A stretch of 64,000 nucleotides of DNA from positions 24,264,383 to 24,328,382 of the forward strand of contig CM039502.1 of NCBI GenBank assembly GCA_022432975.1. Direction: 5' to 3'. The notes beneath the pieces are model-generated. The model worked only from the letters and a program-made list of their open reading frames with translations, did no database searches and was not told where the DNA came from. Both the position numbers and the translations under genes were made by a program. Below are positions 1-64,000 of this stretch, piece by piece; position 1 is the stretch's first letter; each line of letters starts with the position of its first letter. Source of the DNA: Begonia masoniana (lineage: Eukaryota > Streptophyta > Magnoliopsida > Cucurbitales > Begoniaceae).

Positions 1-2
1 AT

Positions 3-2145
3 GGCAGTGATCAACAATCAACGGGTGATGAAATCCAATACTATCAGACAGCTTGCTGGATTTCTCCACCAGAAGCAATTCTGCGTATTTATGAATTTTC
101 CTTAAATGAAATCTCACCTCCTCTTTATACTCTGCAACTACATTTTGTACATGAACAACCTATCACTTTAACAAAATCTTCTTCTCTTCGTAAGCAATTC
201 CCAGAGTATTACATATGGAACAAACATGGCCTTATATGGAAACCTAGAAAGAAAGGAAAATCCATAGGAAGAATCGTTTCAATAAGTGTTGTGGAAGAGG
301 AACGTTATTACTTCCGTTTGCTTTTAAACTATATTACAGGTTCAACATCATTTGAAAATTTGAAAATTGTGCGAGGCTCATTGGTCAACACATCGCGAAT
401 CAGCTCTCTTACATGGTTTATTACAAGATAATGATTATATAACTTCTTGTATACAATAGGCAATATAATATCAAATGTCTTATGTTTTACAAAGACTTTT
501 CGCTATTTCTTGTTTATTGTCAACCAAATAATCTAACAAATCTTTGGAATACTTACAAAGAACATTTATTTGAATATTACATTTCTTCTAAACGTGAGTG
601 CATGGAAAAAATTAAATCATATCAATTGTATTATTCTAAACATGAGAAAGTCACTAAATGACTATACTCTCATTCGTTCAGCATTGACAACAAATTTATT
701 TCCTGAAGACAATGATGAAATACACGAACAAATGACAATGTCAGTAGATCAAACCAATCTCACTCAAATATCACTGCTAAATGACGCACACAAAAAGTTA
801 TATGATTTAATTCTACGAAAAATCATTGATAATGAACCAGCTGCATTCTTCATTGATGATCTTAGAGGAAGTGGTAAGACATTTTTATATAGAGCATTAC
901 TTGCAATAATTGGCTCAAAAGGTCTGATAGCTTTAGCAACTGCTTCCTTGGGTGTTGCAACGTCAATTTTGTCTGGCAGACGTACTGCACATTCTCGTTT
1001 CAAATTATCTCTTCATATTGATATATCAACAACATGTTCGATTAGCAAACAATCTAAACTCGGACAATTATTACATTTAGCTAAACTTATAATTTGGGAT
1101 GAAACTCCAATGTGTCAAAAAGAAATATTTGAGACTGTTAATAATGTGTTATAAGATGTTTGTGGGAATAAAAATTTATTCGGAGGTAAAGTAATATTAT
1201 TAGAAGAAGATTTTAGACAAATTTTACCTATAGTCTCAAATGGTTCAAGAAATGTCATTATCAATGCTTGTTGAGCACAATCATTTTTATGGGAGAAATT
1301 CACTAAAATTCATTTGAAAATGAACATGTATGTTTCGAGATTTTGATTTTGCTAAATTATTACTATGTATTGGTGAAGGGACAAAATCATGTAACAAAAA
1401 AGACTACATTTCACTACCTCAATAAATTATGATTCTCTTTACTGACGATACTGCTTCAATATCTATACTATTAGACATTGTCTTTCTTCATTTCAGTGGT
1501 TATTAAGAAAACTTCAATGAAATGATGCACAGAGCAATTTTAACACCAAAAAATGAACATGTTGACACGTTAAACAATAATGCATTAATCGATTTCTTGG
1601 TGAGCTTGTTTGCTATTATAGTTTTGATAATGTCTTGGACTCAACAAATGAAGGTATTAATTACGATTTTTTCAATACTTTAACACAATCAGGATTTCCT
1701 TTTCATGAATTATTTTAAAAACGTAATCGTAAAAACTTTGTAATGGTACATGTCTAATATGTTGACATTTTCAAAAAAAAAAAAGAAATGTTATCAATAC
1801 ATAAATATGTGGGGGAGATTATAGTGAAAAACATGTTTTCTTATATCAAATACCATTTCTTCCACTTGAGAATAAAAAAAGAATTTACCCTTTCAAACGT
1901 ATGCAATTTCTTATATGCCTTTGTTTTTTCTTGACAATTAACAAAGCATAAGACAAGCAATGAACTTTGTTTGTGTTTACCTATCATAGCCAATTGTCTC
2001 TCATGAACAAATATATGTTGCTCTTTCAAGGGCCAAGACGCTATCATCTGTTTGCGTACTTATTAAACCTCTAAACAAACGTACAGATCTACCAAATTTA
2101 ACAAAAAATATCGTCTACAGTGAAGTTTTAAATGAAATTCACAGT
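3..2145 (+). pseudogene. Helitron Rep/helicase remnant
   Basis: Broken gene for the RepHel protein of a rolling-circle Helitron. From base 3 to about 440 one frame encodes the Rep-to-helicase linker typical of plant Helitrons (PEAILRIYEF near 75; EERYYFRLLLNYITG near 300). The frame then shifts. The PIF1-like helicase follows at 570-1154 with a P-loop (GSGKT near 870) and Walker B (IIWDET near 1095), but a TAA ends it at 1154. The same frame continues past that stop as FGGKVILLEEDFRQILPI. Later pieces include ILTPKNEHV near 1540 and the C-terminal helicase motif IYVALSRAKTLSSV at 2008-2050, ending near 2145. Several stops and shifts rule out function. The element's start is left of the window, and I could not place its 3' hairpin or CTRR end. 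Confidence 0.85.
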
Positions 2146-2688
2146 CAAGTTTGTACTCCCATGTTTACAAGGTTCGATTTCTCCACTATAGTTTTGAAGT
2201 TATTTTCCTCATTTTTTGTCTTCCTTTTTCCACTGTTAACATTTTTTTAGTTTTTATTGTCTTTATAGACATTGGACTCTTAATTGATTATTATATCCTG
2301 TATACCTATCTATTACACGCCATTAGAAGAATGACGTAAAAAAAGATACATTGCAATCTATTTGTTCAACAAATTGTAGAAAAATATTATCTTAATGATT
2401 TTCCTTTTTGTTTCATACACTACAATTAAATTATTGATATCTTTAACGAAAAATCCACTTTTCATATTCTCCTATTAATTTCCCTCAAAATTATGGTATC
2501 TCACGTATAAAGTTTTGTTTACAACACTAATTTTGTAAAAAAAAAAAAACCTACTACATTTTTAGTAATATTTGCCTAATTTTTCTTACAATTTTTTTCA
2601 CTATTAATATTTTTTTACTTTTTTTGTTTTGTTTTTAGAGAGATTGACTTTTGAGTGGACGACTATATCCTACATTTACCTATCACAT
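2146..2688. repeat. AT-rich diverged tandem duplication
   Basis: No gene here. About 290 bp starting near 2190 recurs in diverged form from about 2580 to 2688 and continues beyond the inserted retrotransposon at 6122-6275. Shared landmarks are the run ATATCCTG(T/-)A..ACCTAT near 2293 and 2666, AGAAGAATGAC near 2327 and 6133, and ATAATTAAATTA-like plus AATCCACTTTTCAT / GATCCACTTTCATG near 2450 and 6245. Adjacency to the helicase end suggests the 3' part of the Helitron or sequence next to it, but that is inference. Confidence 0.5.
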
Positions 2689-2953
2689 TGTTAGGATTAG
2701 ACGCCCTAATCCACCTGTAACTAACGATCCAGAAAACTGAAAAAGAAAAACGAGAAAATAATGGACACCGAATTTACGTGGAAACCCTAGAAAGGGAAAA
2801 AACTACGGGTAAAGGAGAGAATCACTAATATCAAATTCGGTACAATGAGTTTTGCGACTCAAGTATCAATAAATAGAGAAAACATAAAACCCTAATATTG
2901 ATAATGGGCCCGACTCGGCCCAACTACAATTCGGGTCACACCAAATTCTAACA
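2689..2953 (-). repeat. 3' LTR of the gag-only Copia element
   Basis: 265 bp, TG..CA bounded, near-identical to 5857-6121. It lies next to the CACAT target duplication at 2684-2688. On the element's own strand it is the 3' LTR, because the polypurine tract lies on its inner side. Confidence 0.93.
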
Positions 2954-3052
2954 AACTCCACCTTGACACGAATTCCACATGAGAGATCCAACAGGCTACT
3001 CGGCCCAACCCAAAGCGAATCCAGAACACTGAACTCTGACAATCTCCACCTT
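2954..3052 (-). other. polypurine tract, present twice
   Basis: Directly inside the 3' LTR the minus strand reads AAGGTGGAGTT (2954-2964), the plus-strand primer site expected of a Copia element. A second copy, AAGGTGGAGATT, lies at 3041-3052. Both are followed by similar sequence (GACACGAATTCC against CAACGAAATTCC on the plus strand), so this is a small internal duplication of the element's 3' end. Confidence 0.75.
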
Positions 3053-3134
3053 CAACGAAATTCCAACAAGGAAACAAATCTGTAAAACTCCATTAAAAAA
3101 GCTCCTCTACCATACAGGCCCCAGATGGGCCAAC

Positions 3135-4799
3135 TCAGCATCCGATACCGATCAAGTTTAAGCTTCGCTTAAACTTGAGAGATCTACTTGAGAAGAAATC
3201 ACATCTCCTCCTCCTTGGTATCACTGAACTATCAGAGTTGCTGCAACGAACTCCATCTGAACATGTCGAAGACTCCACACAGGAATCGTTACCCTCGAAC
3301 ACATTCAATGCATAACCCACAGTTTCATTATATCGTCCCGAAGTTTTAACCTTCCGCATTGTTCTACCTTTGACGATACCACTTTGATGTGAAACTGAAC
3401 CTGATGACTGAACATCTGTAATAGGCTGACTCACCGGCTCTGATGTACCCTCAGATCCCAACCTGAACTTCACCTGAGAACCTGACTTCTTCCGAGTCTT
3501 CTCAACCTTTCTCCTAGAAGGTGAATTCACAAAATTTGCAGCCTTATTACTCATCACATTGATTGTGGAATCCGTGATCCTCGCGTGTATCACATATAAC
3601 GAGGAGCATTTTTCTCCTCTTGCCACGATCAATGAACCTCTGGTAAGCTTCCATTTTCCATCACGAAAGGTGTTGTCAAAACCTTCGTCGTCGAGCTTGC
3701 CAGTCGAGACCAAATTCTTGCGGATGTCAGGGATGTGCTTCACACCTCTCAAAACCAAGGTGTTGCCGATGTTGGTCTCCAAACACACATCTCCCATACC
3801 AATAGCTTTTGCAATGCCACCATTTCCCATCCTCACACTTCCAAAGTCACCCGAAGTATAGGATGTAAAGAAATCTCTCCGCGAAGTGGCATGTACTGAA
3901 GCGCCACTATCGATCACCCAACTCGTATCTTGGCAATCAGAATTTACAACATTCTCGTTGTACACACTGAAGGACTCCTCGGTGGCTGTGTTTGCCTCCT
4001 CGTCTATGTCACCCTCTTCGAACATCTTTTCCTTTCCTTTGGCATTCAGATTCTTCCGAAGAAACTTGTGACAAAATCTCTTTATGTGTCCTTTCTTACC
4101 ACAATGATAACACTCAAAGTTGGCGTGTTTTCTGGACTTCCTCTGACTTCGATTTCTATTGCCCAAACCTTTACTTTGATTTCTGCCCCTATTTTCAACA
4201 TTCAGAGCTGAACCATTCGATGTTTCACCAGAATCAATCTTATGAACCTCCTCGGCAAGAATACGATCCCTCACATCGGTGAATACCAGCTTAGCACTTC
4301 CAACTGAGTTACTAATTGCAGCTCTCATAGGCTCCCAGCTATTCGGAAGAGACGTCAACAAAATTAAGGCACGAACCTCATCCTCAAAATCAATTTCCAC
4401 AAATAGCAATTGATTCACAATAGTATTGAACTCATTCAGATGCGTTGCGACAGAATCACCATCAATCATCTTCAGATTAAAAAGCTTCTTCATAAGAAAT
4501 ACCTTATTATTCGCAGACGGTTTCTCGTACATATCAGACAGAGTCTTCATCAAACTCGCGGTGGTCTTCTCCTTCGCCACGTTGTGAGCAACGCTTTTGG
4601 CTAGCGTCAATCGGACGACTCCCAAAACCTTTCTATCAAGGAGATTCCATTCACCGTCTTCCATCTTCTCTGGCTTCGCACTCAGAGGAAGATGAAGTCC
4701 TTCCCCGTACAAGTAATCCTCAATTTGCATTTTCCAGAACGCAAAATCTGTCGCATCGAATTTTTTAATACTAGGTCCTGTGCTATCCTCACCTGCCAT
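3135..4799 (-). CDS. Copia gag-protease polyprotein lacking pol
   Basis: Open frame of about 554 residues. I start it at 4799 (MAGEDSTGPS..), the usual start of plant Copia gag; the frame is open for 14 more codons upstream. The N-terminal half is the UBN2/gag-polypeptide domain (FDATDFAFWKMQIEDYL; a conserved LTSLPNSW). Next comes a basic stretch and a CCHC zinc knuckle, CYHCGKKGHIKRFCHK (about 4065-4112). The aspartic protease follows with WVIDSGASVHAT (DSG codons 3903-3911) and continues to GEKCSSLYVIHARI. There it stops matching a normal polyprotein: the GAG-pre-integrase, integrase, RT and RNase H are missing, and about 140 residues rich in Ser, Lys and Arg follow. An intact gag-protease frame after loss of pol suggests it was kept useful in trans. 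What the tail does is unknown. Confidence 0.85.
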   Translation of the reverse strand: MAGEDSTGPSIKKFDATDFAFWKMQIEDYLYGEGLHLPLSAKPEKMEDGEWNLLDRKVLGVVRLTLAKSVAHNVAKEKTTASLMKTLSDMYEKPSANNKVFLMKKLFNLKMIDGDSVATHLNEFNTIVNQLLFVEIDFEDEVRALILLTSLPNSWEPMRAAISNSVGSAKLVFTDVRDRILAEEVHKIDSGETSNGSALNVENRGRNQSKGLGNRNRSQRKSRKHANFECYHCGKKGHIKRFCHKFLRKNLNAKGKEKMFEEGDIDEEANTATEESFSVYNENVVNSDCQDTSWVIDSGASVHATSRRDFFTSYTSGDFGSVRMGNGGIAKAIGMGDVCLETNIGNTLVLRGVKHIPDIRKNLVSTGKLDDEGFDNTFRDGKWKLTRGSLIVARGEKCSSLYVIHARITDSTINVMSNKAANFVNSPSRRKVEKTRKKSGSQVKFRLGSEGTSEPVSQPITDVQSSGSVSHQSGIVKGRTMRKVKTSGRYNETVGYALNVFEGNDSCVESSTCSDGVRCSNSDSSVIPRRRRCDFFSSRSLKFKRSLNLIGIGC

Positions 4800-5842
4800 T
4801 GTTATAAAAACAATGATCAAAAACTGATATTTCCTGATCAATTATTCAACCCCAATAATCAATCTCCACAATATCAATAAGTCTGCCAAATAAATTTTCC
4901 GAGCCCGAAAATATTTGAATCGATAACCTTGCCTAAATATTTCCCTCAAAATCAGAGTTTTCCAAATATTGAAATTCAACAAAATTTTCAATTTTGAAAC
5001 TCTTCCCTTAGCCTTCACAGTTCACCCAAAAATTCAAGAGCCTTTTGAACACCAATAAAAATCGCCCAATTATTGTCCAATTAGTTATTCAGCGAACGAA
5101 TTTCACCAAATTGCACCCAAAAATTTCAAGAACCAGAGCACAAAAAACTGTTTCTACTTTCGGTGCAAAATCAAGCTGGAATCTCAAACCCAGCTTTACT
5201 CGCTCGGCTTATCCCAGACAGCGACAGACAAAGCAACGGCTTCTGTGATCGGAGAAGAACTTCCAGACAACCGGCGTCGACTCTTCTCTTCACAGTCTTC
5301 TCGGTGACGGCGGCGGAGCGGTGGTTTCTCTTTGCTCTTCTTGTTGTCGGACAGAGGGCGGCGACAACAGAGGCTTCCTTACGAGCGACGAATTCTGAAT
5401 GGCGGCGGATGTGCGCGCGACGGCGGTGGGTTCGCGGGCGGCGGCCGGGCTTCTCGCGGGCGGCGTGGTCTGCGTGAACGGCGACGGCAGAGCAGGTCGG
5501 CGGTGTCTCCTCGGCTCGGGCAGAACTCTCTCTCCCTCTTCTTCTCTGTTCTTCACTGTCTTCGAAGAACAGAACACACAAAAACAAACTTTGTTTCTGT
5601 TGTTTTTTTTTTATTTCCCTCAATTTCCACCTTTCTGCTGTGGAAATTAGAAAAGAACGAATTTTTCTATTTTCTCTTTTGTTTGATTCTGTACGCTGAA
5701 CACAAGAAATCCAAAACAAAAAAACCTTTTTCTTTTTCCTTTAACTCTGCAATTCCACTCTCCGAAATTACAAACCTGAAATCGATCGATACCCTTCTAA
5801 ATAATCAAACCTTGATTTTTCGAAAACCACTTCAACCTCGAA
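4800..5842 (-). other. untranslated leader of the gag-only element
   Basis: About 1 kb between primer site and gag start, with no credible gene. The half nearest gag (4860-5160) is AT-rich. The middle (5270-5560) is GC-rich with GGCGG and GCGGC runs and gives several overlapping open frames on both strands that lack any recognisable domain. The GC-rich part could form stable RNA structure in a packaging leader; this is inference. Confidence 0.6.
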
Positions 5843-5854
5843 GCTCTGATACCA
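5843..5854 (-). other. primer binding site, tRNA-Met(i)
   Basis: The minus strand reads TGGTATCAGAGC, complementary to the 3' end of plant initiator tRNA-Met. It starts two bases inside the 5' LTR, the standard position for priming minus-strand DNA. Confidence 0.93.
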
Positions 5855-5856
5855 GT

Positions 5857-6121
5857 TGTTAGGATTAGACGCCCTAATCCACCTATAACGAACGATCCAG
5901 AAAACCGAAAAAGAAAAACGAGAAAATAATGGACACCGAATTTACGTGGAAACCCTAGAAAGGGAAAAAACCACGGGCAGAGGAGAGAATCACTAATATC
6001 AAATTCGGTACAATGAGTTTTGCGACTCAAGCATCAATAAATAGAGAAAACATAAAACCCTAATATTGATAATGGGCCCGACCCGGCCCAACTAGAATTC
6101 GGGTCACACCAAATTCTAACA
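5857..6121 (-). repeat. 5' LTR of the gag-only Copia element
   Basis: 265 bp, the same length as the partner at 2689-2953, with about nine substitutions and no indels. It is followed by the CACAT target duplication at 6122-6126. Confidence 0.93.
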
Positions 6122-6626
6122 CACATGACATGAGAAGAATGACTCAAGACATATTTGTTGAACCAACAGTATTAAAATATTATGTCAATAAAGTTTCATT
6201 GTTTTTTATATGCTATAATTAAATTAGTAAACATTTTAACAAAAGATCCACTTTCATGTTATTCTATTAGTGACGTTATTCAACCAAGGGATGAATAATT
6301 GAAACACAAATGACTCAGCTCACAAAATAATTTTCGGATAAAATTTATGGTGAACTTCCAGAATGCATAAATCTATCAAAATAGCTCCAATGAAGTTGAA
6401 ATTTGGATAGAACCTTACATTGGAAGTGGTGGAAACACCCTCCAAATTTCAAGGGCTCACTCAATGGGGGTAGGTAGATATGGCTGAAATGATGTTCGTT
6501 GGTTCGAGAAGTGATAAAGTTGCACTCCTTGATGATATGAACTTGCTATGAGGAGAGCTTTGTGCACCCTTGCTAATTGTTCTACTTTCAGGAAAGAGGC
6601 AGAGAAGAGATGCAATAAAAAGATTT
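6122..6626. other. target-site DNA and unassigned sequence
   Basis: 6122-6275 is the continuation of the repeat copy broken by the gag-only element. From 6276 to 6626 I recognise nothing: no long frame, no repeat elsewhere in the window, no RNA gene. It ends at the outer edge of the Sirevirus 3' LTR. Confidence 0.5.
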
Positions 6627-6963
6627 TGAAAGATCAAGGTTAGTTACTTGATGCCCTAGTGTTGGTGGAACACTCAGTGAGACACCAATTAATTATCGTG
6701 ATAGGACAATAATAAAGAGCATAAAATAACGAGATAGAAAGTTGGTAACGCAGTTCAGCAATTGCCTACGTCTGCGGGGCCACACCCAGAATTAAAAACA
6801 TTTCACGAGTTCACAAAGTTACAAGCAAAAATGGTCTTAAACAAATAAAGACTCTCTCTTATCTTTGTCGCCGTCTCTCACTAACTTTCTCAGTGAAATA
6901 GTTTTTGCGAGCTTCCCTCCACTTGTAATCAATCCCTCTCGAAATCTGAATACAACAAGATCC
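6627..6963 (-). repeat. 3' LTR stub of Sirevirus 1
   Basis: Begins TGAAAGATCAAGG and runs parallel to 25467-25806 with scattered differences. After GTTGATAG at about 6963 it changes abruptly into env-like coding sequence, so the inner two thirds of the LTR and the polypurine tract are gone. The env-like frame reads through the junction for about ten codons of LTR sequence. Confidence 0.8.
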
Positions 6964-8722
6964 CTTTGTTGATAGTCTCTTCAGTAATCACTTCCTGGGT
7001 TTTCGCTGGGACACCAAGAGACACACTAGAGAATTCGAGTGCAGATGACTTCGTTTCCTTCTTTTTCATAATGACATTCTCTTCCTCAGCAGTTTTACTC
7101 TTAAGTAGTGTATCGATCAGACTTGTAACAATCTCTTTTTGTTTTTGTAATACATATAGTTGATTGTCTAAGGATTTTGATACATCTATTAGAGTTTTGA
7201 TAGAATATGAAGCAAGAGCATGAGTTGACATACCTTTTGAAAATGGAGCACTTGCAATGAGTTTGTCCATATCATTCACATGTTCACCAGTCCTAAGCTT
7301 ATAACTGATGCAAATTTCATCTTTTTCAGCATATAAACATTCCTTTTCTCGAATGACTTCATGTTGTGAAGATATAATGGCATAAATTAAACTAGGAAAT
7401 AGCAAAGCTAACCTTCCATTCTTACTGTCTGAATGTTTCATAATTTGATCAAAGATAAACTGCCCAATATTGAAGGGAATAGCATTACATACTTTAAATA
7501 GTAACGTAGCCATTGATTTATTCATTCAAGTACCATGTGAAGTGGGCAGCCAATTCCTCATAGCAATTTTATGTAAAATTCCATATTTAACTGTTAGTTG
7601 AGAGGCAGGAAAATCCTTTCCTTTAGGGCATGTACATCTGACACCCCCTGTGATATCAGCAATAATCCGACTAAAATATGGAATGAACATCTCAGTATCA
7701 ATACATTCAGTTTCCAAGTATGAGTTGATCACATCAGGGGTGAATTCAAAGATCTGTCCTCTAAGATGGATTTTACCAAAGTTTGAATGATTCGAAGACT
7801 TAATATCAGAATCTAAACTACAATAGAACTCAAGAACAACTTTACTTACAAATGGTTTAAGCCCTCTAATTGTCTTACCTAAGCCTTGTTGCAAAAGTTG
7901 GTAAATCATAACTTCGTAATCTAGAAAATCACCTTCATGAATATTTCATTTAGACCATAAGTTCCTATTAGCAAAGTTTTCCCAACGTGCAGCATGAAGA
8001 TCTGATTTAAATTCTACTTTCCCAGCTTTAACAGAAGACTTACTTAAATTTTTGCTTACTTGAGTTTGTGACATTGACTGCATGCGTGTGGAACGTTTTG
8101 GAGATAGAGAAACTTTGGCCTTTTTGAACTTTGACTTATTCGATTTTAAAGAATCAGGATGCACAACAGTCTTCTTGGGTTTCAGTTTTGGTAACTTTCC
8201 AGGAGCAGAGCTTTCACCTGATTTCTTAGAACTTGAGCGAAGATTCATGGACCTTTTTGAGATCCGTTTTTCTTGAACACCAGAGGAGTCTGATTCTTCT
8301 TTATCTTTTTTGGACCATTTTTCATCAGAGGAATCTGCTTTAATTGCTCGAGCCATTTTTCCTTTCGATACTTGAGAAAGTTTTGAGTGAATAGAGGCCT
8401 TTGGAGGACCAGAGCTAGTTTTGTATATGTCGTTAACAGGATTTCGAAATCTTCTTTTGACTCCAGAAGAGTCCACTTGGTGAATGGGAAAAACGTCCAT
8501 AACTATTCGTGATTGCTCCCCCTTAAGTTCGGACATTGTGAATGCAGTAGATGGAGGCGTATAGACAACAATAGCAATTTCTGATTCTGGATAAGTAAAA
8601 TGCGCTTCTATGACAATGTGTGGAACATTGCTTGATGATGAGACTTTCGATATTTTTTGTTGATTGCCATGGATGAGAGCACTTGAAAGAAGCTCTAAAC
8701 AGTGAAACCCTCCAAAATACAA
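6929..8722 (-). pseudogene. Sirevirus env-like / putative plant transposon protein
   Basis: A single reading frame of 598 codons carrying two in-frame stops (one TGA just after NRNLWSK near 7946, one just before MNKSMATLL at 7526). The N-terminal 260 residues are Ser/Lys-rich and low in complexity (repeated SKKSG, KSNKSK). Next comes the globular domain often called putative plant transposon protein (LQQGLGKTIRGLKPFVSKVVLEFY; GVRCTCPKGKDFPASQL), then FIFDQIMKHSDSKNGRLALLFPSLIYAI and a predicted helical tail. This gene sits after pol in Sireviruses and is loosely called envelope-like. I see no clear signal peptide or membrane helix, and its role is unknown. The last ten residues derive from LTR sequence after a deletion. 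Confidence 0.8.
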
Positions 8723-9383
8723 AATGCTATCAGTAGAGAGAGAAAGAAATCACCGTTTACACTCCTTGAGAATTTATGAGAATATCTTCAAAAATTTTGT
8801 TTTTGTATTTTAAAATAAAGACCATCAAATCACATTAAAGTTTCTTCTTTTCATCTCAGAGTGTAATAATCGCAGTTTCCATATAGCTCGGAGAGAGATC
8901 AATAAGCATGTATCCACTGGAAATATCCTTTGCTAATTTTATGAAAATAAACCATAAAATCCGCATAATATCAAATTTGAAGACAGACTCATCCAGTAAC
9001 CATAGTTGTGTCATTGTAAATAGTGATCTATTTTTTATCTTCATAGGAATATACTTTGTCATCCTTTCCGATAATAAATCCTTAATCCACTAATGATTAG
9101 AGAATTATAGAAATTGGTCATAAATACATAAGCTTCTCATAGAACCACAATCTTCTCAGTTGAATGATAAGTCCAATAACCATAAACGTTGGAAATTTCC
9201 AGTAAGTAAAAAATAAGGAATCGCCCAAAAACAAGCGGCGTTTTTTTTTTTTTTTAATAATACGAAAGCAAAAGAAAAAGAAAACTTACACGAAGAATCT
9301 CTTCACATGACACAAAGGCCTAAAGCAGACCTTAACTCTTCAAATTTCACACTATCCAAAGCTTTGGTAAAAATGTCAACAAT
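8723..9383. other. spacer between env-like gene and RT
   Basis: About 660 bp of AT-rich Sirevirus sequence between pol and the env-like frame, with a poly-T run of 17 at 9241-9257. No gene or structured feature stands out. Confidence 0.5.
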
Positions 9384-10885
9384 TTATTTTTCCGTTACCA
9401 TACGTTCCAAGGTGATAACTTTGTCTTCTACAAGGGATCTAATAAAATGATGTCGAATATCAATATGTTTTGTCTGAGAATGCTGTACTGGATTCTTAGA
9501 GATATTAATTGCACTCATATTATCACAGTATGACGTTATAACACCTTGTGTGACACTGTAGTCCTTGAGCATTTGTTTCATCCAAAGAAGTTGAGTACAG
9601 CTACTACCAGCTACGATGTATTCTGCCTCAGCAGTGGAGAGAGAAATTGAGTTCTGCTTCTTACTAAACCATGACACTAAACTGTTTCCCAAATAAAAGC
9701 ATCTACTGAAAGTACTTTTTGGATCATCTGAACTCCCAGCCCAATCAGCATCACAATAGCCAACTAGATTTGCATTTGTATCAAATGAATACCAGATTCC
9801 ATAGTCAGTCATCCCGCCAACATATTTGAGAATTCGCTTCACTGACACCAGGTGAGACTCTCGAGGATTTGCTTGAAACCGAGCATATAATCCCACACTA
9901 TAACAAATGTCTGGCTGACTAGCAGTTAGATATAAGAGGCTGCCAATCATACTTCTATATAGTCGTGCATCAACAGAAGTCCCTTTTTCATCTTTGGAGA
10001 GTTTTTCATGTGTCCCAATCGGTGTTCTTTTGGGACGGGCATTCTCTAACTTGAAGCGCTTCAACAAATTTTTGGCATACTTGGTTTGGGAGATGAAAAT
10101 TTCATCATTTCTTTGCTGAATCTGAAGACCAAGGAAGTAATTGAGCTCACCGACCACGCTCATCTCAAATTTGTTAGTCATTTTAGCAACAAAATCATCC
10201 ACCAGCACCTGTGACACTGAGCCAAACACTATGTCATCAACATAAATTTGAGCAAGTAAAAACTGACCTTTGTCACGACGAATAAACAAGGTTTTATTTA
10301 CTCCCCCTCGCTCATATCTCTTGGATAATAAATATACCGTGAGTCGTTCATACCATGCTCGGGATGCTTGTTTAAGCCCATATAGTGCTTTTTTCAAACG
10401 ATAGACATACTCGGGATGATGAGGGTCCTCAAAATCATTTGGTTGAGTGACATATACTTCCTCATTTAGAAAGCCATTTAAGAATGCACTCTTCACATCC
10501 ATTTGATAGAGTTTGAACCGCATTACACAAGCAATAGCAAGTAAAACTCGAACGGATTCAAGTCGAGCAACCAGAGCAAATGTCTCATCAAAATCAATAT
10601 CTTCAATCTGTCAATATCCTTGAGCGACTAACTGTGCTTTGTTGCGTGTAATGTTTCCATGCTCATCACTCTTGTTCATGTATATCCACTTGGCGCCGAT
10701 GAAATTTACATTTGGAGGACACGACACTAAATTCCAAACTTGATTTCGAGTGAATTGATCAAGTTCTTCTTGCATTGCCTCGATCCAATATTCATCTAGG
10801 AGAGCTTCTTTCACATTTTTAGGCTCAATAATTGAGGTGAAACATGCCTTATGAATCATGTCTCTTTAGTTTACTCTCGGTTTAA
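9384..10885 (-). pseudogene. Copia reverse transcriptase - RNase H
   Basis: C-terminal pol of Sirevirus 1. The frame from about 10859 starts with the linker IEPKNVKEALLDEYWIEAMQEEL and reaches AQGY, then meets TGA at 10611-10613. The same frame resumes (QIEDIDFDETFALVARLE) and stays open from 10523 to 9384. RT motifs are MDVKSAFLNGFL, LKKALYGLKQA and the catalytic IYVDDIVFGS. RNase H shows YCDADWAGSSDD, SLSTAEAEY and CDNMSAI. A single stop plus loss of the upstream junction makes it inactive; otherwise the 379-residue segment is well kept. It would copy retroelement RNA into DNA inside the cytoplasmic particle. An inserted TRIM/LTR fragment cuts the linker on its 5' side. Confidence 0.92.
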
Positions 10886-11237
10886 CATGTACCTAACCGA
10901 AAATGTGGCTAATGAGGACGTTGGGCCCCTGAAAGGTGGTGATTGTGATGACCCGAATGTGTACGTATAACCACGACTGCAGGACAAACCTCAGGACCTA
11001 AGCTGAGTGTAGGCAAATCCCGAACTCGAGTATAGGCAAATCCTTGATCATTAAAAAGGGGTCGTCACAATCCCACATCGCTTGGGGAGGTATATGGAAA
11101 TAAAACGTATGTAGAGAAACCCTCCCAAGTTAGTAAGACGCGTTTTGGAGCACAATTGACAACGGATTCCATAAGAACTGCGAAGTTAAAAGTGTTTCGG
11201 TGAGAGCAGTATCATGTTGGGTGACCGGCTGAGAAGT
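10886..11237 (+). mobile_element. TRIM (Cassandra-like) fragment with 5S-like segment
   Basis: A short, non-coding terminal-repeat element fragment inside the Sirevirus linker. The left part (to 10943) carries the tail AATGAGGACGTTGGGCCCC and a polypurine tract GAAAGGTGGTGAT (10931-10943). The LTR then starts at 10944 with TGTGATGACCCG, followed by AATCCCACATCGCTTGGGG (near 11069) and AAGACGCGTTTTGG (near 11136), phrases common to plant TRIM LTRs. The LTR ends in a 5S rRNA-like segment and is cut at 11237 by the next LTR fragment. A TRIM whose LTR embeds 5S sequence is the definition of Cassandra; the assignment rests on that and on the flanking phrases. Confidence 0.75.
11163..11237 (+). other. 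5S rRNA-derived segment in TRIM LTR
   Basis: Seventy-odd bases follow plant 5S rRNA closely: GAACTGCGAAGTTAAAAGTG matches the box A region, GGTGAGAGCAGTATCATG and TTGGGTGACC match the intermediate and C-box region. Changes in box A and loss of both 5S ends mean it is not a functional 5S gene. In Cassandra elements such a segment can still serve as an internal RNA polymerase III promoter; whether this one does is unknown. Confidence 0.75.
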
Positions 11238-11545
11238 TGTAACGCCCCGAATTATATAAACCCGGTTCGCTACTCATAATACTAAACCATACTATGACAT
11301 TCTGAGAAAATTTCAACTTTTTGCTCAACGGTCAAAGTTTGACCTTTATAAACGTTAAAACTTGTAGCGGAAATTCATTTGTATAAAACAACATTTATTA
11401 ATTTAATTAAAATGTTAAAGACAATTGTTTGAAAGAAAACAAAACAAAATAGAACACGTCCACCACTGAACAGTTCCAGCGATAGAAATAGAAACAAAAA
11501 GGCATCCACCGCTAAACAGTGTCAGTGGCAGGAGCAGAAATAAAA
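11238..11545 (-). repeat. Gypsy-type LTR fragment
   Basis: Begins TGTAACGCCCCGAATT, the same LTR terminus as the Ty3/Gypsy elements at 15817 and 51850, and has the GTAGCGGAAATT block in the same place. Only about 308 bp remain before Sirevirus sequence (RVQKDHPVNEVIG on the minus strand) returns near 11545. It contains CATCCACCGCTAAACAGT, a motif otherwise seen in the Sirevirus LTR at 42374-43759. Confidence 0.65.
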
Positions 11546-12934
11546 TAGTTTGGATTCCATCATTAAGACTTCCAATGACTTCATTAACCGGATGATCTTT
11601 CTAGACACGAGTAGACGGATGTCTGCTATCTGATGCCATCGCTTCCACTTCACTAGTTGTGATAGTTGTATCAGGGACATTACCTGAGACACTGCTAGGA
11701 AGAACCTCTGGTACATTGTGAGAGTACTGGAACTTTCATTAATTGACCCTTGGAGTATATCGCCTTTAGTCATATCAATTGTTTCCAAGAAATTATTTAC
11801 TTGAACATTGGCCGATTTAATGACAATTCAAGTCCGTTTATTGTAGACTCGATATGTGCAGCTATTGGTTGCATATCCGAGAAAGATAGCCTCATCACTT
11901 TTAGAGTCAAATTTCCCTCTGTGTTCCCTGTCATTTAACACATGGCATGTACTACCAAAAGGATGAAAATAGTGAAGATTTGGAGTTTTACCTTTCCATA
12001 TCTCGTACGGTGTCATGGAAGTTCCTCTACGGAGATACACTCGATTTATTGTATAACATGCAGTGTTCATTGCTTCGGCCCAGAATTTTTGAGGAACATT
12101 TTTTTCGTGTAACATTACGCGGGACATTTCTGCAATAGTTCAATTTTTTCGTTCAACAATTCCGTTTTACTGAGCTGTCTTGGGTGCTGAGAACTCATGA
12201 GATATTCCGAGGTGATTACAGAAATCTGAGAATTTTGAGTTTTCAAATTCTCTCCCATGATCACTACGGATGCGCATAATTCACATGATGGCACATTCTT
12301 TTTCACGTTGGAGTCGAATGCATAAGGCTTTGAAGGCTTTAAAAGTGTCGGATTTCTTTCTAAGGAAATCCACCCATGTAAATCGTGAAAAATCATCAAC
12401 TGTAATATAAGCATATTGTTTCTTTCCAATACTTTCAAGAGGCATCGGTCCCATTAAGTCCATATGAAGTAATTCAAGCACACGTTTTGTTGCTGACTGC
12501 CAGTGATTTCTGGTGCGACACCGTGGTTTGTTTACCCATTTGACATGGTCCGCACAACTGAGCGTCATCAAAATTTAACCTGGGAATCCCTCGCATAGCT
12601 CCCTTTGAGATAATCATCTTCAGCATCCTATTATTGACGTGTCCAAATTTTCGATGCCATAGAATAGAATCCTCCATGCTCAAACTATAACAAGTTGAAG
12701 ATGATGAGATAAGATGACAATTATCTGCAGACCTTACCCCTTCTATGATGTAATTTTTGTCAAGATTCGAGACTGTACACTTCTCATCAGTAAAATAAAC
12801 ATTTAAATTTTGATCACACAGTTGACTAATACTTATCAAATTAACTTTTAGACCATTTACCAGAAGAACATTTTCTAACTGTGGTAATCCAGGAACATTC
12901 AGTGTACCTGTGCCTATGACACTTGCTTTGACAC
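11546..12934 (-). pseudogene. Copia integrase with end of protease
   Basis: Continuation of Sirevirus 1 pol, in several frames. At 12934-12840 the protease tail reads GTGTLNVPGLPQLENVLLVNG. The GAG-pre-integrase zinc region follows (ILWHRKFGHVNNRMLK.., LCGPCQMGKQ). The integrase core has its first Asp in LLHMDLMGPMP, the second in IRSDHGREF, and the Glu in NGIVERKN; then WAEAMNTACYTINRV and HPFGSTCHVLNDREHRGKFDSKSDEAIFLGYA. At least three frame changes and stops (before NGIVERKN and after RVQ*) disable it. The protease active site DSG and roughly 40 codons around it are missing, lost at the deletion joined to 23552. Confidence 0.88.
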
Positions 12935-15816
12935 TGTAGCGACCCTAGTACTCTTTCCATTTTTTTTTTTTACCCATATAAATTTTTTATTTTCTTTTAT
13001 ACTTAGCGTTTATACGGAAAACAATTTGAAAACAATTAAAATCAATTGAATAAAACATTTTAAAAGTAATTAAAACAATTTATTTAACTATAAAACAATC
13101 GGCTAAAAGAGGGAGGACAGAATGGACATTTGTCCTAGAAGACTTGAAGGCGATCAATCGCTGCATCAGCGATCGATCTCGGCGATCGATCGCTGCATCA
13201 GCGATCGATCTCGGCGATCGATCGCTGTCACAGCGATTGATGCCGCGCCCAATCGCCGCATCCACAGGCGATCAGTCGCCTCACACGCCTGCGCCCGATC
13301 GCCACTCACCTCCACCTTCTTTCTCTTTTCTATTTTTCTTTACATGCTCTCTGGAATCCGAGAATTCCAGAGAGCATTCTTCCTTCAATTTTTCCTTCAA
13401 TTCTCATCCTGCACATATCCACTTCTATACTTTTTCCCCATTAAACTCCAACAGAACTTAACTCATTACTCAGTTCATCAACCACCAATTAAACACCCTA
13501 AACATACCCTAGAACGTGATTAAAACGTAATAAACTTTCGTGAAAACAAACTTCATGGATCTGTTTGAAAACCATACATTTTCACCTATTTTAAATCACC
13601 AACAATTCATAAAAATCTAAATAGAACCGTTACAAAACGTTTTATAAAACAGTATACCAAAGCATTTAAAACATCAAACCTATCCACTATCAGACTCAAA
13701 CATCCTAAAATGTTCTAACCTTATACATATTTACCCCAAAGTAACCCAACACCCTCAAAACACGTACATACATCCCCACGGGTCAGGTTAAGCATCGACT
13801 GCGCCAGCATACCCACGAGCCATCCTTCTTCAACCGATCATGCCTCGGGTGGAGGGATCTCATCCTCACCTGTGTAGAGGTCACCTACACCATAGATATA
13901 AGTCGTGAACTTAAGGCTCAGTAAGTCTACGTGAATGCAAGTGAATGCTATGCATGCAGTTCATAAAACATGCGTCCTACATTTTCGCTATTCATTTCAT
14001 TTCATTACATTACAGATACGTCACCGTGGCCTCACTCTCGCTAGATAGGAGCGGCACATCCCGCGATTGGATAGCCCCTCGTATCTAACCGGGGGGAAAA
14101 CATGCTCCCCAAGCAGCCATGTCTGAACCATCGCCACCTCCTTGACCAGATTATATGCATTCATATCTTTTCACTATCCTTTTTCTTTTCATGAAAACAT
14201 GCATAGAAATTCCTTTTCATGACGTTTTTAAAACTATGATGCATGAACAGTTATAAACATAAAATAATCAACCATCATACCATCAAGACACTCAAAGAAC
14301 TAATCCTAACTACCCAACCAAAGCATTTAAAACATCAAACCTATCCACTATCAGACTCAAACATCCTAAAATGTTCTAACCTTATACATCTTTACCCCAA
14401 AGTAACCCAACACCCTCAAAACACGTACATACATCCCCACGGGTCAGGTTAAGCATCGACTGCGCCAGCATACCCACGAGCCATCCTTCTTCAACCGATC
14501 ATGCCTCGGGTGGAGGGATCTCATCCTCACCTGTGTAGAGGTCACCTACACCATAGATATAAGTCGTGAACTTAAGGCTCAGTAAGTCTACGTGAATGCA
14601 AGTGAATGCTATGCATGCAGTTCATAAAACATGCGTCCTACATTTTCGCTATTCATTTCATTTCATTACATTACAGATACGTCACCGTGGCCTCACTCTC
14701 GCTAGATAGGAGCGGCACATCCCGCGATTGGATAGCCCCTCGTATCTAACCGGGGGGAAAACATGCTCCCCAAGCAGCCATGTATGAACCATCGCCCAAG
14801 CATAACTTACAAAAGAACTAATCCTAACTACCCAACCAAAGCATTTAAACAATCTATATTCTCCAATTTCCTCGAACAACAGAAGATCGTATGGTGTAGG
14901 CCAATCGGCCAAACAAGTCGCGGAGACTTACCTGACGTCCGTTGAATGCTAGCTCCGTCCACGAGCGTGGTGCACCTAAGGCAATTCACAACAATTATCA
15001 TTAAAATGCGCTTGAACCGTTAACGTCCAATTTAATGAAATCCTTAACTAAGGAAATTCTTCTAAAGCTATAACTTAATTAATCGAGACATTTAAACAAC
15101 CAATTCGCGCTCGAATTCTACGAAACATTCCATAACGAGCTTTTCCAAAAACCCAAAATTCATTAAATTTAACATTTCTCACAAATTAGTTTAACTTCGT
15201 CCAATAACGTTAAATACGTCCTTTATATCCATAAACTCGATAAACCTATCAATCTCGAACCCTAAATTTACATTTTTAACGAAACCTAAACGAAAACCTT
15301 AACCGTATAACTTCGTTAAAACTGAAAACTAACATTCGAAAGCTGTAGAATCTTACCTAGAATGTGGATCGGAGGAGAAAACGTGAAGAACGGAGATCGG
15401 TAGGAAGAGAAACGGAGGTCGGCGTGAGGAATCGCCGCGGGTGAGGGAAACCAAAGCTCTCTGGTTTTCGCGGAGCCGAGAAGAAAATGAGGGAGAAAGA
15501 AGGATTTTAGTATTTTATAATATTGACTTGTCAAATGACCGTTTTGCCCATCCTTTGTTTTTATATTCGTTTCGTCCTTCGTTTCGTTAATCGGCTAACT
15601 ATTCGGTTTCACCGAATCTTCTTATTTCACCAATAAGTCCAACTTATTATTAGGGTCCCAATAAAACTGTCCGTTCGCAAATCGGACCACGTTTACTATT
15701 TTTTTTACTAAAACGTCCTTTATATTACGAGAAACGTAATTCCCGTAATTTAGCGTCACGACTCCTAAAATTCCCATAATTTTCCTAAAATCCATATTAA
15801 TTATTAGGATCGTAAT
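12935..15816 (-). repeat. LTR (same family as 60725-63314), truncated by Ty3 insertion
   Basis: Starts TGTAGCGACCCTAG and runs parallel to the intact solo LTR at 60725-63314 until AATTATTAGGATCGTAAT, where the Ty3/Gypsy element begins; about 100 terminal bases are missing. It has a palindrome-rich patch built from CGATCGATCG units (13150-13290). The intron-like cassette on the minus strand has a donor at 14926-14933, hairpin GGCC-GATT-GGCC at 14899-14910, and acceptor-like GTAG/GTGA ends at 13885 and, duplicated, at 14546. No internal coding part is present, so it was probably already a solo LTR. The expected 5-bp duplicate of its left flank (GACAC, 12930-12934) cannot be checked because the right side is deleted. 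Confidence 0.8.
13661..14860. repeat. 660-bp tandem duplication inside the LTR
   Basis: The stretch 13661-14132 recurs almost base for base at 14321-14793 (offset about 660). The second copy then skips roughly 200 bp before AAAGAACTAATCCTAACTAC returns (14294 and 14813). The duplication doubles the acceptor-like end of the LTR cassette. The homologous LTR at 60725-63314 carries only one copy. Confidence 0.85.
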
Positions 15817-17660
15817 TGTAACGCCCCGAGTTATCTGAACCCGGCTCGTCACACAATGCCCATATATGACTAAGATTTCTACTATATATATATTTTTTTT
15901 AAAAAAATAAACTTTAAAAATATTTAAATATTTGCAGCGGAAATTATTTGAATCACAACGAAGTTATACAAAACTACGAAATGCTGTTGAATGGTTAAGA
16001 AACAATCGGCAATTTGAAAATTCTAGTTTAAACAGCGAAGTACCAGGGAAGTCGTAGTAGTCAAACACATCTGCCGATTGATAAAGTCAACGGAAGAAGC
16101 AGAAAACAACCAAAATAGGAGACTCCTGCCGATGGCGTCAGTCGAATGAGAAATAAAGGACATCTCTCGGTAGACTGCATCTACCGGTGACTAAACGACA
16201 AAACGCACTCAACATCTTCCGATGACGTCAGCACGCATCTGCCGATGAGTATACCGAGACATCATCCGATGGACTCAGACTCTACATCTTCCGATGACGT
16301 CAGCTCGTATCTGCCGATCACTAAACGTCAACGTTGTACCCACTCATACCGATAGGGCAAATCCTACATCTTCCGATGACTATTCCTACGGCATCTTCCG
16401 ATAGACAACAACAACATCCACCGATAGACATCGTCTATCGGTAGAAAACAGAATACATTTCAACTACTCCTCACTGTACTCACACAACACTAGTTACAGA
16501 AAGGAATTCGTTTGCTTTTCCGAGACCATTCAGAAATAGCTCAACCATGGCATTTACCAAAATCCAGTAATAAACATTTAAAACTCAACAGATTACAGTT
16601 AACCGAAGAAAATCTCAAAACGTGTTCAAAGTATTGAAACCACTACTGTTATGGAGACTTAACATTTCTAAGTTTAAACACTGTCAACTAAACCTTCTCA
16701 CCAACAGACATTAGTTAAGCCGCCCCATCAGCTGCCAAATTGTTACAAAGATGCACTCCACAACCAGCCTAGTCCTCGGCAGACTCAGTAAACACACCTG
16801 CTATCACTTCTTCACCTACATCACAAAACTCATCTATTAGCCTAATGCTAAGTAAGTAAAGCAATCAAGAAATGAAACAACAAAATATAAATTCCTAATA
16901 TGCAATTTCTACTTTCTCAACTCAGTTGTTCATGCTTCGTTTCTGTTCAGATCCCCCTGTGAAATTGGGAGTTGGATCAACTCTCCCAAAGTGCGTACAT
17001 CCCTGTCTCATTAAGGGGCAGATTAATTCCCTTAACAGTGAAACTGATTCCTCTGTTCAGATCCCCCTGTGAAATTGGGAGTTGGATCAACTCTCCCAAA
17101 GTGCATACATCCCTGTCTCATTAAGGGGCGGATTAGTTCCCTTAACAGTGAAACTGATTCTCATGACTGTTTCAATATGTTCAATCCTTACCATGCCAAT
17201 CATGCTTTCAGATTCATTTTCGTATGTTTTTAAAAAAAAACATGATGCATAGAATACAAATACACACAAATAATCATAATCCTAACGTTTTGTGATGTAG
17301 GCCCGAAGGCACAAGCAAACTTCACTTACCTGGCCTCCTGGAAAAACTTGGTTGCAAGCTACTTCGGATATTACTCAAACCTAGTTCAGAGGAAATCGCT
17401 GGAAGAATCGAATAGGATCTCCTATCGCGCTCTGCTAAGCTGAGGGGCTGAGGGTGGAAGAGGAAATGAAATGAAACAGTGGCGGCTACTTCATTAACAC
17501 TTCCCTTAAATACGTTATCCATTTCCTCCAAATTGCTAATTACTCTTTTGTCCTTGCATAGTTATTAATTAACTCTATCACTTTCTTTCCAAAATTTACA
17601 CAACAGCTAATACATCCTATGGGATAATTTAAATGTGGCTTAATAGAACCGAGTGTTATA
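15817..17660 (-). repeat. 3' LTR of Ty3/Gypsy element 1
   Basis: 1,844 bp, TGTAACGCCCCG to GTGTTATA (terminal CA changed to TA). On the element strand it has a splice-donor-like AGGTAAGT (17324-17331), hairpin GCC-TTCG-GGC (17301-17310), two 112-bp tandem repeats (about 16930-17160) and an acceptor-like GTAG/GTGA (16816). A patch at 16060-16450 is full of CATCTGCCGATG and CTACCG motifs with two perfect TGACGTCA palindromes (16223-16230, 16295-16302). Confidence 0.9.
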
Positions 17661-17677
17661 ATCTACCCTCCTTAAAG
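17661..17677 (-). other. polypurine tract of Ty3/Gypsy element 1
   Basis: The minus strand reads TTTAAGGAGGGTAGAT directly before the 3' LTR, matching the tract of element 2 at 54032-54048. Confidence 0.8.
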
Positions 17678-17710
17678 AAATTTTGTCCTCAAAATTTAGT
17701 ATCTGAATAA

Positions 17711-20700
17711 TTATGGATACTGGTCCATCATGTCTTGCTGGCGCTCCCAGGTTGTCTCCTTCATGTTCTGGTTGTGCCATAAGACTTTCACTAGTGGAAC
17801 TTCCTTGTTGCGCAATACCTTCACCGCATAGTCCAAGATCCTTACAGGTTTCTCCTCATATGCAAGAGTAGGAAGAACCTCGATGTCCTGCTGTTCCACA
17901 ATCTGATATGGATCTCTTACACACTTCTTTAACATAGAAACATGGAACACATTGTGGATTCCTTCCATAGAAGTTGGTAGTTGCAACTGGTAAGCTGCTC
18001 TCCCAACTCTCTTTTGAATAGCGAATGGTCCAATGAATCTGGGGTTCAACTTTCCTCTCTTTCCAAATCTCACAACTCCTTTGAATGGTGACACCTTGAG
18101 AAAGACTTCATCACCAATCACAAATTCCAATTCTCTACGCCTGCAATCTGCATAACTCTTCTGCCGACTCTGAGCTGCCAAAATTCTCTGTCGGATGAGG
18201 GTAACCTTCTCAACAGTTTGTTGCACAATATCAGGACCAAGCAACTGTGCTTCTCCAACTTCATCCCAGTACAAAGGTGATCTGCACTTTCGCCCATACA
18301 ATGCTTCATATGGTGCCATTCCTATTGTTGCCTGGAAACTGTTATTATAAGAGAATTCTACTAGGGATAGGTACATGCTCCAGGAGCCTTGAAAATCCAA
18401 TACACATGCACGGAGCATATCTTCCAATGTTTGAATAGTCCTTTTCGATTGTCCGTCTGTTTGTGGGTGGAAAGCTGTGCTAAAACTAAGCTGTGTTCCC
18501 ATAGCCTTGTGCAAACTTTTCCAAAACTTAGATGTGAACCTGGAGTCTCGGTCTGAAACTATAGAACTTGGAACTCCATGCAATCTGACAATCTCTTGCA
18601 TGTACAATTCGGCAAGCTGATCCATCGAGTAAGTTGTCTTGATTGGCAGAAAATGACCAGATTTGGTTAGACGGTCAACTATAACCCAAATTGCATCGTG
18701 TCCCTTTGTTGTTCTAGGTAATCCAACAACAAAATCCATTGTTATTTGCTCCCATTTCCATTCAGGGACTGGTAAGGGTTGCAATGCTCCTAAGGGTCTC
18801 TGATGCTCGGCCTTAATCTGCTGACAGCACAAACACGATCCTACATATTCTGCCACACTTCTCTTCATGCCCGGCCACCAATAATGTTGTTTAAGATCCT
18901 TATACATCTTTGTACTCCCAGGGTGGACAGAAAATCTGGAAGAATGCGCTTCAGAAAGAATCTCATCCCGAAGTTCCTTAATGGCAGGAATAAACCATCT
19001 ACTTCTAAACTTAAGGATCCCATCAGCAGAATAGTTAAAATTCGATTTGTCCGTAGAATCCATGCTTGACTTGTACTTGTTACACTCAACATCATTCGTC
19101 TGAGCTTCCTTTCTTTTTTCAAGAATGGTAGGCTTTAAGGTTATGGCTGAAAGTATAGCTGACACACTGGATACTGCTTCAAGATCAAACTTTTGGAATT
19201 CTGACTCTAAAGCTAATGGCATACTGAAATTTATAGCTGGGGTTGATGTTGTTACTCTACTCAAGGCGTCAGCCACTACATTTGTCTTGCCGGGATGATA
19301 TTTAATCTCGAAATCGTAGTCCTTGAAAAATTCCAACCATCGTCGTTGCCTCATGTTTAGCTCCTTTTGTGTGAAAATATACTTCAGACTTTTATGATCT
19401 GAAAATATTTCACAAGGCTGTCCGTATAAGTAGTGCCTCCAAATCTTAAGTGCAAATACTACAGCAGCTAATTCTAAATCATGGGTAGGGTAATTCTTCT
19501 CATGAGTTTTCAACTGTCTAGAGGCATAAGCTATGACCTTACCATCTTGCATTAACACACATCCAAGACCAATCTTGGAAGCATCACAGTAAATACTAAA
19601 TTTACCATCCTCAGTTGGAAGGGTTAAAATTGGAGCATTGGTTAGTTTCTGTTTCAAGGTCGTGAAACTATGTTCACATTCATCCGTCCATATATACTTC
19701 ACATTTTTCCTGGTTAACTTAGCAAGGGGTGTAGCAATCTTAGAAAATCCTTCGATGAACTTTCTGTAATACCCTGCTAGTCCAAGAAAACTTCGAATAT
19801 CAGTAGCACTCTTCGGTTGGGGCCACTCCTTAACTGCTTGAACTTTTGCTGGATCAACAGATATGCCGTCCCCAGAGATGACATGTCCTAAAAAGTGGAC
19901 TTGGTCCAACCAGAACTCACACTTAGAAAACTTGGCATAAAGTTGGTGCTGCCTTAGTAATCCTAATACCAAGCTCAAATGCCTTGCATGCTCATCCTTA
20001 GTTCTAGAATAGATTAGAATATCATCGATAAACACTATGACAAACTTATCCAAGTATTCATGAAACACTCTATTCATAAGATCCATGAAGGCTGCTGGTG
20101 CATTTGTCAAACCAAAAGACATAACCAAAAACTCATAATGTCCATACCTTGTGCGGAAAGCAGTCTTTGGGATATCTTCAGATCTTACTTTCAGTTGGTA
20201 ATAACCGGATCTAAGGTCAATCTTAGAGAAAACTCTTGCACCCATAAGCTGGTCAAATAAGTCATCAATCCTCGGCAAAGGGTACTTGTTCTTGACAGTT
20301 AACTTATTCAACTCTCTATAATCGATGCACATACGCATTGATCCATCTTTCTTTTTGACAAAAAGGACTGGTGCACCCCATGGTGAAAAGCTAGGGCGTA
20401 TGAACCCTTTATCCAACAATTCCTCCAACTGTTTCTTTAATTCATTAAGTTCTGTTGGTGCTAGTCTATATGGATTCTTAGACACAGGCTCGGCTCCGGG
20501 GTAAACATCTACAACAAATTCAATTTCTCTATCTGGTGGCAAACCAGGGAGGTCATCTAAGAATACTTCGGGGAAGTCTTGGACAATTAGGACATTCTGA
20601 GGATTTACTTTTCCTACAAGCTGTGTGTCTAAAACGCTAGCTAGGAAACACAAATACTCTCCAGACAGGGGAGGCCTTGTGTTAATAGAAGTCATCACAG

Positions 20701-22180
20701 ACATTTCCTTACTCTTCTTTGAAGCTTGAAAGGTATGCTTCAAACTACCAGGGGGTTGGAAGCTAACTATTCCAGTCCTACAATCTATTGTGGCATGATG
20801 TTTAAACAACCAGTCCATTCCTAGGATCACATCAAATCCTATTATATCCATAATTATAAGATCAGCAGGTAGACTTACATTCCCTACTAACACATTACTG
20901 CCAAGCATCACTTGGTTAGAGTGCATGCGTTCACCAGAAGGCAATGCAACATTGAACACATGCATGGAAGGGGCAAACTATACATCTAACTTAATGGCAA
21001 AAGCAGATGCTATAAATGAATGTGTTGCACCAGAATCTATTAAAGTAAAAGCAAGCACAGAGTTGATCAATATTGTACCTGACACCACAGCAGGCTGTTC
21101 TTCATCCCCCGACTCCACCATGGAGAAAATTCTTGGTTTAAACATAGCAGGGCCACTCTTAGGAACTGGACAGTCTCTACTAATGTGACCAACCTTGTTA
21201 CAGCTGTAGCATCTGGTGACTTTAGGCTTCGAGCACTCTTTGTATGTGTGTCCAACCTCCTCACAGTTGAAACACTTCCCAAAGCCCAGTCTGCATTCAC
21301 CTGGGTGGTTCTTCAAACATTTAGGACACTGGGGAAATTTCCTGACATTCTGTACCTTCCCTCCTGATCCCTGGCTATTTTGGCCTTCACTTGGCCTCTT
21401 CGTTCCTCTCTGTTGGTGTGGCTGGTTAAACCTTTGTAGGACCTCTCTTGGCCAAGCACACAACCTCTCAGCTTCTTCCACTTCCAGAGCAGTGGACACA
21501 ACCTCGCTGAATGTCAAGCCTTTAATACCACAGAATTTAACACTCAGGTGAATTTCTGGCTTCAATCCATGAATAAATTTGAACACTTTATCCTCGTCTT
21601 TGTGAGCAAAATGTCCAGCAAACCTGGACAGAGATTCAAATTGCCTACTGTATTTAGCCACTGACCCTGTCTGCTTCAAGTTCAGGAATTCCAATTTCTT
21701 TGCTGTCTGGACTGTGCTGCTGAAATACTTCCCGTAGAAAATGTCTTTGAATTGCGACCAAGGCATCGCCAAAACATCAGTGGTGGTCTCTACTGTTTCC
21801 CACCAGAGTTGAGCTTCACCAGCTAAATGAAAGGTTGCCAACGTGACCTTGTCTCCTTCTCCTATGTTGGCACACCTAAACATACTTTTAATCTTTCTAA
21901 GCCATCCTTCAGCAATAACCGGATCAGATGACTGTCCATCAAACGTGGGTGGCCTTAGCCTCTGGAATCTATCTCCAGAATGTTCACTGCTAGAACCCGA
22001 GTTGGCACTTCCTTGTGCTTCCCAGTTCAATAACACTTCTAGCTGGTCAGACTGTTGACGCACTATATCAGTCTGCTAACGCATCAATTCGGTCAGCTGT
22101 CTGATCACACTAGGCTCCTCTTCGTTTCTCACATTTGGTATTTCTCTAGGCACTCTAGGTCTCACTGGGCGTCTGGCCAT
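17711..22180 (-). pseudogene. Ty3/Gypsy gag-pol polyprotein, two stops
   Basis: One continuous frame of 1,490 codons from MARRPVRPRVPREIP at 22180, interrupted only by TAG at codon 35 (LMR*QTD; the other copy has Gln) and TAG near 20978 after the protease. Gag: retrotrans_gag domain (TLATFHLAGEAQLWWE, about codons 115-130), then zinc knuckles CFNCEEVGHTYKEC and CYSCNKVGHISRDC. Protease: LIDSGATHSFI (about codon 388). [17 protein letters not shown] and the catalytic [14 protein letters not shown] (about codon 718). RNase [17 protein letters not shown]. Integrase: complete HHCC region ([24 protein letters not shown]), core [15 protein letters not shown] and [12 protein letters not shown]-terminus: chromodomain [25 protein letters not shown]. 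Apart from the stops all catalytic residues remain, so it died recently. Confidence 0.95.
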
Positions 22181-22320
22181 TTTACTAAATTCCTGCACAG
22201 GGTTATTTACACTCTTAAATATCTATGAACTAAGGGTAACATAAACACTTACAGTTGTTGAAGTACTTCCATGCAACGATCGGCACTGATGAGTAATCTT
22301 TTGAACGGTTTAACTGAATG

Positions 22321-22332
22321 TCTCTGATACCA
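22321..22332 (-). other. primer binding site, tRNA-Met(i)
   Basis: The minus strand reads TGGTATCAGAGA, matching initiator tRNA-Met in 11 of 12 positions of the usual site, three bases inside the 5' LTR. Confidence 0.88.
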
Positions 22333-22335
22333 TAC

Positions 22336-23551
22336 TGTAACGCCCCGAGTTATCTGAACCCGGCTCGTCACACAATGCCCATATATGACTAAGATTTCTA
22401 CTATATATATATATTTTTTTTAAAAAATAAACTTTAAAAACATTTAAATATTTGCAGCGGAAATTATTTGAATCACAACGAAGTTATACAAAACTACGAA
22501 ATGCTGTTGAATGGTTAAGAAACAATCGGCAATTTGAAAATTCTAGTTTAAACAGCGAAGTACCAGGGAAGTCGTAGTAGTCAAACACATCTGCCGATTG
22601 ATAAAGTCAACGGAAGAAGCAGAAAACAACCAAAATAGGAGACTCCTGCCGATGGCGTCAGTCGAATGAGAAATAAAGGACATCTCTCGGTAGACTGCAT
22701 CTACCGGTGACTAAACGACAAAACGCACTCAACATCTTCCGATGACGTCAGCACGCATCTGCCGATGAGTATACCGAGACATCATCCGATGGACTCAGAC
22801 TCTACATCTTCCGATGACGTCAGCTCGTATCTGCCGATCACTAAACGTCAACGTTGTACCCACTCATACCGATAGGGCAAATCCTACATCTTCCGATGAC
22901 TATTCCTACGGCATCTTCCGATAGACAACAACAACATCCACCGATAGACATCGTCTATCGGTAGAAAACAGAATACATTTCAACTACTCCTCACTGTACT
23001 CACACAACACTAGTTACAGAAAGGAATTCGTTTGCTTTTCCGAGACCATTCAGAAATAGCTCAACCATGGCATTTACCAAAATCCAGTAATAAACATTTA
23101 AAACTCAACAGATTACAGTTAACCGAAGAAAATCTCAAAATGTGTTCAAAGTATTGAAACCACTACTGTTATGGAGACTTAACATTTCTAAGTTTAAACA
23201 CTGTCAACTAAACCTTCTCACCAACAGACATCAGTTAAGCCGCCCCATCAGCTGCCAAATTGTTACAAAGATGCACTCCACAACCAGCCTAGTCCTCGGC
23301 AGACTCAGTAAACACACCTGCTATCACTTCTTCACCTACATCACAAAACTCATTTATTAGCCTAATGCTAAGTAAGTAAAGCAATCAAGAAATGAAACAA
23401 CAAAATATAAATTCCTAGTATGCAATTTCTACTTTCTCAACTCAGTTGTTCATGCTTCGTTTCTGTTCAGATCCCCCTGTGAAATTGGGAGTTGGATCAA
23501 CTCTCCCAAAGTGCATACATCCCTGTCTCATTAAGGGGCGAATTAATTCCC
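22336..23551 (-). repeat. 5' LTR of Ty3/Gypsy element 1, truncated
   Basis: The first 1,215 bp of the LTR, aligned with 15817-17031. It stops within the first tandem repeat, at AATTAATTCCC, and joins Sirevirus gag/protease sequence. It repeats the two TGACGTCA motifs (22743-22750, 22815-22822). It lacks the donor and hairpin of the cassette because those lay in the deleted part. Confidence 0.9.
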
Positions 23552-25402
23552 AAAGTACCATGCGTCAGTTGTAGTAGCTTTTAATGATGTATGAGTGACA
23601 TTACACTTCAACGTGGATTTCTTCACCCATTTTTGTTGTAGCAATCTGCAAACAAACAAATTTCTAGCAGTACCTTGTCTCAATACAGCTAGATAAGTAA
23701 AACATCTAGGTCGAATGTGGCCCAGACGATTGCAGTAATGACAAACAAAATTAATTTGTTACCATTTTTGATGGGTGTGAAATTTGACTTTGACTTTATA
23801 TTGATTCTTGCATCATTTGTAGCAATTTGTTTTCCTTTGTAATCAGAATTCTTGATTTGTATCGTTTGAGAAGCTATACTTTTCTGTTGCTCATAGGACA
23901 TCGTAGGAGACATCACCAGTTTTCCTTTACTTCCAGGTTGAGAAAATATTGTCTGTGCTACTGCATTTTTTCCTCTGAACCATAAACCAGAACGATTACA
24001 GCTGGGTTTGCCAATACTTAAGATATCATCCAGATTAGTCGATCCTGTATTTAACATTTTAACATTTTTCTTCAAATGATTCAGCTCGTTGAATAGTTCT
24101 GTCTTTTTTGTTGACTCGTTCTTAATTCAGCTTCTAGTTCAGAGACCGAATTTTGTAGGTTGAGCTTCTCCTTTTTTAAGCTTCCATTCTAAATACAAAG
24201 ATGCTGATTTATTTTGACAAGTTCAGTCCATTTCTCGTGGAGATATTGGTATTCTGCAATGAAGTCTTCTTTGGTAACTTCATCTTTAATTTCATCACTA
24301 CACTCTAATATTTGATCTGTGACCTCATGTGTAACACCCCCTTTTTCCGTAGGTTCAGCTTTAACAACAAATGCAACATGATTGTTTGAGAATTCATCTT
24401 CTTTTTTCGATTCATCATCAGTCCAAGTAGTGTTGAGAGAGGTTTTCTTTTTCTTTAAGGTGTTAGAACATTCAACTTGTATGTGTCCAAAACCATCATT
24501 GGATTCCTCTGGTCTTGGTAGGATGATCTGGGGCTTGATTATCTTCCCTGAACTTTTGATTGCTTGAAAGACCCGATTTTGTACTGCTGACATTTGGTCT
24601 GACACCGCGGTTATTTCTTCCAAATTTTTTCATAACACGACTGAAATTCTTTGATAGTAGTGCAGGAGACTCTTCAAAATCATCTTCATCATGAACATTT
24701 AAGTCTTGTATGTCAGTTTTTAGAGCTACACCTTTGAACTTCTTGGTTTCGGAATCAATCCCAAGATTCATTTCAAAGGTTCTAAGTGACACAATTAATT
24801 CTTCTAACTTCATTTTGGAAACATCTTTAGCTTCTTCAATTGTAGTAACTTTATAGGCAAAGCGTTGTGGAAGAGATCATAAAGTCTTTCGCACCAACCG
24901 TTCTTTAGAGAAAGTTTCCCCAAGTGCAAATGCCTCATTGGCTATATCACATAGTTTGGCATTGAATTCGGCAATACTTTCTTCTTCATGCATTTTTAAA
25001 TTTTCAAACCTTGTAGTGAGCATTTGCATCTTTGATAGTTTTATGGCCGATGTTCCTTCATAAGTCGTTTGGAGAATTTTCCATGCTCTTTTAGCTGACT
25101 CACATGTTGAAATAAGCCTGAACTGAGTAGGGTCAACACCATTTTAAAATAGCGTTAAGTACCTTTGAATTACTGTTGGCTAGAACATCTTCAGAGACTA
25201 ACTATTCTTCTTCAGATTTGAGAGATATGACACCTCCTTCGTCAGTAGTCGTGGGAGGATTCCATCCTGTCAGAATAGATCTCCATGCTTTCTCATTGAT
25301 AGCCTTGATGAACGCTCTCATCCTGGATTTCTAGTAAGCATAGTTGCTTCCATTCAATAATGGAGGGCGCATATTTGAGCCACCTTCCTTCATAGAGTCC
25401 AT
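23552..25402 (-). pseudogene. Sirevirus 1 gag
   Basis: Gag of the Copia element, shifted between frames. The start at 25402 reads MDSMKEGGSNMRPPLLNGSNYAY then a stop, and continues RAFIKAINEKAWRSILTGWNPPT, the DUF4219/UBN2-type gag of Sireviruses. Open pieces at 24813-24496, 24623-24189 and 24075-23689 cover a Lys/Ser-rich middle and a coiled-coil-like segment. The zinc knuckle CHYCNRLGHIRPRC lies at about 23700-23745 in another frame. The last residues, ATTTDAWYF, are the usual lead into the protease DSG motif, which is missing at the junction with the Ty3 LTR. Confidence 0.85.
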
Positions 25403-25452
25403 TGTACCAACATCAAATCCCGTAGATCTCGCTTAAGAAACAGAAGCGAACT

Positions 25453-25464
25453 GCTCTAATACCA
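25453..25464 (-). other. Sirevirus 1 primer binding site
   Basis: The minus strand reads TGGTATTAGAGC, one mismatch from the initiator tRNA-Met site, two bases inside the 5' LTR. Confidence 0.85.
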
Positions 25465-25466
25465 AT

Positions 25467-26603
25467 TGAAAGATCAAAGTTAGTTACTTGATGCCCTAGT
25501 GTTGGTGAAACACTCGGTGAGACACCAATTAATTATCGTGATAATGGACAATAATAAAGAGCATAAAATAACGAGACAGGAAGTTGGTAACGCAGTTCAG
25601 CAATTGCCTACGTCTGTGGGGCCACGCCTAGAATTAAAAACATTTCACGAGTTCACAAAGTTACAAGCAAAAACGGTCTTAAACAAATAAAGACTCCCTC
25701 TTATCTTTGTCGCCGCCTCTCACTAACTTCTTCAGTGAAATAGTTTTTGGGAGCTCCCCTCGACTTGTAATCGATCCCTCCCGGAATTTGAATGCAACAA
25801 GTTCCCCTTGTTGATAGCGACTCCTCCTGGAATCCAAAGATGACAAGCTCCCCTTGTCGTTGATGACTCCTCCCGGAATCCGTGTATGGCAAGATCCCCT
25901 TGCCCACGATCAGAACTCCTCCCGAGTTCCAGGCAGTCTCCTTCCGAGACCGAGTTTCAATGAAAGAAACAGAATCACACCTGGGACACCATCGATGACA
26001 CTCGCCGTTGTCTAAGGTTGCATCAAACCAACACACTCTGAAGATAATCAGATCAGCTCATGAATAGAGTGTGAATACATTCAATCAAAGATTGAATGAA
26101 TAACTAAAGAATTGCGGCGTGCACAAGAAAAAAACCCGAGATAAAATATTTGTTTCGTGCACCTTTCCCTTAACCATATTATATTTTTATATGATTTGCA
26201 ATTACCTTCCGTGAGGAGTAATTCAAATACCATATTTAACAAGATCCGCATGAAGAAGGAAACAGAAATTCTCCAGTTTACGTGTGAGACATCGTGTATA
26301 CAATTTTCGAAAAGAATCAAACAATCTTCCAAGATGAATCCCAGCACTTAAGAAATATAGTCTATGATTGCATATATTGCAGAGATCGCATAATATACAT
26401 TTAGAGAACCAATCTTCATAGATTAAAATGACACAATAGGAAATAATATCTAAATTTCCTTAAAATACGTTTGCCAAAAAATATGCCAACACATAAACAT
26501 TTATAGATTTCACTATACTGACAAAGGTGGAAACTGAAACACACACATACACTCAGATATAACTCATTGAGGAGAGGCGGCGATTTGTTGCTTAGAAGCT
26601 TCA
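25467..26603 (-). repeat. 5' LTR of Sirevirus 1
   Basis: Begins TGAAAGATCAAAG and matches 6627-6963 over its first 340 bp. Beyond that it has repeated short phrases (TCCCCTTG.., ACTCCTCC(C/T)GGAATCC) at 25785-25930. The outer end is most likely near GAAGCTTCA at 26603, with CTCTTTCA at 26890 as the alternative, since no second full copy is present to fix it. Confidence 0.7.
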
Positions 26604-28128
26604 AGATTTGTAAGAAGATGAACTTAAGTTTTTGATTAAAAATTATATCACCTCTCTAGCCAAAAAGGTGATTTAACTACCACTCCCCTCTACAATTTAG
26701 GATTACCATGTTCAACCAACTAGAGGTACTAGATGAAGGAGTACTCAGCCAAGTGTGCTAGAAGAGTACATGCATGGTTTTGCAAATTTTGGCAAACTCC
26801 CTCTCTCTCAAAACGTCTCTTTCTAGTGTCCCCTTTCTGCCACAAAACAGAGCCACAAGTGCTCCAATGCATATATGTTCGGCTCTTTCAAAATAAAAGA
26901 GACACTACTAAACTAGAGAAAATAAATTAGACTTAGTGTTATATCAAGTTGTTCCAAGGAAGACGACTCCTTCAAGCTCAAGTCAGCTATGAGGTTGTTC
27001 CTATGTCAATAAATGGAATGACTTCTCTTTGTCTTGCGTGCTAAGTTCTAACTCCAATTGGTCTTTTATATCATTACCTACAAAATGAACACACAAGTTA
27101 GTTATTAATCGCAGCTTTGTTCGTAATTAAAAACTCTTTTTTTAAAATTTTGAAGACATCATCTTCTTTTAATAAGTTTTTATCCGTGCTTAGAAAATTT
27201 TTGATCGAAATTTTAATTTTTAGGATTCCTTGGTTCGTATCAGAACACTTAATAACACAACAAACACCGAAAATGTTCAACACTCGGCGCTGTCAATAGT
27301 CTTTAGGAAGTGCAAAAGTTGAAATCGCAAGCTGTAGGTTGTATGAAATAAAAGTAAAAAAATAATTTCTTTTCAACATATAAGTAATGACACCTGAATG
27401 GTCATGTGTTCCATATGTATCCATTCAATCGTAGACGATGACATCAGAATAGAAGGAACGATAAAGCTGCGATTTCCAAAGCATGTCAGGTTCCCAAACT
27501 TGAGACAGACACAATAGGTTCCTGGTAAAACATGAGGGAGAGAAAAAAGACAAGACATTAAATTAAATTAAATGAAACAAAAATAGCAGTTTCCAAAAAC
27601 ATGGAAAAGACGGTTTGAAAACATGAGAGAGAGACGAGTATTTGGTCTCAGCCTTTTTTTTCATTTGTTTTTTTCAATTTAGTCAAGTCTATTTTGCAGT
27701 TCGTAGCCAAAAATATGTAGGAAAATAAAGAGCAAAATGAGTGTGAAGATTATTTGGTCACCTAATTCTTTCGACTGTGTTTTTGTTTTTTACTTTTATT
27801 TCTTTTTTTATTCCGTCAAGTCTATTTTGCAGCTCTACATCTATAGGTAAAAGTATGTATGAAAATAAAAAAAAAATACATAAAGAGCAAATAAATTTAT
27901 ACTAAATTTTATAAAGACTCAATAAGACAAACAACACAAAAACCTCAACACTTGGCACGGTCACCAACTATTGGCAATTGTAACATTGAAAATGTAAAAG
28001 TTGCTGGAAACAAACGGCACGTCCTGTAAAAGAAACTGGAAAAAATAATTTATTTTCAACATTAGTAATGACGCGTCAACTTGGACGTGGAGGAGTGTCT
28101 ACAGCGCTTGTAGAGAGAGGAAACAAGA
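26604..28128. other. AT-rich intergenic sequence with diverged internal duplication
   Basis: No gene recognised. Two diverged repeats are visible: 27249-27390 resembles 27915-28075 (ACAACAAACACCGAAAATG.. against ACAACACAAAAACCTCAAC..; both end in TTTTCAACAT..AGTAATGAC), and 27640-27740 resembles 27790-27900 (GTCAAGTCTATTTTGCAG in both). It could be non-autonomous transposon or intron debris; I cannot assign it. Confidence 0.5.
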
Positions 28129-28329
28129 TGTAATACCCCAAATTTTTGGATTAATTTAATTAATTTAAGTTAAGTTAGTTATTGGGTTAACTAATTATAT
28201 CTCGGGAGGTTCGGTGGAGGAGTTAGACCGAGGGTGAGGTGAGGGGCAATTTATACAAATTTAACGGTTGAAGAACGGAATTTAATGGAATTTTGAGAGG
28301 GCAAAATGGTAATGTTATTTTATTTAATG

Positions 28330-28373
<44 letters not shown>

Positions 28374-29365
28374 TAAAAATAAATAAATAAATCGACAGAA
28401 CAGCTTCTTGCCATTCTGTCGTTCGAGGGTCGAGCGCCGAAGACCCGATCGGAGAAGGAGGGAGAGAGGGGGCGATGATCACCGACGATTTCTCGTCGTT
28501 TTCAGGCCAGACGACGGCAGCGATTCCATGGTTGCCATTTTTGACCGTCTTCGCGCACAGGACCGAACGGTAAGTCTGCCTGTTCCCCTGTTTCGGTTCT
28601 GTTCGTGGCCGAGGGTGATGAGCGAGTTTGAGCTCCGATCACCAGCCGATTTTGGGAGCTCTCGACATGGGTTTGCCGACCCTTGGACCAGCAATGGTCG
28701 CCGAGCTGTGAGGAGCTCAATTTGAGCGAAAAACAGAGAAGTCACAATATGTGTTCTTCGGTTTTTCCTGTGTGAAGTCTTAGGGTTTTGTTAGATTATT
28801 CTAATTAGGTGTGAGGGTGGTTGATTGGTGAGCAATTGGGTGAAAATTGATGGAAAACCGAGAAGGGGGAGAATTTCCAGTTTATGGCAGATTCGGGTTT
28901 GCTATTTTTGACCTAGTTACGGCCATTTGTTTTGAATTTTCTTTTTAGCAGGTTAAACTAGGTTGTTAGGGTAGAACGTGGCCACTGGAATCGTTCAATT
29001 CCGATAACCGACGCAAAAGTTACGCGCGTCTGAATTTTTGGGTCGGTTTTTACCGAACCCAAATTAGTGGTCCGTTTAGTTAGGTTTTAGTTGGGTTAGG
29101 CTAGAAATAGTAGTTTGAGAGTAAATTGGTGAATGTAAGCTTAATTTTAATAAAGTTTGAATGTTTGTCGTAGGTCGAGCCTTAGGTGGACAGGAAACCG
29201 AGAATCCGCAGCAAGCTAGGATGCCAGGTAAGTAGTAGTCTGGGTATAATTGCTTGAGAGTCGCCCATAAGGGCCTACACCACAGTTGTTTGCATGTTGT
29301 GAGTCGTGTGTAGGTCATGAGTAGTTTGTATGTGATGTGTACGTGCAGTTGTCGTCAGTGGTATA
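28129..29365 (+). repeat. LTR 5' part leading into the minisatellite
   Basis: Starts TGTAATACCCCAAATTTTTGG, the plus-sense terminus also seen at 32990 (TGTAGCACCCGG) and 44199 (TGTAACACCTGATTTT). It includes an (ATT)n run at 28329-28372 and a GC-richer leader-like part (28390-28740) with a donor-like CGGTAAGT near 28570. The cassette donor AGGTAAGT lies at 29226-29233, followed by hairpin GCCC-ATAA-GGGC (29263-29274) and CCTACACCACAG. In the other LTRs a short tandem repeat follows here; in this one the 40-bp minisatellite does. The 3' half of the LTR is not recognisable. Small open frames at 28408-28745 look like leader sequence, not genes. Confidence 0.7.
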
Positions 29366-32300
29366 TGGTGAGCCTCGTGAGAGTTGTGGGATAGTTGTAC
29401 GTAGGTAGTGAGCCTTGTGAGTGTTGTGGGACGGTTGTACATAGGTGGTGAGCTTTTGTGAAAGTTGTGAGATAGTTGTACGTAGGTGGTGAGCCTTGTG
29501 AGGGTTGTGGGACGGTTGTACGTAGGTGGTGAGCCTTGTGAGGGTTGTGGGACGGTTGTACGTAGGAGGTGAGCCTTGCGAGGGTTGTGGGATAGTTGTA
29601 CGTAGGTAGTGAGCCTTGTGAGGGTTGTGGGACGGTTGTACGTAGGTGGTGAGCTTTTGTGAGGGTTGTGAGATAGTTGTACGTAGGTGGTGAGCCTTGT
29701 GAGGGTTGTGGGACGGTTGTACGTAGGTGGTGAGCCTTATGAGGGTTGTGGGACGGTTGTACGTAGGTGGTGAGCCTTGTGAGGGTTGTGGGACGGTTGT
29801 ACGTAGGTGGTGAGCCTTGTGAGGGTTGTGGGACGGTTGTACGTAGGTGGTGAGCCTTGTGAGGGTTGTGGGACGGTTGTACGTAGGTGGTGAGCCTTGT
29901 GAAGGTTGTGGGATAGTTGTACGTAGGTAGTGAGCCTTGTGAGGGTTGTGGGACGGTTGTACGTAGGTGGTGAGCCTTGTGAGGGTTGTGGGACGGTTGT
30001 ACGTAGGTGGTGAGCCTTGTGAGGGTTGTGGGACGGTTGTACGTAGGTGGTGAGCCTTGTGAGGGTTGTGGGACGGTTGTACGTAGGTGGTGAGCCTTGT
30101 GAGGGTTGTGGGACGGTTGTACGTAGGTGGTGAGCCTTGTGAGGGTTGTGGGACGGTTGTACGTAGGTGGTGAGCCTTGTGAGGGTTGTGGGACGGTTGT
30201 ACGTAGGTGGTGAGCCTTGTGAAGGTTGTGGGATAGTTGTACGTAGGTAGTGAGCCTTGTGAGGGTTGTGGGACGGTTGTACGTAGGTGGTGAGCCTTGT
30301 GAGGGTTGTGGGACGGTTGTACGTAGGTGGTGAGCCTTGTGAGGGTTGTGGGACGGTTGTACGTAGGTGGTGAGCCTTGTGAGGGTTGTGGGACGGTTGT
30401 ACGTAGGTGGTGAGCCTTGTGAGGGTTGTGGGACGGTTGTACGTAGGTGGTGAGCCTTGTGAGGGTTGTGGGATAGTTGTACGTAGGTAGTGAGCCTTGT
30501 GAGGGTTGTGGGATAGTTGTACGTAGGTGGTGAGCCTTGTGAGGGTTGTGGGATAGTTGTACGTAGGTAGTGAGCCTTGTGAGGGTTGTGGGATAGTTGT
30601 ACGTAGGTGGTGAGCCTTGTGAGGGTTGTGGGATAGTTGTACGTAGGTGGTGAGCCTTGTGAGGGTTGTGGGACGGTTGTACGTAGGTAGTGAGCCTTGT
30701 GAGGGTTGTGGGACGGTTGTACGTAGGTAGTGAGCCTTGTGAGGGTTGTGGGACGGTTGTACGTAGGTAGTGAGCCTTGTGAGGGTTGTGGGACGGTTGT
30801 ACGTAGGTAGTGAGCCTTGTGAGGGTTGTGGGACGGTTGTACGTAGGTAGTGAGCCTTGTGAGGGTTGTGGGACGGTTGTACGTAGGTAGTGAGCCTTGT
30901 GAGGGTTGTGGGACGGTTGTACGTAGGTAGTGAGCCTTGTGAGGGTTGTGGGACGGTTGTACGTAGGTAGTGAGCCTTGTGAGGGTTGTGGGACGGTTGT
31001 ACGTAGGTAGTGAGCCTTGTGAGGGTTGTGGGACGGTTGTACGTAGGTAGTGAGCCTTGTGAGGGTTGTGGGACGGTTGTACGTAGGTAGTGAGCCTTGT
31101 GAGGGTTGTGGGACGGTTGTACGTAGGTAGTGAGCCTTGTGAGGGTTGTGGGACGGTTGTACGTAGGTAGTGAGCCTTGTGAGGGTTGTGGGACGGTTGT
31201 ACGTAGGTAGTGAGCCTTGTGAGGGTTGTGGGACGGTTGTACGTAGGTAGTGAGCCTTGTGAGGGTTGTGGGACGGTTGTACGTAGGTAGTGAGCCTTGT
31301 GAGGGTTGTGGGACGGTTGTACGTAGGTAGTGAGCCTTGTGAGGGTTGTGGGACGGTTGTACGTAGGTAGTGAGCCTTGTGAGGGTTGTGGGACGGTTGT
31401 ACGTAGGTAGTGAGCCTTGTGAGGGTTGTGGGACGGTTGTACGTAGGTAGTGAGCCTTGTGAGGGTTGTGGGACGGTTGTACGTAGGTAGTGAGCCTTGT
31501 GAGGGTTGTGGGACGGTTGTACGTAGGTAGTGAGCCTTGTGAGGGTTGTGGGACGGTTGTACGTAGGTAGTGAGCCTTGTGAGGGTTGTGGGACGGTTGT
31601 ACGTAGGTAGTGAGCCTTGTGAGGGTTGTGGGACGGTTGTACGTAGGTAGTGAGCCTTGTGAGGGTTGTGGGACGGTTGTACGTAGGTAGTGAGCCTTGT
31701 GAGGGTTGTGGGACGGTTGTACGTAGGTAGTGAGCCTTGTGAGGGTTGTGGGACGGTTGTACGTAGGTAGTGAGCCTTGTGAGGGTTGTGGGACGGTTGT
31801 ACGTAGGTAGTGAGCCTTGTGAGGGTTGTGGGACGGTTGTACGTAGGTAGTGAGCCTTGTGAGGGTTGTGGGACGGTTGTACGTAGGTAGTGAGCCTTGT
31901 GAGGGTTGTGGGACGGTTGTACGTAGGTAGTGAGCCTTGTGAGGGTTGTGGGACGGTTGTACGTAGGTAGTGAGCCTTGTGAGGGTTGTGGGACGGTTGT
32001 ACGTAGGTAGTGAGCCTTGTGAGGGTTGTGGGACGGTTGTACGTAGGTAGTGAGCCTTGTGAGGGTTGTGGGACGGTTGTACGTAGGTAGTGAGCCTTGT
32101 GAGGGTTGTGGGACGGTTGTACGTAGGTAGTGAGCCTTGTGAGGGTTGTGGGACGGTTGTACGTAGGTAGTGAGCCTTGTGAGGGTTGTGGGACGGTTGT
32201 ACGTAGGTAGTGAGCCTTGTGAGGGTTGTGGGACGGTTGTACGTAGGTAGTGAGCCTTGTGAGGGTTGTGGGACGGTTGTACGTAGGTAGTGAGCCTTGT

Positions 32301-32631
32301 GAGGGTTGTGGGACGGTTGTACGTAGGTAGTGAGCCTTGTGAGGGTTGTGGGACGGTTGTACGTAGGTAGTGAGCCTTGTGAGGGTTGTGGGACGGTTGT
32401 ACGTAGGTAGTGAGCCTTGTGAGGGTTGTGGGACGGTTGTACGTAGGTAGTGAGCCTTGTGAGGGTTGTGGGACGGTTGTACGTAGGTAGTGAGCCTTGT
32501 GAGGGTTGTGGGACGGTTGTACGTAGGTAGTGAGCCTTGTGAGGGTTGTGGGACGGTTGTACGTAGGTAGTGAGCCTTGTGAGGGTTGTGGGACGGTTGT
32601 ACGTAGGTAGTGAGCCTTGTGAGGGTTGTGG
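29366..32631 (+). repeat. 40-bp minisatellite, about 82 copies
   Basis: Tandem array with consensus unit ACGTAGGTAGTGAGCCTTGT followed by GAGGGTTGTGGGACGGTTGT (40 bp). Left of about 30660 units vary (GGTGG or GGTAG; GGGACGG or GGGATAG; single-base insertions near 29451 and 29651). There an eight-unit higher-order period of 320 bp shows: the GAAGGTTGTGGGATAG variant sits at 29901 and 30221. Right of 30660 about 49 units look identical, meaning recent amplification or an assembly copy. Each unit has a TACGTA palindrome and G-runs on the plus strand. The array lies just inside the cassette donor of the preceding LTR. Confidence 0.97.
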
Positions 32632-32989
32632 GACGAGCTGGAGCGGTGGCGACGTGCCGATGGCAGCGCGATGTATCGATCGACTGTCTTGGGCGTTTTC
32701 ACTTCAAGTCGGGACAGTGGCTGAACTGTAACTTGTGGGCCCCACATCTGGGACGAGCTGGAGCGGTGGCGACGTGCCGATGGCAGCGCGATGTATCGAT
32801 CGACTGTCTTGGGCGTTTTCACTTCAATCGGACCCCTCGCATGTCACAAGCCCCGCGTACGTGCACTGCACGCAGATCAATTCGGCTGGCCGAATCAAAA
32901 TCGCGGCCCCCCGCATTCCACGGGGGAAGATGCGGGGGGCTCTAGCCCTCTCACACGTGCGCTCCACGCGAAACAATTCGAGGGGCCAC
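32632..32989. repeat. GC-rich island with 76-bp direct duplication
   Basis: Markedly GC-rich compared with its surroundings. The 76 bp at 32632-32707 (GACGAGCTGGAGCGGTGGCG..) recur at 32752-32827. The remainder has CCCCGCAT..ATGCGGGG-type inverted repeats near 32910-32940. It continues across the solo LTR at 35129-35186. It may be the 3' part of the LTR that starts at 28129 or an unrelated insertion. No coding domain recognised. Confidence 0.6.
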
Positions 32990-35128
32990 TGTAGCACCCG
33001 GCCCTATCGAACCAGCTCTTTTATTATTAATAAAATACACTTTATTAGTCAATAAATTAAGTAGGGTTATTAAATAACTTGGCAAAGAGCATTAGAGTAA
33101 ATTGCAATTTTCAAAGAGTGGATAACGTATTTAAGGGAAGAGGGTTGGGTTTAATGCACTGTAGCCGCCACCATTTCATACCATTTCCTCTTCGGGTTTC
33201 AGCTCAGGCAGACGATCTCTCTAGGCGATCTTCCTCGCGAGATTCACCTTCGACCTAGGTAAGTTTTCCATTCATCTTCTCGATATTATAGTGAGTAGAT
33301 AGCGGGAGTGCAATGCGTGTGTAACTTGGTGAATGCTGTGAGTGGGCTGAGTTCGAGTTTAGTGCTGAACCAAGAATGTGCGATGGCCCGAAGTTCTAAG
33401 CTAGCTCCTTAGATTCGTGAATGGTGTGGGATGAGATTTAGTGAAGTTCTGATTAGTGTTCTGTTTATGACACTAGGTGAACAGGGCTTTCAAGTAGTTG
33501 AAACCGAGCGATTTCCAGGAGACCAGGTAAGTAGAGTTTGTTTGTGCCTTCGGGCCTACATCACAAAACAGTTGGATTAATGTATGTTCGTGTGCTTATT
33601 TCCAGTTGTCATGCATCATATTTTGAAATGTACGAAAATGAATTTACATGATTTTGAATCGGCAAGGAATGAGCAGATTGAAACAGTACGTGAAGCAGAT
33701 TTGCTGTTAAGGGAATTAATCCAACCCTTAATGAGCCAGTGGATTGAGGTTTTGAGAAAAGTGATCCGCTTCCCAATCCGACAGGGGGATCTGAACAGTT
33801 ATGAGTATCAGATTTGCTGTTAGGGGAATTAATCCAACCCTTAACGAGCCAGTGGATATTTATACTTTGGGAGAAATGATCCAACTCCCAATTTCACAGG
33901 GGGATCTGTACAGAAACGATGAATATGCAACTGAGATGAGAAAAGTAGAAACTGCATGTTTAGGAATTTATGATTCAGTATTTCATTTCACTATTGCTTT
34001 ACTTGCTTAGCATTAGGCTAATAGATGAGTTTTGTGATGTAGGTGAAGAAGCTTTAGCAGGTGTGTTTACTGAGTTCACAGAAGGCTAGTTGGGTTGGAG
34101 GAGTGCATCCACACAATGTTCTGGCAGCTGATGGGGCAGTTTAATTGATGTCTGTTGGAGTGAAGGTTTTATTATCAATGCTTTATTTTAGATGGATCGA
34201 GTTTTCATAACAGTAGTGATTTCAGCGTTTTGAACAAATTGAGTTTTATTATTTGATAATGGCATTCCGCTGAGGTTTGAAGATTTGCACTTGTGGATTT
34301 TAAGCAATACATGGGTTTGAATCCTTTTCTGAGTGATTTCAGTAAGGCAAATAGATTCTTTTTCATAAATGGAGTTATATTGTATAATTAGGAGTAGCCA
34401 GAATGTCGCCCTGAATCTATCGGTAGATGGGATGTGTTTTGTTATCTGTCGGTAGATGCATTCTATCGGCAGAAGTTGAGTAGTTTGAACCTACCGGAAG
34501 GAGATGTCTGTCGGTAGGTGTATCCAAATTTCTATCGGATGATGTCTTCAGTAAAGGCATCGGAAGATGTAGCCTTATTTCTATCGATAGATATAGACCC
34601 ATTTCTATCGGCAGATGAAGTCATGTTGACTTCATCGGCAGTTGAAGTTGTATGTGCAGTCGTGTTGCTTCATCGGCAGATGAAGTCATGTTGACTTCAT
34701 CGGCAGATGAAGTTGCGCTGACGTCATCAGCAGATGAAATTGTGTTGACGTCATCGGCAGATGAAGTTGTGTTGACGTCATCGGTAGGTGCAGCCCGCCG
34801 AGAAATGTCTTACAGTTCCAAGTCTTCAGGTCCACGTTATCGGCAGGAGTCTTATATTTGCTGTGTCTGCTTCTTCCGTTGATTTTTTTCCACCGGCAGA
34901 TGTGGTTGTCTTTAGAGTTTTTAATAGTGTTTTGTGATTTAAACCTTTATTTCTTTTGGTCGATTTATCTCGAACATTTTATCCGATTATCCAAACACTT
35001 TATGGTTTTGTTTAACTCTAAGTTACTTAAATTAATTCCGCTGCAAAATTTTAAATTATGAATGAAGTTTTTAGTTCGTGTACGGGTTTTGTGTGACGAA
35101 CCGGGTTCAGAGAATTCGGGGCGTTACA
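32990..35128 (+). repeat. solo LTR, Ty3/Gypsy family, TSD GCCAC
   Basis: 2,139 bp from TGTAGCACCCGG to CGGGGCGTTACA, flanked by GCCAC at 32985-32989 and 35129-35133. Same family as 15817-17660 and 51850-54031, in the opposite orientation. Cassette: donor AGGTAAGT 33525-33532, hairpin GCC-TTCG-GGC 33546-33555, tandem repeats 33690-33910, acceptor GTAG/GTGA at 34042. The palindromic patch at 34400-34800 has TGACGTCA at 34719-34726, 34746-34753 and 34773-34780 within repeats of GTTGACGTCATCGGCAGATG. Unequal recombination between two LTRs would explain the solo state. Confidence 0.95.
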
Positions 35129-35186
35129 GCCACACCACATCTTCGGCCCACCGCATCACACGTGGTTTGAATGCGAAGGGACTGGA
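35129..35186. other. remainder of the GC-rich target of the solo LTR
   Basis: 58 bp that rejoin 32989 once the solo LTR and one copy of GCCAC are removed (CCACACCACATCTTCGGCCC..). They end where the next LTR begins at 35187. Confidence 0.7.
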
Positions 35187-36990
35187 TGTAACGCCCCAAT
35201 TTAAAATCCTCAATTTAAAACCCCAATTTTGAAAACTCTAGAATTTTTTTCAAATTGATTTGAAATAGAGTGCTAAATCATAATTTGAAAATTTTCAATA
35301 TTAATTGAAAGCTTTAAATTCGCGGAAGCTTTGAAATAAATCCATCAAAATCTTAAAACTATCGCATAATTAAAACAATTTATGAGACTTTATTAAATAT
35401 TAAAATTCGACAATTATTTCTAAAATCTTAAATCAAAATAAAACATTTAATATCGTTTTAAAATTTAATGCATACTAATTTAAATCATTTTCTTCGAAAT
35501 CCACAATATGTTCTTCATCTGTATGCTCGCTTGCCACTGGAGGGTTCTCAATTGCAGCTAGTTCTTCTTCAGACAAAAATTCACCTACATCACAAGTTAA
35601 AAACTAAACTGTGAAAAAACTCAGTAAATGGAAAACACGTGCAATTTACAAAACTTTTACTTTTACCAAATCCTGTTAACTGTTACATACTGGTTGAAAA
35701 TTCAACCTTCTTTTAAGACTTAGCCATCTCTGACTTCGTTCTCTTTTACTTTTACTTTTAAGACTTAGCCAGTGGTTTCGTCATCTTTTACTTTTAATGA
35801 TCAAACTCTTGCTATCACATATTTGCCGTCAATTCCCTTTTACTTTTTCATACACATGCAAATATCCTATCTATTTTATCTTTTAAACAATTCTATGTCG
35901 ATATTCTAATATACGTGCTCAATCATAAAAAAACGTGTGATAAAATAAAACAATAATAGCCAAAACTTTATATTTACACTTACTTGGATTCCGAGCAATA
36001 AGTGTTTATCGGGATATCCAAAAATTTCAAAATAATATCCTGCTCAAATAAAATCTTTGATATTAATATCCTACTTAATAAATCTAATTTCAAAGAAATT
36101 TGAGTAGAAATTCCTTACGTTGTGTTATCAAGTCAGATTGGATCAGTCAGATCGATTTAGATTGAATCGGATAGCTCCTAAATTTATCCTGCTCAATTCG
36201 AATATCACTATTAAAATCCCACTTAAATTATTCCAATTTTATAAGAATTTGGGCAGAAATTCCTTACCGGTTAAATTTTCGATTGGTCCGGATTGATTCG
36301 GGTCGAAAATCGGGTCGAGTTCGGTTCGAGTGAACAGTGCCTGGTCGGTGAACAGTGCCGGTTTGGTTTGGGTCCGGTGAACAGTGCTGGTCCGGTTCGG
36401 GTTGGGTCAGCTTGGTTCGGTTCGAACCAAAATAAGTGAACCAGTTCGGTTCTTGACTTGCTGGACCGGTTTGGGGTTAAAAGGAAAAACTCGATCTTCT
36501 CCTTCTCCACACGTTCTGTCGAGTCCTGAGGGCAGAGAGGTTTTCGGAAAGGGAGAGTGAGAACAGAGAGCTATCGAGCGAAAGGAACCATAGCAAGAGA
36601 GAGAGAGAGAGAGTCCTTACTCTACGGTGTTCGTCGGTGGAGGCCAAGAGAGAGAGAGAGCTTTGTCGGAGCTTCAGCCGGAGGGAACTTCGTCGGAGCT
36701 CTTTCTGTGGTGGTCGGAGCTGCGAGTTGAGGTAAGTTCTCTTTTCTGACTTCAGAGAAGTCGAGAGGGAGAGGAGAGCTTTGGTGTGAGTTTCCTCCTC
36801 AACCGAAGGCTCTATTTATAGGGAATTGGTCACCCCGCGCTACCCGTGAAATCCGAAACTGCTCGGATTTTTCAAGATGTAAAACCATCAGCTCGGATTA
36901 TCAGCATTTCCATTCTGATGCCATCATCTGAACTTGGTCACTAAATGACGTGCCTCGGGTTGCATTTAAAAGAAACTTAGTAAAATCTCG
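35187..36990 (-). repeat. LTR-like element, minus sense, outer end unclear
   Basis: Begins TGTAACGCCCCAATTT and has the GCGGAAGC block of the related LTRs. On the minus strand the cassette is present with acceptor GTAG/GTGA at 35585 (preceded by TTACTGAG and TTGTGATGTAG) and donor AAGTAAGT at 35988-35995, a 409-bp interval with two short TTTTAAGACTTAGCCA repeats. I do not see the hairpin here. Two diverged repeats of about 95 bp (36005-36120 and 36175-36268) follow, then a GGTTCGGGT/GTGAACAGTGC-rich stretch (36300-36430) and a (GA)n run near 36600. I could not find its far end. Confidence 0.55.
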
Positions 36991-38520
36991 TGCTTTATCT
37001 AAATTCTCTATTTATTACGTGTTTTTATTTTTGTAGGTATAATTTATGGAAGGAATACATAAGGAGTACTTGGAGGAATCACCATCCGGCTCATGGGAAT
37101 TTGTCTTCCCGACCCAATAATTTGTAATTTTTATTTTGAACTTATTTGGCATACATTCGCCTTTATTGTATGGATTTTATAATTGCATTTCATGCATTAG
37201 ATTGTGTGGTTAGGACTAGATGTATGGTGGTGGATTTGGGTTGGAGGAAGTTCAACAAAATATTCAAAGGAAAAGGCCCTACAATAAATGGAGCCCAATG
37301 GAAGCCTTGGCCCAAAGAAGAGCCCACAAAAAAAGGTATAATTTTGCAAGTACAAAAGTTAGTGGCAACATGGATTGATGATGTGGCAAGATTCCCTCCA
37401 TTGATCCATTTAGGCATGGCATTTATCTCCTCCCTAGGATGTGTGCTTGTTTGCCTTGATCTTGGCCATCCATCCTTTTTGATCCAAGGGCCCTAATCCA
37501 CCTAGAACTTCTATAAATGCATGGTATTAGTGATTGTAGACAACTTTGGCTAAATCAATATACTACTATTTCCCTAAATCTCCCAAATTCCTTTGGTGAT
37601 TTTTCCTTGGTTCTTTGAACCAAGAGGAGTTAGCCTCCATTGCTAGCCTAGCTTGGGTTGCTAGGTTAGCTCTTAATCATTCCCTCATCTTCTCCCTTGG
37701 AAGTTGAAACGAGGACGAAAATCCCCGGCCTACGGTGGTCGTTTTTTTTACGGAAAACGTGTATCCGGGAGCTTAAACCGTAAGCTCGCTCCTCGGATCC
37801 ACCAAGGGTTTTCTTTACTTTTATTGCTATCACTTTTGCACACAAATCACTCTTTACTTTTCAGCTTTTCATTATCCACACACTCACTTTCTATTTTTTT
37901 ATCTTTTCTTTATTTCCATTGCTTTACATTTCCTTGTCATTTCTAACATATATATTATCATCTTATTCTCTTTATTTTCTTGTAATTTTACTTCTCTCTA
38001 CTAACCTATAATCTCGCCATCATCTTAACATTTGCCTTCTTTATTTCTTACCTTTAGTTTAGTATTTTATTTCAATATTCAAATATTGTTCACTAGCACC
38101 CAACCGAGCACCAACCTAGCATATTCGTGGGTCGTACACGGGCCCCCTTTCTAGGGGCCCCCGTGTCACTAAACCAGATCAAGTTCATGCTGGATATAAT
38201 GCTGAGAATCAGCTATCTGATTCCCAAAAATCGGATTCTCAGGCTGATTGCTAGGTCAATGCCGGATTTTCAGAGGGTGATTTGTTCAGTTGATTCTGAA
38301 TACTTCTCCTCATTAGGTCTAGGTGCATGGTGGGATTCTTTCTTCAATCGGATTGTTGCTGAAAATCAGCAATTCAATTCCTAATCTGATTTTATCCAAA
38401 ATTAGATTATTGATGTGGTTGATTTTGAAATTAAATTTTGAATTGATTTGGAGTTTCCAATTTTGAATCCAAATGACAAATTCGAACCCTACAATGTTAC
38501 AATGGATCACCCAGCTCACG
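36991..38520. other. unassigned stretch, possibly retroelement leader
   Basis: No domain recognised in any frame. It has a TATAAATG box near 37513, a pyrimidine-rich stretch (37790-38060) and the phrase CCGTAAGCTCGCTCCTCGGATC. An imperfect palindrome, ACACGGGCCCCC with GGGGCCCCCGTGT, lies at about 38137-38166. A retrotransposon LTR or leader is plausible but not shown. Confidence 0.4.
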
Positions 38521-39100
38521 TGCAATACACATGAACCAAACACGAGGGGCCGTAAATTTTAGTCAGCCCCCCGTTTGTTGTAGAAAATTTAATGCGGTGG
38601 GCCAAATTTCCAACTCGGCCCCCCGATTTTTCCAAATTCTATACGCGGGGGGCCAAAATTCTAACTTAGCCCCTTGAATCTCCATCCACAATCAATAATT
38701 GATCTGTGGATGGGAATACGGGGGACATCATGAGATTCGCGACACCCCAAAATTCCAATCACAGATCAATAATTGATCTGCAGATGGGAATGCAGGGGGG
38801 CATATCAGATTCGCGGCCCCCTGATATCCCATCCACAAATCAATTATTGATCTGTGGATGGGACGCAGGGGACCGCAAAATTGATCTGTGGATGGGAATG
38901 CAGGGGGCCATATTAGATTCACGGGGGGCCATATCAGATTTGCGGGCCCCTGATATCCAATCCACAGATCAATTATTGTTTTGTGGAAGGGATATTGGGG
39001 GGCCGCATATAATTCGCAGCCCTCCACATTAATAATTTTACAAGACGCAGGGGGCCGCGTCTATATATTAGGGGGCCAAACTCCTTTATTATTTAAGGAG
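38521..39100 (+). repeat. MULE subterminal hairpin repeats
   Basis: Four or five copies of an inverted-repeat unit built on ATCCACAGATCAAT and ATTGATCTGTGGAT (near 38685-38710, 38760-38785, 38830-38862, 38958-38985), interleaved with GGGGGCC runs and CATATCAGATTCGCGG. ATCCACAAATCAATTATTGA with its partner TCTGTGGAT can fold into a long hairpin. Arrays of this sort are common near the ends of DNA transposons, where transposase binds. Confidence 0.7.
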
Positions 39101-39125
39101 CTCCGCCCTCCATTCTTCGAAAACT

Positions 39126-40241
39126 TTGAAATTTCTCACAAATTTTTCTTTGCGCAAGCGAATTTTCTCTGTTTTAGAAAGGATGATGGATTCTGATCCA
39201 AATAGATGGTTTGAATTAGATGAGGAAGTAGATAGTGATGCCGAAATGAATTGGTATTCAGACAAGACTCCTGCACATGGTGATGGTGGCTTAGAGGAAA
39301 ATGAACAAATACCTACGTGTTCGACATCTAAAACTCTAGACGATCAGCTTCGACCACCGATTATGCCAGACGATGATGAGGTTGAAAGCGTTCAGATAAG
39401 GGAAGAAATTGATATGAAATTTTGTGACTAGAGGATATGCATATTTAAAAGAGCTTAGAGACAAAATAAAAGATTATTCTATAAAACATGGATTAGGGAT
39501 AGAATTCATTAAAAGTGAAAGGAGCCAATTGACGACTAAGTGTTCAGAAGGGTGTGAGTGGCGTTTACATGCCTCGTAGAAGCAAGATAAGCGGACCTAT
39601 CAAATAAAGTCTTTGGTCAATACACACAGCTATGCGAGAATAATTAAGAATAGACACGTTAGTGCAAAATGGGTGGCACACCGTTATCTTGCAAGGTTCA
39701 AAAGTCACCCTAGGTGGGACCTATCTTGTGGAGACAGTGAGGATGGATCACAGAACTCACATTACACCTACTCTTGCCAGAAGAGCAAGAAGCTTTGCTC
39801 TCACACTTAACGAAGGCAAGGGAGATGAATAGTACAAGTTAGTATAGTCGTACAAAGCAGAAATACATAGAATAAATTTGGGGAGCACTTTCGAAGTGCA
39901 TACTTACGATACAGAGAGCACATTAGTGTGCCAAAGAGTGTATATGTGCTTAACCGCTTTCAAGGCGGGTTTGATGCAGTTTGTTTGCCAAATTATTTGT
40001 TTGGATGACTGTCACCTTAAGGGCTCGTGTCCCGGACAATTACTCACAGCCTTTAGTATTGACGCGAACGATGGAATATATCACATTGTTGTTGACAACA
40101 TCGAAAAAGAGACCGAGAAAACATGGACGTGGTTTTTGAAACTTTTGAAGGCAGACCTGTACACTGGAGATGAAGCCAGATGGATGATTATTTTGGATCG
40201 ACAAATGGTATGTTGTTTAATTAACTTAGTTGTGGCATAAT
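39126..40241 (+). pseudogene. MULE transposase, N-terminal part
   Basis: The N-terminus MDSDPNRWFELDEEVDSDAEMNW (start 39184; an upstream ATG at 39126 is in frame) is followed after a stop by the Mutator DNA-binding region: RGYAYLKELRDKIKDYSIKHGLGIEF, CSEGCEWRLHAS, YQIKSLVNTHSYAR. More stops and shifts follow (near 39580, 39720 and 39830). The catalytic part reads IICLDDCHLKGSCPGQLLTAFSIDANDGIYHIV.. with the first Asp, and MIILDRQM with the second. GTATGT directly after DRQM looks like an intron donor, which is where the LTR insertion falls. It is inactive. Confidence 0.85.
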
Positions 40242-42373
40242 TGTCACAACCCGAAACCCAACAGGCCACGACTTTCGTAATCATGATCGTGTTCCTATTC
40301 TTGACACATTTTATTATTTTTTTTTTAAAAGCTACTTGAATGAAACTTTGCCAAAACGATTGAGAATTGCTCTTAAAACTCAATTGAAATTCTTTGGAAA
40401 CAAATTTAAAGCAATTTAAGAAATAGAGGAGGGATAAACTAGAAAAGAAACAGCCTCGGTTTTAGGGACACAAGCAGAACACAAAACACATGGGGCCGAT
40501 CGATCGGCCATTACATCTGATCGTTCGGCACCCTCTTGGGTTCCATACCCAAAATTCACTCAGCCGATCGACATTAGCCGATTAACATCTACCGATTAAC
40601 ATCTACGCTCAACATTAGCCGATTACTTCTACACTCGACATCAGCCGATTTAACATTAGCACTCAACATCGACTGATTTACTTCTACACTCAACATCAAC
40701 CGATTTAACATTAGTACTCAACATCGACCAATTTACTTCCACACTTAACATCAGCCGATTTACTTCTACACTCAACATCGACCGAATTAACGTCTGTCGA
40801 TTTAATCTCTGCCGATCGACTTCTGCCGAATTAACATCTGCCGATCAACATCGATCGATTAACATCTACGCTCAACATCGACCAATTTAACATCCACCGA
40901 CCATCGTCAGCCGATTAATAACAACACTCGACATCAACCGATTTAACATATGCCGAATGACTAACGACATCAAGGAATATCGGTCGAGGTTGACACTCCA
41001 ACTCTGGAGTAAATCTTTTCATAATCGGACGACATATAGGAAAATCGGTCGAGGTTGACACTTCAACTCTCTGTTTTCCTTCACTTTACCAGACATTGCT
41101 ATACTGATCGATCGCCACTCTGACCGATCAATCGGCTAACTCTCTTGTTGGCCGATTACTCCCTTCACCACTCACCTTTCCTTCCTCATCTTTCTTCACC
41201 TGATACAAATACACTACAAACCAACTAAATATTATTCACATTCCTTAACACCTACAACACTCCTACTCCAATCCAGATACTTCTTAACTTCTATAGACTT
41301 CAAACTTCATTCCCAAAATCCTCATTCACATAAAAATCATAGACTCGAATAGAATACGCACAACGGAAGACTTAAAACAGATGAAAACCTTTAGTCTTAA
41401 AATCCTCTTTAAAACATATAAGTACTGAATAATTCTAATACTTGTTAACATGAGAAAATCATTTTCTAACTGTACTTCAATATCATTGTCTTATACCCAA
41501 ACATACTAGGAGCATCACCCACGGGTCAAAATCGCTGTCCAGCCACAAATACCGCCATGAGCACCATCCAGCAACCCGACTTAGACATCACCGTACTGCT
41601 TGAGGTCCTCACCTTCCAACTCGTCACCTACATCATGAGGTTTAAACTATAAGCTTAATGCTTAGTAAGGAGTGCAACATATATATAAATGCTTATGAAT
41701 GCATGCTTCGTAAAAATCATGTTCATGTTCTTATTTCATTTTCATATTCTTGTTTCATGTTCATGTTCTTGTTTCATCTTTCACTTGACATGGATTAAGG
41801 GGCACGAAGGGAAATGACAAGGAATCATAATCGTGGTCCTTTCGGACAATAACTGTAACGACTAGTCTGGCCCCCACCAGCGGGAGCATTCGTGAACTAA
41901 TCGTGCAGTAGCAACCCAGCCTCCACCAGCAGGAGGATCCGCGAACTGTACACATAATCTTGAGAACATAATCATGGTCCAACCGGTGGACAAATCGTGG
42001 CCATTTCACCCCGTCCCACGCTTAACCATTCTTACATACATTACATATTCTTATGTTGTTCATTTAAATCATACTTATAAAACATTTTCGTATGCTTTGA
42101 GGAAATCATGATGCATGGAACATGGGTGCACATAGAAGAGTCATATTAAAGAGAACAAGCCATCCATCATAAATCATACCATAACATTACTATACTCGAC
42201 ATAACATAACTCTCAACCGTTCATAAATCATCGAACAAGCATCAATACAAATCTCCTAGTACCCTTGTAATGTAGGACCCTAACGGCCGGAACCCTAACA
42301 CCCACTTACCTGGATTCCTTAGCGGGTCGTACCTTCACTTTACTCCTTTTCCACCTAAGACATTTCACATTTC

Positions 42374-43759
42374 TGTTGACTTAAATAATGTTTAAGTCTA
42401 ACGATATTTTTGATGATGTGTTTTTAAGAAATGTAATTTGATTAAGGTAAATATATGAGATTAATGAATTATGTTGATGAGGTTAATAAATTGACTAATA
42501 AATTAAATATTGACCTTATTATATTTTTTCCCTAACTTTTAAGTGGAAATGCCCTTTGAAAATGGTATTTTAGTTGTTTAACAAATCTGGTTAAGTGTTC
42601 AGGGTGTGATAGCAAAACAGGGCTAAAACTGATGAAGTACTGCATATCCACTGAAGTAGAAGAGAAAACTTCTACTGCCAGCAAAATGACAAAGTTCACA
42701 TCCACCGCTGGCAGAGTCTTCTTAATTTTACTTCTACCGCTAGTAGAGTCTTCCTAAGTTTACTTCTACCGCTAGCAAAACGACAAAATGACAAAGTTTA
42801 CCTCTACCGCTAGCAAAACGACAAAACGAAAAAGGTTACTTCTACCGCTAGCAAAATGACAAAATGACAAAGTTTACTTCTACCGCTAGCAAAACGACAA
42901 CAAAGTTTACATCCACTGCTGGTTGTTCAAAGGCAACATCCACCGCTGATTGTTCAAAGGCAACATTCACCGCTGAACAGTATCCTTCGGCGGCATTGTA
43001 AAGTTACATCTACCGATGGCAGTTCAAGCATTTTAAAGTTACATCTACTGCTGAACAGTATTTTCTGCCAACACTGATATTTAAAATACCGCGAAGCAAC
43101 AGTGACACTCGTCCAGAGCTTTAACTCCAGACCATTAATGGCGACGAACGAAAGCAACTTCAGAACGCAACAGCTTGCTGTCTATGTATGGATGTTTCTC
43201 CAACGGCTATTTCCATATTCAGATGAGAAGCTTTCCAGATCTGAAGCCGATTACAGACAGAGTATAAATGGGAGAAAGAAGCTCGGGAACTTAATTTTTT
43301 GCAGAAATTATCTTTGAATTCTTACGAGTGATTCTCTAGCAATACTCTGTATTTTTCTACACCTCTCTACTTTGTTACTTGAGACTCAATTTTTGAGAGA
43401 GTGTAGCGTGTGCTGAAAAATCATATCCTACTGTTAAAGTGTAAAGGCAGTGGATTGTCGCCTGTGAAGAGCAATCTGGTTTTTGTAAAAGGTAGTAGAT
43501 CGACGCCCGTGAAATGTGATCTGTATTTCTCTGAGGAGAAGGAAAGAATCTTCAAGGGGAAAACCTTGAAGCGTGGACGTAGGCAGGTTTTGGCCGAACC
43601 ACGTAAAAACTACGGTGTCCAATTCTCTCTCTCTCACTTTATTTTGTTTGACTGTTTACTGTTAACTTATAAATTGAACACAAGAGAGAAAACGATTAGA
43701 TTATAAATTAAGTTTAAAAAGCCTAATTCACCTCCCTCTTAGACAATTACGATCCTATA
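42374..43759 (+). repeat. solo LTR of Sirevirus family, TSD ATTTC
   Basis: 1,386 bp from TGTTGACTTAA to CGATCCTATA, with ATTTC at 42369-42373 and 43760-43764. It is homologous, in opposite orientation, to the Sirevirus 2 LTR at 49767-51231. A patch at 42650-43080 has repeats of CTTCTACCGCTAGCAAAACGAC and CATCCACCGCTGAACAG and one ACATCTACCGATGGCA (43006-43021), motifs shared with Ty3/Gypsy LTRs in this window. Confidence 0.95.
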
Positions 43760-44198
43760 ATTTCATTGTTAAAAATCAATCCCATATAAATCCGAATTCA
43801 AAACTAGCTAAGTTCCTAACTAAGGTAACCTTCTAAAATTCAACTTATCTTATTCGGGCATTTCATCGAACACCTTGAGTTCATAACTTAATCTCTAATA
43901 GCATTAATGACATTTGTGTACAATAACCACCAGATTCAAACCAATATTAGATTCTCAACCTAAACATCGACAGCATCCAAAATCCTCTCATTAATGTCAT
44001 TAATATGCTAAATCCACAAACTCTAACGTCACTCTAGCATTTCCAAGTTTCAGGATTTCAAACCTTAACCTATATAAATTCCTAATCAAAAACTCAATGC
44101 ATAATCTATTTAAATCTTACCTAGGGCACTAAACGCAAGAAAAAAAATGGAAGAGAATCTTCGGAGGAGGAAGAGTCGTGGCTGACGAAGAGGAAGAC

Positions 44199-46761
44199 TG
44201 TAACACCTGATTTTACGGGATTTTAGAATTTTTGCTATATAGTGGCATTTTGGTGAATATGTTCAACTAAGCCCGTTTTGCAAACAGAAAGTTTTATTGG
44301 AACCTGATGTGTAAATTAGAGTATCTGGAGGAATAAGAGAATTTTGGAGATGTAACACCGATTTTAAGAGATTTTGATATTTTCATATTATAAAGGGTAT
44401 TTTAGTAAAAATAGTAAAATAGACCCGTTTTGTAAACGGAAAGTTTTATTAGAGCCCTAGTAATAAATCGAAACTTTTGGTGAAATAAGAAAATTTGGAG
44501 AAACCGAATCGGTGGACTAAATAATGAGATAGATGAATATTTAGTTAAAAAGGGCAAATGAGTAATTTAACAAGTCAAATTTTAATGTTTTAAATAATCC
44601 TCTCCCCCTCCATCGTGGTTCATTCTGCAGAATGAAAAGGAGAAGTTCTCCTTAGGCGATTCTTCCACCTCCCTCGACAGTTCCTCCACGGTTCAACGAC
44701 CCGCTCCTCCGATAGATCAATTTCCTTCTCATTTTCTTCCTAATTCATAGCCCTAGGTGAGATTTTATACTTTTCGATGGTTAGTTTCTGATTTTTAAGA
44801 TTTTAAATTGTTAGGATTTCAATAGGGTTTTTGTGAAATCGTTGGATTAGGTTAAAAATCGTTGAGGTCACCCTATTTACGACTCTAATGGAAGTATTTG
44901 TGGTTATTGGACGTAGTTAGTCGACTTATTGTTGATTGTTGGAGTTTTTGGTTATTGGAGGTTTTGAAAACTCCATTAATGGAGGTTTAGATATGTCGAG
45001 CGCGAATTGTTCGATAAAATACCTCAATGAGTTAAAATAGAGTTTTAGGAAATTTCCTTTAGCTAGGAGTTTAGTCAGTTTTTGAAACTCAACGGTTTAG
45101 GTCTGATTTTAATGACGATTGTTGTGAATTGCCATAGGTGAACAACGCTCGTAGACGGAGCTTAAATTGCAACGGATGCGAGGTAAGTCTTCGTAACTTA
45201 CTGTGGCCGATAGGCCTATGCCATAAGTCAAATTCGTCGTTGAGAATTTTGGTGCTACGTACTTTTATATGCTTTGGTTGGGCAGTTTAAGGTTAGTTGT
45301 TTTATAGGTTATGCTTGAGATGTTTTGATGGTATTCGTGATATTTTGATGGTATCTACGTTGTATGTTTATATTATGTCATTTACAGTACATGCATCACG
45401 CTCTTTCAAATAGCATGAAAATGGATTTCGACACGTGTTTAAGAAAAGAAATGAATTAAAGAAACGAAAGTACGTAATCTGGTCACGACGGGGTTGGGGT
45501 CAGACATGGCTGTTTACGGATGGAAGCATGTTTTTCCCCCGGTAGATGGAAAGGGCTGTCTAACCGCCAAACGTGCCCTCTCCATCTGGTGAGAATTAGA
45601 CCTCGGTGACATTCTGTTCTGTAATGAAACAATGAAAATGTCTGCATGATTTATGAACCGCATACGCACATCATGCATTTGCATTTACGAAGCTTACTGA
45701 GCCTTTAGCTCATATTTGTCTTTGTAGTGTAGGTGATTTTGATACAGGTGAGGATGAGATCCCTCCACCCGAGGAATGAGCTGGTGGAAGAAGAATGCCC
45801 GTGGGAGTGCGCTGGGCAGTCGGTGCGTATTTTGACCCGTGGGGATGTAAGTAAGTGTTTTGGGGATTTTGATAGATAGAAGGATAGAAAAATTGTATAG
45901 CTGAATCATTTTAGAATGTTTGGTATCTGGATAGTAAAAAAAAGGATATTTTGATGTTTCGGTAAACTCGTTTCAAAAATGTTTTGCCAAGGCTTTTATT
46001 ACAATTATAATGGAATCATTTAGGTTATTTTAGGTTGAGTCACGAATATGCTCGAGTTATAGAGCTATCCATGTAGTTGGATTTCGTGGTTTTAGTCTCG
46101 TTTTGAATACGTTTTATGATATGTTACGAGTTGCGTTTTGATGATTAATGCATTGAGGAACGGATGAGGATAAGGGTGAGTTTATGTTGAAGTGTTTATT
46201 ATGAAATGTGTTTAGAAGTAAATGATGAAGAGATGGAGGTAGGAAAAATTGTGAAGTGTGTGTGTGCAGGGTGAATGAAGGAAAGAAGGGAGGAAGAATG
46301 AAGAGGGGCAACTCGCTGGAGTTCAAACTCCAGGAGCCGATCGATCGCAGACAGTGGGGCGATCAAACGTAGAATTCTCTGGAAAACCAGAGAGTTTCCC
46401 GATTGTTCGCCAAAAAGGGGCGAACGATCGGTTCTTGAGGCTGCGTTCTGGAAGAAATTCCAGAACCGCAGCCGATCGATCGCCAAAAAGGGGGAGATCG
46501 TTTGGCTGGACAAGGGCCAATCGATCGGCTGTCATGTGGCCGATCGATCGCCCATTTGTTTATTCGCTTCAGGCACTTTTACCCTCAGATGGTTTGTTCT
46601 GTGATTTTCCTGCGTGTTATATGTTTCGTTAAATGAATTTTCAAATGATTTTCAACGATTTAGACTTTGGTTTAAAGTATAAGAAAATAAAATTTAATCA
46701 TGGTCAGTAAAATGAAAAACTTATATAGTATTTTCGAGGAATAGGACTAGGGGACGCTACA
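44199..46761 (+). repeat. solo LTR (family of 60725-63314), TSD AAGAC
   Basis: 2,563 bp from TGTAACACCTGATTTTACGG to GGGGACGCTACA, flanked by AAGAC at 44194-44198 and 46762-46766. Its first 155 bp are repeated in tandem (44199 and 44352), so it carries two LTR-start-like sequences. Cassette on the plus strand: donor AGGTAAGT 45181-45188, hairpin GGCC-GATA-GGCC 45205-45216, acceptor GTAG/GTGA at 45732, preceded by TTACTGAGCC and a T-rich tract. The patch at 46330-46560 is rich in CCGATCGATCG. Confidence 0.95.
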
Positions 46762-47192
46762 AAGACGTTGGGAGGGGGAAGGAATTGCAGGAGGAAGAAA
46801 AGGGAGAGGCGGCTAATGAAGAAATTTTGTGTGAGGGGTTTTGCGAGGGTTTTGGGGTTTTCTTTTCTATATATATATTAATTAAATCATCCTCATTTAC
46901 AATTTTGCCACTCATCCTAATTTTCTCACAAAACAAGCAAAACCCGTCATTTTAGATCCTCGTAACTTTTCTTATTTACTAACCATCCCCAACAAATCCT
47001 CGGGATTCCAACAAAACTTTCCGCTCGCGAAACAGAATTAAATTCCTTTAATTAGAAAAATACCCTTAATGAGCGGAAACCCGAAAACCACAGCGTCCAA
47101 ATACTAATAAACTAACCATTACATTAATAGTGGTTTAACTCTGTTCAGTGAATTTTGGGATAATTACATGATCGAAAATGCTGGGTGTTACA

Positions 47193-48340
47193 GTAATTAA
47201 GGTGTGTAATTAACTTTGTTTTAATATCAAGGATTGAGGAATGTCGTGGATGAGGAATTTAATGAAGCTGAACACCGCTTCTGCCTCTAACACATGTACG
47301 CAAACTTTAAAGGGTTGTTTCGGGAGAAAGCATACAGAGAAACGATGTGGAAGGCAGGTAGAGCACCCACAAGAGCTCATTTCAATTTAGAAATGAGGAA
47401 ATTACGTGAGCTCAGCCCGGCTGCCCACGAATGGTTTCGAGGAGAAGAGCCTAGATATTGGGCTAGTCATGTCTTCTCTCTGATTCCCAAGTGTGATATT
47501 GGTTTAAATAATTTGTGTGAATCGTTCAATACACTTATATTGCCTGCAAGGGACAAACCGATACTCACCATGTTCGAGACGATCCAAACATACATAATGA
47601 CTCGCATCGTTAAAAAGTTTGAGAAGATGGCCCAATTAACGACTCTCTTATGTCCCCAAATATATAAAAAGCTTGACAAGTTAGTAGCTGAAGCTGCAAA
47701 TTGGAGCCCTACGCTTGGGGGAGGTTCCCGATTTCAGGTGAGCAACGACAACGAACAATTAATTGTCGACATGAATACGTGGGTGTGCAAATGCACCAGC
47801 TGGACGCTTACTCGAATCCTGTGTGTCCATGTCATTTCATGCATATTTTTCTTGAGAGTGGAACTGAAAATTTACGGCATCCATGATATCACCGGTTGAC
47901 TTTTATGTAGATGTACGCCAATTTTATTCAACCCATGAGCGGCCAAGTAATGTGGTCGGATGCGCCAGGTGGGGGGAACTCTTACCGCCCAAAAGATATC
48001 GCCAACCTGGAAGACCCAAGAAGACAAAAGTGCGAGATGTCGATGAGCCGTCAAGTTCGACAACTAGTAGGCAGAACTCAAAGATGTCGTGTGGTATCTG
48101 TTGGCAGTATGAGCACAATAGTCGCACTTGTTCTAACTGATGATCCACTTCAGGCACTGCTGTTTCCCAAAGTACGTTCATGGGTTACAACACAAATTAG
48201 GGGACACAGGTACAATTCTAAACAATTTACTCATAAATACGTTGTCATTCATTTTTAATATAATTTTCATTATGTGCAGAAATTTACAACGCGCGGTCGA
48301 GGCAGGAGCAAAAGAAATTGACTGTTGTAATTTGTGTTGA
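47193..48340 (+). pseudogene. MULE transposase, C-terminal part
   Basis: Resumes at GLRNVVDEEFNEAEHRFC (47233), a stop replaces one residue, then HMYANFKGLFREKAYRETMWKAG.. runs open from 47294 to 47899. It includes NNLCESFNTLILPARDKPILTMFETI and the SWIM zinc finger CKCTSWTLTRILCVHV (CxC..CxH, about 47788-47835). The tail moves to the frame starting at 47883: LLPPKRYRQPGRPKKTK and a knuckle CGICWQYEHNSRTC, ending near 48140. Everything after that is unassigned. A T-rich TAATATCAAG just before 47232 could be the intron acceptor. Confidence 0.87.
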
Positions 48341-49059
48341 ATTTCATCTATGTTAATGTAATTTAAAGATTTTTTTCAAATTATAATTGTTTAAATTAGT
48401 TTAAATAAATATTAATTATTTTGTTAAATAATAAGAACATTACTTATTTGACCCTTATCAATTCTTAGGTATCTCTCTTTCTCTAAAATTTGGGAAGACT
48501 TTTTTCTCATCCTGAGTAGGCTGAAGTTTAAATCAAACCGAGTTTTTCAAATTACAATTGTTTAGATTAGTTTAAATAAATATTAATTATTTACTTAAAT
48601 AATCATTTAAATACAATAAATATTTTGAATAAAGTAATTAATTAAATTTTTTTATGCTTTGTATATTAATTAATTGAAATTCATAACTTAATTAATTGAA
48701 ATTCATTACGTTACTAAAGTAATTATATTAATTAAAATTTATTTATTACAAATTAATTTGGATACATTACTTTATTAATTTATTTATTAAAATATAATTT
48801 AGATGCATTAATAATTTGAATAGATTAATTAAATAATTAATTTATTTTATACATTAATTATTAATTTATTTGAATACATTAATGATATCATTTGAATCAA
48901 TTAAATTGCATACAATTATAATTAATTAATTAATTAAATTTATTTAAAACAAAAAATAAAGTGCAAAATTGGACAGAGTTTCGTTTATTTTATGACTCCC
49001 CCATAGCTATTTTTAAATAGTTCATGCAAATTTAAATAATATATATGTAGGATCGAGAT
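48341..49059. other. very AT-rich DNA with short internal repeats
   Basis: No gene. AATTGTTTAAATTAGTTTAA near 48386 recurs with one change near 48557. TTAATTAAT and AATTCATTA phrases repeat throughout. The last 219 bp are duplicated exactly at 49562-49780. Confidence 0.7.
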
Positions 49060-49780
49060 AATTAATTAATTAATTAATTAATTAATTAATTAATTAATTA
49101 ATTAATTAATTAATTAATTAATTAATTAATTAATTAATTAATTAATTAATTAATTAATTAATTAATTAATTAATTAATTAATTAATTAATTAATTAATTA
49201 ATTAATTAATTAATTAATTAATTAATTAATTAATTAATTAATTAATTAATTAATTAATTAATTAATTAATTAATTAATTAATTAATTAATTAATTAATTA
49301 ATTAATTAATTAATTAATTAATTAATTAATTAATTAATTAATTAATTAATTAATTAATTAATTAATTAATTAATTAATTAATTAATTAATTAATTAATTA
49401 ATTAATTAATTAATTAATTAATTAATTAATTAATTAATTAATTAATTAATTAATTAATTAATTAATTAATTAATTAATTAATTAATTAATTAATTAATTA
49501 ATTAATTAATTAATTAATTAATTAATTAATTAATTAATTAATTAATTAATTAATTAATTAATTTATTTTATACATTAATTATTAATTTATTTGAATACAT
49601 TAATGATATCATTTGAATCAATTAAATTGCATACAATTATAATTAATTAATTAATTAAATTTATTTAAAACAAAAAATAAAGTGCAAAATTGGACAGAGT
49701 TTCGTTTATTTTATGACTCCCCCATAGCTATTTTTAAATAGTTCATGCAAATTTAAATAATATATATGTAGGATCGAGAT
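48841..49780. repeat. exact 219-bp direct repeats around an AATT array
   Basis: 48841-49059 and 49562-49780 are identical as far as I can read (offset 721). Between them (49060-49561) is an uninterrupted AATT tetranucleotide array of about 125 units. The right copy includes the first 14 bp of the Sirevirus 2 LTR (TGTAGGATCGAGAT), and the left copy carries the same 14 bp with no LTR behind it. Confidence 0.95.
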
Positions 49781-51231
49781 TGTCTAAGAGGGGTGAGGGG
49801 GGGTGAATTAGACTTTTAAGCTTAATTTAGTAATCTAGATAATTTCTCTCGTGTTCTTAAAACTTAAAGGCTAACAGCAGACAATCAAATAAAGTTGAGA
49901 GAGAGAAATTAACACCAGGATTTTTAACGTGGTTCGGCTAAACTTGCCTACGTCCACACTCCAAGGCTCCCACTTGAAGATTCTTAACCTTCTCCTCAAC
50001 GAGAAAAATCAGATCGAATTGCTGGGCTTCGATCTACTACCTTTTACACAGATCTGGATTGTTCTTCACAGGCGACAATCCACTGCCTTTACAGTTTTTG
50101 AGTTTGTAAATTACAAGCACAGACTACACTCTTACAAGGATTAAATCTCAAGTTAAAGCAAAGAGGTGTAGTGGAAATATAGAGTATGATAGAATTCGCA
50201 GGTTAGGGCTCAAAATTCAAATTCGCAAAAGTTGTTCCTTCGTGCTCTAACCTCGGCGTAAATACTCTGTCTGATTTCTTCTTCACAGACTTGAATGCTT
50301 CTTTCTTCAAATGAAAAAATGTTACCGTTGAGAAGCATCCGTACTTAAGCAGATATCCGTTGCATCTGAAATTGATGTTCATCGTCGCCATTAATGTACT
50401 AGAGTTAAAGCTGAAAACGACGTCACTGTAGCTTCGCGCTAACTTTGAATTCTGGCGGAAGACAATGTTGTTTTAGTCTTGAACCGCCATCGGTGGATGC
50501 AACTTCAAAATGTTGAACCGGCATAGGATGATAAATCTTTATTTGCTGAACCGGTGTCGGATGATGAAGTGTTAGACGTCTTATTGAAGTCTTCCGCCCT
50601 TGTCGTCTAGCGAACGTAGGATGTCTCCTTGAAGTCATCCGCCTTTGTCGTCTAGCGAGTGTAGGATATCTTCTTGAAGTCATCCGCCTTTGTCGTCTAG
50701 CGAGCGTAGGATATCTTCTTGAAGTCATCCGTCTTTGTCGTGTAGCGAGCGTAGGATATCTTCTTGAAGTTATCCACCTTTGTCGTCTAGCGAGCGTAGG
50801 ATATCTTCTTGAAGTCATCCGCCTTTGTCGTGTAGCGAGCGGTGGAGTTCTTCATTTATCTTATCCGCCTTTGTAGTTTAGCGAGCGGTAGAGTTCTTCA
50901 TTTATTTCATCTGCCTTTGTCGTTTAGCGAGCGGTGGAGTTCTTCATTTATCTCATCCGCCTTTGTCGTTTAGCGAGCGGTGGAGTTCTTCATTTATCTC
51001 ATCCGCCTTTGACTAACGATTGTTTCAGCCCTGTTAAATAACTATACAGCCCTGTATACTTAACCACATTCATTAGATAACTAAAATACCATTTTCAAGG
51101 GTATTTCCAACAGATTAAAAACCTTGCATAATTCATTATTCTCATTTAAAAAAACATAATCAAATTAGATATTTAACATTCAAATACATCATCAAAAACT
51201 TAGTTAGACTTAAACACTAATTAAGTCAACA
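49767..51231 (-). repeat. 3' LTR of Sirevirus 2
   Basis: 1,465 bp, TGTAGGATCGAG to AAGTCAACA on the plus strand. It contains the stretch GGATTTTTAACGTGGTTCGG and the GATCTACTACC/GGCGACAATCCACTGCC region shared with 42374-43759. A tandem array at 50590-51010 has a 45-bp unit (CCGCCTTTGTCGTCTAGCGA..GAAGTCAT), drifting to about 46 bp units (GAGCGGTGGAGTTCTTCATT..) at its right end. Confidence 0.9.
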
Positions 51232-51450
51232 ATCTCCCCCTTTTTGATGATGACAACTTATAAATTTGATTAAGTATAACTCTCCCCCATAATCCTAGCT
51301 CCCCCACAGCATATGCATACATTTCAGTTTCATTCCAGTTTTTCAAAACATGCATACTCAATTCTTGCAAAACATGCATACACAATTCATAGCATATCTG
51401 ATTTATGTCTCAAGCAGCATCAAACAATCAAATATGTTCTCCCCCATTGA
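51232..51450 (-). other. multiple polypurine tracts of Sirevirus 2
   Basis: Four GGGGGAG tracts on the minus strand: at 51232-51245 directly beside the LTR, preceded by GTCATCATCAAAAA, and further in at 51279-51288, 51298-51306 and 51438-51446. Repeated polypurine tracts before the 3' LTR are a known hallmark of Sireviruses. ACATGCATAC recurs at about 51307, 51347 and 51371. Confidence 0.8.
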
Positions 51451-51564
51451 CATTATCAAAAACAAACAAAGAGACAGTAGAAACAATGCAGGCACCAACA
51501 AGGGAGTGAAACATCAGAGAAATGTCATTAGAATAGCAATAAAAGTGTTTACAAACAAAATCCT

Positions 51565-51849
51565 CTACTTAAAGAAAGCTAAAAAATTAGTCCAAAAAGC
51601 TTGGCTAATCCAAGCGGGCACTTCATGATCTGAAAGAAAATAAGTATCCACAAGTGCGCGAAGGGAAGCAATAGTGGGAGGAAGTAGTGCTTGATAGAGC
51701 ACTATATCCTGGCATGGAGAAAGCTCTGGCTGAGGAGCAGCAGATGGAGAGGGTCTTTGATAGACCACCAAATCCACGCAGGGAGCTGAAATTGAGGAGA
51801 TTTCGGGAAACAGCAGCATGTCCAGACAAGGAAGAGGCTTGACAGCAGG
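51565..51849 (-). pseudogene. env-like gene of Sirevirus 2, C-terminal piece
   Basis: An 84-residue open end of the env-like frame (MLLFPEISSISAPCVDLVVY.. to WTNFLAFFK). It is Ser/Pro-rich, with a repeated D(L/I)V(V/L)YQ motif, and stops at 51568. The frame continues upstream to the Ty3 LTR boundary at 51850. It lacks any catalytic motif. Placed by order and by the flanking elements; sequence between this and the 60336 end may be lost. Confidence 0.6.
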
Positions 51850-54031
51850 TGTAACGCCCCGAGTTTTCTGAACCCGGTTTGTTACTCATAAGCCCGTACA
51901 TAACTAAGAAACCTTGGACTAAATTTAAAACTTCGCTCGAAAGTCAAAATTTAGTATATTTTTTTAAAACCTCAAAACATTTAAAGACTTACAGCGGAAA
52001 TCATTTGAGCAACAGTAGAGTTAAACAAAACTATGAAACATGGTTTGGAATGTTAAGAGACAATCGGCAAATAGGAAATAAAAGTTTAAACCGTGGAATA
52101 CTTGAGAAGTCGCAGAAGTCAAACGCATCTGCCGATGAATAAAGTCAACGGAAGAAGCAGAAACAACAAATAGAAGGCTTCTACCGATGACGTGGACCAG
52201 AAGAGTTGGAAACAAAAGACATCTCTCGGTGGACTACATCTACCGATGACGTCAGCCAGATAAAACAATTATCCAACATCAACCGATAGCAAAACGACAA
52301 GTTTTGCGACTCGCATCTACCGATGGCAAAACGACAAAATCTCTCATCCCCTACTTCCGATAGGGTAAATTGCATATACCGATCACTAAGCGACAAAGCA
52401 TAATACCCACTCATACCGGTAGGGCAAAATCTACACCTTCCGATAGAATAAACCTCATGTACCGATGACTTTACTGAGACATCATCCAATGGCTTTACTG
52501 AAGACATCTTCCGATAAAACAAACCTCATGTACCGATGACTTTACTGGGACATCATCCGATGGCTTTACTGAAGACATCTTCCGATGGAACAACACGACT
52601 CAACATCTGCCGATAGACTTCATCTACCGACGAAGAACAGAGTAACAACTCTAACTACGGAAAGGGATTTTTCACTTTACAGAAACCATTCAGAAAACAA
52701 TTCAAATCGTTATATTGTTCAAATCCAGTAAAAACCAACATTTAAAACCCAACAGATCACTAGTATCAGTAAATCTCATTACGTAATCAAAATATTAAAA
52801 TCTCTACTGTCAAGAAAACTTGACATACTCAGATTAAATCTTTATCAACCAAACCCCCCCCCCCCCCCCCCCCCCACAACTGCTGACATCAGTTAACCCG
52901 CCTCGTCAGTTTACCAGGCCGAAACATGATCGTACTCCGCCAACCACACCTAATCATCTGAGTATCCAGGAAATTCACCTGCAGTATCCTCAACACCTAC
53001 ATCACAAAACTCATCTATTAGTCTAATGCTAAGTAAGCAAAGCAGTAATGAAATGAGATGCTGAAACATAAATGCCTAAACATGCAATTCCTACTTTCTC
53101 ATCTCAGTTACATTCACATTCATTCATAAGCTGATATGATCCCTCGATTCCCTTAGGGAAGTGGATCAATTTTTCCAATGTTATACATCCTCTACTCGAT
53201 TAAGGGGCGGATGAATTCCCTTAATAGCTGATCTGATCCCTTGGTTCCCTTGGGAGTGGGATCAATTCTCCCAATGTCATAAATCCCTACTTAAGTTAAG
53301 GGGTGGATTAGTTCCCTTAATAGTTTATCTGTCACATTCAGTTCATACCTTACCATTCTTACATGGAAATTCATCTTCGTAATCTTTCAAAAACATGATG
53401 CATGACATACAAAATCATTCACAAGATATATAACCCTACTGTTTTGTGATGTAGGCCCGAAGGCACATGAATACTTTACTTACCTGGCTCTCCTGGAAAT
53501 GCTCGGTTACAACTACTTTGGAAGCCCTGTTCACCTAATATCATAAGCAGAATACCGATTAGATCACCATTAACCTTACTCTATATATCATTCAAAAACC
53601 TATAGAGCTAGTTTAGAAGCTCTGGTCATCGTACATTCTCGGCTCAACACTAAACCTAAACTCAACTCACTCACAGCACTATCAAAATACGCACATTGCA
53701 CTCTTTCTGCTACCTAGCCACTAAAATCTCAAGAAAACGAAGGGAAAACTTACCTAGTTTGAAGGAGAATCGGGCGAGGAAAATCGCCTAGAGAGCTCGG
53801 CTGCTTGAGCTGAAAACCCGAAGAGAAAAGTGTGAAATGGAGGCGGCTACAGTGCATTAAACCCAATCCCTCACTCCTTAAATACGTTATCCACTTTTAA
53901 ATTTCCAATTTACATAAATGCCCTTGCTTAGTCACTCATTAACCTAATCAATAATTCTCCCAATTTTTCCATGAAATTGCACATCATAAATTGATGAATT
54001 AAATTCGGTTTAATTGAAACCGGGTGCTACA
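51850..54031 (-). repeat. 3' LTR of Ty3/Gypsy element 2
   Basis: 2,182 bp, TGTAACGCCCCGAG to CCGGGTGCTACA. Minus-strand cassette: donor AGGTAAGT 53478-53485, hairpin GCC-TTCG-GGC 53455-53464, two ~95-bp repeats 53125-53325, acceptor GTAG/GTGT at 52997. TGACGTCA is at 52247-52254. A run of about 23 C lies at 52853-52875. The patch at 52180-52620 repeats CTACCGATGGCAAAACGAC and CATCATCCGATGGC units. Confidence 0.92.
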
Positions 54032-54048
54032 ATCTACCCTCCTTAAAA
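54032..54048 (-). other. polypurine tract of Ty3/Gypsy element 2
   Basis: The minus strand reads TTTTAAGGAGGGTAGAT directly before the 3' LTR. Confidence 0.8.
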
Positions 54049-54066
54049 GAATTTTGTCCTCAAAAT

Positions 54067-57000
54067 TCAGTACCTGAATAATTCTGGATGTTGGTCCATC
54101 ATGTCTTGCTGGCGCTCCCAAGTGGTCTCCTCCATGTTCTGGTTGTGCCATAAGACTTTTACTAGTGGAACCTCTTTGTTGCGCAATACCTTCACTGCAT
54201 AATCTAAGATCTTTATTGGTTTTTCTTCAAAGGCAAGGGTAGGATGAATCTCAAAGTCCTGCTGTCCCATGACTTGGTTTGGATCCCTTATGCACTTTTT
54301 CAACATGGAAACATGGAACACATCATGTATCCCTCCCATAGAAGTTGGTAGTTGTAACTGGTAGGCTGTTCTCCCAATCCTTTTCAGGATTAAAAATGGT
54401 CCAATAAACCTGGGGTTCAACTTTCCTCTCTTTCCAAATCTTACAACTCCTTTGAATGGTGACACCTTGAGAAAAACTTCGTCACCTATCGCAAATTCCA
54501 ATTCTCTACGCCTGCAATCTGCATAGTTTTTCTGTCGACTCTGAGCTGCTAAAATTTTCTGTCGGATGAGGGTAACCTTCTCAACAGTTTGTTGTACCAT
54601 GTCAGAACCAAGCAACTGTGTTTCGCCAACTTCATCCCAGTACAAAGGTGATCTGCATTTTTGTCCATACAATTCCTCATAAGGTGTCATTCTATTGTTG
54701 CCTGAAAACTGTTATTATAAGAGAATTCTACTAAGGGTAGGTACTTGCTCCAGGAACCTTGAAAGTCTAGCACACATGCACGAAGCATATCCTCTAATGT
54801 TTGGATGGTTCCTTTGGACTGTCCATCAGTTTAAGGGTGAAAAGCTGTGCTAAAACTAAGCTGTGTTCCCATAGCCTTGTGCAAACTTTTCCAAAACTTA
54901 TAGGTAAATCTAGTGTCTCGGTCTGAAACTATGGTACAAGGAACCCCATGCAATCTAACAATCTCTTACATGTACAATTCAGCAAGCTGATCCATCGAGT
55001 AAGTTATCTTAATTGGCAGGAAATGAGCAGACTTGGTTAGACGGTCAACTATAACCCAAATTGCATCATGTCCCCCTTTGCTGTTTTAGGTAATCCTATA
55101 ACGAAATCCATCGTTATTTGTTCCCATTTCCATTCGGGAACTGGTAAGGGTTGTAACGTTCCAGCAGGCCTCTGATGTTCAGCTTTGACTTGCTGGCAGA
55201 TCAGATAGGACTCCACATACTCCGCCACACTTCTTATCTTTGTACTCCCGGGGTGAACAGAGAACCTGGAAGAGTGTGCTTCAGAAAGAACTTCATCCCA
55301 AAGTTCTTTGATGGCAGGAACAAACCATCTATTTCTAAACTTAAGGATTCCATTAGCAGAATAGTTAAAATCTGATTTGTCTGTAAAATCCATGCTTGAC
55401 TTGTACTTGTTACACTCATCATCATTCGTCTGAGCTTCCTTTATTTTCTCTAGAATGGTAGGCTTTAAGGTTATAGCTGAAAGTATGGCTGATACACTGG
55501 ATACTGCTTCTAGATTAAACTTTTGGAATTCTGACTCTAAAGCTAATGGCATACTGAAAGTCATAGCTGGGGTTGATGCTGTTACTCTACTCAAGGCATC
55601 TGCCACTACATTTGCCTTGCCGGGATGATATTTTATTTCAAAGTCGTAATCCTTGACAAATTCTAACCATCGACGCTGCCTCATATTCAATTCCTTCTGT
55701 GTGAAAATATACTTCAGACTTTTTTGGTCTGAAAATATCTCACAAGGCTGTCCATACAAGTAGTGTCTCCAAATCTTAAGTGCAAATACTACAGCAGCTA
55801 ATTCTAGGTCATGGGTAGGGTAATTCTTCTCATGAGTTTTCAACTGTCTAGAAGCGTAAGCTATTACTTTACCATCCTGCATTAACACACATCCCAGACC
55901 AATCTTGGAAGTATCACAGTAAATGCTAAACTTACCATTATCGACAGGAAGGGTCAGAATTGGAGCAGTTGGTCAGTTTCTGCTTCAAGGTCTAAAAGCT
56001 ATGCTCACATTCATCAGTCCATCTATACATCACATTTTTTCTTGTTAACCTAGTAAGAGGTGTAGCGATCTTTGAAAATCCCTCAATAAATTTTCTATAA
56101 TATCCTGCTAACCCAAGGAAACTTCGAATATCTGTAGCATTCCTTGGTTGGGACCATTCCTTAACTGCTTGAACCTTAGTTGGATCAACGGATATTCCAT
56201 CTCCAGAGACAACATGTCCTAAAAAGTGAACTTGGTCCAACCAAAATTCACACTTAGAAAACTTGGCGTAAAGTTGGTGCTGTTTTAATACTTCCAACAC
56301 CAAGGTCAGGTGTCTAACATGCTCGTCCTTGGAACGGGAATAAATTAAAATATCATCAATGAACACTATGACAAATTTATCTAAGTATTCATGAAACACC
56401 CTATTCATAAGATCCATGAAGGCTGCTGGTGCATTTGTCAAACCAAAAGACATAACCAAAAACTCATAATGTCCATACCTTGTGCGAAAGGCAGTCTTTG
56501 GGATATCTTCAGATTTAACCTTCAGCTGGTAATAACCGGATCTAAGGTCAATCTTAGAGAAAACTCTTGCACCCTTCAGCTGGTCAAATAAGTCATCAAT
56601 CCTCGGCAAGGGGTACTTATTCTTGACAGTTAACTTATTTAATTCTCTATAATCAATGCACATACAAATTGATCCATCTTTCTTTTTGACAAAAAGAACA
56701 GGTGCACCCCACGGTGAAAAGCTAGGGCGTATGAACCCTTTCTCCAATAAATCCTCTAACTGCCTCTTTAATTCCTTAAGTTCTGTTGGTGCTAATCTAT
56801 ATGGATCTTAGATACAGGCTCAGCTCCTGGGTAGACATCCACAACAAATTCAATTTCTCTATCTGGTGGCAAGCCAGGAAGGTCATCTAGGAATACTTCC
56901 GAAAAATCTTGGACAGCTAAAACATTCTTGGGGTTTGATTTTTCTACTAGTTGTGTGTCTAAAACATTGGCCAAAAAGCACAAATACTTCCTGCATGAGG

Positions 57001-58510
57001 AGGGTCTACAATCGATAGAAGTCATTACAGTCATTTCCTTACTCTTCTTTAGAGCTTGGAAGGTATGGTTTAAACCACCAGGGGGTGAAAACTAACAACT
57101 CCAGTCCTACAATCTATTGTGGCATAATGTTTAAATAACCAATCCATTCCTAGGATTACATCAAATCCCATTATATCCATAATGATGAGATCGGCAGGCA
57201 AGTTCTTGTTTCCTACTAATACAACACTATCAGGCATCATTTGGTTAGAGTGCATGCGTTCACCAGAGGGTAGGGCAACTTTGAACACATGTTCGAAAGA
57301 AGTAAACCGTATGTCTAACTTATCGGCAAATGCAGAGGCTATAAAAGAATGTGTTGCACCTGAATCTATCAAAGTAAAAGCAGGTATAGAGTTGATCAGT
57401 ATTGTACCTGACACCACAGCAGGTCGGTCCTCATCACAGGACTCCATCATGGAGAATATTCTTGGCTTAATCTTGACAGGGCCACCCTTCAAAGCTGGGC
57501 AGTCTCTGTTGACATGGCCAACCTTGTTGCAATGGAAACATCGAATGACCCGGGGCTTTGGGCAATCCTTGTACAAGTGTCCAACCTCTTCACAGTTGAA
57601 GCACTTACCCGATCTAAATCTACACTCCCCCAAGTGATTCTTTGAACATTTCGGGCACTGAGGGAACTTCTGGGTATTCGGTACCTTCTTTCCAGATCCT
57701 TGGCTATTTTGGCCTTCACTTGGTCTCTTCACTCCCCTTTGATGGTGTGGCTGGATAAACTTTTGCGAAACCTCCTTTGGTCCGGCACACTTCCTTTCAG
57801 CTTCTTCCACTTCCAGAGCAGTGGACACAACTTCACTAAATGTCAAGCCTTTAATGCCACAGAATTTGTCTCCTCGGTAAATCTCCAGCTTCAGTCCATG
57901 CACAAATTTGAACACCTTATCCTCGTCCTTATGAGCAAAATGTCCAGCAAACCTGGACAAGGACTCAAATTGCCTACTGAACTCTGCCACCGACCCTGTC
58001 TGCTTTCAAATTCAGAAACTCTAACTTCTTCGCTGTTTGGACCGTGTTGTTAAAATACTTCCCATAGAATATGTCCTTGAATTGAGACCAAGGCATCGCC
58101 AAAACATCTGTGGTGGTCTCTATTGTTTCCCACCAGAGTTGAGCTTCACCAGCCAAATGGAACGTGGCCAACGTGACTTTGTCTTCTTCTCCAACATTGG
58201 CACACCTAAACATACTCTCGATCTTTCTAAGCCATCCTTCAGCAATAACTGGATCAGATGACTGTCCATCAAACGTGGGTGGTCTCAGTCTCCGGAATCT
58301 ATCTCCAGAATGTTCACTGCTAGAACCCGAGTTGGCACTTCCTTGTGTTTCCCGGCTCAACAGCACTTTTAATTGATCAGACTGTTGACGCACTATATCA
58401 GTCTGCTGACGCATCAATTCTATCAGCTGCCTAATTACACTAGAGTCTTCCTCCCGCCTCGGACTTGGTATCTCTCTTGGTAATCTTGGTCTTCCTGGTC
58501 GTCTAGACAT
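54067..58510 (-). pseudogene. Ty3/Gypsy gag-pol of element 2, multiply frameshifted
   Basis: Homologue of 17711-22180 in at least six frame segments. 58510-57974: gag start MSRRPGRPRLPREIPSPRRE and the WWE motif. 57990-57070: rest of gag, knuckles CFNCEEVGHLYKDC and CFHCNKVGHVNRDC, protease LIDSGATHSFI. 57034-56792: linker. 56747-55992: RT with [10 protein letters not shown]. 55888-55049: RNase H and start of integrase. 54690-54067: end of integrase and chromodomain [20 protein letters not shown]. In the integrase zinc region about 14 residues (between HPGSTK and RSVAEYV) are deleted, removing part of the HHCC finger, and the core between 55049 and 54690 has stops. It cannot function. Confidence 0.93.
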
Positions 58511-58649
58511 TTGCTATATTCCTGTACAAGGTTAAGTACACCCTTAAACTTCTAATAGTTAAGGTTAAAATAAACACTTACAGTTGTTGGAGTACTTCCA
58601 TGCAACGATTGGCACTGTTGAGTAATCTTTTGAACGGTTTAACTGAATG

Positions 58650-58661
58650 TCTCTGATACCA
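58650..58661 (-). other. primer binding site, tRNA-Met(i)
   Basis: The minus strand reads TGGTATCAGAGA, three bases inside the 5' LTR, as in element 1. Confidence 0.88.
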
Positions 58662-58664
58662 TTA

Positions 58665-60335
58665 TGTAACGCCCCGCGTTTTCTGAACCCGGTTTGTTAC
58701 TCATAAGCCCGTACATAACTAAGAAACCTTGGACTAAATTTAAAACTTCGCTCGAAAGTCAAAATTTAGTATATTTTTTTAAAACCTCAAAACATTTAAA
58801 GACTTACAGCGGAAATCATTTGAGCAACAGTAGAGTTAAACAAAACTATGAAACATGGTTTGGAATGTTAAGAGACAATCGGCAAATAGGAAATAAAAGT
58901 TTAAACCATGGAATACTTGAGAAGTCGCAGAAGTCAAACGTATCTGCCGATGAATAAAGTCAACGGAAGAAGCAGAAACAACAAATAGAAGGCTTCTACC
59001 GATGACGTGGACCAGAAGAGTTGGAAACAAAAGACATCTCTCGGTGGACTACATCTACCGATGACGTCAGCCAGATAAAACAATTATCCAACATCAACCG
59101 ATAGCAAAACGACAAGTTTTGCGACTCGCATCTACCGATGGCAAAACGACAAAATCTCTCATCCCCTACTTCCGATAGGGTAAATTGCATATACCGATCA
59201 CTAAGCGACAAAGCATAATATCCACTCATACCGGTAGGGCAAAATCTAAATCTCATGTACCGATGACTTTACTGAGACATCATCCGATGGCTTTACTGAA
59301 GACATCTTCCTATAAAACAAACCTCATGTACCGATAACTTTACTGGGACATCATCTGATGGCTTTACTGAAGACATCTTCCGATGGAACAACACGACTCA
59401 ACATCTGCCGATAGACTTCATCTACTGACGAAGAACAGAGTAACAACTTTAACTATGGAAAGGGATTTTTCACTTTACAGAAACCATTCAGAAAACAATT
59501 CAAATCGTTATATTGTTCAAATCCAGTAAAAACCAACATTTAAAACCCAACAGATCACTAGTATCAGTAAATCTCATTACGTAATCAAAATATTAAAATC
59601 TCTACTGTCAAGAAAACTTGACATACTCAGATTAAAACTTTATCAACCAACCCCCCCCCCCCCCCCCCCCCACAACTGCTGACATCAGTTAACCCGCCTC
59701 GTCAGTTTACCAGGCCGAAACATGATCGTACTCCTCCAACCACACCTAATCATCTGAGTATCCAGGAAATTCACCTGCAGTATCCTCAACACCTACATCA
59801 CAAAACTCATCTATTAGCCTAATGCTAAGTAAGCAAAGCAGTAATGAAATGAGATGCTGAAACATAAATGCCTAAACATGCAATTCCTACTTTCTCATCT
59901 CAGTTACATTCACATTCATTCATAAGCTGATCTGATCCCTCGATTCCCTTGGGAAGTGGAACAATTTTTCCAATGTTATACATCATTTACTCGATTAAGG
60001 GGCGGATGAATTCCCTTAATAGCTGATCTGATCCTTTGGTTCCCTTGAGAGTGGGATCAATTCTCCCAATGTCATAAATCCCTACTTAAGTTAAGGGGTG
60101 GATTAGTTCCCTTAATAGTTTATCCGTCACATTCAGTTCATACCTTACCATTCTTACATGGAAATTCGTTTTCGTAATCTTTCAAAAACATGATGCATGA
60201 CATACAAAATCATTCACAAGATATATAACCCTACTGTTTTGTGATGTAGGCCCGAAGGCACATGCATACTTTACTTACCTGGCTCTCCTGGAAATGCTCG
60301 GTTACAGCCCTGTTCACCTAATGTCATAAGCAGAA
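58665..60335 (-). repeat. 5' LTR of Ty3/Gypsy element 2, truncated
   Basis: Parallel to 51850-53535. Differences concentrate in the motif patch, where a unit of about 20 bp near 59246 is missing, and in the C-run (about 21 C at 59651-59671). The cassette is complete (acceptor 59793, donor 60273-60280). It breaks at CATAAGCAGAA and passes into env-like coding sequence. Confidence 0.9.
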
Positions 60336-60724
60336 GATCTGAGAGACTCAAGTTCTCTGATAACAAGGCGTCTGTGACCATCCACTTTCTTTGCCAACAG
60401 CTCAAGACCAGTATCCACAGCAATACTCATGTTCTTTTGGGTCTGGTCAAGCTTGGAGTCTAGAGATTTCGCAAGCTGACCGAGGGCTGATCCTAGACTG
60501 TCAATAGAGGGCTTTAAATCATTGTACTGAGCCTCACTCAACGAAAATCTCCGCTAATAAGTCAGAGGAGTGGCAGGAGTAACTGATGGAATGGGTGAGG
60601 AGACGGGGACAAGTGGAGCTGTTAGTAATGAAGGAGTTGGTTGGACTGGTGGAGAAAGTTGCACTGGAGGAAGTGTTTGGACTGGAGGAGGAAGTGGGAC
60701 TGGAGGAGGAAGTGGGACTGGAGG
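60314..60724 (-). pseudogene. env-like gene of Sirevirus 2, middle piece
   Basis: From 60724 leftwards the minus strand encodes a Pro/Val/Leu-rich stretch (repeats of PPPVPL), one stop (LTY*RRFSLSEA), then NDLKPSIDSLGSALGQLAKSLDSKLDQTQKNMSIAVDTGLELLAKK, a likely coiled coil, ending at RELESLR where the Ty3 LTR begins near 60335; the last few codons to 60314 are LTR. The coiled coil is comparable in place to the helical tail of the Sirevirus 1 env-like protein. Confidence 0.65.
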
Positions 60725-63314
60725 TGTCACGACCCTAATACTATACCCAATTTCCCGTACATATTTTTTTTTTTTATACTTAAAACTTTAAACTTAGCGT
60801 TTTAGCGGAAATAAAACTTTTAATGTCGGAATTGAAACCGACAGAGTCTATGTTTATAAACTATTTAAAACAAAACTTAAAACAAATTTAAAACAATTAA
60901 AAACTAAAATAAAAATAGGCAGAGGGCAAAAAAGGATTTTCATCCCTTTAAGCAGTGGCGATCAGTCGCCCATAAAGGGGGCGACTGATCGCCCTTCGGC
61001 GATTGCAACAGGCGAATGGTCGCCTGTTGCAAATCGCCTGTGGCGACTGATCGCCACAGTTTAGGGCGATCAGTCGCCACGCTCTCTGGATTTTTCCAAA
61101 GAGCGGCGACTATGAGGGGCGATTGATCCCCTCTTTAGGAGATCAATCGCCACCCTCCCTGGAAATTCAATTCCAGGGAGTGTCCCCTCCCTGTTTCCTA
61201 TCCTCTTCCTCTTCAACACACACTCCACAATCCTTTAATTTCTTCACACTTCATTACTATCAACACAACCGTCATCATAAAGACTTAAACCCAATCGAAA
61301 CCCAACATTCATACGCTCTCGTAACCTCATACAAAACTGACTCAAACGTGTTTTAAACGAAGTATAGTTTTCTGAAAACAAACTGCGTGGATATGTTTAA
61401 AACCTAAACAAATCCACCTGTTTTTGAAATCACCCAAACGGTTATCAAATCAGTTTCCAAAACATTTCAAAACATCAAAACTTAAACCTATCGACTATAC
61501 AGAACCAAACACCCTAAAATGTTTCTATCTGTACAATTATTCATTTCAGCCCGACAATTCCCAAAAACATCAAAACACCTAACCATGAGTCCCACAGGTC
61601 AAAATGCGCCTCGACTGTGCCAACACACCACCGCGAGCCATCCTCCGTCAACTGTGTCACTCCTCAGGTGGAGGGATCTCATCCTCACCTATGTCGAAGT
61701 CACCTATACCATACAGACACACTATGAGATAAAAAAAAAATCTCAGTAAGATTCGTAAATGTAAATGCATGCTATGCGTGTGAGCTCATAAACCATGCGT
61801 CATTTTCTTTACTTTAAATGCACTGTAGGTGTCACCGAGATCCTATCCCCCTAACCGGAGAGAGCTCATTCAGCGGGCGGACTACTCTTTCCAGCTAGAG
61901 AAGGGGGGGTGCACGCTTACAACACGTACAGCCGTGCCTGAGCCCTACCTCGCGTGACGTGTAAACTGTAAACTGTAAACTGTAAACTGTATGAGTACAA
62001 TATAGATGTGGTATTGCGACAGACCCTTTCGAGCCTACACAATAGATCAATAGCCCCTCTCCAGGCCACATCGCCATTTTCTGTAAAACGTGGTGCGAAA
62101 ATTCATTTTCTATGCATAACTGAAAAACCGTGATGCGTGAGCAGTTCAATATGACATAAGGTAAACAATCACATATATACCATCAAGACTATAAATACAT
62201 AACCTATAACCTATAAAACAACTAAACCTGTCTACTCAACCACAGCAAATAAACATACGCATCTCCAAAACTCCTCAAGACGACGTCGACGTACGGTGTA
62301 GACCAATCGGTCAAGCAAGTTACGAGAACTTACCTCGTGTCCAAAGCAGCTCAAGCTCCAGTCCACAAGCGTTGTTCACCTAAGCAATTCACAACGTTTA
62401 TCGTTAAAACGAGTTTAAACTTCTAAACGTCCAAATTTAACCAAAACCTTAACTAAGGAATTTTTCTTAAAATCTTAACCTAACAAATCGAAGTATTTAA
62501 ACAACGATTAATGCTCGATAGTTTAAAATTACAATTAACGAGTTTTCCTAAAAACCCGAAAATTCTCCAATTTTAACATTTCTCACAAATCACTCTAACT
62601 TCGTCCAATAACGTTCAATACGTCCTTTATATCCTTAATCACAATAAACTTATTAATTTCGAACCCTAAATTTACGTTTTTCGCAAAACCCTAAACGAAA
62701 CCCTAACCGTATAACCTCACGAAAATCGAAAACTAATGCACTATAACTATAGATTCATACCTAGAGCGTCGATTGGAGGAGAAAACACGAAGAAAACGGA
62801 ACGATTGGACGACTAACGGAGGTCGGAACGTTGAGGAATGGTGACGGGCAGAGAGGAAATCGCGCAAGGGAGGGCTTCTGGCGTGAAATGGCTAAGGAAG
62901 AAGGAGAAGAATGGTTTTAATTAAAAATTTACTTTGCAAATTACCATTTTGCCCTTCACACTTAATTCTATTTGTTTCGTCCTTCGTTTCGATAATTGGC
63001 TAACTATTCGTTTTCACCAAATCTCCTTATTTCGCCAATAAGTCCAACTTATTATTTGGGATTTATTAAAACTGTTCGTTCGCAAATCGGACTTCGTTTA
63101 CTATTTTTACTAAAACGTCATTTACATTTCGAGAAACGTAATTACTCGGAATCAAGCATTACTACTCCGGAAAATCTCGTAAATTCCTTAAAATTTCTAT
63201 TAATCATTAGGATTCTAATGACGCTTTTTTTTCGTAAAACGAGTTTTATTTGACATATTTACAAAAATGCCAATATATATTATAATATAAAATCCCGTAA
63301 AGCCGAGTATTACA
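60725..63314 (-). repeat. solo LTR, TSD GGAGG
   Basis: 2,590 bp from TGTCACGACCCTAATAC to GCCGAGTATTACA, flanked by GGAGG at 60720-60724 and 63315-63319. It is the intact reference for the LTRs at 12935 and 44199. Minus-strand cassette: donor AGGTAAGT 62328-62335, hairpin GACC-GATT-GGTC 62301-62312, acceptor GTAG-like TATAG/GTGA at 61704 after a T-rich tract. The patch at 60950-61150 alternates GGCGATCAGTCGCC-type palindromes. A TAAACTGTAAACTG microrepeat is at 61961-61990. Confidence 0.95.
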
Positions 63315-64000
63315 GGAGGAGGCAGAGAAGGTACCAAAAGAGTAAGTGAAGGAGATGGCTGAGGAACTGATATGGCCTCAAAAAGATGGGATAGAGAGGA
63401 TGAAGCAGGGGGTCTTGGCATTGGTGGAGGAAAGTGGGAGCGTGAGACCAGAGAATGAGGAGGGGAAATATCAAATGCGGGTATCTCTGAGTCACCACCT
63501 CCTTCTTACATTGAGGACTCTTCATCCAAAATCAGTTTCCTTTTTCCTTTTCTGACGGCTGCGACCTTAGCAGCCCTTTGCTTGGACTGATCCATAACAA
63601 ACTTCCCTTGATGGGTTTTCTTAATTCCCATCCTTGACAAAGTAGATTTAGAGTAGTAACTGGATAGTTTGAGACAGGATGGATCCTCATCCTCGGGAAA
63701 CTCAACCTCGAACTTCTGAAAGATCTTCATGAGAAGGAGGTTATAGGGAAAAGATGTGGGCCATGAGGAAACACACTGAATCATCCTTCTCAGAATCATG
63801 TATCCTATATCAACCGGGATTTTTTGATAGATGGCAAAAAGAACAACAAATTCCATGCTGCTGATATCATCATAATGACCACCCTTAGGTATAACATTAT
63901 AACTGATCATTTGATGTAGAAGTCGAGCTCTAATTGTTAAATGTTTGCTCTTTAAGGAATGTGGAATGTTGTGCGAGTCTAGGGCAATTTCTTTCAGAAA
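63315..64000 (-). pseudogene. env-like gene of Sirevirus 2, upstream piece (runs off window)
   Basis: The open frame 63910-63506 encodes SSMEFVVLFAIYQKIPVDIGYMILRRMIQCVSSWPTSFPYNLLLMKIFQKFEVEFPEDED.. and a basic end (RAAKVAAVRKGKRKLILDEESSM). This is the same putative plant transposon protein domain as in 6929-8722 (compare its NIGQFIFDQIMKHSDSKNGRLALLFPSLIYAI). The frame then changes and a Ser/Pro-rich part continues to the solo LTR at 63314. The start lies beyond the window. Confidence 0.7.

Follow-up and report, generated by a model that had tools for sequence, protein, structure and literature searches.

The window (the whole 64,000-nucleotide stretch of Begonia masoniana DNA that was analyzed) comes from a 795-Mb genome, and the long terminal repeats (LTRs) under study are those of elements that, judging from their gag-to-integrase domain order and direct-repeat LTRs, are Ty3/gypsy retrotransposons. 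Element A encodes the domains Retrotrans_gag, zf-CCHC, RVP_2, RVT_1, RT_RNaseH, Integrase_H2C2 and SH3_Tf2-1 (rve falls below its cut-off) and possesses a primer-binding site (PBS) and a polypurine tract (PPT). Its two LTRs, one of which is truncated, are 99.2% identical over 1,216 nt, and those of element B are 96.6% identical over 1,703 nt. The LTR of element B starts with TGTAGCACC and ends with GTTACA, and the 3' LTR of element A starts with TATAACAC, in keeping with TG...CA termini. The LTR ends and pol suggest the Tekay/Del lineage; because the 1,088-aa element A frame gave no Chromo match at E<=0.001, we do not claim this label. The 28 relatives of gag show identities of 24-40%, and those with an organism name come from eudicots. 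Another LTR, here LTR C (32990-35128), resembles a solo LTR and has a GCCAC target-site duplication. Elsewhere in the window are the remains of Ty1/copia frames (gag, Pol_BBD, RVT_2; 3138-10610, minus strand), a PIF1-like helicase frame that is perhaps a Helitron fragment (537-1151, plus strand) and about 149 tandem copies of TAAT (49059-49658).

The leader carried by these LTRs consists of exon 1, intron 1, a mini exon (exon 2), intron 2 and exon 3 with a reading frame, an order that resembles the 5' region of a plant gene. The first-pass annotation had described a single leader intron, and that feature, intron 2, is real; the LTR, however, contains two introns, and the upstream one, which precedes the reported feature and had escaped notice, is the one proven to be spliced. 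The features located in the window are the following.

29228, 33527 and 45183 (plus) and 17329, 53483, 60278, 14931, 62333 and 42309 (minus): GTAAGT donors, located in the sequence
33259-33476, plus: intron 1 of LTR C, CCTAG/GTAAGT ... CACTAG/GTGAAC, splice sites located
33477-33526, plus: mini exon 2 of LTR C, 50 nt
33527-34042, plus: structured intron 2 of LTR C, GTAAGT...GATGTAG, predicted from sequence and pairing
33544-33556, plus: hairpin P1 of LTR C, GCC-TTCG-GGC, from covariation
33556-33568, plus: 5' arm of helix P2 of LTR C, the reported CTAYRYCAYA motif, from pairing
34007-34021, plus: hairpin P3 of LTR C, TTAGC-ATTAG-GCTAA, over a CTAAT branch-point-like motif, from covariation
34030-34042, plus: 3' arm of P2 of LTR C, ending in the acceptor AG, from pairing
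34043-34090, plus: start of exon 3 of LTR C, conserved frame with a stop 14 codons in
44757-45137, plus: intron 1 of the 45183 LTR
45183-45732, plus: intron 2 of the 45183 LTR, with P1 at 45204-45216, arm 1 of P2 at 45216-45228, P3 at 45698-45712 and arm 2 of P2 at 45720-45732
16816-17329, minus: intron 2 of the element A 3' LTR
17380-17381, minus: exact join of exon 1 and exon 2 in element A, intron 1 lost
52997-53483, minus: intron 2 of the element B 3' LTR
53535-53753, minus: intron 1 of the element B 3' LTR
59793-60278, minus: intron 2 of the element B 5' LTR, an LTR cut short upstream of exon 2
14546-14931, minus: intron 2 of the 14931 LTR, arms CTACACCATA / TATGGTGTAG
14976-15356, minus: intron 1 of the 14931 LTR
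61704-62333, minus: intron 2 of the 62333 LTR, P1 GACC-GATT-GGTC
62380-62760, minus: intron 1 of the 62333 LTR
41628-42309, minus: intron 2 of the 42309 LTR, with a weaker P2; intron 1 not located
22193-22252, minus: predicted third leader intron of 60 nt between PBS and gag, element A
58522-58581, minus: predicted third leader intron of 60 nt between PBS and gag, element B

A stretch similar to the predicted 60-nt third intron is present in a third copy (G000:C1 near 24111582); the ends are conserved and the middle has diverged.

For intron 1, a script located both splice sites in 27 of the first 43 copies collected (see below for the sampling): a donor such as CTAG/GTAAG is followed after 216-746 nt by an acceptor such as TTAG/GTGAAC, and 25 of the 27 introns end in AG. 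For the remaining 16 of the 43, the script failed to place at least one of the two sites, owing to a short stretch, a cut LTR, decay, or loss of the intron. The mini exon measures 45 nt in 19 and 51 nt in 6 of the 36 copies in which its length was determined.

All nine GTAAGT donors reported previously are present, offset by 1-3 nt from the places given, and the tenth donor, AAGTAAGT, sits at 35983 (minus strand). The hexamer GTAAGT occurs 38 times in the window compared with 32.2 expected, so that it is not enriched and a donor alone proves nothing. The motif CTAYRYCAYA, by contrast, occurs 17 times against 1.48 expected, a count reached in 0 of 100 shuffles, and by position 16 of the 17 matches fall on either arm of the module described below; the 17th, at 24942, lies outside any module. 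For one of the 16, the match at 35585, which belongs to the 35983 family, a partner arm was sought after the 35983 donor and none was found. The hairpins listed in the first-pass annotation are likewise all in place. The 42309 LTR had been set apart as lacking the hairpin; it does differ, but it carries a weaker form of the module, with the arm CTACATTACA and 8 of the first 10 pairs. The 29228 LTR stands as the exception on the acceptor side, no acceptor having been identified there. Directly after the hairpin of this LTR lies an array of a 40-bp unit in about 82 copies (29368-32635). The distance from donor to acceptor, given previously as about 400-1,050 nt, is 386-682 nt in the window; in the 14931 LTR, a tandem duplication has produced a second acceptor-side sequence at 1,047. 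No Rfam family matched the window at its gathering score.

Read in reverse complement, CTAYRYCAYA gives the sequence ending at the acceptor AG, a relationship overlooked in the earlier annotation. In LTR C, CTACATCACAAAAC at 33556-33569 pairs with GTTTTGTGATGTAG at 34029-34042, and the match extends to 15 bases (CCTACATCACAAAAC with GTTTTGTGATGTAGG, about 460 nt apart), as it does at 17329, 53483 and 60278. The arms of the 14931 LTR are unlike those of the other families yet complementary to each other (CCTACACCATA with TATGGTGTAGG). The predicted helix, P2, starts about 30 nt past the donor and ends at the acceptor. The structure had been placed at the 5' end of the intron; hairpin P1 is indeed there, but the module also connects the donor side with the acceptor and has a branch-side hairpin, P3, just upstream of the acceptor arm. 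P3 takes different forms in different families (TTAGC-ATTAG-GCTAA, TGAGC-CTTTA-GCTCA, TAAGC-ATTAG-GCTTA and TGAGAT-TTTT-ATCTCA), and in these its 3' strand overlaps a YTNAY motif. Such a motif is found between -40 and -15 in 68 of 68 copies, and the one covered by P3 is, by the plant consensus, a putative branch site.

The 68 copies comprise the first 43 and 25 later ones. The first 43 include 17 from a 264-kb scan (the window and 200 kb beside it, which yielded further families), 3 of 8 loci, 19 of 20 copies found with an exon 3 pattern (L029-L048) and 4 candidate-junction copies. The 17 scan copies were required to have at least 9 of 10 P2 pairs and are therefore biased toward P2; 42309 was added by hand despite that rule. 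The set excludes L047, in which no donor was found, the window sites 29228 and 35983, and two module-like places of the 264-kb stretch (55285 and 62317) that have no clean acceptor. The 25 later copies, all from one large clade, are 17 of 19 from a further exon 3 set (L053-L071), in which the donor-finding script expected an arm-like motif, and 8 of 10 from the exon 1-exon 2 junction-pattern set, in which the acceptor was found via a pattern containing the P2 arm; L057 and L063 (donor not found), L073 (acceptor beyond the stretch) and L079 (intron interrupted) were left out. Together, L029-L048 and L053-L071 represent 39 of the 100 places listed among 5,441 matches to the exon 3 pattern, picked for varied codons, and 36 of them were usable. 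The 68-copy set was thus partly selected by pairing or arm sequence, with 36 copies selected by exon 3 instead.

At least 9 of the first 10 P2 pairs can form at the acceptor in 67 of the 68 copies compared with 6 of 1,585 other AGs in the same introns. The arms of a given copy pair better with each other than exchanged arms do (355 versus 337.1, sd 3.3; 0 of 5,000 exchanges), in a test that ignores relatedness. For covariation, module sequence was excluded from the building of the tree, on which simultaneous changes preserving a standard pair were counted and averaged over tied reconstructions; P values come from comparison with the remaining column pairs of the alignment in question. Among the first 43 copies, compensated co-changes average 1.25 over 9 informative predicted pairs versus 0.09 over 3,121 background pairs; the best predicted pair, in P1, has 4 events, the highest background value is 3, and 3 of the 9 informative pairs have none. 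The 25 later copies alone give 1.65 over 4 pairs versus 0.056 over 1,334 (highest background 2), and all 68 give 1.59 over 10 pairs versus 0.075 over 3,611. In each of the three sets, none of 20,000 random draws reached the mean of the predicted pairs. The ends of intron 2 are therefore a structured RNA, with compensatory changes above the background of related sequences, and the differences between hairpins noted in the first-pass annotation are correlated beyond other column pairs on the same tree in both the 43 and the 25 copies. The proposal of a leader intron in which a structured module is conserved while the interior diverged is likewise supported.

The three helices contribute unequally. 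Most of the covariation is carried by P1 and P3, and an initial tree test with fixed tie-breaking recovered P1 and P3 and did not recover P2. The inner P3 pair ranks best of 4,878 column pairs, in a ranking where most of the top 40 are non-base-pairs that reflect clade differences. Tables of P1 and P3 compiled from best-pairing positions are biased, and our claims rest on the alignment-column and tree tests. The first and third P1 pairs form in 18 of the 25 later copies at fixed columns, partly because the loop varies in length. Compensatory events in P2 are few (1, 0.5, 3 and 1 for pairs 6, 9, 11 and 12 in the 68 copies), the first five pairs hardly varying, and pairs 11 and 12 each form in just 49 of the 68 copies; support for P2 as a helix comes mainly from the complementarity itself. 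A candidate donor-switch helix, in which the end of exon 2 would pair with positions +8 to +13 in alternation with GTAAGT/ACTTAC, was rejected, as it showed no covariation (82 versus 80.9 in shuffled data; 1,399 of 5,000 shuffles reached the observed value).

Unconstrained folds of 43 introns predict that the acceptor AG is unpaired with a mean probability of 0.06, compared with an intron mean of 0.36, 0.43 for the donor and 0.30 for the branch-like A. The predicted probability of P2 exceeds 0.5 in just 30 of these 43 folds. With the interior shuffled, it exceeds 0.5 in 6 of 10, which suggests that the interior gives P2 no help. These predictions support a fold that would hide the 3' splice site more than the donor.

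In three LTRs, namely the 3' LTR of element A, L073 and L074, intron 1 is absent exactly at its splice sites, and these precise losses show that intron 1 is spliced in vivo. L073 and L074 differ in the sequence of exon 1. All three copies retain intron 2 (L073 covers the donor, P1 and arm 1 only, its stretch ending before the acceptor), which implies that RNA lacking intron 1 and containing intron 2 was reverse transcribed at least three times. Genome-wide, the pattern of the exon 1-exon 2 join has 106 matches, and among the 100 matches listed, 10 were fetched, picked because their upstream letters were unlike the intron end; 2 of these are losses and 8 contain intron 1. For intron 2, exon 3 following TAG, that is, the acceptor with exon 3, gave 5,441 matches genome-wide, and exon 3 following CAG or GAG, as expected of an exon 2-exon 3 join, gave 26, none of which is a junction, in a search that covers just the copies exactly matching one exon 3 pattern. 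By their letters, 22 of the 26 are point variants of the acceptor arm. Four candidate losses of intron 2 that were fetched still contain the intron and have a second acceptor 12 nt farther downstream. One subfamily (L031, L032, L033 and L048-L052) has such a second acceptor, 12 nt downstream and in frame. The figures for the two introns are plain counts and do not lend themselves to comparison as rates of loss. The splicing claimed earlier for the leader is hence demonstrated for intron 1, whereas the reported intron itself yielded no exon 2-exon 3 junction in this genome-wide pattern search.

We nevertheless infer that intron 2 is an intron of the spliceosomal type, and its splicing is supported by sequence features. 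Its donor is GTAAGT in 65 of 68 copies, and its acceptor AG is followed by G in 66 of 68. The A+T content is 0.46-0.50 in the exon pieces, 0.66 in intron 1 and 0.60 in intron 2; the contrast for intron 2 is weaker than it appears, the remainder of LTR C past the acceptor (1,086 nt) being equally rich at 0.60. Starting from the acceptor, exon 3 shows codon-like variation at third positions (P=0.0076, n=29, and P=0.0016, n=7, in another clade; six regions were tested and the P values are uncorrected), and a stop is found 10-21 codons past the acceptor in all 43 of 43 copies. The frame is short and acidic, e.g., GDFDTGEDEIPPPEE followed by the stop, with codon-like variation (34043-34090 and 45733-45780, plus strand; 14498-14545, minus strand). 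No conserved frame was detected when exon 3 was read unspliced, and no coding signal or start codon was found upstream of the exon 3 frame. A small protein spanning exons 1-3 was considered and rejected: neither exon 1 (P=0.61) nor exon 2 (P=0.33 in one clade and 0.44 in another) shows a coding pattern, 25 of the 27 copies in which exon 1 was located have no in-frame ATG in it, and a search for homologs of such a protein gave no hit at E<=1. In the more distant LTR family with the donor AAGTAAGT (35983), a longer acidic frame, EFLSEEELAAIENPP..., follows an acceptor-like site (35474-35598, minus strand).

The leaders of retroviruses contain the major splice donor and the packaging signal, and splicing in the leader separates genomic RNA from messenger. 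Unlike these, the Begonia LTR holds a whole intron, donor and acceptor, with both ends paired. A search of the open-licence literature for introns in LTRs or leaders and for conserved LTR structures yielded no description of a structured LTR leader intron. According to a 2025 review, plant LTR retrotransposons are generally without introns, the exceptions being Ogre and EVADE (PMC12786077). Ogre from legumes is, like the elements studied here, a plant Ty3/gypsy retrotransposon with a partly spliced intron, but that intron lies between gag-prot and rt, outside the LTR (PMC6317226, PMC12786077). In EVADE, an Arabidopsis Ty1/copia element, alternative splicing similarly yields a subgenomic RNA, whereas the intron removes the protease region and is again outside the LTR (PMC12786077). 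A further parallel is BARE1, a Ty1/copia element of barley, in which a fraction of the transcripts is spliced and replication uses unspliced RNA; as its authors state, spliced RNA has to be kept from being packaged and reverse transcribed. Its 104-nt intron, however, is at the end of gag and not in the LTR, and the available part of the paper describes no conserved fold (PMC3735527).

Taking these observations together, the reading that we favor, and consider on balance probable, is that intron 2 is a structured, retained leader intron whose fold hides the 3' splice site, with the RNA that keeps intron 2 being the one that is reverse transcribed. P2 would hold the ends of the intron together and enclose the 3' splice site, and P3 would cover the branch-point-like motif; this fold may slow the splicing of intron 2 and leave a part of the RNA with the intron. 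RNA retaining intron 2 was the template in the three loss events and, as a general rule, would serve as the template for reverse transcription, and RNA lacking it could be translated into Gag or the product of the downstream frame. In retroelement replication, the leader part of both LTRs of a new copy is taken from the RNA template's 5' end. A spliced template would therefore erase the intron, and selection could be expected to keep the fold. Retention of this kind is consistent with the three losses of intron 1 and with the requirement in BARE that spliced RNA not be reverse transcribed (PMC3735527). A stronger version, in which the folded intron acts as a license for replication, such that only RNA whose intron 2 is kept unspliced by P2 is packaged and reverse transcribed and intron 1 may be removed harmlessly from the same molecule, is put forward tentatively, as a possibility against which we would lean.

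The main competing explanation, rather unlikely in our estimate, holds that the folded segment is never spliced and is an RNA element of the genomic RNA with a role in packaging, dimerization, export or translation, GTAAGT and TAG/G being mere lookalikes within the fold. Covariation would be expected of such an element as well, its loss was not found in the genome-wide junction pattern search, the segment is kept in the three copies from which intron 1 was spliced out, and LTR C past the acceptor matches it in A+T content. Against this stand the conservation of GTAAGT in 65 of 68 copies, although a possible ACTTAC-like partner exists in just 21 of 30 copies of one clade, and AG followed by G in 66 of 68; codon periodicity also begins at the acceptor, and the segment comes after a proven intron.

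If the segment is an intron, it could also be an ordinary one, in which P2, running from about 30 nt past the donor to the acceptor, only brings the two sites together and aids the splicing of a 400-700 nt intron. This we regard as improbable, considering that the helix encloses the acceptor AG, which is predicted to be paired, and that new LTRs would lack the intron if their template were efficiently spliced, whereas the genome-wide junction pattern search revealed no loss. Finally, the arms resemble inverted repeats of 10-15 bp, and the segment might accordingly be a small DNA transposon or introner with CTACATCACAAAAC...GTTTTGTGATGTAG as the terminal inverted repeats of the insert; yet no target-site duplication is visible by eye at the ends of the module, P1, which covaries, is located immediately beyond the arms, the families share one position between corresponding exons, and the arms change in step within LTRs, so that an origin of this kind is scarcely credible.

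How one retrotransposon transcript can act as both messenger and genome is a standing question, posed in the BARE paper (PMC3735527). It becomes acute when the intron sits within the LTR, since splicing of the template deprives the next copy of the intron. The two-intron leader, with a covarying fold at both ends of intron 2, is a larger arrangement than that noticed in the first-pass annotation, and natural copies serve as a record of its use: at least three times, intron 1 was spliced and the RNA reverse transcribed with intron 2 left in. Under the structured retained intron that we favor, the fold would be a specific, testable switch in a group of elements that is matched at thousands of places in one plant genome (5,441 with a single exon 3 pattern). 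If the replication license applies, this would be an intron held for a very long time inside an LTR because its own structure blocks its splicing.
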